Source: Coemansia sp. RSA 487 (taxonomy: Eukaryota > Kickxellomycota > Kickxellomycetes > Kickxellales > Kickxellaceae). Taken from it: a stretch of DNA of 64,000 bases. The position numbers were made by a program, and so were the translations under genes. Positions 1-64,000 of the stretch are shown piece by piece. A model generated the notes under the pieces. The model made no database searches and was not told the DNA's origin. It was given only the letters and a program-made list of their open reading frames with translations. The stretch is taken from assembly GCA_027577595.1 (NCBI GenBank), contig JANBRJ010000091.1, forward strand, positions 1 through 64,000, given 5' to 3'. Numbering within the stretch: the first letter of the stretch is position 1; every line of letters starts with the position of its first letter.

Positions 1-355
1 ACTACGACATAGTCGTTTACCTTGGTAATGTCATTTCTGTCATTTACCAGAGATTTTAGGGGACACTTTATAACGCGCGTCCCTGTGTCTGATATATCCT
101 CATCACTCATCAGGGATGGGTGGGTAAACAAGAGCGGATAGCTAATATAATATATACGTTGCAAGATGTATTTGGTGTTACTAGTAGAAATAAAATGTCA
201 AAGGAAATCCAACGAGAAACAAAAGTGAAAAGGAAAAATAAGTATGCTTGGATCGCAAAATGTGTTATCACCACTGCAACCCTTCCACCATTCGACGTAA
301 TTAGAGTAGTAACATTAACACTGAGAGCAAATTAAAAAAGCAATTGGTTTTGAGC
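1..355. other. Left-edge intergenic stretch
   Basis: No gene is supported here. One 71-codon plus-strand frame (120-335) has no recognisable domain and runs into the 3' side of the Cdc4-like gene. The stretch is AT-rich and most likely holds the 3' flank of that minus-strand gene. Confidence 0.5.
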
Positions 356-3300
356 TTACGCGCCAAAATCCATCACCTCAAAGTATGTAACATCGTTGCG
401 GTTGACCGCCGCCACACACCGGCGCTTGTCGAAGCGGACCTGCCAAACGCTGGTCAGATTCGACAGCAGGTTCCGCACAAACTGGCCAGTGCGCGCATCC
501 CACAGCTTCAGCGTCGAGTCGGCGCCGCTGACCATCTTTATTCCATCGTTTTGGAAGCACGTGATTGCATTAGTGTGCTGCTGCATGATGTGCCGCTCCG
601 TGTGTACCAAGTCACTCAGTTCCACAGGTCCTCCGCCGCTGCCCTGCTGCTGCTGCTGCTGTTGCTGCTGGAGCATCAGGAGCTGTTGGTGGTGCACCTG
701 GTCATTTGCACGCTGCTGCACTTGCAGTTGCTGCATCAGATGCGCTTGCTGCAGATTGCCGGCCTGCTGAGCCGTCATCGTTGCTTGTGCAGCAAATAGA
801 TTGCTTGCTGGTGCTGGCGGCGGAAGCCCTGAACGCCGCATAGGCACAACGTCGCCGTCAATGTTGCTGAACGAGCGTTGCGCAAAGACCGGAGCATTGC
901 CTCTCTGCATCGACTTTATCGGGTGGTCCCAGATACGTAAGGTCGTATCCGCACCGCCCGAAATAAGCGTGTCGTGCTTCAGTGACAGCAAACCGACTAG
1001 CGTCAGGTGACCGCGGCAAATACGTAAACATACACCAGTGTCCCAGTCCCAAACGCGGATTGTGCCGTCCATTGAGCCAGACATAATCAGGTGCATGTCG
1101 GTGTCCAGTACAATGGTGTACACCTTGGCTGTGTGGCCCTCGAGGCGGTGCAAGCAGGTGCCAGTTGATACGTCCCACACGCGGATCGTGCAGTCGTAGG
1201 ATCCACTGACCACAAGATTTCCGTATGCTGCGACTGCGCGCACAGAGTCGCTATGGCCCTCCAGCGTGCGCTCAAAATACTGGTTGCCGCGAGGAGGCGT
1301 GTAGCGGAATGCACTGCTGTTGCTGTTACCATCGCTGGCGTTACTAGCAACGTCAGCGCCCTGGTCGACGGCCATGCCATTGTCGCCATCGCTCTGACTC
1401 TGCTCTTCCGTGGTTTGTGTCTGAGCCGCAGACGCATGGTGGTGGCTCCTGGACGATGAGAGCGTGCCGTTTTGCGGCAGATATGGCTCATCCCTGGTCG
1501 GGCTCGGCAGCTTCCAAACCTTCAGCGTTGTGTCACGCGAGCCGGTGACAATAAGCGGCTCCTTCGGCTCGTACCGGACAGGCACGTTGCGTGCGCGCTC
1601 CTGCGGCGTCCTAACATCGGTTGGAAGAAGAATCTGCAAGCACCTGACGGTACTTGCGTGGCCCGAAAACACGTGCGTGCACTTGCCGGTCTCGAGGTTC
1701 CACACACGCACGGTCCTATCGGTGCTTCCGCTAATGACGGTTGAGCCGATAATCGCAAGAGCCCATACGCCGCCGTCGTGCCCAACTAGGCGCCGGACCG
1801 TCTCGCCAGTGTTGATATCGAACACGTAAATGTTCTTTGTGTCAAACCCAGCAACTATGTACTTTTCCGTCAGCTGGATGCATGTCACAACCGTCCCGCT
1901 GTCACACACAAAGTTAAAGTGCCTGCACTTTCCACTCTGCCAGTTGCGGTTCAGCATGTAGTTGTGCGCAAACTCGTCCTTGAACTCGTTCGATTGCACA
2001 GGCGACGGCTCGCGCCACTTGATGTCGCCATCCTTTGGAAGAAGAATCTTGCTTGTTGCTTTGACAACCAGTACGTTTGACAATGGCGTTTCCTTGCGAC
2101 ACCCAAGGGTCGAAAGATCCAGCTCCTCACGAGTCGGACGGTGTGCAATTACTGAGCGCTCGGGCTCCTCGGTCGCTAGGCCAAAGTACGTATGGCACAG
2201 AGGATGCACCCGCGGAGCCGCCTCGACGTACCGCGCATCCAGCAGCCTTGCCCGCCATACAGTGCGGTCGCCGTTGACTACGTCCTGCCATCTGCGCGAG
2301 GCGCACGCTGCCCTGCACAGTTCGCGCGTGCCCATAAACTTGAGCACGTGGTGGGACACCTCTCGAGGAAGCTCACCGATAAAGTCGCGGTGCAAGACAG
2401 GCAACACCGTCTGAGCAGCGAACTGCAAGGCTGGGCGCGGAGTCCTGCGTAGAAGCTGATGCAGCAGGTACGTTTGCATGCTGGGCGGCAAGTTGTCGTA
2501 GGTCGCCATTATCGAAGGCATGTCGTACATTGCTGTCATCTCCTTGGGCATGTACTGCTTGGCTACAACATGCGAGGTTGTTTTGGATCTCGCTAGCCGC
2601 TCATGCTGCTGCTGGTAATCCAGGCTGCTTGGTGACGCGTACTCTGTAGTGTCGTCGTCGTCGTCGTCGTCATCCTCGCCATTTGAAGCATAGCCCAATG
2701 CGCCGCGGCTATCGAAAAGGTGCGCAACGTCATGGCTGCTGTTGGCATTTCTGACACTAAATCTGCTATTGTCATGCGCGTCAAATGCACCGCTTTGTCT
2801 GCTGGACATTGGGGGAGAAAACTCACCATTGTCCGAAATATCCTTGCCACGGTACCCGGCACCATGATGGTGGGTGGTGAAGCGCAGCTGTCGCCGAGCA
2901 GACTTTTGACGGCCGTTGTTTTCGTCTCCTCTGCTGCCGGAGCTGATGTTGCCGGCAATCTCTTCAATCATATCATCGGTATCCATAAACTCTGGGCGTG
3001 CACGTGGCGAAAGCAAGGGTGATGGCAGGGGAAGTACTCCGCCAGCAGGTGCGTCGTCAAGCGCCACCATATTGTTATCTGCATCATTGGGGGTGCCTCC
3101 TGTGCTGTGTTCTGCTTCGCTGCCGCCAGCAATGGTGGCGATGGATGCGGCGGCGGCGGCAACAGCAGCTGCAGTGTTCTCGGCGCTGCCCAATACCTCG
3201 GACGGAACGACAGGGCTGACGGGTGCAGAGGTATCGTTATCGGCGCCGTGCTGGTGCATCCGACGAGCAGGTGGCGACGGCGAGTACGAGCCCCGACTAA

Positions 3301-4009
3301 AATGGCGGTAAGCGCCGGGCGACTGAGGGCTGCTGCTCCTGCGGCTCCGGTCGTCGCTGACGGTGCGCAGGCTGCTCGTCGTTATAGGGGTGCGCGTAAC
3401 CAGCGATGTTGGGATTGATGATGATGACGAACCAGCCGGCGTGGCAAGCACCATGTTGCGTCTAACGGCCGTGGTGGTATCGTCCTGTGTGTACAGCGGA
3501 GTGATGGCGCGCTGGATGCCTGCAGAGTCAACAGCGTTTGTAAGCGGGAGACCGTCGTCGCTGTGGTCCATTGGCTCTGGCGAGCGGACAGTGTTTGCCG
3601 AGATCGATGCAAGAATGTCTCTCCCGGATAGACACGAGTTCATGTCGCGCTGCGAAAAGTACATACGCTGGCCGTTGAGGTCCATGGCAAAGTGCTCGAG
3701 TGCTGGCGGCATCGGGACGTCAGCCAGTGGGTATTTTTCGGGAGCCAGCGCTCTTTTGCGAGATGCCTTTGGAATCCGGAGCGGCGGAAACGTCGTAACT
3801 GTGGTTGTTGTGACTGTGGTTGTAGTGACGGTTTGCGCGGAAAGCATGCTTGAGGATTTTCGACTAGAGCCAATGACAGAGGCCTTGCCATGAACCGCTG
3901 CTTCCTGTGGCGAAGGTAGTGGCTGGCGATTCTGCGCTACTGCATCGGCCATTTGCTTCCGTAGCTCTATGGCGGGCCTGGTCGTGTTATTAATACAATG
4001 GTAGTCCAT
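356..4009 (-). CDS. CDC4: Cdc4/Fbw7-like F-box and WD40 protein (SCF ubiquitin ligase adaptor)
   Basis: This 1217-residue protein has the layout of Cdc4/Pop1/Fbw7, the substrate receptor of SCF ubiquitin ligases: the F-box docks on Skp1 and the WD40 propeller holds phosphorylated targets such as CDK inhibitors. Seen in the sequence: a long disordered Ser/Thr-rich N-terminus (1-530), an F-box near 541-590 (starts FIGELPREVSHHVLKFMG), and WD40 blades from about 706, with repeated GH...SGS.D.T.RVWD patterns. An insert near 1050-1150 carries nine Gln, and a last blade ends in SGADSTLKLWD. An eight-Asp run lies near residue 445. It is longer than yeast Cdc4 (about 780 residues) because of the disordered N-terminus and the propeller inserts. 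The start is the ATG at 4009, which opens the frame. No intron is needed. The family is clear; orthology to Cdc4 rather than another F-box/WD40 paralogue (Met30, beta-TrCP) rests on the overall look. Confidence 0.88.
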   Translation of the reverse strand: MDYHCINNTTRPAIELRKQMADAVAQNRQPLPSPQEAAVHGKASVIGSSRKSSSMLSAQTVTTTTVTTTTVTTFPPLRIPKASRKRALAPEKYPLADVPMPPALEHFAMDLNGQRMYFSQRDMNSCLSGRDILASISANTVRSPEPMDHSDDGLPLTNAVDSAGIQRAITPLYTQDDTTTAVRRNMVLATPAGSSSSSIPTSLVTRTPITTSSLRTVSDDRSRRSSSPQSPGAYRHFSRGSYSPSPPARRMHQHGADNDTSAPVSPVVPSEVLGSAENTAAAVAAAAASIATIAGGSEAEHSTGGTPNDADNNMVALDDAPAGGVLPLPSPLLSPRARPEFMDTDDMIEEIAGNISSGSRGDENNGRQKSARRQLRFTTHHHGAGYRGKDISDNGEFSPPMSSRQSGAFDAHDNSRFSVRNANSSHDVAHLFDSRGALGYASNGEDDDDDDDDTTEYASPSSLDYQQQHERLARSKTTSHVVAKQYMPKEMTAMYDMPSIMATYDNLPPSMQTYLLHQLLRRTPRPALQFAAQTVLPVLHRDFIGELPREVSHHVLKFMGTRELCRAACASRRWQDVVNGDRTVWRARLLDARYVEAAPRVHPLCHTYFGLATEEPERSVIAHRPTREELDLSTLGCRKETPLSNVLVVKATSKILLPKDGDIKWREPSPVQSNEFKDEFAHNYMLNRNWQSGKCRHFNFVCDSGTVVTCIQLTEKYIVAGFDTKNIYVFDINTGETVRRLVGHDGGVWALAIIGSTVISGSTDRTVRVWNLETGKCTHVFSGHASTVRCLQILLPTDVRTPQERARNVPVRYEPKEPLIVTGSRDTTLKVWKLPSPTRDEPYLPQNGTLSSSRSHHHASAAQTQTTEEQSQSDGDNGMAVDQGADVASNASDGNSNSSAFRYTPPRGNQYFERTLEGHSDSVRAVAAYGNLVVSGSYDCTIRVWDVSTGTCLHRLEGHTAKVYTIVLDTDMHLIMSGSMDGTIRVWDWDTGVCLRICRGHLTLVGLLSLKHDTLISGGADTTLRIWDHPIKSMQRGNAPVFAQRSFSNIDGDVVPMRRSGLPPPAPASNLFAAQATMTAQQAGNLQQAHLMQQLQVQQRANDQVHHQQLLMLQQQQQQQQQGSGGGPVELSDLVHTERHIMQQHTNAITCFQNDGIKMVSGADSTLKLWDARTGQFVRNLLSNLTSVWQVRFDKRRCVAAVNRNDVTYFEVMDFGA
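644..670 (-). repeat. CAG-type triplet run encoding nine Gln
   Basis: Nine glutamine codons (mostly CAG on the coding strand) lie in a Gln-rich loop placed before the last WD40 blade of the Cdc4-like protein. The surrounding 100 bases are also Gln/Leu/Met-rich. Such runs often vary in length between strains. Confidence 0.85.
2651..2674 (-). repeat. GAC triplet run encoding eight Asp
   Basis: Seven GAC codons and one GAT codon encode an acidic run in the disordered N-terminal half of the Cdc4-like protein, about 95 residues before the F-box. Confidence 0.85.
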
Positions 4010-5908
4010 CGTAGGCCAAAGAAAAAGTCAAAGGATAAGAAAAGAGGGCTCGCTTCCTTCTTTTAGCAGTGTAGTCTAGAGAGAATTAGGCGTTTGAAAT
4101 TACAGAAAGGCCGATGCAAAAATTAGGTAGATCGAATTGGTTGGGAATAAAAAAAGTCAAGAGTAAGGAAGAAAGAGCGAAAAAAGTATGAGGGAATAAT
4201 ATCACCAGCGTGTGAAATAAAAAACCAATAAAAGAAAAAAGGCGTGGGTTGGACAGTGGGAACAAAAGGCATTTATTTAAAGAAGCAAAACTTGTATTTT
4301 TATTTGGGCGGATGTGAAGGAAGAACGAGGGAGGAGGGAGGCGTTCTTTTTTTCTTCCTCTTCGTCCACGGCTTCACTCGCCCAGTAGTAGCATACAAGA
4401 AGTAGATTCGACAATAACCCCTTCTTTTTCTGCGTATTTTTGTCAATGGAGGGAGATTTCCCGCCTTTAGTAGAGTGGGCTTGAAGAGCACAATGGAGCA
4501 TTGGCTGAGTAGTAAAAGACACAAAGAACACTTCACCGACTTCCCCCCCTTTTTTTTCCTTCAAACGGGTATATCCACAAAATAACTCAGGTTCTTTATG
4601 GACTGTAGTTGCTGCTTGGCACCCATTTCGTTTTAGGCTCTTAGCCACAAAGAGATAATACTCACCTGCTTCCCCCCCAATCTCCCTCATATATCTCTCT
4701 GGCATATCTGAAATCCTTAAAAAGCCTAAAGAAAAATTGCTTTGTATAAAGGGGAAGCATGGCACAGACATTGCCATATTTTGCAAAACTAACTGCGTCG
4801 AGTAAGAAGGGTTTATACGCGTCGAGTGGTGGAAGGTTTGGGATGGCGATAGCGCATTTTGCGACCCAGGAAAAAGTCGCTTGCGCAGGCGTGGCATATG
4901 CGTCAGTGCAAAACGGGAAACACAAATGATTAGTACTGTCGTCCGGAAGCAGCCACAGATGTTTATCTCTTCAGCTCTCATCCGAGCACCTGCTTGCAAA
5001 AGGGACAGAATATCCTATCCTAGAACTAGGATTCCCAAAGCTAGGGTTTGCCGTGGCTATAACCTTGGCCGAACTTTGTGGTGGTTGTTATTTGTTCGTC
5101 GTCGCCGTCTTCTCTTTCTTGGGGGAGGGAAGGGCTGTTGTTCATCAGTGGTAGCAACAACTGCAAGCTGACTGCGACAGAAGCGCTCTGGAGCCTCGCC
5201 GTGATCGCGAAGGCCATGGAAAATATGCCTGAAGCTGCGAACGGCAGCGATATCTCGGCTGTACATGCATGAACGAGCAATCAACACACCATCCACTCCC
5301 ACAGCCCCCATACATGGTTCGCTGGTGCACTTAAGGAGACTGTGGCAGAGCACTTCTCTCATCTCCTCTCGCTGGTAGCCAGCATTTTCCAGCCAAATGC
5401 CTGTGTAGTGCTGACACTGATATGACCAGGCCATTGAATGCTTCATAGACCTTTCTTGGTGTCTGCCAGCACTGCAGCTGGGTTCTCATTCGAGGCAAGT
5501 GGTATTTCTTCAGAGTGTCAGGCTTCATTAGGATCAACACTAGCTAATCGCACTGAAAGCACAGACAGAGACCGAGAAGCCAATCCAACCCATTTTAGTG
5601 TGAAATAATAGGCGTGTAGCGAACAGCTTTCTCCACAAACCCCAGTTTGCGCCTCTTGCTTCCAAGCGCAAACATAACGCCGACCGACGCAAACGACTTT
5701 TTCTTGAAACGCAAAATGGCGTTATCGCCACCGCAAACCACCCTCCACCACTTAACGCGTGTACAATCCTTTTTATTCGACACAACTCAGAATGCATGCA
5801 CGAAACAGGGGCACAACATCCCTCCCTTGAGTGTGCATGCAGCTGATCAAGTAGCTGCAAATCGGATCTGATTAAATTACAAAGCACACTCGAAAAAAAA
5901 CATAAAGC
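4010..5908. other. 1.9 kb without a supported gene
   Basis: This stretch holds the 5' flank of the Cdc4-like gene and the 3' flank of CDC45. The near part (4010-4560) is rich in purine and A/T runs, as expected of a promoter/5' UTR. A 240-codon minus-strand frame (4277-4999) has no domain, uneven composition and no family resemblance, so I do not call it. A perfect short inverted repeat (7-bp arms, 2-nt loop) lies at 5017-5032. No tRNA or transposon was recognised. Confidence 0.5.
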
Positions 5909-8164
5909 TCACAGATGGCGGCGGAGTTTATCAATAAAGGCAGACATGTCGGAGCGGCTGATCTCAAGGACCGACGAGTCAAAAAAGCCCTGACGCACGT
6001 CGGCGCCAAGGTCAGCGGCGACCTCCTCAAAGACCAAGCCAAAATGGTTCCGCGACTCACCAGCAAAAGTACTCTGACTGAATGAAGGAGTGGCAGATGC
6101 GTTCTTTGTTTTTGACGGAGCTATCAACGAGTAATCCAAGGGCGTGATGCCGAGCACAAGCAGTCTGCTTGCTTGGCCTTCCTGGCTCGCATCTTCAGTG
6201 GACATGCTTGGTTGGCATGGTGCAGCAATGATGAACGGCAGCCGTGCATGAGCCGTTTTGCTGCGTTCCCGCAGCGTTTGCATCAGGAAGAGTGCAAGTT
6301 GGCGGAGAACAAAGGGGCTGCTGAACGCTGCAGCGGGACCGTTATATCCATCGTTGCCGGAGACTTCGAGGTCGCCGAGCATGGCGAGCCGGAAGGCACG
6401 CAGTGTCTTGACAGCCTGACGTTCAAGCATGGCTACGCCTTGGCCGACCACAAGTCGTTGCAGATCCAATGCGCCGCCTATGCCTCTGCGCAACGTATCG
6501 TACTGGCCTAGCGCATCGTACGCAGCATAGAACCCGCCCTTGGTAACCGAGGCCTTCTGCGGCTCACCGCCCTGGAGCAGCAGCGCCAGGAGCGCCAGAA
6601 CCATGTCGCTAGCAGCCACATTGGATTTGCGCCACCCGTAGTTGCGCACAAAACCGCGGTACGTCGAGTCGGACATATCGTAGTCGGCGCCAATCTCGGC
6701 CATTCGTCGGTACAGCTGGCGCTTGAGCTCGGGCGCGAGGTGCAAGAACGGGGCTTGTGCCTCGGCCTTGGAGAGCCCCAGTTTGGCTAGAAGCAAATCC
6801 AGGCGCGCTCGCCCTTTGCTGGACCATGTGGCAAGCCGGGTGGCCACGTAGGGGCTGAACCGCATGGCTTCGGAAAGCGACCAGTGCCTGAGCAGCGGGA
6901 ACTTAAGCTCCCCGCACTCGATTATCTCCGTTTGCTGGTCGATCAGGCGCGAGCTTGTCAATCGGCCCGTCGACGCTGCTGACGTCACGGCTGAGCCGTT
7001 CAGTCCGGCAGCATACCCTTCGTCGTCGTTCTCGTCAAGGACCTCCAGATACGGGTTGAACATATCGATGTTGTTGCTGGCGGATGCTGGCGCGTTCTCA
7101 TTGCTTTCGAGCTGGCTGTCAAGAGGCATTTGCGAAGAGTATGCGAGTGGATCGGAATCAATACGCAGAATGTCCGAATGGCCACATCCGTTGGCTGCAG
7201 AGAGCGCAGTACCCGGGTTACTGCCATTTGGCCGGGATCCGATTTGTGTTCCTGCTCCTGCTCCCGCTGCTGCTGCTGTTGCTGAGGAGACGCGTCGCAC
7301 GAGGTCGCGCATCTTGGCGACAACAACAGCGTACCCGTTGGCATCGATGTGCTGCAGCACATACTGGCTGGTGGCGCCTATGGTGGCCCACCACACGTGG
7401 TCAGGCGTCGGCGGAAGCCCCAGCTGCTCGCACAGCACAAGCGCGCTGATTGCACATGATTGCCCGTAGTACGAGCCCTGCGTGTAGTATGACTGGATCA
7501 GCGACTGGTTTTGCGCGCGTTCGTCGCGTTTGCGCGCGCGTCTGCGCTGCATTTGGATAAACTCGTCGGGATCCATGTCGGCGGCACGGCGTCGTTTTTT
7601 CCGCGTCTGCGCAGGCTCTTCGTCGCTGTGTCTCTTGCTTCCAGCTTCCTCTTCTTCTTCGTCTTCGTCTTCGTCGTCTTCGTTGTCGCTGTCGTTGACG
7701 TCGCTTCCAAACTCAATGTCCTCGAACGCCTGCCGCAACACACCCATGTTCTTCTCGACATCGCCGTCATCGAGACACAGGACTTGCTCGTTCCAGTAGA
7801 CGTTGTACAGGTTGAATGGACGATGGCTATCGACAATCATCACAACCAAGTCGTCGCGCAACGATATGAGGTCCTGGACATCCACTTGGCCTCCGCAGTT
7901 CAGAAACACGAGCGACTTTATCTGCCTGCTCGCGACTTGCGTCCCGGCTGCCTGTATGTCCTGGTAGTTTGTTACTGGAATCACTTTGTGTCCGATCGCG
8001 TCTCGTTTGAACAGACTGGTAAGAATGCGCAGCCCGCATATCGAGTCCGCGTCTATTGATGCAAACACCAGGAGCGTTGTGCTCGATGCGCTGGTGCTTT
8101 GGTGTGCGCCATCGACTATCCGCTGGTACGCCTCTTCGTATTTGCTGGTTGGAATGTACACCAT
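5909..8164 (-). CDS. CDC45: Cdc45, DNA replication initiation factor (CMG helicase subunit)
   Basis: Cdc45 binds Mcm2-7 and GINS to form the CMG replicative helicase in the nucleus. The protein is about 751 residues, close to the usual size. The N-terminus (MVYIPTSKYEEAYQRIVDGA, then SIDADSICGLRILTSLFKRD and HKVIPV) is a near-textbook Cdc45 opening, corresponding to the degenerate DHH phosphoesterase fold. A strongly acidic stretch lies at about 155-185, followed by a basic KKRRR patch that could be a nuclear signal. The C-terminal part keeps the family pattern (YRRMAEIGADYDMSDSTYRG, LDYSLIAPSKTKNA). I chose the ATG at 8164 because the family alignment starts there; the frame extends upstream only through a GTG. 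It faces MED17 head to head across 355 bases. Confidence 0.95.
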   Translation of the reverse strand: MVYIPTSKYEEAYQRIVDGAHQSTSASSTTLLVFASIDADSICGLRILTSLFKRDAIGHKVIPVTNYQDIQAAGTQVASRQIKSLVFLNCGGQVDVQDLISLRDDLVVMIVDSHRPFNLYNVYWNEQVLCLDDGDVEKNMGVLRQAFEDIEFGSDVNDSDNEDDEDEDEEEEEAGSKRHSDEEPAQTRKKRRRAADMDPDEFIQMQRRRARKRDERAQNQSLIQSYYTQGSYYGQSCAISALVLCEQLGLPPTPDHVWWATIGATSQYVLQHIDANGYAVVVAKMRDLVRRVSSATAAAAGAGAGTQIGSRPNGSNPGTALSAANGCGHSDILRIDSDPLAYSSQMPLDSQLESNENAPASASNNIDMFNPYLEVLDENDDEGYAAGLNGSAVTSAASTGRLTSSRLIDQQTEIIECGELKFPLLRHWSLSEAMRFSPYVATRLATWSSKGRARLDLLLAKLGLSKAEAQAPFLHLAPELKRQLYRRMAEIGADYDMSDSTYRGFVRNYGWRKSNVAASDMVLALLALLLQGGEPQKASVTKGGFYAAYDALGQYDTLRRGIGGALDLQRLVVGQGVAMLERQAVKTLRAFRLAMLGDLEVSGNDGYNGPAAAFSSPFVLRQLALFLMQTLRERSKTAHARLPFIIAAPCQPSMSTEDASQEGQASRLLVLGITPLDYSLIAPSKTKNASATPSFSQSTFAGESRNHFGLVFEEVAADLGADVRQGFFDSSVLEISRSDMSAFIDKLRRHL

Positions 8165-8519
8165 TCTAGAATGATATAAAAAAAACAACCTCGTCACCCA
8201 ATGTAGCTATTAGTTTATAAATTAGTGTTTTTGAAATAGTTTTGATGCTGCTTTGCTATTATTTTTTTTATTGTAAAGGAAACGCGAAGAAAAGAAAAAG
8301 CGTTGTTTGCATTCACGCGCTTTTCTTTTTTGATGCTGATGAGCATAAAACTGAGTTGATCAAATTGAGAAGCCTTGCAACTTTCAAAAAGGCGAACCGC
8401 GTTTTGGATTTCTTCAAAAACACGCTCCTTTGCTTTTTTTTTTACCCTTCTTCCTTTAATTGCCCCTCATATTATTTTACAATTCCCTTCAATCACAAAA
8501 GCATTTCTTTCCTAAATCA
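8165..8519. promoter_or_regulatory. Divergent promoter between CDC45 and MED17
   Basis: These 355 bases separate the two start codons on opposite strands, so both promoters must lie here unless distant elements act. Pyrimidine-rich and T-rich blocks (for example 8430-8460) precede the MED17 start. No specific factor site was recognised. Confidence 0.55.
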
Positions 8520-11500
8520 ATGTCATTTACATCTGGAACAACCACCAGCAATGGCGAGCCAACCAACAATGCTTTACGCGTACCTGTGGAAACAGTTGTT
8601 CAAGACCCGCAGGTTTACGATATAGAGGCCACAGGGAAGGCGCATTTGGATCCCCCATTGAATGCGCAAGAAGAAATGACGCGACAGATAAGTAGGCTCT
8701 GGGAGCTGCATACAAACTTCCAAGGCCTATCAGACTATGATTCACAGTCAGAAGCATCAGACACATCGGGCAAAGCCAAAGACGAAAAGCCTAGTAAAGA
8801 AAAGGCTGATGATCTGGATGCATACGCGGTGCGTGCCAAAGTCCACGAACAGCTGCTTCTTGCGCAGTCGGAGATCCAGGTATCGTTGGATATGGTGCGG
8901 CTGCTTGTGGCGGCCAAGAAGCGCGCGACAAGAGATGCGGTGGCAGCAGCGCTGCAAACGGCCGCACCACAGCTAGTGAAGCATGACCAGGTGCTGTCAA
9001 CAGGGGCCGCTTCGGCCGATCCGGATGTATTGGACCAGGTCACAGTGGGTGGTTTACCGTTCCCAGTGGGTATCCTTGATACGATCCGTACCGACGCGAC
9101 CCACTCGCAGGGCGCTGCCACACAGAGGCGTGAGGACGAGTTGAAACTCGTGCTCGGTGCAAAGTACAGACAGCTGGATGCTGCCGCCAACACATTGCAT
9201 GCAAGCTCCCAAAGGCTCAAGAAAGTTGTTTCGAAGGAATCTGTCTTTTGGCGCACTGCGTTCGAGCTGCGGCGCAGAAACTGGGTGGTCCAGCAGCAAA
9301 GGCAATTGATGGGCCACCATGCTGGTGCGCGTCCCTTGCATACGTATGCTGACAGATACTTTGTGCGCTATGGATACTCAGACTCTGGATCGTCGTTTGC
9401 GGATGACTCTCTAGCGGAGCTAATCAGAGACACGGCGGAAAACAACGACGAAGGCGACACGAACCCCGATGCAATGGATGTGGATGAGCCATCAGGTGCA
9501 GTTCCCTTGTATATCCAGCGCTCAGATACGCGATACATCCAAGTGCGTCTCAATGCAACATACAAGCAGCCTGCGGCTACGGAACACACGGGGGACGACG
9601 AAGGCAATGGCTTTGCAGATAACGGCGAATTCGTGGACAACAGCCGTGGAAATTCCACTGCGTTCGACCAAGCACACCACCGGCTTCTGTGCGCGCGCCG
9701 CGCAGCGTTTGATCGCGAGCTGTACTACCGGCTGTGCAAAGAGGCGCGTGTGCTAGAGCTCGGGTCTGTTCGCGCGTCAGCCAAGCAGAGGGGTACTGCC
9801 CCTGGATCCCTGCCTTCCGTCCACGATACTCTGGTGACCACGTTGAGCCGAGACGACGTGTCTGTGCGGTTCGAATGGATCCTGGATGACAACGAAGCGC
9901 CCACCAAGGAGCTGGGTGTGGGGAAGCAGACGTTTGTGCAGTGGCAGTGCAAATACTATTCACGGCTAGCGCTGATTATGGCGGCGATGTACCAGCGCCA
10001 TATGCACCGCTCGGTCAACGACTATTACTTGGGCCACGGACTTAGCACCTGTGCTCTGGTTTCTGCGGGTGCGCGTGGTAACCATCCGCCGGATGCCTTT
10101 GTTGCCGTGCACACCAGCAGCGCAGGGACCGGTATGCTTGGCGGCTCGCCATCCGTTGGCGCTCCTGGCGGTGGCTCTGTCGATGCGCAAGAGCATGGCG
10201 GCTCGTCATTAAAGCCCGCTGCGCCTGGCGGCACCACCGCCGCCGGCGCCGGCGCCGGCGCCGCCACCGTTGGTGCCAGTAGTGGTGCGACAGTAGTAAC
10301 AAGCGTTTCTGGCGGAAGCACCAGCGGCACGTCACCTGTGACCCCAGCGACACCCGGCGGAGGCAACAATGCCAGCGAATCCACAGCAGCAACAATAGCA
10401 GCTAGCACCATGCAGCTGGGCTCATCGTCTGTCTCCAGCTCTGGCATTCCGACGTCGACAGCGTCAACAGCAGGCGCTACAACGTTTGCAGTGTCGCGTC
10501 CCGACCTTCTGATCCTTGCACCGGTGCTTCAGAGCGTGCAGTTCGCCAAGTGGCAGCACATTATATCGGCCACCACACAGCGCGCATGTGCGGCATGGCA
10601 ACGGCTCGTAGAGGAGCCAATCGAGGTCGTCAGCCATTTTGCCCGGATCTACCGCACGCCCGCCACCGATTTGGACAGCCACATATCGCTCAGCCAAGAG
10701 GCCGAGTGGAAAGACTTTTGCTCCACGGGCCAGAATGTCCCTGACTCCTCCCCCGCCACCAGCAGAAGCACTGATGAGCATTGCCAGGGAATGTGCTACG
10801 TTGTGCGCTTGCGTTTCCTTGGCGGCACAGTCATGGCGTTCCGCATAGACGACGAGGGCCGCCTTATTTTCGCGAAAGGATACTTTCCGCCACCGGTTCC
10901 CGCAACAACGACTCAGTCGGCTACGGATACGGAGCATAATGCTGGCGAGCCCGGCGGTTCGGTCCTGTGGTCCCGCCCCGAGCAGATGTTCATCCACCGC
11001 GTGTTCCGCATCATCCCGCTAAGTGGGTTAGGCGATTTTGTTGACCAGCTGCGAAGGGAGCTCCAGTCCCTGTTGCTCCTTCGCGTTGCCGCCGCTCTGT
11101 CCCGCCGCAACTACTACCACCAGCGCATCGGCCGCAAGTGCCAAATGGGGCAATGGTACGTGCACCAGTCGCAGCTCTGCGTTGTTGGCGAATGGTGGGA
11201 GGGCGCTCGCCACCGCCAGATCGTTGGTGTTGCCAAATGGGGTTCCAATGCCAGTGGACAAGTATTATCTGAGATCGATAGCGACCGTGGAATTGGCGAT
11301 TCCTCGGCTGACTGGGACCTGGCGCTGTACTTTGGCCCGAAACACCCAACTATCTTTGACGCTGTTGCTGGAAACAGGCTGGCTGGAACCATTATCCCTT
11401 GGATCACATGCTACCCGCCTTCTAAGCATGTTTCCGGCCCAGATGCTCCGCAGCGCAACAATGTTTGCCACCAACTAAATAAGACGTTTGAGCAGAAACT

Positions 11501-11528
11501 TATTAAAACTCTGGTCTCTGCATTTTGA
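8520..11528 (+). CDS. MED17: Mediator complex subunit 17 (Med17/Srb4)
   Basis: Med17 is the central scaffold of the Mediator head module, which links activators to RNA polymerase II. The protein is about 1002 residues. The best family match is the predicted coiled-coil near 220-270 (ELKLVLGAKYRQLDAAANTL, then a Lys/Val-rich stretch and ELRRRNWVVQQQRQL), the pattern of a long helix followed by L+..NW typical of Med17. The C-terminal third (GRKCQMGQWYVHQSQLCVVG and after) is consistent with the family's conserved C-terminal domain. A low-complexity Ala/Gly/Ser/Thr insert lies at about 520-655, partly encoded by GGCGCC-type repeats near 10235-10265, and explains the extra length compared with yeast Srb4 (687). 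The first in-frame ATG is at 8520; upstream the frame opens only through a TTG. No intron is apparent. Confidence 0.82.
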   Translation: MSFTSGTTTSNGEPTNNALRVPVETVVQDPQVYDIEATGKAHLDPPLNAQEEMTRQISRLWELHTNFQGLSDYDSQSEASDTSGKAKDEKPSKEKADDLDAYAVRAKVHEQLLLAQSEIQVSLDMVRLLVAAKKRATRDAVAAALQTAAPQLVKHDQVLSTGAASADPDVLDQVTVGGLPFPVGILDTIRTDATHSQGAATQRREDELKLVLGAKYRQLDAAANTLHASSQRLKKVVSKESVFWRTAFELRRRNWVVQQQRQLMGHHAGARPLHTYADRYFVRYGYSDSGSSFADDSLAELIRDTAENNDEGDTNPDAMDVDEPSGAVPLYIQRSDTRYIQVRLNATYKQPAATEHTGDDEGNGFADNGEFVDNSRGNSTAFDQAHHRLLCARRAAFDRELYYRLCKEARVLELGSVRASAKQRGTAPGSLPSVHDTLVTTLSRDDVSVRFEWILDDNEAPTKELGVGKQTFVQWQCKYYSRLALIMAAMYQRHMHRSVNDYYLGHGLSTCALVSAGARGNHPPDAFVAVHTSSAGTGMLGGSPSVGAPGGGSVDAQEHGGSSLKPAAPGGTTAAGAGAGAATVGASSGATVVTSVSGGSTSGTSPVTPATPGGGNNASESTAATIAASTMQLGSSSVSSSGIPTSTASTAGATTFAVSRPDLLILAPVLQSVQFAKWQHIISATTQRACAAWQRLVEEPIEVVSHFARIYRTPATDLDSHISLSQEAEWKDFCSTGQNVPDSSPATSRSTDEHCQGMCYVVRLRFLGGTVMAFRIDDEGRLIFAKGYFPPPVPATTTQSATDTEHNAGEPGGSVLWSRPEQMFIHRVFRIIPLSGLGDFVDQLRRELQSLLLLRVAAALSRRNYYHQRIGRKCQMGQWYVHQSQLCVVGEWWEGARHRQIVGVAKWGSNASGQVLSEIDSDRGIGDSSADWDLALYFGPKHPTIFDAVAGNRLAGTIIPWITCYPPSKHVSGPDAPQRNNVCHQLNKTFEQKLIKTLVSAF

Positions 11529-13743
11529 CTTCTAAAATCTTAAAAATAACCATCCTGTATTAAAATTGCTAAAAAAAAAAACTGGCTGACAAAGCTATCC
11601 TGATCACCACCAATACGCATACTGTGGCGAACGATGCAAGGACACCCGGGGACTAGCTGAAAATGTGCTTGAAGCACATTAAAATCTTTGGTTTGCTTGG
11701 CCGTGAACCTAGTTTCAAAGCCAAACAACCCCTCATTTGCAATAATCATCGAATGGCTAATTGTTTTGTTGCCATGGCAAATGTGAACTACTCTATTCAT
11801 GTTTGTGTTTGCAAAAGTTGCTGCCACTTGCGCAATTGATCTCCGCAAAAAAAAACATTCTACAATAGCTTTATCAAATAATTCACGCTATCGTATTTTT
11901 AAAATGCATGAAGCTTACCCTGAACATATGCGCCAAGAACATGGCTATGACCCGGATTAAAGATGAGACTATCCAAATGGCCATCATTATCGGCACAACA
12001 TCTTTTACAGTAAAATACAAATGGTACATTATTGGAATCCCCTCCAATTTTGTTGCACTTGTCGAGTATTTAATGAATACGTAACGACCATTGGTTATTT
12101 AAAGAGGCTCGTCGCTCGGTTACTTTTTTTTGCATACTCTGTAATAATTCACCAACAAGGCATATACGTTGTGCATCTTTATTATTTAAGACATCTATAG
12201 GCGTATCGAGCATAGCTTCCGAGCTACATTAAAGGAAATGTTTCGTCCAGCAATACTATCCTAACTAGAAAAATGTATATCTCAAAAGACAACACTGATA
12301 TTGTGACGAACAACAGACTGAGAGAACTGAGATGCCCTATTTGCAAACCAGCTTATCATGATAAAGAAGCATATAGGAGTTCGCCAATGATGCATAATAT
12401 TCCTGTAGATTAACATTAGTAGGCATCTTGATCGGATATAACTATTTTTTTATGCTGTAGAACAGATTCAGTTGAATGTTTATATATTGGCAATACAGCT
12501 TGTTTACAAACACAGGAGAAGGATGGCAGATCGTCAAAAATAACATTACCAAAAAGCAAGCAGATGAAAAAAACTTGTGGAAAATCACCAACAGGTGATC
12601 TTCAGATTGGTACTCGCTGTGAAAGGTGCAGACAAGTTCATGCTAATTAGTGGTTTGAAATGGTACGTTAAGCAACACAAACGGGCATTTACATCATTTT
12701 AACCTTAATAAACGATGAACGGAAACACTGACCAATTCAAATATTTTGGCTTCAAAAGAAAACGTTATGTATGCATATATTGTGAGAAACCACTTCATAC
12801 CTGGATCGTTTATAGGATGCATGTTAGATATTGCAAAAAATAAAAAAAGGACCCCAGCAAGAAAATAGCTGTTATATTGACCACGGAATGCCAAGTTAAA
12901 ACAGAGTCCATATCTGTGAATATATGTGTTGCATCAACACAAAACAATATCGTATACAAAGTATTGTAGGATTTTATTCTCATTGAGTTAATATATTTCC
13001 GAAAGCAGTCTGATTATGATACGCTTGAAAATAACGGGAGTTTCCACGTTACACTTTGCCGAGCAAAGAAACACAGTTACAGCGGTCAACATAATTTTCC
13101 GCATATAATATATCAGCCGTGTTTGAACCTGCAACACAGTGGCCAAAGTAGTCAATTGGTGCGTAAGTGCCATCGGTGTTATTTTTGCTCGTGGTTCAGC
13201 GAAAAGACAGCAAGGAGTGTAGTTGCAAACGGCGGGAAGCAGCACAAATGTTATTGCATAAAGCCAAAGATCAAGAAACCCATAAAAAGCCCAAAGTAGG
13301 CGATAAAGAAAGCAACGTCTACAGAACACAGCTACTGAGCCAGCATCTGGTGGTGGATGGCATGCTGGCTAGAAAACTGGTGAGCTTCTATATGAGCGAT
13401 AGTGCAGGGATAAGCCAGCCTTTTCTGCTTAGCTTTTAAATATTAGTCCATTCCCTCTAGTTCCTTTTATTTTATAATACAATAAAAACAACAACGCATA
13501 CCTACTGTTTCTACAAATATTACAAAGCCTATCGTAGCTTGGTGTCGTGTCACGAGTAAAAGAAACAATAAATATATTGAAAGTAAAAGAACATAGGTTG
13601 GCTACAGCCGCGTTAAATTGGTATTTGCAATACTAGTGGTGTTTTTTTATCAAGGTCATTAATCATCGAAAAACGGGAAACAGAGGTTGTGTATAATAGC
13701 AACAAAGGAATAAACTATAAGCGACTCAAACGAAATCGTTACT
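11529..13743. other. 2.2 kb AT-rich gene desert
   Basis: After the MED17 stop the sequence becomes clearly AT-rich with many stops in all frames. The longest frames are 102 codons (11540-11848, minus) and 113 codons (12988-13329, minus). Neither shows a domain, and codon use is unlike the neighbours. I see no terminal inverted repeats, LTRs or tRNA. Likely spacer, possibly with decayed sequence beyond recognition. Confidence 0.5.
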
Positions 13744-14367
13744 TTAGTGCGAGCAGCGGCGGACATACTCAGTCGTCGTAAAGCTGATCTGAGTTGTTGT
13801 TTCTTCGGTGGATTCAGCTGTTGGTACTGTTGTTGCTTGTTCCTCGGTGGTTGTTGTCGTGGCAGCGTATTCGTCAGAAGAGGTGGGCTCAGCAACCGAT
13901 TCGTCGACGGCAACTGAAGTAGTAGCGTCTTCGCCTACGGTAGTTAAGGAAGGCTCTGTAGAGATATCCGTGTTGTCGCTGTACTGGCCGGTAGGTGTAT
14001 AGTCAGGGTAGAACGAGGCAATCATACTGAAATCCGATCCCATGAAAGATTCAAATTGGCTAGGCCCCCACGTAGTATAGGCTGGGCCGGTAAGCGAGGT
14101 ATATTCCCAGTCGGAAGGAAGGGATGGCGCCGGAATAGTAATATCGGAGAGCTGGTCAACGATATTCCCAAGCGAACCAAGCTCAGAGTCAACCGTATCA
14201 AAGATGGCATCCAGCCTGCTGGTATCCCAAGTCGTGTAGTACACGGTCTCCGAAGCGGAAGATGCGTTTTGGTCCTCGACGCCTGACACGTCGGCAGGAA
14301 TAGGCGCGGCACAAATAAGGGTGATGGTGGCAACAAATGCGATAATAACACAAAAAACTGATTTCAT
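13744..14367 (-). CDS. Small secreted Ser/Thr-rich protein, function unknown
   Basis: The 207-residue protein begins with a clear signal peptide (about 1-21; MKSVFCVIIAFVATITLICA followed by AP). The mature part has an N-terminal segment rich in aromatic and acidic residues (YYTTWDTSRLDAIFDTVDSE) and a repeat of the TTWxxS pattern: TTWDTS near 45 and TTWGPS near 100. From about 135 on it is a Thr/Ser/Glu-rich tail likely to be O-glycosylated. It ends in YVRRCSH with a single Cys and no obvious GPI-anchor hydrophobic tail. No catalytic motif is visible. It could be a cell-wall or secreted effector-like protein; I recognise no family. It lies alone between the desert and VPS28. Confidence 0.65.
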   Translation of the reverse strand: MKSVFCVIIAFVATITLICAAPIPADVSGVEDQNASSASETVYYTTWDTSRLDAIFDTVDSELGSLGNIVDQLSDITIPAPSLPSDWEYTSLTGPAYTTWGPSQFESFMGSDFSMIASFYPDYTPTGQYSDNTDISTEPSLTTVGEDATTSVAVDESVAEPTSSDEYAATTTTTEEQATTVPTAESTEETTTQISFTTTEYVRRCSH

Positions 14368-15406
14368 TGTCTTTGGAGTGTATCTGGCCAGCAGTAAGAG
14401 AAGAAGGTTTTGGAAATCAGGCTAATTGACAAATTAGGCTATGGTGGACAAAAGCAGGGGAACTTGTCGGTTTAGAAGTGAAGAAAGGGAGATTTGGCTG
14501 GTAATGCAGAGTGGAAAAATGCAAGGGTATAAATGATGAGGGGAAGAAATTGGAAGTGAATGATGTATTGAAAAGAAAAAGTCTCGAAAAACATTCGATA
14601 CAAGTCAACAGGGGGTTTATATATTTTACGAATGAACAAGTTTTTTTCCGCACAAAATGCAATCCTCCATTGAAGGCATCATCTTGTTTTTTTTGTTGTT
14701 CCCCAATCTGCGTGGACGCTTGAGCGAGTGAGAGAGAAAATATACCAAGGATTTGCGCATGCAAAGGTAAGGAAGAAGACCTTTCGAAAAAGATGAAAAC
14801 AAGGGCACGAGTTGTTTTTTTCGCTTTCTTTTTTGTGCTTGCAAGTGTATATCCGCTTGTGCATATCCTTTTTGCAGACCGTGGTCTCGCATGCAGTCAA
14901 AAGCAAATTAGCGGTTCCACCAATGGCATTGCTCATTTTTAACCTACAAAGAGTTCTACTGCGTTTTCGTGCAAAGGAGAAATGCGCTAAATCTTGTCTA
15001 ACGAAACAAGTGGTACAGATTCCGAAAATGGACACCTTCGTACCACGCATGTGTTTAGATTGTTTTTGGTTAAATCGCCAATTCCAGAGATTGCTGTACA
15101 GGAACCCTTTGTTGCCTCGGCAAGGGACACTTTCTTTTAGGAGATACGCACCAACGGATCCCATCAAGTTTTAGAGTGGACGCGGCAAAAGAAATAATGC
15201 CTTTCAAGTTTATCGCCATTGTGTATATTTCTACCTGTTTTACAGTCGGCCTGATGACCAGAGAACCAGCTTTGTGGTTTCGAAATCCCACAATCGATGC
15301 TCACAATGATTTACCTTTCTTTACACGCATGCAAAGAAAACAGCATGCCAAGAACATGGCAAACTTGATTATCGGATATCTATTGATGAAAATAAGACAC
15401 TGGCGT
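14368..15406. other. About 1 kb intergenic, no gene seen
   Basis: Upstream flank of the secreted-protein gene and 3' flank of VPS28. Frames up to 162 codons exist on the minus strand (14679-15167) but lack any domain and overlap equally long frames on the other strand. A T-arm-like GGTTTCGAAATCCC at about 15279-15292 has no matching acceptor, D or anticodon arms, so no tRNA is called. Confidence 0.45.
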
Positions 15407-16024
15407 TTACTCGTTGGAATCCAGAATGTTCCTAAAATCTGAGTACGCTTGCTCGACCTCGAAAAGTAACTGCCTGACCTGATCGTTCTCCAGCTCATCG
15501 CTTGCCTTCATCTTGTTTAGTGCAATCAGCCAATCGCGGAAACTCGTCTTCCACTTGAAGTCTGAGGGCAGAAACGTTGCAGCATTAATGCTCTGTAGCA
15601 AATCTGACAACAGTGGATGCAGCTTGTCTACAGATCGCATATCCATGCTGAGCGCATCCATAATGGTGATAAAGTCCTGCACGGTCTTTGCCACGTACTT
15701 TGCGTTATTTCTGGAGGTTCCCGAAGAGTTTCCGTGCTCGATAGTTGACGGAATGCCTACCTCGAGGCGGCGGTTGGCTGCAGGACAATTGAGCTTGTAT
15801 TTGACAAAAAAAGTATTTAGGTCTTCGTCTCCTATCATCTGGGACACCGACTTGTGCTGGAGCAAGAGCTTGTTGCATTCTGCAGTGTACTCATTAGCGG
15901 ACACTGAGTCCCGTGCAAACGCACGCTCCAAGTGCTCGAGCGACATCACGATTGCGTATAGCGCTGCCATATTTTCGTATGTTTCGCGCTCCGCTGTAGA
16001 ATTATACAGTCTGACCTCATCCAT
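15407..16024 (-). CDS. VPS28: Vps28, ESCRT-I subunit
   Basis: Vps28 joins Vps23 and Vps37 in ESCRT-I, which sorts ubiquitinated cargo into multivesicular endosomes; its C-terminal domain recruits ESCRT-II/III partners. The 205-residue protein matches the family end to end. The N-terminal core has EVRLYNSTAERETYENMAAL and the pattern SANEYTAECNKLLLQHK. The C-terminal four-helix domain has FITIMDALSMDMRSVDKLHP and ASDELENDQVRQLLFEVEQA. I chose the ATG at 16024 (MDEVRLYNS) because similarity begins there; the frame runs 37 codons further upstream without resemblance. It lies on the same strand as the acyltransferase array, with 265 bases between them. Confidence 0.95.
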   Translation of the reverse strand: MDEVRLYNSTAERETYENMAALYAIVMSLEHLERAFARDSVSANEYTAECNKLLLQHKSVSQMIGDEDLNTFFVKYKLNCPAANRRLEVGIPSTIEHGNSSGTSRNNAKYVAKTVQDFITIMDALSMDMRSVDKLHPLLSDLLQSINAATFLPSDFKWKTSFRDWLIALNKMKASDELENDQVRQLLFEVEQAYSDFRNILDSNE

Positions 16025-16289
16025 ATTCTGTTTGTCTGTGTGAGTTTGTACGTTAGCTTCCTTGCAATAAAAATATGAAGAAAATGGATGTTTAATTTTT
16101 TCTATTCTACGAGTACCAAAAATAAAAAACTGCAAAAAAAAGCCGCTGCTATATCAGCTGACTGTGCATGATATGTAGTATGGGGGCTGTGTTGTGCAGA
16201 ATATTAAGCACAAGTTGCTGGCGCTTTCCCATGGCGGATGATACCTATTTCCTTGAAGCTGTCTTTAATGACAAGAAAATAATCACTTT

Positions 16290-17786
16290 CTAAACATCAC
16301 AGTCGCACTTGTCAACGAGGTTCATCCAATGCTCGTTTTGTAAAATTTTATCTGCAACTTCCGGCGTAAGCGTCATGGCGATTTCAAACCCGCCAACATC
16401 CGTATGACATGGCATGACTAGAGCGCAGTTTGGGAACGAAAGAAGCGCTGGACGCACAAGTTTTGGAATTCCCTCACCAAAGTCAACATCATAGTGGTTA
16501 AAACTAAACTGGTTGCTTACCACCACTTGATATCTGTACTCGATAATTCCCATCATTAGTCGCACGTAGCCGTTAGGCGTGCTGTTCGTCAGACCACCAT
16601 ATTGCCCAATGTACTGTGCATCTGTGTTGCTAACCGTTGTACGTACCTGTTCCGCAATACCGGCCAGCGTCTTGGGCGTGGGGTATTCCTCTACTAGTTC
16701 AAGTGGCACTGCCATAGTTCTGACAATTGCCATGTTGCCTGTGTAGCCGAATACATCCCGTCGGTTTACACGAGGACGCATGCTTACAGCTACAGCTACC
16801 AGCGCCTCTTTTGGTTCTTTGCTCTTTCCAAAGATAAGACGCAGTGCTGAGGGAATCAGACGCGCTTGCTTGTCAATGTCTACAGCTCGCATGCTTTGCA
16901 CAAGTAATGAAGCAACAGCTGCTGTCAGCACATCGTTTATCGAACAATGCATCCTTTTAACGGTATGATCCTGCACAGTCGCACGAAGAACATCGACCCT
17001 TTCCTTGGGAATGTGGAAATAGCAGTTTATGCGCTTGTCCATAGACACGAGAAGCTTGAGCATTGTTCCGCGTGTTTCTGGGGACATCCAAGCAATAAAT
17101 TTGGCGAAAACGCTTCCCTTACTCAGCGACTCGAGCGTTAATGAGTCCAGCTTGTCTGTTCCGCTTTCCCAGAGTTCTGAAATAAACGAGCGATCGTGGA
17201 TGTACTCTCTTTTGGATAGCGCTGTGCTCATCCCATTTTGACGCTTTGTCAGCCACTGGGATACTTCAGCCCACCGTTTCACAAATGCCGTATATCCTAT
17301 ACCATCAACTAGGCAGTGTGCAATGTTTACAAATAAGCATACTCCGCTGAAATCCCTAAGCCTGATAACGTGGGCCTGGGCTAGCTTGATTCTGCCACCA
17401 ATGATTCTGGAAGGAGCCGGGATGTCACGAGCATGGTCAAACGATCTGTTCAGTAACTTGGTATCGAATCCAGCGTTTTTGATCGTGTCAAAGTCAACAT
17501 CGCACGACGTGTCTGTGTAAACAGGCATATTCAGGTTGCTCTTTTCCACCTGAACAAAGATTCGGCCATTGGAGTCGGTCACCAAACCTCCAGCAAAAAG
17601 TGGAAAGTCGCAAAGGGCTATGTAGAACGCTTGCTCCATTGCTGTGGTTGGCATAAATGTGTCCCACGTATCGTGTTTGGCGTTCTCATACCAATAGTAA
17701 AAGGCAATGTTGGTTGTTGTAATTGCTTCATCCAAGCTGTCAAGGCACACCTTTTGCGACGTTACTGAATCAATAAATTTGTCCAT
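16290..17786 (-). CDS. BAHD-like acyltransferase, array copy 1
   Basis: This 498-residue protein has the two hallmarks of BAHD/Transferase-family (PF02458-type) acyl-CoA-dependent acyltransferases. The catalytic HxxxD is HCLVDG near residue 155, and the structural DFGxG is DFGEG near 433. Such enzymes move an acyl group from CoA to a hydroxyl or amine on a small molecule. The acceptor cannot be read from sequence. Array-wide features seen here are an MDxF start, a YYWYEN motif near 35, LNMPVYTD near 93, and a C-terminal tail ending WMNLVDKCDCDV. No signal peptide is present, so it is probably cytosolic. The ATG at 17786 matches the start of all other copies; upstream the frame opens only through TTG. 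This copy is the most distant member, together with copy 2. Confidence 0.85.
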   Translation of the reverse strand: MDKFIDSVTSQKVCLDSLDEAITTTNIAFYYWYENAKHDTWDTFMPTTAMEQAFYIALCDFPLFAGGLVTDSNGRIFVQVEKSNLNMPVYTDTSCDVDFDTIKNAGFDTKLLNRSFDHARDIPAPSRIIGGRIKLAQAHVIRLRDFSGVCLFVNIAHCLVDGIGYTAFVKRWAEVSQWLTKRQNGMSTALSKREYIHDRSFISELWESGTDKLDSLTLESLSKGSVFAKFIAWMSPETRGTMLKLLVSMDKRINCYFHIPKERVDVLRATVQDHTVKRMHCSINDVLTAAVASLLVQSMRAVDIDKQARLIPSALRLIFGKSKEPKEALVAVAVSMRPRVNRRDVFGYTGNMAIVRTMAVPLELVEEYPTPKTLAGIAEQVRTTVSNTDAQYIGQYGGLTNSTPNGYVRLMMGIIEYRYQVVVSNQFSFNHYDVDFGEGIPKLVRPALLSFPNCALVMPCHTDVGGFEIAMTLTPEVADKILQNEHWMNLVDKCDCDV

Positions 17787-19331
17787 GTTTAAAAGTATCA
17801 ACTTTAGCTTTTAGAAAGAAAGAAAGAAGTATTAATCGAAATATTGAGAAAAGAAAAAGGGTTTGTGTAGTTTATCTTATTTTATTTTATTTTATTTTAT
17901 TGAAAAGAGCAAAAATGTGTATGACTTTAACAAGGTTATACTTTTGCTTGGTGTTGCCCCCTCGCTTTGTGTAGATAGGAAGGTGTTTTTCTTGCTCTTT
18001 CCATTGAAGAATACTCCTGTCGTGAGAACCAAAGCCATACATAATCTACAAACGTACACTTGTTTTTATAGATATAATGTGCTTTTCCGCCAGGTGCATC
18101 CAGCTCTTGTTTTACACAATGCATCTTTTTTCGCTCACAAGCAACTGTGTCAGGACAGAAAGACAAAATATACAATGCTTTGTTAAATCAGGTCGGGGGC
18201 AAGCATACAGTGGCTTAATCTGGGGTTTTTGGTGGTAAAGCTCCTATGTCTGGTGGCTGATATCTTGTAAGGCTGCGCACATATGGCTGTTAGTTGATTC
18301 ACTGCCCAATTTTTGCTTGTTCCATATCCCACAAGATCAAGTAGAGCAATTATATTTTTGCTCATGGGAATGTTACCCACTTCACTGGTCTTGAATTATT
18401 ATTGCACTGTCCTATATCCACTGAAATCAGTATTCAAACGCCTGTGGGCTCACCTGTATGTCGAGTTACAAGTTCTGGCAAACAAAATAATATATCCCAT
18501 GGTACAATATCCATGAATAAAATGCTTTCATTGTATTGTTATTGAAGGAATGCTATTTACCACACGCGTTCATGATGATTTTTAAGTATATTGCAGCAAG
18601 TAAAGTAGCAACAATATCAGTGTTTGGCAATTGTGGTCAAATGTATTATTACATATAGTGGAAAAGCATGGATGAAACTTTGTTGAATGATAGGGCTTCC
18701 TTGTCTAAAAAGCTTTATTGAGATAAAGCAAGTATTTTTTCTAGCTATCTGAAAATTCTTACGTATTGGCAATATATTTGTCCCTTTTTGCATTTTCAGG
18801 GGGTGTTGTAGGTTATTATTGCATCTCAAACGTTCCACAAATATCTTGATATTACTTTATCAAATAATAATAAAATGGCCAAATACAACTTATTTTTTTC
18901 CCAAACACTTGCGATTTACCTTCTATTTAGAAAAACTTTTCCATATTTGGAGCACCGAATTATGGAAATAGGGCCAGAATCATCCACTCCCACACTGCAC
19001 TATGGAACAATTTACTAACACAATACCTGCACGAGTGTGTGGCTTTTGTGCGTTGAAAGAGCTTTTTCCACACCAGCTGTTGTTTCCGCTTGGTCGTGGT
19101 CCAAACAAAAGTGATATTAAACGCATAAAACCCAAGGCGACACGCCCACCAACTCAGAAGCACATCCGTCTGGAATAAATTTATAGTCAATTTTATTCTT
19201 TAATATCCTGCGCCCAAGCATACACCTCCATCCTTATACAACGACATTGGCAGTCTCATCTACCGAGAATCCACAGTGTGTGTCTCTATTTTTGAATATT
19301 TTATTTAATTTCATTTTTTTACTCGCAAAGG
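17787..19331. other. 1.5 kb divergent spacer between acyltransferase copy 1 and the P450
   Basis: This holds the promoter of copy 1 (minus strand) and of the P450 (plus strand). A GAAA run (about 17814-17827) and five TTTAT-type units (17876-17900) lie near copy 1. The rest is AT-rich with no frame above about 107 codons and no domain. No transposon or tRNA was recognised. Confidence 0.5.
17876..17900. repeat. TTTAT pentanucleotide microsatellite
   Basis: Five consecutive 5-bp units of the TTTAT type (first unit CTTAT), in the spacer upstream of acyltransferase copy 1. Confidence 0.85.
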
Positions 19332-20885
19332 ATGATTTCCGACTTTGGTCTTTGGTTAGCTAAAAGCGCCAGCAAGTATGTCCCTGCATACAGCACACTC
19401 ATATTTAATTTTAGCTTGGTTTCAGTCATGTGGGCTGCAGCCGTTATTATCCAACGCTCATTCTTGTCGCCGCTTTGCAAGATCCCCGGGCCATTTCTAA
19501 ACTCGCTTACAAACATTCCGCTAAGCTACAATACTATGAGCGGCAAATACCACAAGTATGTCCATCGCTTGCATGAGAAGTATGGCGAAATTGTCCGCGT
19601 TGGCCACAACCAAGTATCGATAAGCAATCCGACCGAGCTCAAGCGGATCCTTTCTACGCACGACTTTCCAAAAGGCTCATTCTACGAGAATATGCCTTCC
19701 ACTAAAACTGCTATTGTCACCACGGATTCTGAGCTAAATAAAATCCGCAGAAGACAGCTAGGGAATGTATATTCGCTGCCAAGCGTCCGTGCGTATGAGA
19801 GCAAGGTCCTGGCGCATGGCGCTTTATCTCTGATATCACTTTGGGACTCTCAAATGAAGCAGTTACCTGGAGAACAAAAAATGGGAACACTAGTCAATTT
19901 TTACTACGACTTCCATGGCATTTCCTTCGATATCATTAGCGCTTTGGGATTTGGAAAATCCTTCGATATTTTGCATACTGGTGACACAACAATGATTGAG
20001 CGATGCCGTGATGCACTCACCGCCGAGGTCACCCAAGCATATATTCCGTTTGTAGAACACTTACTTTCTCCCTTTATAGACATAAACCGCCCGCGCAGAG
20101 AGCTTAAAGCCATAACAAAGGCAGCAGTCCTGGAAAGGAAGAGCGACAAGAGCACTTTTCATGTGGATATTCTCCAGCAGCTTGTAAATGCACGCGATCC
20201 TTTGAGTGGCAAGCATATCGGGGTAGACTTGGTGGCAGGTGAAGTAGCCATGATGTTGGTTGTCGGCACAGATACCACAAGCAACACGCTTACATGGACT
20301 ATTCTTTACCTACTTTACAATCCGGACGTCTACAAACTACTGAAGGAAGAGATAAGGTCGATATTTACTGATAAAAATGTACCGATCACATATGACATGG
20401 CACGAGCAAGCCTTCCATATCTAGCAGCAGTCATATACGAGTCAATGAGGCTGCATACCGTAGTGTCCGGACACTTGCCCCGCCGAGTTCCCAGCTCTGG
20501 TGCACATGTCATGAACGGAAAGTATTTTGTGCCACGGGGCTCTGAAATATGCATTTCTCTCTATGCATGCCATCGCAACAAAATGACCTGGAAGAACCCA
20601 AACAAGTTTGATCCAGAGCGTTTCATGGGTCCGGATTCCGAAGACCGCATTAAAGATGTACTGGCATTTAGCTCAGGTGTGCGTGTCTGTGTTGGTCGTA
20701 ATCTTGCGCTGGTGGAGCTGTTCACCACACTGGCAAATCTGGTAAACAAGTACGACTTTTCATTGCCCGATGAAATGTTTGGTCGCTATGACTCGGTTGA
20801 CAATATTCCTGGAGAAGTCTATTTCAGTTATGCACCAACAGTGCCTGATAAGGATTGCTGGATGATTGTTTCACCGGCAACATGA
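19332..20885 (+). CDS. Cytochrome P450 monooxygenase
   Basis: The 517-residue protein is a complete microsomal-type P450. Seen: an N-terminal hydrophobic anchor (about 22-45), the proline hinge KIPGPF near 55, and the I-helix oxygen-binding VVGTDTTSN near 309. The K-helix ExxR is YESMRL, and the heme loop FSSGVRVCVGRN has the iron-ligating Cys at residue 453. The protein should sit on the ER and hydroxylate or otherwise oxidise a hydrophobic substrate with electrons from a P450 reductase. The CYP family cannot be named with confidence; the PGPxLNxL and YHKYVHRLHEKYG region resembles fungal CYPs of secondary or aromatic metabolism. It is the only plus-strand gene inside the acyltransferase array and converges on copy 2 with about 100 bases between stops, which suggests a role in the same pathway (inference). 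Confidence 0.95.
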   Translation: MISDFGLWLAKSASKYVPAYSTLIFNFSLVSVMWAAAVIIQRSFLSPLCKIPGPFLNSLTNIPLSYNTMSGKYHKYVHRLHEKYGEIVRVGHNQVSISNPTELKRILSTHDFPKGSFYENMPSTKTAIVTTDSELNKIRRRQLGNVYSLPSVRAYESKVLAHGALSLISLWDSQMKQLPGEQKMGTLVNFYYDFHGISFDIISALGFGKSFDILHTGDTTMIERCRDALTAEVTQAYIPFVEHLLSPFIDINRPRRELKAITKAAVLERKSDKSTFHVDILQQLVNARDPLSGKHIGVDLVAGEVAMMLVVGTDTTSNTLTWTILYLLYNPDVYKLLKEEIRSIFTDKNVPITYDMARASLPYLAAVIYESMRLHTVVSGHLPRRVPSSGAHVMNGKYFVPRGSEICISLYACHRNKMTWKNPNKFDPERFMGPDSEDRIKDVLAFSSGVRVCVGRNLALVELFTTLANLVNKYDFSLPDEMFGRYDSVDNIPGEVYFSYAPTVPDKDCWMIVSPAT

Positions 20886-20987
20886 ATTCCTTTCCCAGTG
20901 TCTTTTATATTTGTCAACCGCTTTATATTTTTTAACCTGATTGAAAAGTGGCCAAAACAAAAGCCAGTTAAGATAGCGGGAAATAAA

Positions 20988-22490
20988 CTATAGGTGACTG
21001 TCATACTTTTCTACCAGCTTCATCCAGTTACTGTTTCTGATGACATTAGTTGCAACATCGGGCGCAAGATTAAACTCAATCTCGTAGCCACCAGTCGTCG
21101 GATTAGCCGGCATTACATATGCAATATCAGCAAATGCATGAGGAGCATGGCGCACCAGGGCAGGCATGCCTGCTCCAAAGTCAACACTGTAGTGCGCAAA
21201 CCTGGCTTGGCTGCTTATAATCAACTTGTTTCTGTGTTTTGCATAGCATAGCGTTTGCCTCATAAAATTATCTGGCTCGCTGTTAAGCAAATATCCGAGC
21301 TGGCCAATGTACTGTTCATCAGTGCCTGAAATGGCCTGGTTTATTCTGAAAGCCAGCGTGGATATTGTCTTGTCGCTTGGCTCCACATGAACCAGATCTT
21401 TTGGGAGCATGATGCTTTTCCCAAATACCATGCTTCCCATGTAGTTCCTAACATTGGGATAGTTTATACGCGAGCGGATGTTTACAGCGATCGACGTTAG
21501 AAACCCGGTGGATTTTCCTAAATCGCTTCTGAGGATAGTGCGAATCGCCGAAGGCAATGGCTTGCTCCACCAAGTGGAAGACGCCTCTTCTTTTGCTTGT
21601 GCGATGACGATGGTTACATATGCAGTAATTATGTCGTTCATCGAGTACCGAGTATCTTGCGGTGCATGCTTTTGCACAGATATGCGAAGGACCTCCATTG
21701 TTTTTGAGGGGATGTGAAAGTAGCAGCATGTGCGGTTTGTCACGCCTGATATTGCCTTGAATACCCTCCCACGCGTTTCTGGCGATATCCATGTTAGCCA
21801 TCTAGTAAAAGCATTACCTGTCGACAATGATTCAAGAGTAAACGTATCTAAAGCAGAGGTTTGGTTGATGTGGTAGCTGGTGTGGATTGAGCGGTCGTGA
21901 AAATACTGGCACTGAGGTTGTCGTGCTTCAGTGTTGATATCATGGGGTTGCTGCATCCACCTGGATATCTCGGCCCACCTATTCATAAACTGCGTGTATC
22001 CATATCCGTCGACAAGACAGTGCGCAATGCTGGCAAAGACGAGCACGCCACTGGCGTCTTTGAATCTGATGATGCGAAAATACGCCTGTTTGATACGTCC
22101 ACCGACTAGTCCGGGTGGAGCCGGAACCCCGTACTCTTCACTCAGATCGACAGGAAGGCTATGGATATTGAACCCCGACTCCTTTAAATCCGTATAGCTA
22201 GTATTACAGCATGCGTCCGTGTACACTGGCATGTTCAAGTCGTTTTTATCCACCTCGATGTACATTCTGCTGCTGGAGTCGGCCTTTATATAGCCACAGA
22301 GGATGGGAAATTCCTGCAATGTCTTATAAAAAGCAAGCTCCAATATTTCGGGTGGCATGAACTCATCCCAGGGTACTTTGGCGCTGTTTTCGTACCAGTA
22401 GCAAATGGCTACACGTATAATGGAACATCTGGCATCGAGACCATCGAGATAAACTAGCTGCGGGTTAACAGTGCTAGCAAACGAGTCCAT
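20988..22490 (-). CDS. BAHD-like acyltransferase, array copy 2
   Basis: A 500-residue member of the array with HCLVDG near 156 and DFGAG near 435, so both family motifs are intact. The YWYEN motif near 33, LNMPVYTD near 90 and the C-terminal WMKLVEKYDSHL are shared with the others. It differs from copies 3-5 in the middle region, and by eye no long stretch of near-identity links it to any other copy, so it is an older branch. The start is the ATG at 22490. Its stop faces the P450 stop. Likely a cytosolic, CoA-dependent O- or N-acyltransferase on an unknown acceptor. Confidence 0.85.
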   Translation of the reverse strand: MDSFASTVNPQLVYLDGLDARCSIIRVAICYWYENSAKVPWDEFMPPEILELAFYKTLQEFPILCGYIKADSSSRMYIEVDKNDLNMPVYTDACCNTSYTDLKESGFNIHSLPVDLSEEYGVPAPPGLVGGRIKQAYFRIIRFKDASGVLVFASIAHCLVDGYGYTQFMNRWAEISRWMQQPHDINTEARQPQCQYFHDRSIHTSYHINQTSALDTFTLESLSTGNAFTRWLTWISPETRGRVFKAISGVTNRTCCYFHIPSKTMEVLRISVQKHAPQDTRYSMNDIITAYVTIVIAQAKEEASSTWWSKPLPSAIRTILRSDLGKSTGFLTSIAVNIRSRINYPNVRNYMGSMVFGKSIMLPKDLVHVEPSDKTISTLAFRINQAISGTDEQYIGQLGYLLNSEPDNFMRQTLCYAKHRNKLIISSQARFAHYSVDFGAGMPALVRHAPHAFADIAYVMPANPTTGGYEIEFNLAPDVATNVIRNSNWMKLVEKYDSHL

Positions 22491-22825
22491 GGCTTTAAGA
22501 TGGCGTTAGAAGAGAAAGCTATTTTCTGATACTTTTAGTTCAACAAGTAGCAAAAAAAACGAATAAAAGCATGCATTCACGGAACAAGCAAAGAAATGTT
22601 TGGCGTGATTTCTACAATTGCGCTTTTTCTCTCGTCAGATTCAACTGAACAATGTGGGCTCAAGCACAGGGTGGCTTTCAATTATATACAAAACATCTGA
22701 TTAATTTTCAGTTGTGATGAATGTGAAAAAAAGATGGGATTCCAGGTCAGGACAGTTTATTCCATGAAAGGCAGTGGGGTTTGCATGTAGGCAGAAAAAA
22801 TAAACAAAGTTCCTTCCTATTCGGA
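22491..22825. other. Spacer between acyltransferase copies 2 and 3
   Basis: 335 bases, AT-rich, holding the promoter of copy 2 and the 3' end of copy 3. A T-rich stretch on the coding strand precedes the copy 2 start. No gene or named site was seen. Confidence 0.5.
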
Positions 22826-24322
22826 CTAGATATCCAGATGATATGACTCGACTAGGTCCATCCACTGTTTGTCCCGAGAAACGATGTTAGCCACGTCCAT
22901 TTCAAGGTTCATGATAATATCGTAACCATCCATATCAGGATGGCATGGCATAATCATGATAATGCCTGGGAATGCGCAAAGCATTGGACGGATCAAGAAT
23001 GGGATACCTGCGCCGAAATCTGTTTTGTAATAGCCGGACTTGCTAACGTTGGAAACTGTTAACCTATTGTTGGATTTGTAGTAATAGCATGCCTGGCGTA
23101 TGGGCATGTCGGACTCACTATTGAGCATACAGTTGAGCTGCCCAGCATACTTTGCATCTGTCGCTGCCACAGCATTCTTGATTTCCGAAGAAATCTTTGA
23201 AATATTTTCCAAATTGTTTTCTCCCTGAACAAGCGCTTGAGGGCAACGTATGTGTCTCGATAGTGATAGATTCCCAACAAAGTCTTCGACACTCGGGGTA
23301 TTTACGCGCGCACGCATGTTAACGAAAACCGAAGTTAGTGTATCAGCCAGTGTGCTATCCTTACTTCCGAAAAGAGCACATGTCATCTTGGAGACGAATG
23401 TGTCTTGTTTCTTGGCGTTCGACTTTCTGATGGCTTGTCCAATAACCACTGTTATTAGAGCAACGAGAACATCGTTTATTGAATACCGAGTTCCATGCGG
23501 GGCATACTCTTGAACAGATTCACGGAATGTCTTTATGGCTTGGCTGGACATGTGGAAGCTGCAGCAGGTAAAACTAGTTGACTCTAGCATAGACTTGGTG
23601 ATATAGTTACGCTTATCAAGAGATGGCCATGAGAGGAATCTAGTCATGGCATTTCCGCTGGCCACTGACTCGAGCGCCATAGCATCCAATGCGTCGGTAC
23701 CATGCAATCTATAGCCATTGTGGATGGAACGGTCATGGATAAATGTTCTTTGTAGTAGCTCTGTATCGGTTGGATTATCTTGCATCCATCTGGACGCTTC
23801 GGCCCAGCAATTCATAAACATTAGGAACCCATATCCGTCGGTGATTGCATGAGCAATGCTGGCAAAAACTAAGACGCCGCTATAGTTCTTTAGTCTGCGT
23901 ACGTGAAATATCCCAAGCTTGGCACTTTTCGTAGTTAGCCTGGAAACAATGGGAATACCGCAAGCTTTGTTAAAATCCTCAGGAAGCAGACGTGTGCTAA
24001 ATCCGGCGTCCTTTACTTGCTTAAAGTCGATATCCCAGCTACTATCGGTGTACACTGGCATATTAAGATTGTTTTTGTCTACGCTGACATACTTGCGGCT
24101 ATTCTTGTCTGTCTTGAAACGCCCCGCGAGTATTGGGAAATCCTGGAGCGCGCGATAAAACGACGAGCAGAGCATATCAGAGGGCATAAACGTAGTCCAT
24201 GATTTTTCAGGAGACGTGTTTTCAAACCAGTAGTAGGATGGTATGTACAAACCAGACACACTTTCATCAAACGCGTCTAGAGGAATAAAATCAGATTTCA
24301 CAGAGGCAATAAATTCGTCCAT
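22826..24322 (-). CDS. BAHD-like acyltransferase, array copy 3
   Basis: A 498-residue intact member: HAITDG near 157 and DFGAG near 434. It shares with copy 4 a 229-bp block (23973-24201 here) that differs at only seven positions, while the rest of the two genes is much more diverged; gene conversion is the simplest reading. In the next segment it is closest to the pseudogene copy 5 (SAKLGIFHVRRLKN shared exactly). The protein has YYWFEN near 31, LNMPVYTD near 89 and a tail WMDLVESYHLDI. The ATG at 24322 is the first in frame. No signal peptide or membrane segment. Confidence 0.85.
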   Translation of the reverse strand: MDEFIASVKSDFIPLDAFDESVSGLYIPSYYWFENTSPEKSWTTFMPSDMLCSSFYRALQDFPILAGRFKTDKNSRKYVSVDKNNLNMPVYTDSSWDIDFKQVKDAGFSTRLLPEDFNKACGIPIVSRLTTKSAKLGIFHVRRLKNYSGVLVFASIAHAITDGYGFLMFMNCWAEASRWMQDNPTDTELLQRTFIHDRSIHNGYRLHGTDALDAMALESVASGNAMTRFLSWPSLDKRNYITKSMLESTSFTCCSFHMSSQAIKTFRESVQEYAPHGTRYSINDVLVALITVVIGQAIRKSNAKKQDTFVSKMTCALFGSKDSTLADTLTSVFVNMRARVNTPSVEDFVGNLSLSRHIRCPQALVQGENNLENISKISSEIKNAVAATDAKYAGQLNCMLNSESDMPIRQACYYYKSNNRLTVSNVSKSGYYKTDFGAGIPFLIRPMLCAFPGIIMIMPCHPDMDGYDIIMNLEMDVANIVSRDKQWMDLVESYHLDI

Positions 24323-24704
24323 ATCGATAATGCAGACTGATAAAGAAGAGCTGTAAAATGAGAGTGTATATGTTACGTAGAACTAGAGAAGAAAACTGTG
24401 CTATGGGAGAGTAGCATACAAACCATTATGTTTTATACTCTCCAGCGCTGTTCTTTTCGCTGGAGAATCTTTTCGTGTCGCTGTCAGGCTCCAAAAGCCA
24501 GCAAAATATGTGGAACAATAGTAACAGCAGATAGGTGGCGTAATTGCAAGGATGGCAATGGATCATTTTGTTCTTGGCCCTTCCAAAACAAAAACAATAC
24601 AATAATGCAGATACAAAAAAAACCTACGCAATGCATTATTGTTATTAAACATGCAATATAGGAGCAAAGCGGGAAATATGCAAGCTAAAGAAAAAAGTAT
24701 CTAA
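24323..24704. other. Spacer between acyltransferase copies 3 and 4
   Basis: 382 bases holding the copy 3 promoter and the copy 4 terminator region. The spacer upstream of copy 3 contains a GTGGAACAATAG segment (around 24511) that also occurs upstream of copy 5 (around 28376), followed in each by GTGGCGTA. This may be a remnant of the shared ancestral promoter. No gene. Confidence 0.4.
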
Positions 24705-26207
24705 TCAAACATCAATGTTGTATGAATCAACCAGGTCCATCCATAGCTTGTTTTGAACAACCATTTCAGCCATTTCCTTCTCAAGGGTCATGACAAGGTT
24801 ATATCCACCGTCATCGGGATGCCCACACATAACAACAACAGTATTTGGAAACGAGTGAAGAGCTACACGAACAAAAGTTGGAATACCTGCGCCAAAGTCT
24901 GTTTTGTAATAGCTAGATTTGCTGACATTTGATACGACTAATCTGTTCTTTATTCTGCTGTGGTACATTGCTTGACGCATGTATATGTCGGACTCACTAT
25001 TGAGTAGGTAATTGAGCTGCCCAACGTATTTCTCGTCTGTTCTTGATATAACGGTCCTGACACTGGTGGCTATTGCTGAAATATTTTCTAAAATGTTTTC
25101 GTCCTGAATAAGCGCTTGAGGACTTAAAATGTACCTTGGATAGGATAAGTTTCCAACATAGTCTTTGATATGCGGATTGCTTATGCGCGTACGCATGTTG
25201 GCAATAATCGACGTCAATGTATCGATCGGCACGCTATCGCTACTTCCAAAAAGAGCGCGTGTCATTCTAGGAACAAATCTATTTTGCTTTTTGGCGCTGA
25301 TCTTGTAGATGGATTGGCTGATGGCCATGGTCACAAGAGCAACGAGGATGTCGTTAATGGAAAAATCGATCCCTTGTGGTGCGTATTTTTGTACTGTTTC
25401 ACGAAATGCCTTAATAGCCGGGGTAGTAACATGGAAGCTGCAGCAAATGAATCGGGTGGACCCTATAATAGACTTGATGACACGGTTACGTTTATCCACT
25501 GATAGCCGCGCTAGGAACCTGGTGATTGCACTGCCGTCGGCCGACGATGCAAGCGTCAGGTCGTCCAGCGCATCGGTGTCTTGTGAGCTACATTTGCTGT
25601 ACATAGAACGGTCGTGGATGAATATCCCAATCGGCAATTCTAGTTCTTGTTTGGTCATGTTTTCTTGCATCGACTTTGATATCTCGGCCCAGCGATTCAT
25701 AAAAGCAAAAAACCCGTATCCGTCGATGATTGCATGGGAAATACTGGCAAACACTACGACGCCACTGAAATCCTTGAATCTGCGCACATGGAAAATACCT
25801 AATTTAATGTCAGTGGTGGCAAATACCGAAACGGTAGGAATACCGCAAGCTTCACTGAAATCCTCAGGAAGCAGACGTGTGCTGAACCCGGCGTCCTTTA
25901 CTTGCTTAAAGTCGATATCCCAGCTACTATCGGTGTACACTGGCATATTAAGGTTGCTTTTGTCTACACTGACATATTTGCGGCTATTCTTGTCTGTCTT
26001 GAAACGCCCCGCAAGTATTGGGAAATCCTGGAGCGCGCGATAAAACGACGAGCAGAGCATATCAGAGGGCATAAACGTAGTCCATGCTTTTCCAGGGGCC
26101 TTGTTTTCATACCAGTAGTAAAATGGAGTGTACATACTAGACACGAGTTCGTCAAACCCGTTGAGAGGGAAATCCTGGGAGTTTACAGTGTTGATAAATT
26201 CGTCCAT
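24705..26207 (-). CDS. BAHD-like acyltransferase, array copy 4
   Basis: A 500-residue intact member with HAIIDG near 158 and DFGAG in the C-terminal third (TDFGAGIPTF). I start it at the ATG at 26207 (MDEFINTVNS), which aligns with the starts of copies 1, 3 and 5. The frame continues 46 codons further upstream into a Leu/Ser-rich stretch encoded by GA-repeat DNA, which is more likely 5' UTR than a signal peptide. Its segment at 25858-26086 is nearly identical to copy 3, and the translated tract of about 76 residues has a single substitution (Asn/Ser). Tail WMDLVDSYNIDV. Function as for the family: acyl transfer from CoA to an unknown acceptor. Confidence 0.84.
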   Translation of the reverse strand: MDEFINTVNSQDFPLNGFDELVSSMYTPFYYWYENKAPGKAWTTFMPSDMLCSSFYRALQDFPILAGRFKTDKNSRKYVSVDKSNLNMPVYTDSSWDIDFKQVKDAGFSTRLLPEDFSEACGIPTVSVFATTDIKLGIFHVRRFKDFSGVVVFASISHAIIDGYGFFAFMNRWAEISKSMQENMTKQELELPIGIFIHDRSMYSKCSSQDTDALDDLTLASSADGSAITRFLARLSVDKRNRVIKSIIGSTRFICCSFHVTTPAIKAFRETVQKYAPQGIDFSINDILVALVTMAISQSIYKISAKKQNRFVPRMTRALFGSSDSVPIDTLTSIIANMRTRISNPHIKDYVGNLSYPRYILSPQALIQDENILENISAIATSVRTVISRTDEKYVGQLNYLLNSESDIYMRQAMYHSRIKNRLVVSNVSKSSYYKTDFGAGIPTFVRVALHSFPNTVVVMCGHPDDGGYNLVMTLEKEMAEMVVQNKLWMDLVDSYNIDV

Positions 26208-26708
26208 ATCCACGGTAAAATGGGCAAAGCTGTCAGGAACACGAGCTGTAAAGCTATTAAATGATGTGGAGAAGAGAGAGCGAGAGAGAGAAAGGAGGAA
26301 CAGAGAAAGATACAGCAAATATGTTTTTTGTTCACCAGTATCCAAGAAACAAGCAAGCCCCGTTTTTCCTTTAAGATTGCGTGTTTCTGTCTATTTCCCA
26401 AAAAAAAAAAATACAACTTATGTCTAACAATGATATACATTAACGAGTGGCTTGTTTGTTTTTTTTTTTTTGGAAATAGTTGTCAGAAAGCATAAGCAAA
26501 CAATGAACAAACTATTTGAGAAATATTAAATGTAGATGTCGAATAAATATGAATGAAAGGAAAAAGGGCCACTAAATAAATCACAGCTGATTCAACATAA
26601 ATCTTACCTGCAAGAAAAAGTTACCATGCACCAACCAGCTGCGGGATTTAGAAAAATGACACTGTTATAGCTACAGAGCATTATAGATAGCTAATAAAAA
26701 GATGAAAA
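26208..26708. other. Spacer between copy 4 and the copy 5 pseudogene
   Basis: About 500 bases. It starts with a GAGA-type run (about 26269-26310) upstream of copy 4, followed by two A/T homopolymer runs (near 26400-26412 and 26458-26472). No coding frame of note. Confidence 0.5.
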
Positions 26709-28204
26709 TCATGCATCAAAATAGCATGAATCGACTAAATGTATCCGCTGTTTATGGTGAGCAACAATGTTAGCCACATCTCTTTCAGGTGCCATGACAA
26801 TATTGTATCCGCCGATATCAGGGTGGAATAGCACAGCATGGATCAAATTCGGGAAGGAGCGGAACACTGGACGTTCCAAAGTAGGAGTACCTGTGCCAAA
26901 ATTCAACTTGTAGGCGCCATATTTGCTAATTGATGTCACTGTTGCCTTGTTCTTGTGCTTGGCATTATGAATAGCAATATTGATGCGTGCACTAGGTTCG
27001 CTGTTAACCAGGTGGTTAAGATTGCCGACGGACCGCCTATCCACAGTTGAAACCAGGTCCTTGATACTAGTAGCTATTGTGGGAACTTTCGCCGTGTTGA
27101 GCTCAGCTTGGATAAGCACCTGAGAGCACAGCACGCCTTTTCCGAACAGAAAGCTGCCAACAAAGTATTTAGAGCTTGGCTTGTTGATTCACGGACGTAT
27201 ATCAATGGACGCTACTTCTAGCGTATCTTTTTGGCGTGCTGCCTTTTCTGAAAAAGAGCAACGCACTTTGGAGACTAATATGTTTTGTTTCTCTGTGGTA
27301 TTTTTGTGGGTAGCTTGTCCAACGACCATGGCTATTAGCGCGGTAGCAACTTCATTCGCGGAGAAGCGGATTCCCATCGGTGCGTACTCTTGCACTGATT
27401 CACGGAACATAGTAAAGGTTTGGGCAGGTATGTGGAAGCAGCAGCAAGCGATCTTACCAGGCCCAGCCTTTATAGTGTAAAAGCTGTTGCGTTTATCGCC
27501 TGGAAGCCATGAGAGAAATCTAGTGGTTGCGTTGCCTTTGGCCGCTGACTCGAGTGTCATAGTATCCAATACATCGGCATTATCGTCTCTATGGTCATTG
27601 TGGATAGAGTGGCCGTGAACGAATCTTCTTAGTAATAGCTCTGTATCGATTAGATTATCTTGCATCCGCTTGGACACTTTGGCCCAGCGGTTCGTAAACA
27701 CAAAGTAACCCGCATGTGTCAACAGTTCCATGAGGAAATGCTGGCAAACACTAAAACACCGCTACAGTTCTTTAGTCTGCGTACGTGGAATATCCCAAGC
27801 TTGGCACTTTTAGTAGCTGGCCTGGAAACAGCGGGAATACTGCAAGCTTTGTTAAAATCCTCAGGAAGCAGGAGTATGTTGAGCCCAGTGTCATTTATCT
27901 GTTTAAAGTCAATGTCCCAAGCAGTGTCGGGGTGCACTGGCATATTAAGGCTGTTCTTGTCCACTTTGACATATTGACAGCTATTCTTGTCTATCTTAAA
28001 ATGCCCTACAATTATTGGGAAATTCTGGAGCACACGATAAACCGACAAACAGAGTATCTCGGAAGGCATAAATATAGTCCAAGGCTTGCCAGGAGACTTG
28101 TTCTTAAACCAACAGTAGCAAGAGATGTAAGTGGAAGAACATACATTGGCGAAGTCATCTAAACAGATATCCTGCGACTTTACAGTGTCAATAAATACGT
28201 TCAT
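26709..28204 (-). pseudogene. Acyltransferase array copy 5, inactivated
   Basis: A full-length relative of copies 3 and 4 can be followed from MNVFIDTVKS (ATG at 28204) to the usual tail (LVDSCYFDA), but the frame is broken twice. Near 27725-27735 there is a frameshift exactly where the catalytic HxxxD should be: the intact copies read ASI(A/S)HA(I)xDGYGF, this one reads ASISSWNC and stops, and the continuing frame resumes at FTNRWAK. At about 27189-27191 an in-frame TGA stands where a conserved Arg codon precedes N.PS..(D/K)(F/Y)VG, consistent with CGA to TGA. The DFGxG motif has drifted to NFGTG. The rest is still well conserved, so the loss looks fairly recent. Closest to copy 3. Confidence 0.85.
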
Positions 28205-29188
28205 ACTTTTTTCTAAAAGTAAAGAGCTGGCATAACGAGATAGCGAACTGGAAAATTGCTGCCAGGTAAAATGGAGGCGTAAAAGGGAAAGAAATGAACA
28301 AAACCACATCTATATTCTACACATCATTTGTTTCAAGCATCATCCTTTTTGGAATGTTTTAATGAAAGCAAACCGTGGAACAATAGCAAGATACACGGGA
28401 TGTGTGGCGTACTCGCAACGACAACAATAGGTCTATTTATTCTTTGCACTTCGAGGGTAACGATGGCTATAAGCAGTGAAAGCCAGCCACCATATGTGTT
28501 TGGATATTTGGGACCACGGCCTGGGATGGTGGGACCTTCTTTGTGGCTCACTGCTTTTAAGCCGAGCCGTGCAATCATTGTGATCAGATTACCGATCAGT
28601 TGTCAATTTTTGGAAAGAAAAAAGTCACTTGGGAGGATTTTCCGCCCACTTTTATGAGGCACGAAAATGAAAAACGATATATGTACCTGCCGTCCAATAA
28701 AGAAGCAGCTACGTGATCTCAAGCATGTTTTTCCCACCTTTCTCCCCAAAAATAGTGACAGAATGGCCCCGAGTCATGCTTTGTGTTTTCTTTCCATTTT
28801 TTTTCTCCCCCTCGTTTATACCTTTCTTTTCAGCTTCCTTTCTTTTTATTTCTTTTTGCAAAAAGGCACACTTTTCTCTTCCACTTTCCAAAGCCCACCT
28901 TTTTCTTCTTTTCCATTGCAAAAAAAAGTTTGTAAAATTCCACTTATTTCTGTACATTTATAAAATTTATCGTTTGTTTGGGAAGCGTTGGAGCAACTAA
29001 AAAAAGGGGAACTCCTGACCGCGTAGCTGTTATATTTATCCCGGCGAAAAAGTTCACGCTCTGTTATATAAATCATACGAATTCTAACCTTCCTTTTATC
29101 TGGCGTACGCAAATACTAAGAAAAGAGCACACGGCGGCTGTTTCTCTCTTTTTTTTTGGGTGGAAGGACGAAACAAATAGCATAGAAA
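28205..29188. other. About 1 kb spacer after the acyltransferase array
   Basis: Upstream flank of copy 5 and promoter of the UPF0658 gene. It is T- and pyrimidine-rich at 28740-28930. A TATATAA at about 29065-29071, roughly 120 bases before the next start codon, is a possible TATA box. Frames of about 100 codons here lack any domain. Confidence 0.5.
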
Positions 29189-30205
29189 ATGGCGATTAGC
29201 GAAAGCTTGCAAAAGATGCCCCTGGCGGGCAAACTATGCTGCTGGCTAGCATGCATGCAGTCGCTGACGGTCATAGGGCTGGAGATATCGATACTTGTGA
29301 TAGTACTACGCAACGTGGAAAACGTATTCAGCTCGTGGTCCAGCGACAAATGTGTTGCGATATATTTCATGCTGTTGATTATTGCGTCGTTATACCAGCT
29401 GTTCCTTATGGTGAGCGGCGTGATGAACGGCGACACAATCCAAGTCATCGGGTTCTGCCTGTTCAACCTGTTTGTGGTATCGCTTACAATCTTCCGGTTC
29501 TTCCAGGTTCGCACGTGGCTGCTCGACAATGTTATTGTTGTGGGACACGATGTATTTGATATGATTCGTGCGCAAATGATTGCAACTATTGCGGTGACTG
29601 CGGGAATGACCGTGGTGTTTGCGGTGCTGACGTACTTTGTGTACCATGCATTTGGTTGGGAAATATACAAGCGCGTGGGCGCTGATATGAAGATCCGCCG
29701 TATGTACATCAACTACCGGCTTCTTGTGCTGCTGCTGAAAATCGATTTCTTCATGTTTATCGGGTTTGCGGTCTCCTACATCATTCTTATTCTCAAGTCC
29801 ACAGACCCCGAGTTCGCTATCACCGTAGCATTCGTACCCGTTACGCTCTTTGTGCTGTCGCTGGCGTTCTGGGCGCTACGGCGCGAGTCTGCCGCCACTA
29901 TGTGGGTATTTGTGTTCCTTTTGTGTGCAAGCACCGCGTACTTTGTGTACAAGTGTGCACGGATGTATGACCCAAAGCAAAGCGTAAAGTATGCCAGCCA
30001 GATTCCAATGATGACGTACTATACGGTTATTTCGCTCTTTGTGATGGCTGCCACGCTGCACCAGGCCATCATTTGTTTGGCAAACTTTGGATACGGACTG
30101 AAGGAGCGCATAGAGATTACCCGTGGAAAGCGCAGCGATATGGAACAGATCCAGGACTATTACATCAACGCTGCTGGCGATAGGCGCATGAACCTCGATG
30201 GCTAA
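29189..30205 (+). CDS. UPF0658-type Golgi membrane protein
   Basis: The 338-residue protein has about seven hydrophobic segments and the pattern of the fungal UPF0658 Golgi apparatus membrane protein family. The recognisable part is the cytosolic loop GWEIYKRVGADMKIRRMYIN followed by LLLKIDFFMFIGFAVSYIIL. Further on come the RRES loop, an ATLHQAIICLANFGYGLKER end and a short hydrophilic tail. The family's biochemical role is unknown; fission yeast members localise to the Golgi. The start is the ATG at 29189. Length agrees with the family. It is GC-richer than the preceding array and looks like a conserved core gene. No intron. Confidence 0.8.
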   Translation: MAISESLQKMPLAGKLCCWLACMQSLTVIGLEISILVIVLRNVENVFSSWSSDKCVAIYFMLLIIASLYQLFLMVSGVMNGDTIQVIGFCLFNLFVVSLTIFRFFQVRTWLLDNVIVVGHDVFDMIRAQMIATIAVTAGMTVVFAVLTYFVYHAFGWEIYKRVGADMKIRRMYINYRLLVLLLKIDFFMFIGFAVSYIILILKSTDPEFAITVAFVPVTLFVLSLAFWALRRESAATMWVFVFLLCASTAYFVYKCARMYDPKQSVKYASQIPMMTYYTVISLFVMAATLHQAIICLANFGYGLKERIEITRGKRSDMEQIQDYYINAAGDRRMNLDG

Positions 30206-30535
30206 AAAAAGCTTTTTCTCTAGCTTCTTGTTTGTTTTTAAAAAACGTTGTATCTTTTTTTACAAGCCATTAGTCTACTGGTTTTTTCTTATGATGTGTT
30301 GTCAGGCGCTTATTTTGACAACGGCCCGCCAGTTCATAGCGTAGAGGGGAAAAAGGGAGACGGAGATGCACACTTGCAGTTTGACATGTCAATAAGATAT
30401 GCCGGAAAGCGAAGGTGTGGTTTCTCTTTTGCTCAAACGACGCAATAGCTTCCATGTGTTTTTTTTTCCTGCTTTCTTGTTATTTGTTTGTTTTTTATTT
30501 GCGTTGTTAATTCGTTTTATTACTTTCAGGCTGAA
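30206..30535. other. Spacer upstream of the large secreted protein gene
   Basis: 330 bases, T-rich. A good 3' splice-like sequence (TACTTTCAG, 30521-30529) sits seven bases before the next start codon, so a 5' UTR intron or a short upstream exon is possible. I could not pin down a donor. Confidence 0.4.
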
Positions 30536-32131
30536 ATGCCCAAAAGCTACAATTATAATAAAGGCGTGATGCTGCTCCTTGTGGCAGTAGCGTTTGTTCT
30601 GCCACAGCTACTAGCATCAACAGAAGACGCTGCTTATTCTCTCGATGAAAGCAGAGGGATTGTGAAGCGAGGAGCAGACATCCATCAAATAGATCTCCTG
30701 AGCGGCGTGCCGACGGCTCTGGCAGCATTGGCAGCGTTCCTGCAAATCATGCCTCCGCCCATCGCCATGGTCCACAAACGACTGCAGCGGTTCCTCGACT
30801 GGCTTCAGCGGAACATCGAAAGCGACTTCCACGTAACGCTGTACGCATGCCAGGACAAATGCCAGACGCAAACGTACGAGCCAACCAAGGAGTGCATCGA
30901 AAAGCGAATCCTTACAAACATTGGCGCGGCGGGCGTCGTTGGGTGTATCGGGAAGGATGTGCTGAGTGTCAAGGACTTGGTGGATGTGATACAGCACAAC
31001 AAGAACGGATACACATTGATTCGATTAGCTGGATTGGCACGGTATCCGGAGCTTGGTTCCTTGGCACGTACGATCCGTGTGGTCCAGTTCTGTCCGACAT
31101 TCGGACGTCGTGTGATCTTCTGGCAGTGGATGGCTGTGATTGTGACGTACACAGGGTACTTTATCTTCCATGGCAGGCTTCCCAAGGCAGTGTCCAAGAT
31201 ATGCGCGGCGGTGCGCACGGTATTTAGACGTGTGTTCTATGGACTCCCTCCGCTTGAATCTGCAGAGAAGAGGAAGCGCATTGGCGATTACTGCATATCG
31301 GAGCTTGCGCGACACAAGATCCTGGCCCACCATATCCCGTGGATCAGGTACTCTATCTACTACATCACAATGGAGCTTGCCGGCAGACATCTAAGTGTCC
31401 GCGATTGGGGCATCAGCGGTACACAGTATGGTAAAGCTACTGAAGGATTCAGCCATACGTTCCGTGAAGACGATGACAAAGATATGGATGTTGGTAAGAA
31501 ACAACAAACAAAGACTTCGGATAGTAATTTGGCGCCCAACGAAACAGGAATTGAGTTTAAGCATCCCATGTATCACCAGCGGCTTTTATGTACAAGGGCT
31601 GCAACGGATGAATGTTCAGCGGCACGACTTCTCTTTGCAGTGGCACTGCATAGCACGCGTGCCATGCTTTTATGTACGACTCTTGGGTTTGTACCGCCAT
31701 ACGTGTTGTCTAGCTCATTCAGAACTGTCGATCACATGTTGCATAATACGATGGTTATTGTCAAATACAACGATATGGACATCCTGTATCGCACAATGTA
31801 CCGTACCCAGCAGGGCCAGGAAAGCAGTAGCAAGCGGTTCCTTGAGCACGCAGCTTATGACCTTCTGCTTAAGAATATGCAGTCGAGGATGGGCGATATG
31901 ATCAAGAAGAGCTGCGACATCTGCTTCCTGATCAACTTGACACTGTGTAGGATCAATCCAATAGACTTGAAGCGGTGCATCCAGGCCGCAAAGGATAAGG
32001 ATGAGGCGAACAAGCGCAAGGCGGACGAGTGGCAAAGGGGAACAGAGGAGCGCATACGAGAGCAAACCAACCCATCCGGGAACCAAAGGGCGCAAATGGT
32101 GGTGGTGGTTGATTCGGAGTCGGAGTCGGAA

Positions 32132-32183
<52 letters not shown>

Positions 32184-33367
32184 AGTTGGAGCTGGAAAGC
32201 AAGTCGTCTGGCAGTGACAATGATGAAAGCGACATGGAAGCCGAACAACCGCCCGATATATCGCAGCTACTGTCGCCCTTCGCTATAGACGGGGTGACGG
32301 TGCAGCCAGAGACTTACGCAAGACTGTGCAGAAGCCACCTTGAAACGAATAAGCAGCTGAGCAGCGCTATCGATGGATTTTCGTCGCCAGACAACATCCA
32401 CTGGGGCTGCTCCACATGGGTGCTCTATCTGTTCAACACCGCGTACTCGAAAAACTTGGGATCGACAACCCAGGAAGCGGGCTACAAGGAGCTCGAGTGT
32501 CCACGCGAAGTGCGGGCGAAGCTCAAGCTGCTGTGCATGCTCCCGTACCGGCTCAAGTTCGGGATCCCCGACTCCAGGGGCAACCGTGGCAGCTCTCCAA
32601 ATCGAACGAGCGTAGGCGCTATGGTCGATACCATCGCAGCATGGAACGCATTGGAGCACGTGGACTATTGCAACTCGGTTCCTCCGTGGTGTCTTTGCGC
32701 CGGCCATTGCCAGGGTATCTGCACGCTTATCGTCGGCGAGCTGGCTATGGACACCACGGTGGACAAGTTCTTTGACATTCCGTATGCGTTTTCGATATAC
32801 AGCCGGATCGAGGCAGAGAGCCAGGCGGCAGCACACACCACTGGGTACTCGTCGACGACCCCCGTGATCTCGACGCTTCGGCTCGTGTGTGTGACAAACA
32901 CCGAATGCGTGGCGCGTCTGGAATCGGCGACGCAGGGTCTGGCGATGCTTGCCGTGCAGGGCACCCTGGGCGTCGTCTTCAGAATTGGCGCTGGCGGAGG
33001 CAGTGGTGCATGGAAGCTTGGTGAGTTGCTCTATTCAAAAGATCGCCACGTGGTGGTCATTTGCGGAAGCAACGTGCATCTGATTAGAAACAATGCCGGT
33101 GGCGCTGGCGCTGGCGCCGCCAGCACCAGCTCCGGTACCGATAGGTGGCCGTACTGCTCGTTCAGCGAAGCATGGAAAACCGAGGTGCTTCGGCTGAAGG
33201 CCCTGTCTTTGGCACCTGTCCAGGGATTGCGGCTCAATAGTGCTGACCAGCTGGGCCAAGTGTACGCCAGCGAAGCTGGAATGTCCACTGGGTTTCTAAC
33301 GTACAGCCACAACGTCAATAGTGCAAGAAAGAGGGCATTGAAACTGCCACACCGAAGTTTCTGCTAG
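30536..33367 (+). CDS. Large secreted or membrane protein, function unknown
   Basis: I do not recognise this 943-residue protein. It starts with a likely signal peptide (MPKSYNYNKGVMLLLVAVAF, then LPQLLA). A dibasic VKRG near residue 40 could be a Kex2 site that removes a short propeptide. A hydrophobic segment near 200-220 (WMAVIVTYTGYFIF) may cross the membrane. Cys residues around 100-145 (CQDKCQ...C) suggest disulphides. In the middle is an acidic/Ser-Gly linker, (SE)3(SG)8SE, followed by Glu/Asp-rich sequence. The second half has a Trp/Cys-rich part (HWGCSTWVLYLF, VPPWCLCAGHCQG) and a Gly/Ala-rich loop near 855. No catalytic motif is seen. The start ATG is at 30536; upstream the frame is open only through a TTG. 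Codon use is as in neighbouring real genes and the frame is long, so it is very likely expressed. Confidence 0.72.
32114..32185 (+). repeat. Hexanucleotide array encoding (Ser-Glu/Ser-Gly)n with G4 runs
   Basis: Twelve 6-bp units: TCGGAG, TCGGAG, TCGGAA, then eight perfect TCGGGG, then TCGGAG. They encode SESESE, eight SG pairs, and SE. The eight GGGG runs are spaced by only two bases, so the coding strand could fold into a G-quadruplex. Confidence 0.9.
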
Positions 33368-34553
33368 CAGTCCCCTCCTCTCGCTCCTTTAATATTGAAT
33401 GTTAAAAATAGAACACGTTTATTTTCGACTGAGAGGGGAGGGAGGATGTTTTCTGTTTGGGCTGTTGATCATCTTTTCACTGTATAAATTGGGGTCCACA
33501 TGTCTTTTTTCTGTTGCGTGAAAGTCGCATATGGCCAATCATATTGTGCGCACGACTTTTGCCAGTGTTTAAAGGTGTGGAAAAAAAAAGGTCTTGGCAC
33601 AGATGTGCTTGTTCCATTATCCTTCCCTTATTCGCGAGATCCTCAGAAAGCCCAAGGAAAAAAAACACAGTGTGACAATGACCCAGATATCTCCTCCTCT
33701 CCTTGCTTGTGGTGCAATGATGTCAACGTTGATATGTTGATGCATTGACGATTCCGATTCTTAAAAAAAACAGCAAGCCAAAAATACAAAACACTCCCCC
33801 CCCCCACATAACGCATACACAGCACATACAAAGAGCGTATCTTTGACATCAAAAGAAAACTCCACTCCTCTCGCCCATGCTGCTATAAAACATAATCCCG
33901 CTTACAAAGTTTTCTTTTCTCTCAATCCACTTTCTTTACGCAATAAGCAATGTTTTCTTCCGTTCTTTAAACTTATTTTTCATTCTGCTAATAGAAAGTA
34001 GTCCATATTAACAAAAGGAGTCAGGCCTTTTTAGCAAAAAGAGGTCCGTTCATCTTTACCATTTTGTTGTAGAAAACCCCCTCCCCAATCTCTTTATGTG
34101 TGAAGGGATTTTAGAAATCCCTCCTTTTTCCCCTTCATCTTCCTTTTAGAACAAAATAGCTTGTCTTCGCTTTAACTTGTTTGGAGAAAGAAATAAAGAA
34201 TAAGAAATCTTTACTCTGGTTCAGCTGGGGTGCGCGTTAGAGCTTCTTTAAATAGACTCCACTCCGCGACTTTGTGTCTTGTTTTGCTCTCCCCCATCTT
34301 TCTTATTTTTACCAAGGGATACTTTTTTTTTCTTTCCTCATTCCTCATTATTATTATTATTATTATTCCGCGCCCAAGCACTATTTCGAAAGTCCAGCTT
34401 TCTTCACTTTCTCTTTCTTTTTCAAGAGTTGTAACATATCCCCCCTTTTTCATTCCCTTTTTTTTTGCTTCTTCCTCTTTTTCTGTGTAAATATCTTGGA
34501 ACCACGAAAGGAAAAAAAGAGGAGATTGGCGGAATAGCGAAACGGCATATATA
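33368..34553. other. 1.2 kb spacer, pyrimidine-rich
   Basis: It holds the 3' flank of the large secreted-protein gene and the promoter of the LEA-2-like gene. It contains a run of about ten C (around 33795-33805), long C/T tracts from 34080 on, and seven ATT units at 34347-34367. No gene was seen; frames here are under 125 codons and of biased composition. Confidence 0.5.
34347..34367. repeat. ATT trinucleotide microsatellite
   Basis: Seven perfect ATT units in the 5' flank of the LEA-2-like gene. Confidence 0.85.
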
Positions 34554-35609
34554 ATGTTTAACGCATACAACAACAATAACGGTGGCTACGACCACTACGA
34601 CCACTACAACCAGCACCAGCCACAGCAGGCTGCGTTCTACAACAGACCGCCTAGCGACCACTACAATAACGGGTTTACTGTGTCACCCGCCACATCGGAT
34701 GGATTAGACTCGGGGCAGTTCTTCAGCGCACGTGCCGACCCACATGCCAGCCACGACAGCTTAGGAGGAAGAGCACATGGATTCGGCGACGGCCAGCAGA
34801 GAAGCAGCAGCGCTGCAGGGTTCTACCTGAATCGACACCCCGAATCCGATGCCACAGCTTACGATACTGCCGAGGCAGAACTACTGAAGAATGAGGACGA
34901 GCTAAAGTCGCCGGCAAAGCGCAGGAAGAGAAGGTGCTGTGGAGGCGGATACTACTGCTTTTGCTTTTCGCGCAAATGCTGCCTCATTTTCATTCCTATC
35001 CTGATCCTCATTCTTGCAGGACTTGGAGTCACGCTGTACTATGTGTTTCCGCGTATCCCGCAGGTCACGTTTGACCATGTGTCGGTTCCGCAATCGGGTC
35101 GTGAAGCAACTTCGGGTGCCACCGTGCAGCAGCTGGTGGATGGTGTTTCCATCAACCGCGACGGCGTAGTCACTGTTCCGCTTGTCATCCACCTGAATGT
35201 AACAAACCCCAACTTCATCCCCTGGACAATCCACAATGTCACGGTTGATGGGTTTTTGAAGAACTCTACGTCGGGCGGCAGCAACTTCCCTGTGGGTTCA
35301 GGCGGCCTGCAAGAGCCGTTCAAGATGCCTAAAAAGTCTGAAGGCAACGATATGGGCATTTCGTTCAACTTCCGCTTGGACACAAGCAACAACAACTACT
35401 TGCAGGCAGCAGAGGTCGTGCAGCAGGCGTGTACGGCGGGCGGGCCCCAGCTGCGCTTCTACTACTCGGCCAAGGTTATCCTGAAGGCCATTTCGTGGCT
35501 CGGAATCAAGCCCACGATCTCTGACACCATCAACTTTGACTGCCCTATCAGCCAGATCGAAAGCTTGGGCATCAATATCAGCGACCTGACCGGCCTGACT
35601 AGCACGTAA
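34554..35609 (+). CDS. LEA-2-like single-pass membrane protein
   Basis: The 351-residue protein has an Asn/Tyr/His/Gln-rich N-terminus (1-60), a basic then Cys-rich juxtamembrane stretch (AKRRKRRCCGGGYYCFCFSR), and one strong membrane helix near 141-166 (LIFIPILILILAGLGVTLYY). A C-terminal beta-rich domain follows. Its pattern (VPLVIHLNVTNPNFIPWTIH, then VGSGGL and later DTINFDCP) fits the LEA-2/NHL-type domain, known in plants and in several fungal membrane proteins. The N-terminus is probably cytosolic with the LEA-2 domain in the lumen or outside, as in a type II protein. The clustered Cys next to the helix are candidates for palmitoylation (inference). The start is the ATG at 34554. No enzymatic function is expected. 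Confidence 0.7.
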   Translation: MFNAYNNNNGGYDHYDHYNQHQPQQAAFYNRPPSDHYNNGFTVSPATSDGLDSGQFFSARADPHASHDSLGGRAHGFGDGQQRSSSAAGFYLNRHPESDATAYDTAEAELLKNEDELKSPAKRRKRRCCGGGYYCFCFSRKCCLIFIPILILILAGLGVTLYYVFPRIPQVTFDHVSVPQSGREATSGATVQQLVDGVSINRDGVVTVPLVIHLNVTNPNFIPWTIHNVTVDGFLKNSTSGGSNFPVGSGGLQEPFKMPKKSEGNDMGISFNFRLDTSNNNYLQAAEVVQQACTAGGPQLRFYYSAKVILKAISWLGIKPTISDTINFDCPISQIESLGINISDLTGLTST

Positions 35610-35944
35610 AATAAAGTAGCTTTTACTTTTTCTATGTTTCTTCTTGTATGTAATAGAAAATGTACCATTTTTCAAGGTATAAAAGACTTGTTGTTATTGT
35701 TGTTCCTTGTTTGGGGAGGGGGAGGAAGATCTGGCGATGATCTGATCCACAGAGGATCCAATCACATAGAGGGGGGGGGGAGTTTGGGAGAAGCAGCAAG
35801 AGTACTTTACTTACCTGAGAGGTCGAGACCTTCTTTTTCTCGCTTCTCCGCTCATTTTTTTTTACATATAAAAATTTCCGTGCTTTGTATTATTCTTGCT
35901 CATCTGCTTATAATTGGAAAAGAGCCCCTCCCCTCATTTTCCAA
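35610..35944. other. Spacer between the LEA-2-like gene and APM4
   Basis: 335 bases. A G-rich segment (about 35710-35780, including a run of ten G) and T-rich blocks precede the AP-2 mu start codon. No gene. Confidence 0.5.
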
Positions 35945-37318
35945 ATGATTAGCGCTGTGTTCATTTACAACCAAAAGGGCGAGGTGCTGATATCACGGCT
36001 ATACCGCCACGACGTTAAGCGGTCGATAGCCGACGTCTTCCGAGTACACGTAATATCGTCGCCCGGCGAGATACGCAGCCCTGTGACAACCCTGGGAAGC
36101 ACCAGCTTCTTCCACATCAGGTACGACAACCTTTGGGTATGCGCCGTGGCCAAGAACAACAGCAATGCGGCACTGGTCTTTGAGTTCCTGTACCGGCTCC
36201 TAGGGCTTGGGGTCTCGTACTTTGGCAGATTTGACGAGGAGGCGGTGAAGAACAACTTTGTCCTTATCTACGAGCTCCTCGACGAGGTCCTGGACTTTGG
36301 GTACCCGCAGAACATCGAGGTCGATACGCTCAAGCTCTATGTGACTACGGAAAGCATTCGGTCAAAGAACGTCGTGGTTGACCAGCAGCAGCCGCCTCAG
36401 AGCATCACTATGCAGGCGACGGGCGCGACGACGTGGAGACGCAACGATATTTTCTACAAAAAGAACGAGGCCTTTGTCGATGTCATCGAGTCGGTCAACC
36501 TGATTATGTCGGCCAAGGGAACAGTGCTGCGGGCCGATGTCCAGGGCCAAATCGTCATGCGGTCGTTTCTGTCGGGTATGCCTGAATGCAAGTTTGGGCT
36601 GAACGACAAGCTTGTTCTGGACCGCGAGACCGGCAGCGCCTCTTCTCCTGGCGATGGAATGGGGGTCGCGACTGGCGGCGTGCGGCGGCTTGGGGCGCGT
36701 GCCGGCGGGATGAGCGGCGTGGGCGACGGCGAGAGCGTCGAGATAGCGGACTGCCAGTTCCACCAGTGCGTGCGGCTCGGGCGGTTCGATACGGACCGCA
36801 CCATCTCGTTTATCCCGCCCGACGGCGAGTTCGAGCTGATGCGGTACCGCACGACCGACAACGTCAACCTGCCATTCAAGGTTCTGCCGGTCGTGCGCGA
36901 GCTCGGCAAGGCCCGCGTGGAGTACGAGGTTCTGATCAAATCAAACTTTAGCGCAAAGCTGGCAGCCTCCAACATGGTTGTGCGCATCCCGACACCGCCA
37001 AACGCTACAAAATGCCGCATCAAGGTTGCAGGCACGGGGAAGGCAAAGTACATCCCCGAGGAAAACGCCATGGTCTGGCGCATCTCCCGATTCCAGGGCC
37101 TGCAGGAGGCATCGCTGACGGCGGTGGTTGACCTGACGCACATGACAAAGCCCACGCCGTGGGTGCGCCCGCCCATCAACCTGGACTTCCAGGTGCTGAT
37201 GTTCACAGCGTCGGGGCTCCTGGTGCGCTTCCTCAAAGTCTTTGAGAAGGCAAACTACCAGTCCGTCAAGTGGGTGCGCTACATGACAAAGGCTGGTAGC
37301 TACGAGATCCGCATCTGA
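35945..37318 (+). CDS. APM4: AP-2 complex mu subunit
   Basis: This is the medium chain of the AP-2 clathrin adaptor, which binds Tyr-based sorting signals and PI(4,5)P2 during endocytosis at the plasma membrane. The 457-residue protein opens with the longin-like domain, MISAVFIYNQKGEVLISRLY and later FGRFDEEAVKNNFVLIYELL, both diagnostic of AP-2 mu. The linker near 155-175 carries the Thr-rich TGATTWRR part, the usual site of Ark/AAK kinase phosphorylation. The mu-homology domain follows (KKNEAFVDVIESVNLIMS) and ends with SVKWVRYMTKAGSYEIRI. A Gly/Arg-rich insert of about 30 residues sits near 238-268. I start at the ATG at 35945 because the family begins with MISA; the frame extends 20 codons upstream without resemblance. 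Confidence 0.96.
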   Translation: MISAVFIYNQKGEVLISRLYRHDVKRSIADVFRVHVISSPGEIRSPVTTLGSTSFFHIRYDNLWVCAVAKNNSNAALVFEFLYRLLGLGVSYFGRFDEEAVKNNFVLIYELLDEVLDFGYPQNIEVDTLKLYVTTESIRSKNVVVDQQQPPQSITMQATGATTWRRNDIFYKKNEAFVDVIESVNLIMSAKGTVLRADVQGQIVMRSFLSGMPECKFGLNDKLVLDRETGSASSPGDGMGVATGGVRRLGARAGGMSGVGDGESVEIADCQFHQCVRLGRFDTDRTISFIPPDGEFELMRYRTTDNVNLPFKVLPVVRELGKARVEYEVLIKSNFSAKLAASNMVVRIPTPPNATKCRIKVAGTGKAKYIPEENAMVWRISRFQGLQEASLTAVVDLTHMTKPTPWVRPPINLDFQVLMFTASGLLVRFLKVFEKANYQSVKWVRYMTKAGSYEIRI

Positions 37319-37616
37319 TCAGGCGATTAAGGGAGAGGGGAAAGGATAGTTACTGCTTTCTCCCTCCCTCCTCTCCTCCTCCCCCCATGCAAAGGCGCTT
37401 TCTATCAATGCGTTGTTGATGACGCGGATCAGGCAAGTGTGTGCCTTTCTTTCTGAAAGCTCCTTTCTGGCCATTTCCCTCTTTCTCTCTCCCTCCGCCT
37501 CTCCACGTAGCTTTTATTCCTTTATATATTACTACCTGTTTTTTTTTTTTTTTCACCCTACCACTACCAATTCACTACATATATTCCTCTCCATACGTAC
37601 TGCCTACCATTTGCCA
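37319..37616. promoter_or_regulatory. Pyrimidine-rich promoter/5' UTR of the aminopeptidase gene
   Basis: About 300 bases with dense C/T tracts (37360-37385, 37470-37510) and a run of about 15 T near 37540. Such CT-rich blocks are common before fungal start codons. An open frame runs through it in phase with the aminopeptidase, but it would encode low-complexity Phe/Ser residues before a clear signal peptide. Confidence 0.5.
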
Positions 37617-38789
37617 ATGAAGTGCCTATTGCAAATTGCGTCAGTCCTTGCCCTGGGCATTATTGGCCTTGCTGCCGCTAGCCCGACCCAGCAGCACGCC
37701 TTTGTCGCTCCAGGAACCGCGCCCGAGTCCGGCCTGTATTCCAGCGACAGGCTGATCAAACTCAGCGAGACCGCGCAGCCGCAGCTGATGGCGATGGACG
37801 ACATTTTTGGTCTGCGGCGCGCAGGCGTTCGCTTCATCGACATCACTGATGCACAGGAGCTGTACCAGGACAGTGCAGCCAGTGCAGCCAAGAATGCGCC
37901 TCTGCCGACATCTCTTACCCGCGGCGACGACGTGCGCCAGACGATAGACCGGCTGTCGACCAAGCTGTACGGCGACGTCCTGACGCCCTTCACTGCGTTC
38001 CATAACCGCTACTACGACTCACAGAATGGCAAAAAGTCCTCCGAGTGGCTGCAGCAGCAAATAGCCCAGCTGGTCGACGACTCTTCCAGCTTCGCCGCCA
38101 CTAATGTGACGGTGCGTGCGTTTGGGCACAAGTTCCCGCAGTCGTCGATTATCCTGCGCATCGAGGGCAGCGACCCGCAGCATGCACAAGAGACGGTGCT
38201 TCTCTCAGCACACCAGGACTCGGTCAACATGTGGCTCCCTTGGTTTGGACGCGCAAGCGGTGCCGACGACGACGGGTCCGGAACCGTGACTATTCTGGAA
38301 TCCCTGCGCGCGCTTCTTGCCCAAGGATTTGCGCCAACAAGGTCTGTTGAATTCCACTGGTACGCTGGCGAAGAGGGCGGATTGCTGGGTTCACAGGACG
38401 TTGCGCTTGACTACAAGCGTGCTGGCCGTAGCGTAGTGGCCAACCTGCATTTCGACATGACTGGGTTCTGGAAGAAGGGATCGAAGGAGGTCATTGGTCT
38501 TGTGTCGGACCGCACTGACCCTGAGGTGCGCGCCTTGGTCAAATCGCTGGCTGAAACGTACACACGCCTGAAGACCAGCGAGTTTGCATGCGGCTATGGG
38601 TGCTCGGACCACGCGAGCTGGAACCAGGCAGGATATCGCTCGGCTATGGCGTTCGAGTCCGACGAACTGGAAGCAAACACCTTTATCCATACGCCGAGCG
38701 ACACTGTGGATACCCTTGATTTCGACCACATGCTCGAGTTCTCAAAGCTGGCGGTCGCCTTCGCTTATGAGGTCGGATATGCCAAGTGA
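37617..38789 (+). CDS. Secreted M28-family aminopeptidase (leucine aminopeptidase type)
   Basis: The 390-residue protein has a signal peptide (MKCLLQIASVLALGIIGLAA) and a propeptide-like region before the catalytic domain. The M28 two-zinc site is visible: His in LLSAHQDSVN, the bridging Asp in GADDDGSGT, the catalytic Glu pair in YAGEEGGLLGS, Asp in HFDMTGF, and the last His in FIHTPSDTVDTL. The pattern CGYGCSDHASW is typical of secreted fungal leucine aminopeptidases (M28E, Aeromonas/Aspergillus LAP type), with two Cys likely paired. It removes N-terminal residues from peptides outside the cell for nutrition. The ATG at 37617 is chosen because it gives the signal peptide directly. It stands immediately upstream of the 7-TM array. 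Confidence 0.93.
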   Translation: MKCLLQIASVLALGIIGLAAASPTQQHAFVAPGTAPESGLYSSDRLIKLSETAQPQLMAMDDIFGLRRAGVRFIDITDAQELYQDSAASAAKNAPLPTSLTRGDDVRQTIDRLSTKLYGDVLTPFTAFHNRYYDSQNGKKSSEWLQQQIAQLVDDSSSFAATNVTVRAFGHKFPQSSIILRIEGSDPQHAQETVLLSAHQDSVNMWLPWFGRASGADDDGSGTVTILESLRALLAQGFAPTRSVEFHWYAGEEGGLLGSQDVALDYKRAGRSVVANLHFDMTGFWKKGSKEVIGLVSDRTDPEVRALVKSLAETYTRLKTSEFACGYGCSDHASWNQAGYRSAMAFESDELEANTFIHTPSDTVDTLDFDHMLEFSKLAVAFAYEVGYAK

Positions 38790-39231
38790 TTAGGAAAACA
38801 AAAGGAAGCCCTCTCTCTCTCCCTCTCTCTTTTTTTTACTTCTGCTTCCTATTCTATTTGGTCTTTCCGGCGTTGTTTTTTTGTAAGAATTTTTAGAAAG
38901 AAATCTAATTAACCTTTGCTTGAAAGAACCGAAAAAGGCTGAACGGTTCTTGGCATCATATGATCTATTGAAAATGAAGTCACAATTGATTCTGTGCATT
39001 TCTGATGCGCCGCCGATACAAAGTAATTGCTGGGTCTCATGTTCAGAGAGAAATAGAGAGATACAAAAAAGAATTATTTTCCAACTACTCATCCCAGGAG
39101 AAAACAAGTTGTATATGCTTTTTGTTTTTTGTTTTTTGTTTTTACCAACTACTATCTATACGTTTACCTTTTATTTTTGTAAATATCGATTCGCTTTTTT
39201 ATTTTTTAATTTTAAAAAAACAATAGGAAAA
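38790..39231. other. Spacer between the aminopeptidase and the 7-TM array
   Basis: 442 bases with CT repeats just after the aminopeptidase stop (38808-38832) and T-rich sequence before the first array gene. The array gene's frame stays open upstream through most of this spacer, but composition and the position of sequence similarity argue that it is non-coding. Confidence 0.5.
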
Positions 39232-40110
39232 ATGTATATTCCTGCTGCAAATACTATCTTCAGTCATATGACTCTTCACAAACGCGACAGCCAAAACCCA
39301 AGCGAGGCAATTGCACCCATCGCCTGCTTCGCCAAAGCCTGTTTACCCGCATCCGCCGACTGGCTCACATCCGTGCCCAACGGGATAGTAGGGTTTGTTC
39401 TGGGCATTCTCCTCGTCATTGTCGGCATCTGGCGTGTCGACAAGCAATGGAGGCATTGCAGTATAAAGTACCCCTTGCTGCTCAACGTCATAGCCATCGT
39501 GGAGCTGTTCTTCTCGATGGCGCTCAGGTGCTCGCTGGGTCGGTCCGTCGGCAACAAGACTGCCATGTACAAGGCTTCGCTATTCACCGGGTACCATGCA
39601 GCGGTTATGCTTACGCTTGTGTTGGCTGTGTTCTGGCGCCACATCTATTTGAATCATGACAGATGTGCTTCAGCCAAATCGACAGAACAACCACCGCCAA
39701 CTTCAAAGCTTATGAAGAACCTTACTGCTTCTATAGCCGTAGTGGTGTTCTTTGGCTTGCCAACGGCGCTGGCTGTGCTAAGCGCATCGTTTGCATTGAC
39801 TACTGGTCTGCAGTTTGCCACCGTTCTGGGCGCATTGCTGGGTATTGAAATCATTGCAATGGCCATCAGCTCATTCGTAGCCTTGCGGCGGAACTCTATT
39901 GCCTCCCCTTTGGCTATGCGCTTCCAGGTGCTAATGTCCCTGGTGGTTGTACTGCTTTTGCTCTGGGTATCGTTCACCATAGCACGTGCAAATGTGCCAC
40001 TCGACAACGTAGCAAGAACAAGCCAGACTCTGTATTACCTTTTTGCATATGTGCCGCTGATCTTGGCATGTCTTGTAATGACGCTTGTGGAATCTAATCG
40101 GCCGACGTAG
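39232..40110 (+). CDS. 7-TM protein of the C-x4-C-x4-DWL family, array copy 1
   Basis: The 292-residue protein has seven hydrophobic segments. Before helix 1 it carries the array signature in a variant form (CFAKACLPASADWLTSVP). In helix 2-3 it has MALRCSLGRSVGNKTAMYKA, and near the end of helix 6 ARANVPLDNVARTSQTLYYL, which corresponds to the family motif R...L(D/N)N..R.SE..F.LLN.LPL. The DWL lies two residues further from the second Cys than in other copies. Overall size, seven helices and the late Arg/Glu motif resemble fungal RTA1-like lipid-translocating/stress proteins, but only weakly; I treat it as an unnamed family. The ATG at 39232 gives a protein as long as the other members. Probably a plasma or vacuolar membrane protein with the Cys pair outside or in the lumen (inference). 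Confidence 0.72.
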   Translation: MYIPAANTIFSHMTLHKRDSQNPSEAIAPIACFAKACLPASADWLTSVPNGIVGFVLGILLVIVGIWRVDKQWRHCSIKYPLLLNVIAIVELFFSMALRCSLGRSVGNKTAMYKASLFTGYHAAVMLTLVLAVFWRHIYLNHDRCASAKSTEQPPPTSKLMKNLTASIAVVVFFGLPTALAVLSASFALTTGLQFATVLGALLGIEIIAMAISSFVALRRNSIASPLAMRFQVLMSLVVVLLLLWVSFTIARANVPLDNVARTSQTLYYLFAYVPLILACLVMTLVESNRPT

Positions 40111-40653
40111 TAATATCCGTATATGGAACATCCCAATTGTTTTCTGTACATGTCGCCTTTTGGTATAGAGAGCAAGCTATTTTTGTAATTTATTCGGTTC
40201 TTTTTGTGAATAAAAACCCTTCAATGTGTATAGAATTTGTATTCACTATGGCAATCTTGGCACATTTCAGAAGAGAAAATCTATGTAAGACATAAAAACA
40301 ACAACACATCTTTATGCCACATGTATAAAGAAATTTGCAAGGAGCAAAAGGATGGATTAGATAAAATAAGCTTCCTCTTGTTTTTTTTCTACCTTCTTTT
40401 TGTTGAAATATCTGGAGGAGATTGTAAACTCATATTATTGCCCTGCATATTTAAAAGACCTGGTAGACGGGCAGCAATTTCTCAATTTTTCCTTTCTTTT
40501 TTTTTCCCCTTGAAACCAAATTGCTTGTACAGATTATTTTACTCCTTTCTACCAATATTTCATGTTTATATCATTATTATCATTATCGCAATACATTTGC
40601 TGGACAATACGCTCATCACTTTTTCGGACAAGAAGATTTTTTTAAAGTGAATA
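40111..40653. other. Spacer between 7-TM copies 1 and 2
   Basis: 543 bases, AT-rich with T-runs (40380-40400, 40495-40512). A possible polyadenylation signal (AATAAA) is at about 40209-40214. A long frame through it lacks resemblance to anything and ends in T-rich sequence. Confidence 0.45.
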
Positions 40654-41697
40654 ATGAATACGCCAACCCCTACTATGGATGGAATCCCAGCACAACCAAG
40701 GCTTATCGGTGGTTTGATCGAGAAGCTGATGGTGGCCTCGAAGCAAGGAAAACCAACGCCTAGGTACTCCCAGCTGCGAGCAGTGTATTGTCTTGACCAG
40801 GACTGCCCCAAGGAAACCGACTGGCTTCTGTTCCAGCCCACAGCTATTCCGCTTTGGGTAATTGGCGCCATGATGCTAACACTTGCCTTGGTAGCAACCA
40901 TCAAATACCGCAAAGGCGAGAGCTTCAAATTACTGTTTATTGGTTCAAAGCTCACCGGAATAGCGCTAGGGATAGCGATGATGCTGCGTGCATCAGTGGC
41001 CCAGCTTAACAACAGCCTTGTGGCTCTGTACGCGGCATCAATGTTCTTTAACTACCATGCCGGCTTACTTGCATATTTCAAGCTGTGGAATGGAGCTATG
41101 CAAATAGTAACGCTGTTCCAGCCGCCAACATCAGCAGAGAAACGCCTATCATATGCCTTAAGATTTATCTTCAGGTTTTCCCCCTTTGTGCTTACTGTTC
41201 TTGGCGTTGCATTAATGTTCCATCCTCCTTCCAGAGCACATGCTTCCGGAATGCACTGTATTCAGGTTGCACTTGCAATGGTTTTTATAACCAGTCTGGC
41301 TATTATCCTGGCGTTTGTTGTCCGTCTTCCGGCAATGCGTGGGCATATGGACAGACGTAACATTGTTTCTACGTTTATTTCGTTGCTTCTTGTCGAGATG
41401 TGGACGCTATTTATGTTTGTGCGCTCCTTTGTTGGGCTGAACAATGTGGCGAGAACAAGCGAGATCATATTCTGGTTGCTCAACTACTTGCCAATAATCG
41501 TACAGTGCTTGGTTGCCATGTCACTAGGCGAGCCGTTTTCGGAAAAGGAGTCCCCGGTTCAATTGGGGAATGTAGCTGAGCAAATTGCACAGCCAGAGCC
41601 AGAACTGGAATCAGATACCAAACAAGCACAGCACCTCGAAAAGGGATACACAATGAAGGAAGCCTCTTTTCTGGAAAACAGGAGCTACTTGGTTTAA
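40654..41697 (+). CDS. 7-TM protein of the C-x4-C-x4-DWL family, array copy 2
   Basis: A 347-residue member. A 47-residue hydrophilic N-terminus precedes the signature YCLDQDCPKETDWLLFQP. Seven helices follow, with MMLRASVAQLNNSLVALYAA in the helix 2-3 region, ALMFHPP after helix 4, and MFVRSFVGLNNVARTSEIIF late. The C-terminal tail of about 55 residues is hydrophilic, rich in Glu/Gln and longer than in other copies (ends ENRSYLV), so it probably faces the cytosol. The start ATG at 40654 is the first in frame. An AATAAA at 41715-41720, just after the stop, may be the polyadenylation signal. Confidence 0.75.
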   Translation: MNTPTPTMDGIPAQPRLIGGLIEKLMVASKQGKPTPRYSQLRAVYCLDQDCPKETDWLLFQPTAIPLWVIGAMMLTLALVATIKYRKGESFKLLFIGSKLTGIALGIAMMLRASVAQLNNSLVALYAASMFFNYHAGLLAYFKLWNGAMQIVTLFQPPTSAEKRLSYALRFIFRFSPFVLTVLGVALMFHPPSRAHASGMHCIQVALAMVFITSLAIILAFVVRLPAMRGHMDRRNIVSTFISLLLVEMWTLFMFVRSFVGLNNVARTSEIIFWLLNYLPIIVQCLVAMSLGEPFSEKESPVQLGNVAEQIAQPEPELESDTKQAQHLEKGYTMKEASFLENRSYLV

Positions 41698-41970
41698 TAG
41701 TTTGTATTAAGAACAATAAATAGGATCGTTGTATGAGTGGTGCGAGCAATTCAAAAAGACCATGGTAGAAAGCTTGCTGAACGTTACATTTTCGGACGTG
41801 CCGGCTTTGCCTTGTTTTATAAAGATGGAACACGGTGGAAGTTTAGTGCTTTTGCAGTTTTTCCATAGCTTGTGGTTAGGCTGGAAAGGTTGTACGTGTA
41901 AAAACGATAGAGATGGGCTCCTCCCATCCGCATGTCCAAGAAGACACCGTCACATTTCTTCAGTTTCTTC

Positions 41971-42772
41971 GACAATAACTGGCCCAAAGAACGCGACACG
42001 CTTATGTACACACCAAACGTTCCAGCACTCTGGACGCTCTGAGGCGTAACATTGGCCACTAGCTGGTTTGTTTATTCCACTCAAGAACCGTCGCGGTCTG
42101 GAAATTGCATCCGGATTGGCAAAGAAAAGAACTGCAGCAATCGCACTTGGCCTGGGTATGTATCTTCGCGCTGCGCTCAATCTCGAGTCCATCGGCAATA
42201 TAGCCATCTATTCAGCATCCATGTTTGTCAACTATTTTGCCAGTCTGGGCATCTTTTACACGCTGCTCTGCCATTCACGCAACATTAAGACACTCTTTAC
42301 AAAACCATCCAAGCCATTAAACATTGCTACGCTTGCAATTGGTGGCACCGTTGCACTGACAATGTTTGTGCTCCTTGTTCTTGTCGCCTCATTCATGTTC
42401 CATTGCCCAGGAAACAGTTAAATGGCTGCTGGGATGCGCTGTATACAGACAGTGCTTGCTATGATTCTAGTGTTTACTCTGGCTATTGCCATAGCCTTTG
42501 TCGCTCGTCTCAAGATGCACCTACAAAACCATACGACAAAGCACAACCCTGCTTCGACATTGCTTGTTTTTGTACTGCTCGAGCTCTGGGCCTCATTCAT
42601 GTTTGCCTGCATATTTATTGGTGTCGAACATCTAGCAAGCAAAAGCCATACCATGCTCTTCTCTATTGTCACCCTGACCTTTGGGCAGCCACTTACCGGC
42701 ACTGCACCTACTAAATGCGTTGAAGAATCAATTGTCGAAGCAAGCGTTAACAAGGCAGAGCTACAGGCTTGA
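41971..42772 (+). pseudogene. 7-TM array copy 3, degenerate
   Basis: Clear remains of another array member. The signature region is still legible as NNWPKERDTLMYTPNVPALW, matching DCPKETDWLLFQP...LW of copy 2, but the second Cys and the Trp are changed and a stop follows (around 42040). A shift of frame near 42060-42070 then leads into LGLGMYLRAALNLESIGNIA, the helix 2-3 motif. An in-frame TAA at about 42419-42421 lies just after SFMFHCPGNS, in the loop after helix 4. The reading then continues as MAAGMRCIQTVLAMILVF to the end, with the late Arg motif eroded (MFACIFIGVEHLASKSH). At least two stops and one frameshift, so no full-length protein is expected. Confidence 0.8.
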
Positions 42773-43137
42773 TTAGTTGTTTATTTCTTTTTTTTATAAT
42801 ATTGTATATCTTTGTATTTTCAACATATTAACGAATACAGCCAATAAAAAAACTCTAAAAGCGTCTTTATAAATGCATTCGTCTCTTTTCTTTACTTTAA
42901 CCAACATTCATTTAAAAACAGAAATGAATAAAAGCCAGCGATTTACTGTGTAGAGACTTTACCTTTTATTTATTTATTCAGAACGTCTTTGTATACATTG
43001 CCTGTTTCATTGCCTCCATTCCTTAATTTCTGTTTCTATCTTTTCCATAACACAGTCCTTTTTGGTTCTTTTCCCAATCGCAAGTTACTTTTGTTTTTCT
43101 ACCTATTATTTAAAAGTTGCAATAATTACTAACCATC
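42773..43137. other. Spacer between 7-TM copies 3 and 4
   Basis: 365 bases, AT-rich. It ends with a 35-bp block conserved with the equivalent position of copy 5 (annotated separately). Nothing else was recognised. Confidence 0.5.
43103..43137 (+). promoter_or_regulatory. Conserved block directly before the copy 4 start codon
   Basis: The 35 bases before this ATG match the 35 bases before the copy 5 ATG at about 28 positions without gaps (shared CTATTATTTA, GCAATAA and TAACCA). The block is a 5' leader or promoter kept since a recent duplication; it may simply be young rather than selected. Confidence 0.5.
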
Positions 43138-43980
43138 ATGTCTCCAGCATTTCAGGATTTGAAAGGAATAGACAATATATATTGTCCTGACAAGTCGTGC
43201 TCCAGGGAACAGGACTGGCTTGTGCACGAGCCAACAAAAGCAGCACTTTGGGCACTGGGCAGTGTCATGCTGTTCTTTGGTCAGCTTTTTGCCTTCACAA
43301 TATGCTGTCCCTCATATTCGTTATCTGGGAGAGCAAAAATCCGAAGCGCTACAACATTTTTTGCAATAAGCATGTTTCTACGCGCAGGACTCACCCATGA
43401 AGCGGGAGACAAAACAGCCATGTACATTGCTTCAATGATATTCAACTACTTTGCTGGTGTTGAGCTCTCGAATATCCTAATAGCCAACAGCATTCGCATA
43501 TGGGGTGTGCTTGGTAAGCCCTCTTTTATTCCTGTAATCTGCTCATGGATGTCAAGATTTGTGCTTTCTTGTATCGAATTCTTGTTGATTGTAGCTGGAG
43601 TATATCTGATGTTTCACCCATACAACAAGGGCTCTGCGGGTCTCGGTTTAAGGTGTTTGCAAGCAGCAGTGGGAATTCTGTTAGTGATGGCAGTATACAC
43701 AGATATCTTGTCTCTTGCTTGCAGCTGGTTTATAGAGTACATATCGATTGGAAGCATAATCTCGTCAATAATGATTATATCTTTGGCGCTCCTATGGAAC
43801 AGATTCATGTTTGCCAGGACATTCTTCGACCTTGACAACTCAACCAGAGATAATGAACTGGTTTTTTTCATGATCAATTACTCCCCGCTTATGCTCGGAT
43901 TCCTTGTCATTCTATTTTTGGATGAGCCGTTCCAGTTCCATGGGCCAAATGAAGATGAGGATACTTATATTTCCATCTAA
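43138..43980 (+). CDS. 7-TM protein of the C-x4-C-x4-DWL family, array copy 4
   Basis: A 280-residue member with almost no N-terminal extension: MSPAFQDLKGIDN, then the signature YCPDKSCSREQDWLVHEP. Helices run approximately 37-58, 70-90, 98-118, 132-155, 163-187, 195-218 and 235-255. The helix 2-3 motif is MFLRAGLTHEAGDKTAMYIA and the late motif FARTFFDLDNSTRDNELVFF. Copies 4 and 5 share about 90 percent of bases in the first 140 nt and are the youngest pair of the array. The short tail ends in acidic residues. Role unknown; see copy 1 for the weak RTA1-like resemblance. Confidence 0.78.
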   Translation: MSPAFQDLKGIDNIYCPDKSCSREQDWLVHEPTKAALWALGSVMLFFGQLFAFTICCPSYSLSGRAKIRSATTFFAISMFLRAGLTHEAGDKTAMYIASMIFNYFAGVELSNILIANSIRIWGVLGKPSFIPVICSWMSRFVLSCIEFLLIVAGVYLMFHPYNKGSAGLGLRCLQAAVGILLVMAVYTDILSLACSWFIEYISIGSIISSIMIISLALLWNRFMFARTFFDLDNSTRDNELVFFMINYSPLMLGFLVILFLDEPFQFHGPNEDEDTYISI

Positions 43981-44387
43981 CAAGTGTGGCCCATCAATAA
44001 GGGTATGCTTTTAGCATTCATTGTTTATATTCTGCTTGGGATATATGGCCACGTTTTAATAAACCCGCTTGGTTTTAGCCTTTTAAAACATCTCTTCTTT
44101 CAAAGATATAACTACTTGTCAATTTCATGCACTTGGATTAATTAACCAAGGGTTGTCTTTTTTTTCTATGCAGACATTTACTCGGAAACAGCAGAAAGTT
44201 TAATGCGATGCTGCTGCGCAGTTGCATACCAATTCCTGTTGAGCTACCATTTGTACACGTTCCACTTTGATTTTTTTCTTTTGAAATAAGTCCATCATTT
44301 CATTTCCATTTGCCCGTTCTCGCTTTTTTTTTTCTTTTTCCCATCCTTAAAGCTATTATTTACAAGCCGCAATAAATATTAACCACA
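43981..44387. other. Spacer between 7-TM copies 4 and 5
   Basis: 407 bases, AT-rich with T-runs near 44157-44168 and 44325-44340, ending in the conserved 35-bp leader. No gene. Confidence 0.5.
44353..44387 (+). promoter_or_regulatory. Conserved block directly before the copy 5 start codon
   Basis: The partner of the block before copy 4: an ungapped alignment over 35 bases with about seven differences, starting CTATTATTTA and ending just before the ATG. Confidence 0.5.
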
Positions 44388-45197
44388 ATGTCTCCAGTAT
44401 TTCAGGACCTCAAAGGAATAGACAATATCTATTGTCCTAGTAAGTCGTGCTCCAGGGAACAGGACTGGCTTGTGTACGAGCCAACACAAGCAGCACTTTG
44501 GGCACTGGGCGGTGTCATGCTATTCTTTGGGTTTTTCTCGGTTACATTCGGCGACAGGGGCAAAGTGGTGTTTTATGGAAAAGCAGATATCCGAAGTGCC
44601 GCCACTTTCCTTGCAATAAGCATGTTCCTGCGCGCGGGATTGACCCACGAAAAAGGCGATAAGACAGCCATGTATATCGCGTCAATGATATTCAACTACT
44701 TTTCTGGCGTTGCGCTCTCGAATATCCTTATAGCCAACAGTTTTCTTCTGTGGAATAGACTTGAAGAGCCCTCGGGTATGGCTCAAGTGTGCTCCATGTT
44801 TACACGTTTTGTGATGTTTTGCGTCGAGTTCTCGTTGACTGTTGCTGGAGTGTATCTGATGTTCCATCCGTACAACGAGGGCTCTGCGGGTCTAGGAATA
44901 AGATGCCTGCAAGCAGAATTGGGAATTTTGCTAGTGCTGGTGGCATGTACAGCTATCGCGTTTTTCGCCTGCATCTGGTTTGTAAGTTACATATCGGTTG
45001 GAAATTTGGTGTCGACGGTAACGACCCTATGCTTGGCACTTCTGTGGAATGGGTACATGTTTGCCAGGACGTTTGTCGACCTTGATAACAAGGCAAGAGA
45101 CAGCGAGAAAATGTTTATCCTGCTCAATTATTTACCGCTTATGCTTGGGTTCCTTCTGATTCTGTTTTTGGACGAACCGCTTCGCGCAAGAGCCTAA
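44388..45197 (+). CDS. 7-TM protein of the C-x4-C-x4-DWL family, array copy 5
   Basis: A 269-residue sister of copy 4 (MSPVFQDLKGIDN, signature YCPSKSCSREQDWLVYEP). Differences from copy 4 concentrate in the loop between helices 1 and 2 (FGDRGKVVFYGKADIRS here) and in the loop after helix 3. The functional-looking motifs MFLRAGLTHEKGDKTAMYIA and FARTFVDLDNKARDSEKMFI are kept. This pattern, with motifs held and loops drifting, suggests both copies are under constraint. The tail is short (DEPLRARA). Confidence 0.78.
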   Translation: MSPVFQDLKGIDNIYCPSKSCSREQDWLVYEPTQAALWALGGVMLFFGFFSVTFGDRGKVVFYGKADIRSAATFLAISMFLRAGLTHEKGDKTAMYIASMIFNYFSGVALSNILIANSFLLWNRLEEPSGMAQVCSMFTRFVMFCVEFSLTVAGVYLMFHPYNEGSAGLGIRCLQAELGILLVLVACTAIAFFACIWFVSYISVGNLVSTVTTLCLALLWNGYMFARTFVDLDNKARDSEKMFILLNYLPLMLGFLLILFLDEPLRARA

Positions 45198-45596
45198 ACC
45201 ACTTGGTAATCTAGGCTGTTGCTTCTTCTTGATTGATATAGCTAGCTTGTGCTTAATTATGCACGTCTTTGGAAATAATAAAATCCTTGAAAGGCTGAAT
45301 ATAATCCAGAGAGAAAACAGCACGCAGCAGAAAAATGGATAGATGGACTGCAAGTCCCATCTCTTTCTTTCCCCTATGTGCACGACTGTTTGCGCAAAGT
45401 TTGTTTGAAGAAAGGAGGCTAGCAGCACACATGTTACCTTATTTTCAAAAACTGCGGCACAGCGAGACTTTACCAGAATGAGGCTGGCTTGTTAATAGTT
45501 TGTATCTTGTTCGCTGAAAAACGGCCAAAAGATTCGATGATTATCCAAACATTTCCTTCACAGCATCATTCATCATTCCATAATAATATATATACA
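45198..45596. other. Spacer between 7-TM copies 5 and 6
   Basis: 399 bases. A possible AATAAA-like signal (AATAATAAAATCC, about 45276-45288) follows copy 5. The copy 6 frame is open over the last 108 bases through a TTG-type start, but similarity begins later. No other gene. Confidence 0.45.
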
Positions 45597-46397
45597 ATGC
45601 AAACATCTAAGGTGTCCAGTGTATTTTGTTTCAGTAAAAAATGCCACGTTGATTTTGACTGGCTGGTGTATACACCACCACAAGAAACCCTTTGGATATT
45701 AGGCGCAGGAGCGTTGTTGGCATTCGTGGTGATATTTGTCATGTACCACAAGGAACACGCTATAGACAAAGTGTCTTCAATGGTGCTGGCCACAGCGTAT
45801 GCTCTAGGACTAAGCATGGTTTTGCGCGCATCATTGTCACTAGAGAGCGGAGACAAAAAGTCAGTGTACGGAACATCAGTGTTTTTCAACTATCTGGCTG
45901 GAGTGTGCGCGCTGAATGCAGCCTACAGGCTCCATGACAGCACGCCAATGAGGCGGAACCTGCTGGTGAGCACCGAAAGGCACGGGAAACTAGCAGTCCT
46001 GTTTCTAATGGCGTTTGTTCCGCTGGCTCTGCTCATCTGCGGAATCGCTCTAATGTTTAACCCGCCAAACGAAATGCAACGTGCAGTCGGGGCCAACTTC
46101 TTGCGTGCGCTTGCAGTTCTGGTGAGTCTTACATCGATAACTATATTTGTATTGTTTGCAGGCCAGTACGAAATGATGCGCAAACACGTGTCGGCTAGAA
46201 AGATTTTGATGGCAATAAGTGCATCGCTGATGGTTGGGCTGTGGAGTGTGTTCATGTGTGTCAGATCGTATATGAGTCTGAGCAATCCGACACGTAGCAG
46301 CGAAACGGTCTTTCTTTTGCTAAACTTTCTTCCAATCACACTTGGATCGGCTGCAGCCTTATTAAACAGCGCAGAAGAAGACGAGGAAAAAAGTTGA
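45597..46397 (+). CDS. 7-TM protein of the C-x4-C-x4-DWL family, array copy 6
   Basis: About 266 residues from the ATG at 45597 (MQTSKVSS), followed directly by the signature FCFSKKCHVDFDWLVYTP. An in-frame ATG at 45537 would add 20 residues. Helix 2-3 motif: MVLRASLSLESGDKKSVYGT. ALMFNPPNE follows helix 4 and CVRSYMSLSNPTRSSETVFL comes late, then LLNFLPI. The C-terminus is a short acidic tail (EEDEEKS). No catalytic residues can be proposed. It is intermediate between copy 2 and copies 4/5 by motif wording. Confidence 0.76.
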   Translation: MQTSKVSSVFCFSKKCHVDFDWLVYTPPQETLWILGAGALLAFVVIFVMYHKEHAIDKVSSMVLATAYALGLSMVLRASLSLESGDKKSVYGTSVFFNYLAGVCALNAAYRLHDSTPMRRNLLVSTERHGKLAVLFLMAFVPLALLICGIALMFNPPNEMQRAVGANFLRALAVLVSLTSITIFVLFAGQYEMMRKHVSARKILMAISASLMVGLWSVFMCVRSYMSLSNPTRSSETVFLLLNFLPITLGSAAALLNSAEEDEEKS

Positions 46398-46893
46398 TTC
46401 TTTTTGTAATGTTGCAATGTGTTTTCTTTGTAAATATATTCATTCACTCCCCCTTTTTTGCTGTTGTTGCCAAGAAAGATGTGTAACTTTGTGGTTTCTC
46501 CGAGTCCAGCGAATATTCGTTGTTTTTTTTACAAAGAGAAATTCGGTGTTGATCGTTTGCATTTTTTAGATACGAAAAGTTTTCTTTCCCTGTCTAGTGC
46601 AAAAAACTTGTTATTATTTTTTTTTGTATTTCCATTTCAAACTCCACAAAGAGGTTTTTATTACTTTGTTTGCAAGGAATAAGATCCATTATATCAACGC
46701 GAGTATGTATATTTTTTGCCATATGTTTTATTAGTAGCCAAGATGAACCTTTAGCTTTTTTCTTTTTCTCCATATTCATTTTCTACTGCATCATTCATTA
46801 TCCTCAATACACACACACTCACTCACTCACTTCCAGCATTTGCATTATTATCATTACACATAGCATTCACTTGCATTAATTCTTGGATGTACA
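46398..46893. other. Spacer between 7-TM copies 6 and 7
   Basis: 496 bases, T-rich, with a short ACAC/ACTC repeat at about 46806-46830 close to the copy 7 start. No gene. Confidence 0.5.
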
Positions 46894-48051
46894 ATGGATA
46901 CTTCAATTATTACATCTGTCAGTCAGAGCATCGTAGAATGCATTGCGACATCCGCGGTAACTGAAGTGCAAGCATTTGGTGCTCCCCCCACACGCATCGT
47001 CCATCCAGCGTTAACCGAATCAGTTACTGAAGCCGAAGAATACGAAGTGGTCGCATCCCTATCGACAGCATTTACATTATCCGAATCAGAACCATCATCA
47101 AAATCACCACTAGAATCATCAGAGCCAGAGTCAGGGCCGGAGTCAGGGCCTGAGTCAGAGTCAGACAAAACAGAAGCAGGGTTTGGGCTCGACGAAAGCA
47201 GCGGTGCCATACTGGAACCATCGAATGTGGGAGCAGCTTCCACACGGTCAGCGCAAATCTTTTGCCTGAAGAAGAACTGCAGCCAGAACCGCGACTGGCT
47301 AACAAGCACGCCCAATGCAGCGGCGGGGTGGGCAACCGGCGGAATCGCCATAGTTATCGGAATTGTCCTGTTTGTGCCAACCATTGTGTGGCGGAACACC
47401 GATTTCCTGGACGCCGTGTTTGCGCTGGCCGAGCTGTGCATTGCGCTATTCTTGCGCGCAGCCATTAGCACTACGAAAAGCAACCAAGATATCATATACA
47501 AGGCGTCGTTGTTCTTCAACCACCATGCAGCCATTGAGCTTATCCTTCTGCTGGCAATCATGGTGGCCCGGCTACATGCACATTATAACCCAGGAGCCGC
47601 TTCAAGACAAGTAGTATGGGCTGCAGTGGCCCGCTTCATATCCATCTGCTTGGCCGTCATGGTGCTGGTTGGCGTGCTACTGATGTTTGGCAGCAATGTG
47701 GATTCATCGGCACCTGGGATCCATTTGATGCAAGCAGTGACGTTCTTCATCCTTGCCACAGCGCTGGTCCTGGCGGCATTTGCGATGAAAATGACATTCA
47801 ATGTGGGCGTATGGTTCTACAAGAAGCATTTTGCTGTCCTCTTTATCTCGTTCTTCCTAGTTGCTCTGTGGGCCACATACATGTCTGCTCGCACACTGGT
47901 GCCGTTGGATAACGTGGCGCGCGACAGCGAAGTCATGTTCTACTTGCTCAATGTGTTGCCGCTGGCTCTTATTGGAGCTGTGTTTATCGCTCTAAGAGCT
48001 CCGCTGCTGTACAACTTTGAGATGACAGCGCACTGGAAGTGTGAAGCTTGA
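46894..48051 (+). CDS. 7-TM protein of the C-x4-C-x4-DWL family, array copy 7, with long acidic N-terminus
   Basis: The 385-residue protein adds about 125 residues before the signature FCLKKNCSQNRDWLTSTP. This extension is Ser/Glu/Pro-rich with short repeats (ESGPESGPESESD) and has no hydrophobic signal, so it is probably a disordered, perhaps glycosylated, extracellular region or a cytosolic tail. The 7-TM part keeps LFLRAAISTTKSNQDIIYKA, LLMFGSNVDSSAPGIHLMQ and SARTLVPLDNVARDSEVMFY followed by LLNVLPL. The start ATG at 46894 is the first in frame. It converges on the fatty acid synthase gene with only 83 bases between stop codons, so the two 3' UTRs probably overlap. Confidence 0.76.
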   Translation: MDTSIITSVSQSIVECIATSAVTEVQAFGAPPTRIVHPALTESVTEAEEYEVVASLSTAFTLSESEPSSKSPLESSEPESGPESGPESESDKTEAGFGLDESSGAILEPSNVGAASTRSAQIFCLKKNCSQNRDWLTSTPNAAAGWATGGIAIVIGIVLFVPTIVWRNTDFLDAVFALAELCIALFLRAAISTTKSNQDIIYKASLFFNHHAAIELILLLAIMVARLHAHYNPGAASRQVVWAAVARFISICLAVMVLVGVLLMFGSNVDSSAPGIHLMQAVTFFILATALVLAAFAMKMTFNVGVWFYKKHFAVLFISFFLVALWATYMSARTLVPLDNVARDSEVMFYLLNVLPLALIGAVFIALRAPLLYNFEMTAHWKCEA

Positions 48052-48134
48052 ATGATTTTTTCCTAGTGGTTCTCCATGGCTTTTATGATAACAGATAGAT
48101 TTATACTTTAAACAATATTGAAATATGGCAGCAT

Positions 48135-51100
48135 TTAGAATACGTATTCGTTGGTTTCGTGGTTATAATGTGCACGGGCCAGTGGATTCAGCAAAACACA
48201 TTCTTCTTGATCCTGGGTATACGGCGGTGCTTTCTTGACCTGCACAAACGTATGCTTTCCGGTAAAAGTGTCCTGCCAGTATCTGTAAGCAGCGGCATTT
48301 CGTTTAGAAAGCTTTGCGTTGTACATGTCCAGCTGCTCCTTACTAAGCGTTGAGAGGAAGTAGTCTGGATGGACAACCAGGATTTCGGCACCGACTTGGC
48401 CAAACCCAAACGATTTGAGCAAGCACGCCCTGACTTTGTCCACCTGAAGGGTGCGTGAGGGGAACACAGCATATTCACATTGCAACTTGGAGTCGATGTT
48501 ATCTGCATTGCGGTTGCCCGGAACAAGGCCGGTGCGCATGCTCTGCAACGCACTGTTGAGCATCCATGCGCCAGCGGGGCCCTTGGGATGGCCCGTGAGC
48601 CATTTCTGCGCAACCACAGGCACCGAGAGCCCGGGGGTGCGACCCAAATGCGATAATTGTCTGTCAAAAACCGCGGTCTCGTTCAGGTCATTCGATATGG
48701 TACCGGTTCCATGGAACGATGCTAGCCCTATGTCGTCAACACCCAGGCCCCAAACTGCAAGGCTGCCGCGCAGAGGTGAGACCTCCGACACACCGTGCCA
48801 AAAATCGGAGCCCCACGCATCGAGCACTGCCTTGCGCATCGCATCGACTTTGAACGGACTGCACTCGTTGTTGTTGTTGTTGTTGTTGTTGTTGGGAATC
48901 AGTGTATCGATGGCGCTGTTGGCTCTGGCAATCTGCTCGCGTCTGTACTCAATGTCCAGCAACTGCTGGGTATTGTTGGCAAATCCTTCATGGAAGTGGG
49001 CTTCAGCAGCCGATGTCAAGATGCCTTTGCCGGGAGCGGGCAGCGACACGCCCTGCTTATCGGTAGCCGATGTCGAATGTGCCATAATGCCGTAGACGGG
49101 GGCGCCGAACTCTAGCGCAGCAGAGGCGGACATCAGAATAACCACGCCTGCGCCCTGCGCCTCAACAAACCCAGTCCTTGTGGAGGTGCAAGGGCGCGAC
49201 ATTTCCCGTGGAATCCTCCCAGCTGCTGCATCGTCTGTGGAGCTGCCGGTGGCGCCCATCTGCGCAAACTCATAGCTCCCTTGCTCCACAAAGCCCTCGA
49301 ATCCGCCAGCAACCATTACTCGGGCCTTGCCTGTGCGGATTGTGTCGGCTGCCACGTCCATAGAAAGCATAGATGTCCCGCATCCACCCATTGGCGGTCT
49401 AATCACGCCTGCCGACGAAAGCAGCAGCATGTTGATCCACGCCACTGTTGTATTTGCAAACGTCTCTTGCAAAATGTCGCTCTGGACAGGCGTGTCTGTT
49501 AGCCGGTTAAGGTACATATCGCGAATCGAATGCACACCTCCGGCCCCCGACCCCAATGAGCTTCCCACTTGCGATACGTGGAAGTACTGGTACAGCTCGT
49601 ACGGATCAGTGATACCCGACCTCACCAGCGACTCGACTGTGGCACAGATAGCGTAGCAGGTGACCGGATCGACTTGATTCACAATGTCCCGTGGGATACC
49701 GTAGCGTTCTGGATCCCACCCAGTTGGCAATTGGGCGCCCACCAATCGGTCGAAGCGAAGCGCCTTGGGAACCATCAGCACTGCGCCCCTGCGGAACCGC
49801 ACGCGCCATGAGTCATTAGTTGTGGGCCATATATCGACAGCATCGCCGTTGCGTAGCTTGAACTGTGCAGCTTCATCGGCAGTGGCTTCAAACGGATCCA
49901 GATCGTGGTCCACTTGGAGCTCACGCAGAATCGGCACAGCGCCAGGATCCTTTTTGTTATCAAGAAGTGCAGGCTCTAGAAGCCGTACTCCAGTGTGGTC
50001 AAGGATCCGTTGCTCGTATTGCGCCTTGATTTGCGTATCTTTGACAGCAGTGCCTGTTTGGGAATCAACCCACGAGCCATCCTGTGGCTTGATAAGTCCC
50101 ATGATCCACGCCAACTCAACGCATCCTTCGAGCGAAAACTCGCCGAATGCTTCCATCTCCCACCGCGTCTCTGCATGACCATAGGGTCCGATCTCGCCAT
50201 ACCCGGTGATAACCACCACCTTGTCCAAGTTGACCATTCCCTGGAGACTATGGCACAGCTCCTGGTACTTGCGGGGCTGTGGGAAGAACGTTTGGTGGTT
50301 GAACAGCAGATCAACCGAGTAATCGGTATGCAGCAAGGAAGCGCGATGGCCGCCTACCAGGGCAATGTCTGCGCTGTATTCTGCGGCAATCGCTCTTTTT
50401 GTCATAAAGGTATCGCGGATTGTGCGATGCGCATCAGCTACAACCTTGTTAACATTCCGAATGCGCTGCAGCCCGCCGTTTAGATCCGCCCACACTGGCC
50501 CCATTTGCGCCAAATCTATGATCAGCGGATGCATCAGTGCAGCTATATTGGTAGCCATTTCGTCAGCAGAAAACGTGCACGCCCCGCTCTGTCGCATCAG
50601 TGGGGCCACCGCATCGTTGGCTGCCATCAACCCGGTGCCCCGGGTCCACCCGATCACAGCTCCAGCAACACACAGGTGCCTGTGCCATGCTTCCGATTCC
50701 CACCGATTGAATACTGTTTCTAACGCTGCTTTGGATTCCCCGTACAATCCGTCGTTGCCAAACACTCCATGGTTAGGCGACAATGGCAGAACGGCCAATG
50801 TTGCTGGTCTGCATACATATGAGGACTGTTGGTTTCTCTGCCGCACTTCGCCCAACAGCCGCAGCACGTTGGTCAGCATCACTCGCATCGATAGCTCGGA
50901 GCGCGATCCCAACGATGATACATCCGTCCCGTAATCAGCCACCGCACCAAACGGCAGCAAGTAGTCCAAGTACCATCCTTTAGCGGAATAAACGTAGTTG
51001 ACAAGGGCCTTGGTATCCGCAGCAGAACCTTGGTTATATGGAACCACGACAAGTTCGGACCCGCGTGCTCCATACTGCTTGTACAGTGACTCGTAGAATC

Positions 51101-54100
51101 GTAAAGATGCGCATGTGTATGTGGACGTGGTTGCAATGATGCGTGCACCGCCTGAGAGAAGCCGCTTCAGTATGTGTGCGCCAATCGATCCCTTGCTGCA
51201 TCCTGTTATCAGCGCGATTTTGCCCGCGAATGAAACGCCAGGTGTTAGGAACTCGTGCAAACATGAATGGTATGTGGCGGTAAGTGATTCAGAGTACTCC
51301 CAGTTGTGCGATTCGGGTGATTTGGAGCGCAAGTGAACCAGTGGCGGCCACGAGTTGCTCAAATAGCAAGAGCTGCTGCTTACGGTTTCCAAATATTGCG
51401 AAAACAAAGGGTGGTCGAGTTCGCGAAAAACAGGGGCTTTGTCCTTGGCAACGAGACATTGGTCTCTGATAAGACATGCCAGGCTCCGTGCGTTTCCAAC
51501 GTTGCTTGAGAGCGTCAAGGCGGTGACGAACCTTAGCAATCCATCGTCAGCACGGTTAGCCAAGGCCAAGATCCTGGCGGCTTGATTGTGGATTGGCTGG
51601 TCAGGATTGTTGGTGGCCTCGTGTATCAGACACAGGGCGTCCTCCCGTGCCCAGTTCCAATACGAATCAAAGCACCGCGCCTTGCGCTTGTCGAAGAGCG
51701 GGCGAATGCCGCCGATAAACTCGGTACCCAGCTCGTCTTGTAGCTCCGCTACTTGGTGCTGCAACCCAGCTGCTTTTCTCTCTTCTGTCTCGTATAGCCG
51801 ATGGCCCTGGCGCAAGTCAAGCCCAAGGTACCGTGCATACGCTTCAAGCTTGTCGTTGGCCAACCTCCTTCCCTCAGCAGTGCTGCTTTCTGCATCTGCC
51901 TTGAGTTGGTGGCTCCGTGCTGGCTTTGCCGAGGACGATAAGGACGACGGTTTTATTAGAGATGCGTAGGAGATGCCGGCGTTCTCGGCAAACACCTTGA
52001 CTACAGAGTGCATCCACTTGCGTGCGGCTGGGATGCCGCCCAGCCTGGTTGTAGGCTCCATAGTCAGCGCCGTAAGAAGCACCCCATCCTGCACATGCCT
52101 TTGCTTAAGCTTCCCTCCAAACTCGTCTGCAAGAGCTGTACGAAAGGCGGATTGCGAAAAGGCGCCCGGCATTTTGTTGCTAAACAGCCGTGCCACCTGC
52201 ATCGTCGTATGTTTGCCACTGAGCTGGCTTCCAGTAAACGAAGCACCTATTATTTGTGCTAGCTGGGCCAATGTAAGCTCGTCCGGCTGGTCAGGAACGG
52301 TTGCAGCCAGATCCGCCGCACTCCTGGCTTCCCCAGTGGTGAACTCTTTGAGCAAATCGCCCAGAATCTCATTCTGCAGCGTTGATTTCCCGCCTGTCAG
52401 CTCACGCACAGTTTGTGTGCCATGCACCGATGCAAGCGGCACACGGAGCTTTTGCGCAATGGTGGCGCAGATAATGTCCAGCGCAGTTAACGGCACGTCG
52501 ACTGGCGGGCCACCATCAATGTCGATGGTTTCGGGATCTTCTGGGTCTGATTCGGACGGAGCAATGCACTCTAATGGCAGCAGCTCAGCAGGTGCGGTTG
52601 TTTCCTTGGGACTTGCATCTTCCTCAGGATCCTGGTAAAAGACTGTCGATTCGTTGCTTAGCACATGGAGCACCGAGACTTGGCTATCGAGTCCAAGGAG
52701 CGCCAGCGTGCCTTCGGCCATCCTGCAAAGCGTCGAGTTTGGCCCGATCTCTATGAGCTGTCGGGCACCCAGCTCTGCAAATAGCTTGCGTTGCGTTTCG
52801 ATCCACAGAACAGGGGACGCAAACTGATACGACAGGAGCTCAATAACCAGCAATCGCGCTAGCCTAGAAACCTCTTGCTTGTTCTCGAATAAATACGATT
52901 CGTCTTCTTCGCATGATGGCCACTTGGAAAGCTCATCAGCGATTACGGGCGACTCTGTTACTCTGTACATCAGCTCAAAGTACTCGCGGGACACGTCAAA
53001 TGTTGTAGCTGTGAGGTTCGGAATGTAGCGCCCGATAAGCGAAGCGGTATCGACTTTTGTTTCGCGGATCATCCTATGGATGCACGCCCGGAACTGAGCA
53101 GCTCCTGGAAGCAGATGGCTGGAGTGGAAGGGCACGTCAATGCCAGGGATCGGAATAGTTGCACATCCACGCTTGATCTCATCGCCTTTCAAGGTGCCAT
53201 GCAACCGGGCAACCATATCAGCAACGATTTGCTTGCCTTTGGATCCACCAACACTGAGATGTGTTTCGTGAATAAAGTCAAGCACCATTCCCAGCATCTG
53301 TAGCTGCGTGCGCGTGCCAGCCACAACGTACTGATATCCCTGGACATTGTAGTTGACTATCTCCAGCAAGTCACTGGAGGCTTGGCGGATAACGCCGATA
53401 ACATACTGTAAGCAGCTTTCAGTAAATCCGTGCGATACTCGTGAAGGATTGGCGGCCACCAGCGCAAAATCGGAGCCACCCATTGGGTCTCTTCCAACTA
53501 TCGATTGCATTGTCATCCCGCGGATAAACGTAATATCGACGATATCCTCAAGCGTCATGATTCCACAGGCAGCCAGCGCGCCGTACTCGCCCAGTGAATG
53601 GCCTGCAATAAGCGCCCTTTCGTCAAACACGCCACGGGAGCGCATCTCTTCGGCCATCGCCACATCAAAAAGCATAATTGCGGGTTGCGCAAACTGCGTG
53701 GCATTCAGCAGTCCTGTGGGTGAGCGAAACGTATACGACCTATTGTCAGGGTTTGCAATCTCGGGAAACTGCGCATAGTTTTCACGGATCCTCATTCCAC
53801 TTGGCGTATTGTTAAAGTACACTGTGTATTCTTTTGGGTTGTCGCGAATAATGTCGACGATTGAGAACCCGAACCGCTCTCTCATGTGTTGATCTGCACG
53901 GTCGTATACAGAGCGTACGACATGGGACCGACTATACCACTCCAGCCCCATCCCGACCTCCTGCGACCCTTGCCCTGTGAATACATACACTGTGCGTGGC
54001 TGCTCCACACGCGCTGTGCATTCTAGCACCAGAGCACCTGTGGCTATGTTGCGTGTGTAGCCGCGGATGACTATTTGGCCATCGCTCATCCCGGCACGCA

Positions 54101-57100
54101 CCATCTGTATCTCTAGCGTGTCGCCCGGATATACTAGCCCCGTGAGCTGGGCATTGAAGCTTTGCATGCGCTCAGCGTTGCCCTGAGCCATGTGCAGCTC
54201 GATCAGTTGGCGCACCGAAGAACACGTCCATAGCCCCTGCATCACGGGTCCTGGGAGCCCTGCAAGATCTGCAAAGTACTCGCTGGTGTTGTGCGGGTTA
54301 TGATCGCCCGAGACGCTAGCAAAAGCGTGTGCCTCAGAGTCAGGCACAGTTACTGTGTCTTTGACAAGAACAGTGGTGCCAGAAAAATCCGCTTTGGCGC
54401 TCATCTGGTGCTTGTGGCTATCCAAGAACGCAATTACCGGGTTGCCCAAAGATGCGCCCTCCTCGTAGTCAACCATGCCAATGTGCGGCCGCTCATGGAG
54501 CCCCAGTACAAGATGCACGGTTCCCTTGGTTGCTGCGTGCAAATACGCGCCGGTTGGGCTGAGCACGTACTCTGAATGTAAATGGAATTCCAGCGTGTCT
54601 CCAGGCTTTGTTCGTCGTTTCCTTTTGTTCGGCTCGTCGTTGTAGTAGAACCATTCTTTGGATTCAAGGACTTTGAGTATGTCGCTTGCGATATTATCGA
54701 TAGTGACCACTGGCTCGTCGACCCGACGGAAACAAGCGCCTGGGTGCTCAGTGTTTCTGAATAGAAACGTCGCCCTTATTTCGGCGCACTTTCTCGATGT
54801 TCCACAACGAAATACATCGGATACCGCAACCACTTGCTTGCCAACCCGCGGGATTGTTTTGATTTCATCGACCCGCGATACTATATCCAGCTCATCTTCT
54901 GCAGCCAGAAAGGCGCAATCACTACCGCATTTTTCGACAGAGTACTCTGTTTGCACCATGTCGAGCAATCCTGGGCTGACGCACACGTCGGTCAGAATGC
55001 GGAACACGCCGGGAAGTGCTTCAATGGCCAGCATATCGAGCGACATGTCCTTTGCTACAGGAACCCTTTGCTGGATATACGTCAGTGGATACGAGCTGTC
55101 GCTTCTAGCTGTGGCAACAGCTGGAGTCTGAGTGTTCGTTCCATGGCGCCATATATCGCTGTAAAAGCTTGTAATGCGGTCATCGCGGCCCTCCATTACT
55201 TCATGGATCGGTGCAACAGGCGTTGATGCATTATACAGATACTTTAGAACCAGTGCGCTGGATCTGTGTGGCAGAACAAGTGTTATTTTACACTCGTCTT
55301 CCAGCGTAAGCGATAGCTCCAGCGCAGTTGGCGCCGAGCTGTTCCACACCTGCACGGACAGAGGCATCTTGCTGTTTGTGTGGTCGGTAGTTACAGAAAC
55401 AGTGCGCCCGTACCTTGGTCGCAGCAGCCGGCTAATGTAGTTGTCAGTGTGTCTCTTGTTTTGAACAATCACGGGGTTGGTAAGAATAGTAAAGAGCCAG
55501 TTGTTTGTAGAGCCACCAGATAGAGCTCGATGCCATGCGCTGGTGCTTGGAAGTATACCTGGATTATAGAGTGGCAGCTGGTATGTGCGCTCGGACAATG
55601 AATGGCAGATGACTGTGTTGTAGTTCAGTAAAGCGAAGGAGTCAACATCCAGAGTGTCATCCGTAGGTAGATCCGTGTCAGTTTCTGATATCTGTTGCAC
55701 CAAGCCATTATAGATACCGTCCATTATATTCTTGACTGGCTCGTTTTTAATAAGCGAGTACTGCACAGAAACAGGGCCCTGGCTGATCAACACACGTTGC
55801 GCTGCGTCGTCCGATCCATTGCTACACACAGAGCCAAGGTCCTCGCATTGCCATTCAGTATCGCGCATCAGATAATCGGCAAAATCAGCATCAAGGACTG
55901 GAACAAAGGGAACAGCCTTTTGCCCAGGCCTCTTGCACAAGTAGATGAAATACATGATATCTGCTGATGCGAGCAGCTGCCTATGTGCATCCGGGTAAGC
56001 CAGCCTTACAGCTGCAATCTCATCAAAAACAGCGTCATCGTATACTACGCCTTGCTTGCGCTCTGCCTTAAACGATTGCTCCGCATTATGTAGCCGCATA
56101 GATGTACGTTGAACGAATTTGGCCACAAAGTTGCGGTACGTCGGGTGGATCCAGCGCTGCTCCTTTGCCACGTACATCAGGTCGACCAGCCGTTCAATCA
56201 CCTGGATGTACGTCATATCCGACAGTTCGACATACTTTGAGTCGCTGCCAAGCCCGAGCTGGCCAAACCACGGTCGCATGTAATCGGCACACAGTCCACG
56301 CACAATCCAGTCCCGGTTTGTCCGTAACACGTTTGCCAGTTTGTCATGCGGCTGCGACAGAACTATTGTGCTCAATTTATGGCAAAGCATTGCCGCACGG
56401 TTGGCCACCACGTGTACAGGCTGTCCACGCTCATTGCAAATAGAAACAATCCCACCACAAACAGCAGCGCTACCCTCTCCGAACAGCGCAAGCATGTCGT
56501 ATGGATCCAAGCCGGATGCCTCAATGATAAGCTGCTTGGCCGCATCGTCCATATCCGATTCGCTTGAAACCATTATACGCGAACACAGCATGATTCCGTC
56601 AAAAGGCATATAGGGCCTATTAAACATTGCACCCCAAGAACCCGTCAGATATGGCATAATCCCGTCGGCGTTGCCAAACCCCGAGTTTGCAACAAGAACA
56701 ACATTGCTTTGGGCACGAATCAACTTGTATGCCTCAACAAGTAACGGAATATGGAACTCCTCAAACGAATGAACCCCACCGCAACGCCCTCCTGTCCACT
56801 GGAGCATGATAGGAAAGCTGGGACACGATTGTGCAATTTTTAGCGTGTTTTCTATGTCGCTGACACTTGTTGCTCGGAGCGCAACATACCTTATGCCAGC
56901 GCTATCGAGCATCGCAATGTCGGTAGTCGTAATACTATTGTCAACGCATACGCCGATTATCGGAAGTTGGTTTTGCTGGCGCAGACGGGCAACCGTGCGC
57001 AGCTGCCACTTGCTTTGCTCATTGCCGCCCTTATAATTAGAATGGCGGCAGCTCACAGTTATTCCGTGTCCAGGCGGGATGGTGTCGGCAAGGCAAGTAA

Positions 57101-58606
57101 TCCGCGCAGCAAGCTCGTCGCTAGACAAAGCATCATCGACTGAGAGCTCTGCGTGGTAGCCAGCACGGGCAACAGCAGCAATGAAAGCAACGTTTCTTGT
57201 GGTTGGAGCTGTCGCTCCAATAAATACTGGTGGCAAGCCAATAAGATCAGTCAGTCTTGTGCGCACGTGCAATGCAGCAATCTTGGGCTCAAATTGAGTG
57301 CGCCAGCAGCTGCTGTCGCTGATTGGACAATTTGACAAATCATCGCTTTTCAGCTGGATGCCTCTGCCCTGAATGTTGAGGATCGTTTGTTCGCGCAATG
57401 GCATTGGGCCGCCACTGGGACTAAAATCAACAATCCTCAAAACACCATCCTCTTCCTTTGGCAGTGTGCTTGGCCAGTCGACTGGTTGGGTGTAAATATA
57501 CTCGGCAATAGTTCTTGTCAGATCAAGATCGGAAGTGGTTTTCATACCAGCAAATATGTTGTTGGTACTATTGGTGAAGGCTCTGATACCGGAGAAGAAG
57601 GGAATATCATTAATATCGAATAGCCAGCCCTTGGAAGCAGCGTATGCCATATGCTGCTCAACGACATTTTCTCCAAGAAGATAGCCGCAGTGCAATGGCG
57701 CATGGATGTAAGGGTGGAACGCGATAGTAGCGTCTGGCTTGCGCTGGTGGAACGGAATGCTGGACTGGTCCGTTTTCCCCGTTGCAGCCAGCTTTTGACG
57801 AACACGCTTGATAAAATGAGCCAAGGTGGTAGCAGACTCACCAGAGCAGGTGAACTGAAAGTTATCAACATCTACCGAAGCAAGATGGATAGCATTGGTG
57901 CCCTTGAAGGCGTTGTACTTTTTAAGCACACTATCCACAGAAAACTGCGGCACTCCGCGCACCGAAGCCATTGCAGATTCTTCAGCACCAATAGCTGATG
58001 CCTTTTTGAAAGCCATTGTAATACAGCCGGTGAGAAGCAAAGTGCCAAGCGCAGTCTTTGATACAGTCTCAAACTGGTGGGTCATGCTGTCGCCTGGTGT
58101 AAAAGAAGCAGCTGCCATCGCAACGATAACTCCTAGACTGTGTCCAGCAAATGCTACAATATTCAAGCTGACAATGTTTACATTTAGCTTTAAATCTTCT
58201 CTTTCAATATTTTTTTTTGTAGAAAAGGAGAGCGGTGAGGTTTACCTTTAAAGTGGCTGTGAATATCGTCGCTTTGGCTAAATTGGATACCAAACTTGAG
58301 GAAGCGGACAAGCTGCAACAAACCAACTAACACAGCGTTTGCAGGTGCAGTATCAAGATACTTTGCATCCGGTGGATGATGCATCCAGCTACCCACATCA
58401 AACCCGAGCGGAAACAGATGAGCAACGCGTGAGTCCCTTGATTCGGAAACAAGAAAGGCAGACATTTTGGAAACATAGTCTGAAACTCGGATGCAATCGG
58501 ATGACGATATGATATCGGACAGCTGCTGAAGACACTTACTACCAGAACAGGAGCCAAGAGGTCCGGCAAAAATTGCCATTGAACAATCAAGTTTAGAAAT
58601 ATCCAT
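48135..58606 (-). CDS. Single-chain fungal type I fatty acid synthase (fused beta-alpha), without PPT domain
   Basis: About 3,480 residues in two exons, in the order of yeast Fas1 followed by Fas2. The acetyltransferase region is split by the intron, with GHSLG at 58129-58148. The enoyl reductase follows (QWTGGRCGGVHSFEE, about 56757-56806), then a hot-dog dehydratase (GDHNPHN, about 54288-54305) and the malonyl/palmitoyl transferase (GHSLGEYGAL, about 53575-53604). The ACP has the phosphopantetheine Ser in GGKSTLQNEILGDL (codon 52383-52385). The ketoreductase has YGESK and the ketosynthase has Cys in MGGCGTS (codon 49380-49382), with His in SFHGTGT and GHPKG. It ends LLNPLARAHYNHETNEYVF, exactly where yeast Fas2 continues into its phosphopantetheinyl transferase domain, which is absent. 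Yeast DH Asp1559 is kept, but the position of His1564 is Asn. Yeast Fas1 also has about 150 residues before its AT that are missing here. It may be the main synthase or an accessory lipid/polyketide starter synthase. Confidence 0.88.
48867..48893 (-). repeat. AAC run encoding nine Asn in the synthase
   Basis: Nine AAC codons lie in the variable loop of the ketosynthase region (after DTLIP), at a place where fungal synthases differ in length and composition. The reading frame is kept. Confidence 0.85.
58199..58245 (-). other. Proposed intron near the 5' end of the synthase gene
   Basis: The first exon (58246-58606) matches the N-terminal part of the fungal synthase acetyltransferase up to DDIHSHFK and ends one base into a codon at GTAAAC. 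The long frame resumes in another phase before AFAGHSLG. A 47-base intron ending at 58199 (GAAAGAG) joins them in phase; an end at 58196 (GAGAAG, 50 bases) also works. The best-looking acceptor by sequence, TTGTCAG at 58168-58174, gives the wrong phase with this donor. The donor is therefore firm and the acceptor uncertain. Confidence 0.6.
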
Positions 58607-58923
58607 TTACTTTTAATAATCAAATATCGCTTGCTGAGAAAAATAAGAGCAGAGGTTATAAAGAAAGAGTAAAGCAGAGCGAAACCGACAACATTTTATT
58701 CTGGTTTAGCAATGTAGAGAGGCTGGTTGGAGTTGTATTTATCTATTAGTACTAGTACACCTTTAGGCCAAAACAAGAATGATGTAGGAGAAAAGGTGAC
58801 AAAAAATGGCGGCTTTAATTAATCTGATCAGGTGCGTGTTTCTTGGAGCCAGAACAAAGGCAAAAAATAAAGGAGGCGCTTTGGAAATGCAGTACAAAAT
58901 ATGAGAGGCGTGCGAGCTGAAAA
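58607..58923. other. Spacer between RNase T2 and the synthase gene
   Basis: 317 bases with the synthase promoter (minus strand) and the RNase T2 3' flank. It is AT-rich; no element was recognised beyond short A/T runs. Confidence 0.5.
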
Positions 58924-59736
58924 CTAAGACTTGCGCTGGTAGCTGATGCGCTTAGGGCACGTGTCTGTGCCCCATGGATCCACTGGATAGTAGCGGTCGC
59001 GGCCCATGACCTTGAACCACAGCCAAACCTCCTGCATCCTTCGGCCCCTGCATTTGACGTTCGGCTCGACTCCCCATGCCGCACGAATGGCATCCTTGAA
59101 CTGCGTCAGTGTATAGGTGTTTTTGGGGCGGCGGCCCGACTCGGGCTCTGTCGGCACAATGCCCGAGCTGTTCAGCGCCTTGTATATATCGTAGTGCGCG
59201 CGGAGGTCAAGCACCTTGCGGAAGTACTCGGAAACCTCCTGCTGCGGCCTGTATGACTCGGGGTCGTAGCAGTGTGGCTGGAGCGTGGTTACACATGTGC
59301 CGTGCTTGACCCATTCGTGCGTCCAGAACCAGTTGTTGTCGCCCTTGTTGGACGGCCAGTAGGTGTTCATATCTTCATATAGCTTGGCGTCTGGGCCGTG
59401 CTCGATGATGGAGCTGACGTTCGTGTAGGAGCGGAAGCTGTCGCAGCCGCCGCCAGGCAGCTGCTTGCCCTTGCATGTGTCGGGCCACAGCCCGTGCACG
59501 GTAAAGGCATCGCTGGGCCCGTACCTGGAGTCCCACTGTAGAGCCATGACGAGAAGGCCGTTTGTGGGCGAGCAGCACGAGTCCACGGCTGGGCCTTCGC
59601 ATGAAATGGCGTCGATGGGGCAAGTCTGCAAGTCGCGGTAGCCGCCCTTCTGCTCGGGAGGAGACTGCACGACGATGACCGAGGCCGATGCAGCGAGCAT
59701 TGGCGCGCTAAGAATAAAAAGCTTGAGGAAATTCAT
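58924..59736 (-). CDS. Secreted ribonuclease T2
   Basis: RNase T2 enzymes cut single-stranded RNA through a 2',3'-cyclic phosphate, in the secretory pathway, vacuole or outside the cell. The 270-residue protein has a signal peptide (MNFLKLFILSAPMLAASASV). Both conserved active-site segments are present: CAS I FTVHGLWPD with the catalytic His, and CAS II WTHEWVKHGTC with the Glu, Lys and second His. Cys residues sit at the places typical of the family's disulphides (CPIDAISC, DSCC, GTCV, HCYDP). The C-terminus (FKVMGRDRYYPVDPWGTDTC) is a normal T2 end. The start is the ATG at 59736; the frame continues 14 codons upstream without a better signal. Divergent from the PPP4R1-like gene. Confidence 0.96.
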   Translation of the reverse strand: MNFLKLFILSAPMLAASASVIVVQSPPEQKGGYRDLQTCPIDAISCEGPAVDSCCSPTNGLLVMALQWDSRYGPSDAFTVHGLWPDTCKGKQLPGGGCDSFRSYTNVSSIIEHGPDAKLYEDMNTYWPSNKGDNNWFWTHEWVKHGTCVTTLQPHCYDPESYRPQQEVSEYFRKVLDLRAHYDIYKALNSSGIVPTEPESGRRPKNTYTLTQFKDAIRAAWGVEPNVKCRGRRMQEVWLWFKVMGRDRYYPVDPWGTDTCPKRISYQRKS

Positions 59737-60093
59737 TTTTAGAAAAAGAAAATGTGGAAGGTTGCAAAGGGAAGACAAAGAAGGAACGGAATGGAAAGGG
59801 GAAAGAAATCAAAGATGATCGGATGATTTTGTTTGGCTCTTTGAGCCCACCACCAACTAACCACTAGTGGGCCTGAGAGGAGCCAAGCTGTTTGTTAAGG
59901 AGAAAGCGGAAGAGGAAGGGAGACGAGGAGAAGCCCAAGCCAAGCCAAGTCAAGCCAGAGAGAGCATTTCTACCCTTCTTCGTCTTCTCTTGTTTCCAGC
60001 ATGACAGGAATCCAGTTTGTACATTAACCACTCTTATTTTGGTATACCTAATATACTTATTCTTTCCTCCCCCTTCCCCCCTCACTTGTGACT
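59737..60093. promoter_or_regulatory. Divergent promoter between RNase T2 and the PPP4R1-like gene
   Basis: 357 bases between the two starts, with purine-rich sequence on the RNase side and a C-rich pyrimidine tract (60065-60083) just before the proposed PPP4R1 start. No specific factor site was recognised. Confidence 0.5.
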
Positions 60094-62929
60094 ATGGCAG
60101 GTAAGATTCGTAAATAAAGGATGCGTGGTAACCACGAAATTCGCAGGTAAATGGGTTTATTCTAAACAAACAGATGTGTTTATGGATTCAGTAGACTTTG
60201 GATTCGACTGGGATACGGCAGACAATGACCTCCTCGAGCCAATGGTCGAGGACAAGCAGAAGGAGCTTGAAGTCGAGCAGCTCGAACACAAGGAGGAGAA
60301 CCTGGGTCCGTTTGAAGTGTTTTGCCAGCGCGCCGCCAGCGTCTACATATACCAACGCGTCTGGGCCGCCAAGGAGGTGGGGCGGCTACTTACAACCGAA
60401 GAGTCGCACGAAGTGGCGATTGGCGAGCTGATACCGATAGCCAAGCGGCTGGCTGAGGATAACGAGGTGTTTGTGCGCGAGACAATGGCGCAGAACCTGG
60501 AACCCGTTTTGGAGTACTACTATGGCAACCACTGTCGTAGCGGAGAAAATGACGACGATGACTTTGGCGCCTGGCTACACAGAGTGCTGCTGACGCCGCA
60601 TACGTCAGTGTCGCTGCCTACTCAGCGGGCGGTCGTTGCACTCGGAAAGAAGCTGTCCTTTGATACGTACCACACAGAGATTGTGCATGGCGTGATACTG
60701 GGACTTGTGCAGAATCCGGTGCAGCAGCACCTGCAGCGACAGCGGCGACGCACAAAGGACATGGTTGTAAAGAGCCGCATGTCTGATAGCGGAGACAGTA
60801 CAGAAAGCGATGACGATCTGGACATTAGCGCAGTGCTTGAGGAGGAGACCCCAAGCAAGCAGACAATTCAGACCGGCAGCGGGTTCTTTGTGTCGCCCGC
60901 TGACGACGAGGCACGTGTGGAGCAGACACGACGTAAGCTGCTGATGCTGCATATGATACATCTAGTTGCTGCAGAGTTTGGCGCTGCGATGCGGCCGGCG
61001 GTCTTTGTGCCTGTCGTCGAGCGCGCAGCAAAGGACTCTGCGTTTGAGGTGCGGCGCGACGCAGCAGCCGTTCTTGGGTCGCTGGCAAAGGCAGTCTCGG
61101 CCGACCTAGCTATCGATGTACTATTCCCGTGCTTCCAGCGCTTAGCGCAGGACACGATCTGGCAGGTACGTCAAAGCACAGCACGCCATGCGTTGCCAGG
61201 GCTTGCACTGGTGCTTGCTGCACGCACAGGAGCGTTCTGCGAAACTAGTAACGAGGCAGCCGAGCCGTATGCGTACAAGAACCAGATCCAGCGCAGCATC
61301 GCCGACAAGCAGTGGCTGCAGCTGATAGAGCGCCTGACCGGCCCACGCGAGCAGTCGCAGCACGTGCGCGCTGCTGTGTTTGAGTCGATCGGCAGACTTG
61401 CGCTGGCGCTAGTTGACTGTCCGCGATCTCGCGATGCTCTGGTTGCGTTGGTTCTAAGCGACGTGTCGCGAACGCCAAGCCATGGCATTGGCAGTTCGAC
61501 AAGCCTAAGAACCAGCAATGACGACGACAACGACGACTATAATGACGACGAAGGCGATGCCAGCATCAGCATCAGCATCAGCAGCAACAGCAACAGCAAC
61601 AGTAATAGCAGCAACGGAAACATAAATAATGGCCGCCCGCCTGCACGAACCATGCGTGCTGCTGTTACCCGCGACGTCGTTTACCAGTGCGCCTATAATT
61701 TTCCAGCACTGCTAGCCTCGCTTGGGCCGAGTGGATGGGACCGCCTGCGCGACGTCTACATGCAGCTGAGCAAATCCGACCACCACGACGCTCGGCAGAC
61801 GCTCGCCAGCTCGCTACACGAGGTTGCGCGCATACTAGCCGAGAGCAATGACGATGTCAACGGCATAGCCGTCGCGCTGAACGCAACGCGCTTGGCTGCC
61901 AACCGTATATCATCGACTGGTGACGACAGGCGTCATCGTGGAGGTATCGGCTCTAGTCCAATGTCGACGTATAGCGCGGACCTGGAGAGTGTGCTCTGCC
62001 TGTTTCTGATCGACGCACCAGATATTAAAATGGCGGCTCTGCGAAACCTGGGCGACGCATTGGCTTGGCTGACACCTGCCAGCCGCGTACGCTGCTTGCC
62101 GATGATAATGCAAGTGTTTAAGCACGACGGCAAGCAGTGGCGGACGCGTGAGATGATGGCCTGCCAGCTCGTCAAACTATGCCAGCTTTTTCCTGCATCC
62201 ACCGTTGTCAGCAGTCTGTTGCCGCTAGCTGTCGAATGGGCGCATGATCCGGTTGCCGGCGTGCGTGCTGCTGTGGCTCCAGCATTCCCGATCGTATTCG
62301 AGCTGACTAAACTCGACCCGTCGACACAGGTGCGTTTTTTCGAAACTGTCATCTCCTTTTCGCATGCTGCGTCTTTTCGCGGCCGCCTGTTTTTTGTGGA
62401 GATCTGTGCGGCGCTGCTGGCTCATGATCAGGACCCGGAGGCAGATCCAGTCGACTTTGACCAGTTCTTTTTGCCGTCGCTGGCTGCGTTGGCTGCCGAT
62501 CGCGTTGCCAATGTGCGCATTGCACTGGCACGGCTAGTCCGCCGTATGTTAGAGAACCGCGAGCGTCGCCACAGCGTATCAGTTTCGCTAAGCGAGATAA
62601 AGGACAATGTAGGCACAGCGGCTTCTTCTGTGACAAAAGCTCAGGCCCACCGCTCAGTAGACTCGATGCCCCGGCGGCGTGCTAGACGCAACACTACTCC
62701 CATGCGTGCCCATCTACTAGCAACCATGCTCCAGCAGCTGAGTAGCGACAAGGACAGGGACGTTCAAGACATTATTTCGTCTGTGAAAAAGGCTTCGCCC
62801 AAAAAAACCACCAGCAACACTCCTTCAAATGTCACCAGTGACAATATGAACAACAGTCAGCCTTCACTAGTGCGGTTCCCGCAACTGTCTGATGAGACAT
62901 CTGCAGTCTCCCTACCAGAGACTTTATAA
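60094..62929 (+). CDS. PPP4R1-like HEAT-repeat phosphatase regulatory subunit
   Basis: The protein resembles the regulatory subunit R1 of protein phosphatase 4 (PP2A-like HEAT-repeat scaffolds). Conserved parts are the N-terminal LGPFEVFCQRAASVYIYQRV and the repeat-like segments LIPIAKRLAEDNEVFVRETM, VVERAAKDSAFEVRRDAAAV, CFQRLAQDTIWQVRQSTARH, LGDALAWLTPASRVRCLPMI and LPLAVEWAHDPVAGVRAAVA. Acidic/Ser low-complexity inserts lie near residues 210-235 and 450-490; the latter has runs of Ser-Asn encoded by AGC/AAC repeats at 61560-61605. I propose a seven-base first exon (ATGGCAG, 60094-60100) joined to 60174, giving MADVFMDSVDFGFDWD and about 920 residues in all. Without the intron the first in-frame ATG is 60182. 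It probably directs PP4/PP2A-type phosphatase to targets. Confidence 0.78.
60101..60173 (+). other. Proposed 73-base intron after a 7-base first exon
   Basis: It starts GTAAG right after ATGGCAG and ends AAACAAACAG, with a branch-like TTCTAAAC 12 bases before the end. Joining the flanks is in phase (GCA, GAT, GTG, TTT, ATG). The intervening frame on the genomic strand has no ATG before 60182, which supports splicing. Confidence 0.6.
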
Positions 62930-63192
62930 AATGCAATACTCTCTTGCTTTCTTCTTTCCAAAGTTGCATGTGATATGCAAGTGATCAAAAAGAAATAAGT
63001 GGCACATGGATTAATAAGAAAAGCAAGTCACACGACTATTAGGAATGTCCAAAGGATACTCTCCCATGTATTCTATTTTTTGCCACTACAAATAGTGTTT
63101 GGAAAATAAGATAAAGAATACAACCTCTTTTTCTCTCCCGTTCTATTTTGTCTTTATACTTATTTCCTATTCTGTTTTTTTTATCTCTTGCC

Positions 63193-63498
63193 ATGTTTCC
63201 TCTGTGGTATGCCACTGATTATTACAGCCCTTGGTATAATAGCTTTGGCTATGAAAACCTAATCGAGATGTGCATCTCCAAGCTTGATTACTACTCTACA
63301 TTCAATCTGTTTAGGCAAATTACATTCCATGGAAGCGCTTTACACATGGGTTTGCCATGTTTATTGTATCGCTATGGTCTATACACAATTTATGCAAGAG
63401 GAAACTACTTGTACTTTTACGACAAGCTTGGCCAACTCATTGTAATTGAAATCAATGAGCTTCCACAGGGATATTGGCTCTCTCTTGATTACATGTAA
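63193..63498 (+). CDS. Small Tyr-rich protein, uncertain
   Basis: A 101-residue frame starting at the ATG at 63193 (MFPLWYATDYYSPWYNS). It is unusually rich in Tyr (16) and other aromatic residues and contains two short strand-like repeats (LYTIYARGNYLYFYDKLGQL). No signal peptide or domain was recognised. It may be a lineage-specific gene, a final exon of a longer gene, or chance; the AT-rich codon use is unlike the core genes. Confidence 0.35.
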   Translation: MFPLWYATDYYSPWYNSFGYENLIEMCISKLDYYSTFNLFRQITFHGSALHMGLPCLLYRYGLYTIYARGNYLYFYDKLGQLIVIEINELPQGYWLSLDYM

Positions 63499-63733
63499 AT
63501 TATCTTTCTATACTATGATCTTGTAAATTTGTTAATGTAAATAAATATCTACAAAAAGGTGGAAATGCAAAGTGGCTTGCGATTGCTCGAGGATTTGTAA
63601 TGCAAGTAATAGCTAAATCATTCAACGCGGATCTCAGAATTTGCTGCCTCCCGTATTCTTTCAGATATGCTTAACCATACAGTATGATTTTCTCATGCTA
63701 GCTATCCTTTATCAGTTGCTATTTCATGTGTAG

Positions 63734-63979
63734 CTAATATTCTATTACTTGAGTTTCCGTAACCATTGCATTTATAATTTTTCTGATTTCAGAGCGAGAA
63801 TAGTCTCTTGCCTTTAGTCTCCTTTGAACACTCTTGGACAGGGAATTATGGGCACTCAATTTAGCAAAGAATTTACTTGTACTCGAAACCCATTTCACTA
63901 CATCTGGTGTTTCCATGCCATTTGGTAGTTTATACACTATGGTCACCTTGTAGGGTTTCTTTTTAGGAAGTAGTGGCAT
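63734..63979 (-). CDS. Small basic protein, uncertain
   Basis: An 81-residue frame with an ATG at 63979 and a stop at 63734 (MPLLPKKKPYKVTIVYKLPN to TETQVIEY). It is basic, with a predicted strand-rich start and helices (SVQRRLKARDYSRSEIRKII). No family was recognised. The composition is less random than neighbouring frames, so a real small gene is possible. It lies at the window edge and could be a first exon. Confidence 0.35.
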   Translation of the reverse strand: MPLLPKKKPYKVTIVYKLPNGMETPDVVKWVSSTSKFFAKLSAHNSLSKSVQRRLKARDYSRSEIRKIINAMVTETQVIEY

Positions 63980-64000
63980 TTTGAAGACAAGAGAATGATT

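Follow-up and report, generated by a model that had tools for sequence, protein, structure and literature searches.

The window analysed here, a 64,000-nucleotide stretch of DNA from Coemansia sp. RSA 487, contains at positions 39232-48051 of the forward strand a tandem array of seven genes, of which six are intact and without introns and the seventh is broken in several places. The limits of the array are exact, copy 1 starting at 39232 and copy 7 ending at 48051. A preliminary description had counted six intact copies and one wreck on a single strand within 8.8 kb, and the coordinates and open reading frames agree with this count, all of them lying on the forward strand. The array is flanked on the left by a gene for an M28 peptidase (37419-38789, forward strand) and on the right by one for a fungal type I fatty-acid synthase (48135-58118, reverse strand), in which the beta and alpha parts are fused in a single frame of 3327 aa that also includes a run of nine Asn residues. 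Genes for CDC45, Med17, VPS28, the mu subunit of an AP complex and a P450 are also found nearby, in what is a fungal genome with few introns.

Copy 1 (39232..40110, forward strand, as are all the copies) encodes a protein of 292 aa with seven TM helices and a C-x4-C-x5-DWL version of the signature described below, while copy 2 (40654..41697) encodes a seven-TM protein of 347 aa with longer N- and C-terminal tails. Copy 4 (43138..43980; 280 aa) is a recent sister of copy 5 (44388..45197; 269 aa), and these are followed by copy 6 (45597..46397; 266 aa, seven TM helices) and copy 7 (46894..48051; 385 aa). The last of these is distinguished by an acidic, Ser-rich N-terminal extension of about 120 aa (46894-47250, forward strand), which lies ahead of the C-x4-C cap, is absent from the other copies and is predicted to be situated outside the cell. 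Copy 3 (approximately 41932-42772, forward strand) is a pseudogene: an in-frame stop ends its first 36 codons, a frame change occurs somewhere in the region of about 42040-42080, and a second stop is present at 42419-42421. In this copy DTL replaces DWL, the Cys pair is unrecognisable, and the C-terminal third is degraded, with the ECL3 motif and TM7 region decayed or shortened.

Elsewhere in the window a second tandem array is encoded on the reverse strand at 16290-28309, and is composed of PF02458 genes (Transferase, of the BAHD/trichothecene-acyltransferase type). Its copies at 16290-17786 and 20988-22490 were recovered by a Pfam scan, whereas those at 22826-24322 and 24705-26207, as well as the two fragments of a broken copy at 27189-28309, were assigned by eye, all of them again on the reverse strand; a P450 gene (19332-20885) is situated inside this array. 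A further multi-helix membrane protein of 338 aa is encoded at 29189-30205 on the forward strand; it has no Pfam match, is unrelated to the seven-TM array by profile, and may resemble the UPF0658-type Golgi proteins. The gene at 30536-33367 (forward strand) codes for a protein of 943 aa that contains an acidic stretch of Ser/Gly repeats and whose sole match, to the low-complexity Serglycin, falls below the cut-off.

It is beyond doubt that the copies of the seven-TM array are mutual homologues. Every intact copy was recovered by a profile built from the remaining five, with E-values ranging from 1.7e-31 to 2.4e-95. An HMM of all six, run against the six-frame translation of the window, matched only the six copies and three frame pieces of the wreck, with a clean gap between the intact copies (E 1e-93 to 1e-120) and the best unrelated ORF (E 0.09). 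The leave-one-out profiles, along with the helix predictions considered below, support the earlier proposal that these genes form a tandem array of seven-TM paralogues. The pairwise amino acid identity between copies is 22-36%, with the exception of copies 4 and 5, which are 66.5% identical. A block at 43103..43280 (forward strand), which takes in some 35 bp ahead of copy 4, is duplicated at 44353-44530 upstream of copy 5, the two stretches being 89% identical at an offset of 1250 bp; this is the trace of the youngest tandem duplication in the array. For copies 4 and 5, the sole pair in which dS is not too high to be trusted, dN is 0.24 and dS 0.78 (dN/dS of about 0.31), and these values point to purifying selection.

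A hydropathy scan detects seven helices in every intact copy, helix 2 of copy 4 being sub-threshold and yet aligning with its equivalents. Seven long helices are likewise present in both AlphaFold models computed from the array's own alignment, namely model 1, which represents copy 5 (pLDDT 62, pTM 0.64), and model 2, which represents the core of copy 7 and is of fair quality (pLDDT 73, pTM 0.73). The tally of Lys and Arg residues in the loops favours an N-terminus on the outside in four of the five scorable copies (13:5, 17:4, 12:6 and 9:4) and is even in copy 5 (7:7), and we infer a plasma-membrane topology in which the N-terminus is outside and the C-terminus is cytosolic. In fold searches model 1 produced weak matches to microbial rhodopsins as readily as to GPCRs. 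In contrast, nearly all of the 50 PDB matches listed for model 2 are GPCRs, with probabilities of at most 0.99, TM-scores of at most about 0.56 and a best E-value of 0.09 among the matches listed; these include Ste2 (7ad3), to which the likeness is weak. A search of a viral fold library matched nothing. Structure prediction, which had been proposed earlier as a check on the array, yields the seven-TM bundle, but the fold matches that follow from it are weak and, for model 2, mainly to GPCRs. As far as the models go, they support a seven-TM bundle that may be regarded as broadly GPCR-shaped and no more.

The Cys pair and DWL that the preliminary description had reported before helix 1, with a longer spacing in copy 1, are indeed seen in all six intact copies: the C-x4-C element is invariant, and the gap from it to DWL is x5 in copy 1 but x4 in each of the others. 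Literature searches found no description of this C-x4-C-x4-DWL signature. Two other motifs reported at the same time hold up in part. In the late motif the core R-x4-L-x-N-x2-R is truly invariant, but L(D/N)N and SE are not universal, given that copy 6 has LSN in place of the former, whereas copies 4 and 1 respectively have NE and SQ in place of the latter. Similarly, in the segment described as LRA/C followed by AS(M/L)F.NY the first element stands (as LRC in copy 1), but the second varies: copies 4 and 5 share ASMIFNY, and copies 1, 6 and 7 have ASLFTGY, TSVFFNY and ASLFFNH, respectively. In the numbering of copy 2, the invariant residues ahead of helix 1 are C46, C51, D56, W57, L58 and P62. 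Helices 1, 4, 6 and 7 each contain one such residue (G71, G184, W250 and P280, respectively), L111-R112 closes helix 2, Y126 and S129 mark the start of helix 3, and R257, L262, N264 and R267 surround the loop that precedes helix 7. The mean identity is 54% in ECL3, 38% in TM3 and 32% in the N-terminal cap region; the C-tail, at 10%, and the three cytoplasmic loops, at 7-8% each, are much less conserved. Combined with the predicted topology, this distribution would place the conserved polar residues on the outer side; they are concentrated at the outer helix ends and in ECL3, and no conserved acidic/basic pair is present inside the helices.

The earlier remark that no named family with this combination of motifs was known is consistent with direct searches of the array members, as a Pfam scan of each at E-values up to 10 gave no match of note and a sequence search of PDB gave no real match. 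Relatives were also sought in viral, prokaryote, plasmid and phage DNA, and none were found there. Several apparent matches were examined and set aside. One member matches the MASE3 sensor domain (NF047874) with an E-value of 3.4e-5, but so does this protein after a helix-preserving shuffle, and the family consensus does not match. The PDB sequence matches to OPG140, Tetraspanin-15 and a calcium-channel gamma subunit are noise, and the profile matches to DUF2157, DUF373, DUF3185 and TMEM_230_134 are compositional noise.

The only named family for which comparison at the sequence level lends some support is RTA1 (PF04479). Twelve consensus versions of the array, including a BLOSUM-weighted one, six leave-one-out versions and four generated with hmmemit, were compared with it. 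The BLOSUM-weighted consensus of the six copies matches with an E-value of 0.0012, its residues 94-272 covering positions 15-198 of the 208 in the profile (14-199 over the matching consensuses as a whole). Three of the six leave-one-out consensuses match, with E-values of 0.00055, 0.067 and 0.4 and always in one register, while the other three and all four hmmemit consensuses miss. RTA1 is thus matched by four of the 12 versions, as against none of the 15 controls, whether helix-preserving or reversed. Nevertheless, chance matches to membrane families, with E-values from 1.6e-5 to 5e-4, are encountered among these consensuses and controls (TMEM_230_134 at 1.6e-5 and a shuffle matching MARVEL at 5e-4), the best consensus reaches 20.0 bits against a curated cut-off of 24 bits, and single members do not match. 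In the PF04479 register the helix-2 Arg of the array falls on position 15, the ECL3 Glu of the SE motif on 178 and the helix-7 Asn of the LLN motif on 185. These positions correspond to those at which two yeast sequences, identified as RTA1-type by their Pfam scores alone (4e-74 and 9.5e-70), carry the hallmark Arg, Glu and Asp; copy 1 has Gln in place of the Glu.

Profile-profile comparison, which the preliminary description had suggested, was confined to these two RTA1 sequences and gave E-values of 0.13-0.36, which are not significant; nor did the array profile, when scored directly on RTA1 sequences, give anything above helix-preserving shuffles. A search for RTA1 sequences among viral contigs, prokaryote contigs, plasmids and control genomes gave no match, and neither did a sequence search of PDB for an RTA1-type structure. 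Given that the other consensus versions miss, and that chance alone gives unrelated membrane families E-values as low as 1.6e-5, membership in RTA1 is not shown. Of the loose likeness to RTA1 noted at the outset, what stands is that the landmark residues are in register in some consensuses, but the E-values are at the level of chance matches, and the kinship would accordingly have to be seen as a lead and not as a result.

The array proteins probably handle or sense a lipid-like or other small molecule from outside the cell. Our best reading, offered tentatively and with low confidence, is that they are outer-leaflet ligand or lipid handlers that would work like RTA1, in preference to being G-protein receptors. 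Rsb1 and Rta1 have been described as seven-TM lipid-handling proteins, and the flopping, export or regulation of lipids is attributed to members of their family, with the role of Rsb1 as a floppase or as a receptor-like regulator being under debate (PMC9600344; PMC9697666). In the array proteins, the N-terminal cap would consist of the Asp-Trp-Leu motif and the Cys pair, which, given its predicted extracellular location, probably forms a disulfide. This cap might combine with the R-x4-L-x-N-x2-R loop, the start of helix 3 and the Arg with which TM2 ends on the outer side to make up a conserved outer-side site, where an amphipathic or lipid-like ligand would be bound from the outside or the outer leaflet. 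The ligand might then be acted on in the membrane in the style of RTA1 and Rsb1, by lipid flop, export or lipid-dependent regulation, as opposed to G-protein coupling. The combination of a conserved outer face with an unconserved cytoplasmic face and short inner loops suits recognition at the outside or outer leaflet followed by action within the membrane. Tandem duplication with deep divergence suggests that the ligands have diversified, and the array might thus supply paralogues with different ligand ranges.

In favour of this RTA1-like mode of action we count the outer-face conservation, the charge tally, the RTA1 register with its clean controls, and the dN/dS of copies 4 and 5. Against it we count the absence of single-member matches, the consensuses that miss, chance matches that are as good, the non-significant profile-profile values, the missing TM2 and TM4 hallmark residues, the short loop 5, a fold search that leans weakly towards receptors, and the identification of the two RTA1 comparison sequences by Pfam score alone.

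It is possible, if doubtful, that the array instead encodes lineage-specific cell-surface chemoreceptors, with a GPCR-like seven-TM bundle that recognizes diverse external ligands and signals via G proteins or other partners. The preponderance of GPCRs among the listed model 2 matches, the N-out layout, the tandem expansion into paralogues of such low identity and the conserved outer face would suit such a role, and one consensus matches 7tm_3 over most of the domain (E 0.16). However, no listed fold match falls below the E-value of 0.09, model 1 is equally rhodopsin-like, and the short, poorly conserved cytoplasmic loops share no coupling motif; furthermore, Pfam searches at E-values up to 10 gave no match to the 17 fungal GPCR classes (PMC12842992; PMC13308352). 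An alternative that concerns descent, and that therefore overlaps with our best reading, which concerns mode of action, is that the copies are very divergent but true RTA1 members and hence no separate family. The end-to-end consensus match, the Arg15, Glu178 and Asn-for-Asp185 in register, the equal number of helices, the N-out layout and the P(S/T/N) before helix 1 are in line with it, but with E-values inside the chance range of the controls, non-significant profile-profile comparisons and helices 2 and 4 lacking their acidic residues, we regard it as unlikely. That the proteins have nothing to do with RTA1 or GPCRs and serve as channels for solutes or ions, or as a membrane enzyme or assembly factor of another sort, is improbable: assorted membrane families do appear at noise level in profile searches, but there is no conserved acidic/basic pair within the helices to mark a transporter or enzyme core, and the conserved polar residues are instead at the outer helix ends and ECL3.

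Should the array be a remote branch of RTA1, it would add a new type of sequence to the lipid-translocating exporters, and would mark the TM2 Arg and the Glu and Asn/Asp of the ECL3-TM7 region as essential. Should it be a receptor family, it would represent tandem-expanded surface sensors in what is probably an early-diverging fungus, a group whose receptor repertoires are little known. On either reading the conserved outer cap offers a concrete target for mutation. We would rather doubt than hold that these proteins define an undescribed fungal class of seven-TM receptors or lipid handlers, with a C-x4-C-x4-DWL cap over an ECL3 site, distinct from RTA1 and from the 17 GPCR classes, and tandem-expanded for ligand diversity. 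The family is unnamed in the libraries searched, and unnamed fungal seven-TM families are common: a survey of 1357 fungal genomes reported 1969 clusters of unassigned seven-helix proteins, with 141,666 members in all, and several of the largest clusters have no Pfam domain (PMC12842992). As such unclassified families are numerous, the array is not exceptional in kind, and its earlier designation as the most interesting unexplained system was overstated.

With these unclassified fungal clusters the array shares its seven helices and, in the case of many clusters, the lack of a Pfam domain (PMC12842992). It likewise resembles the fungal GPCR classes I-XVII (Ste2, Ste3, Git3, Dicty_CAR, Pth11 and others) in its seven TM helices, predicted N-out layout and weak fold likeness, but differs from them in having neither a Pfam match nor a conserved cytoplasmic loop motif. 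The Rim21/PalH sensors of pH and lipid asymmetry also possess seven TM helices and an external N-terminus (PMC10739146), but unlike them the array members have no Pfam match to any such family. In comparison with RTA1, the array lacks the acidic residue of TM2 (E..GY.GR) and the D..S...Q of TM4, whereas the two RTA1 sequences compared lack the C-x4-C-DWL cap, and its TM5-TM6 loop is very short (about 6-16 residues), while Rsb1 needs a long cytoplasmic loop 5. An N-out layout is generally assigned to Rta1 and Rsb1, and that predicted for the array agrees with it. Like the RTA1 family, the array is fungal, has seven TM helices, P(S/T/N) just ahead of TM1 and an Arg at the outer end of TM2, and displays a Glu and an Asn/Asp seven residues apart at the ECL3-TM7 junction.
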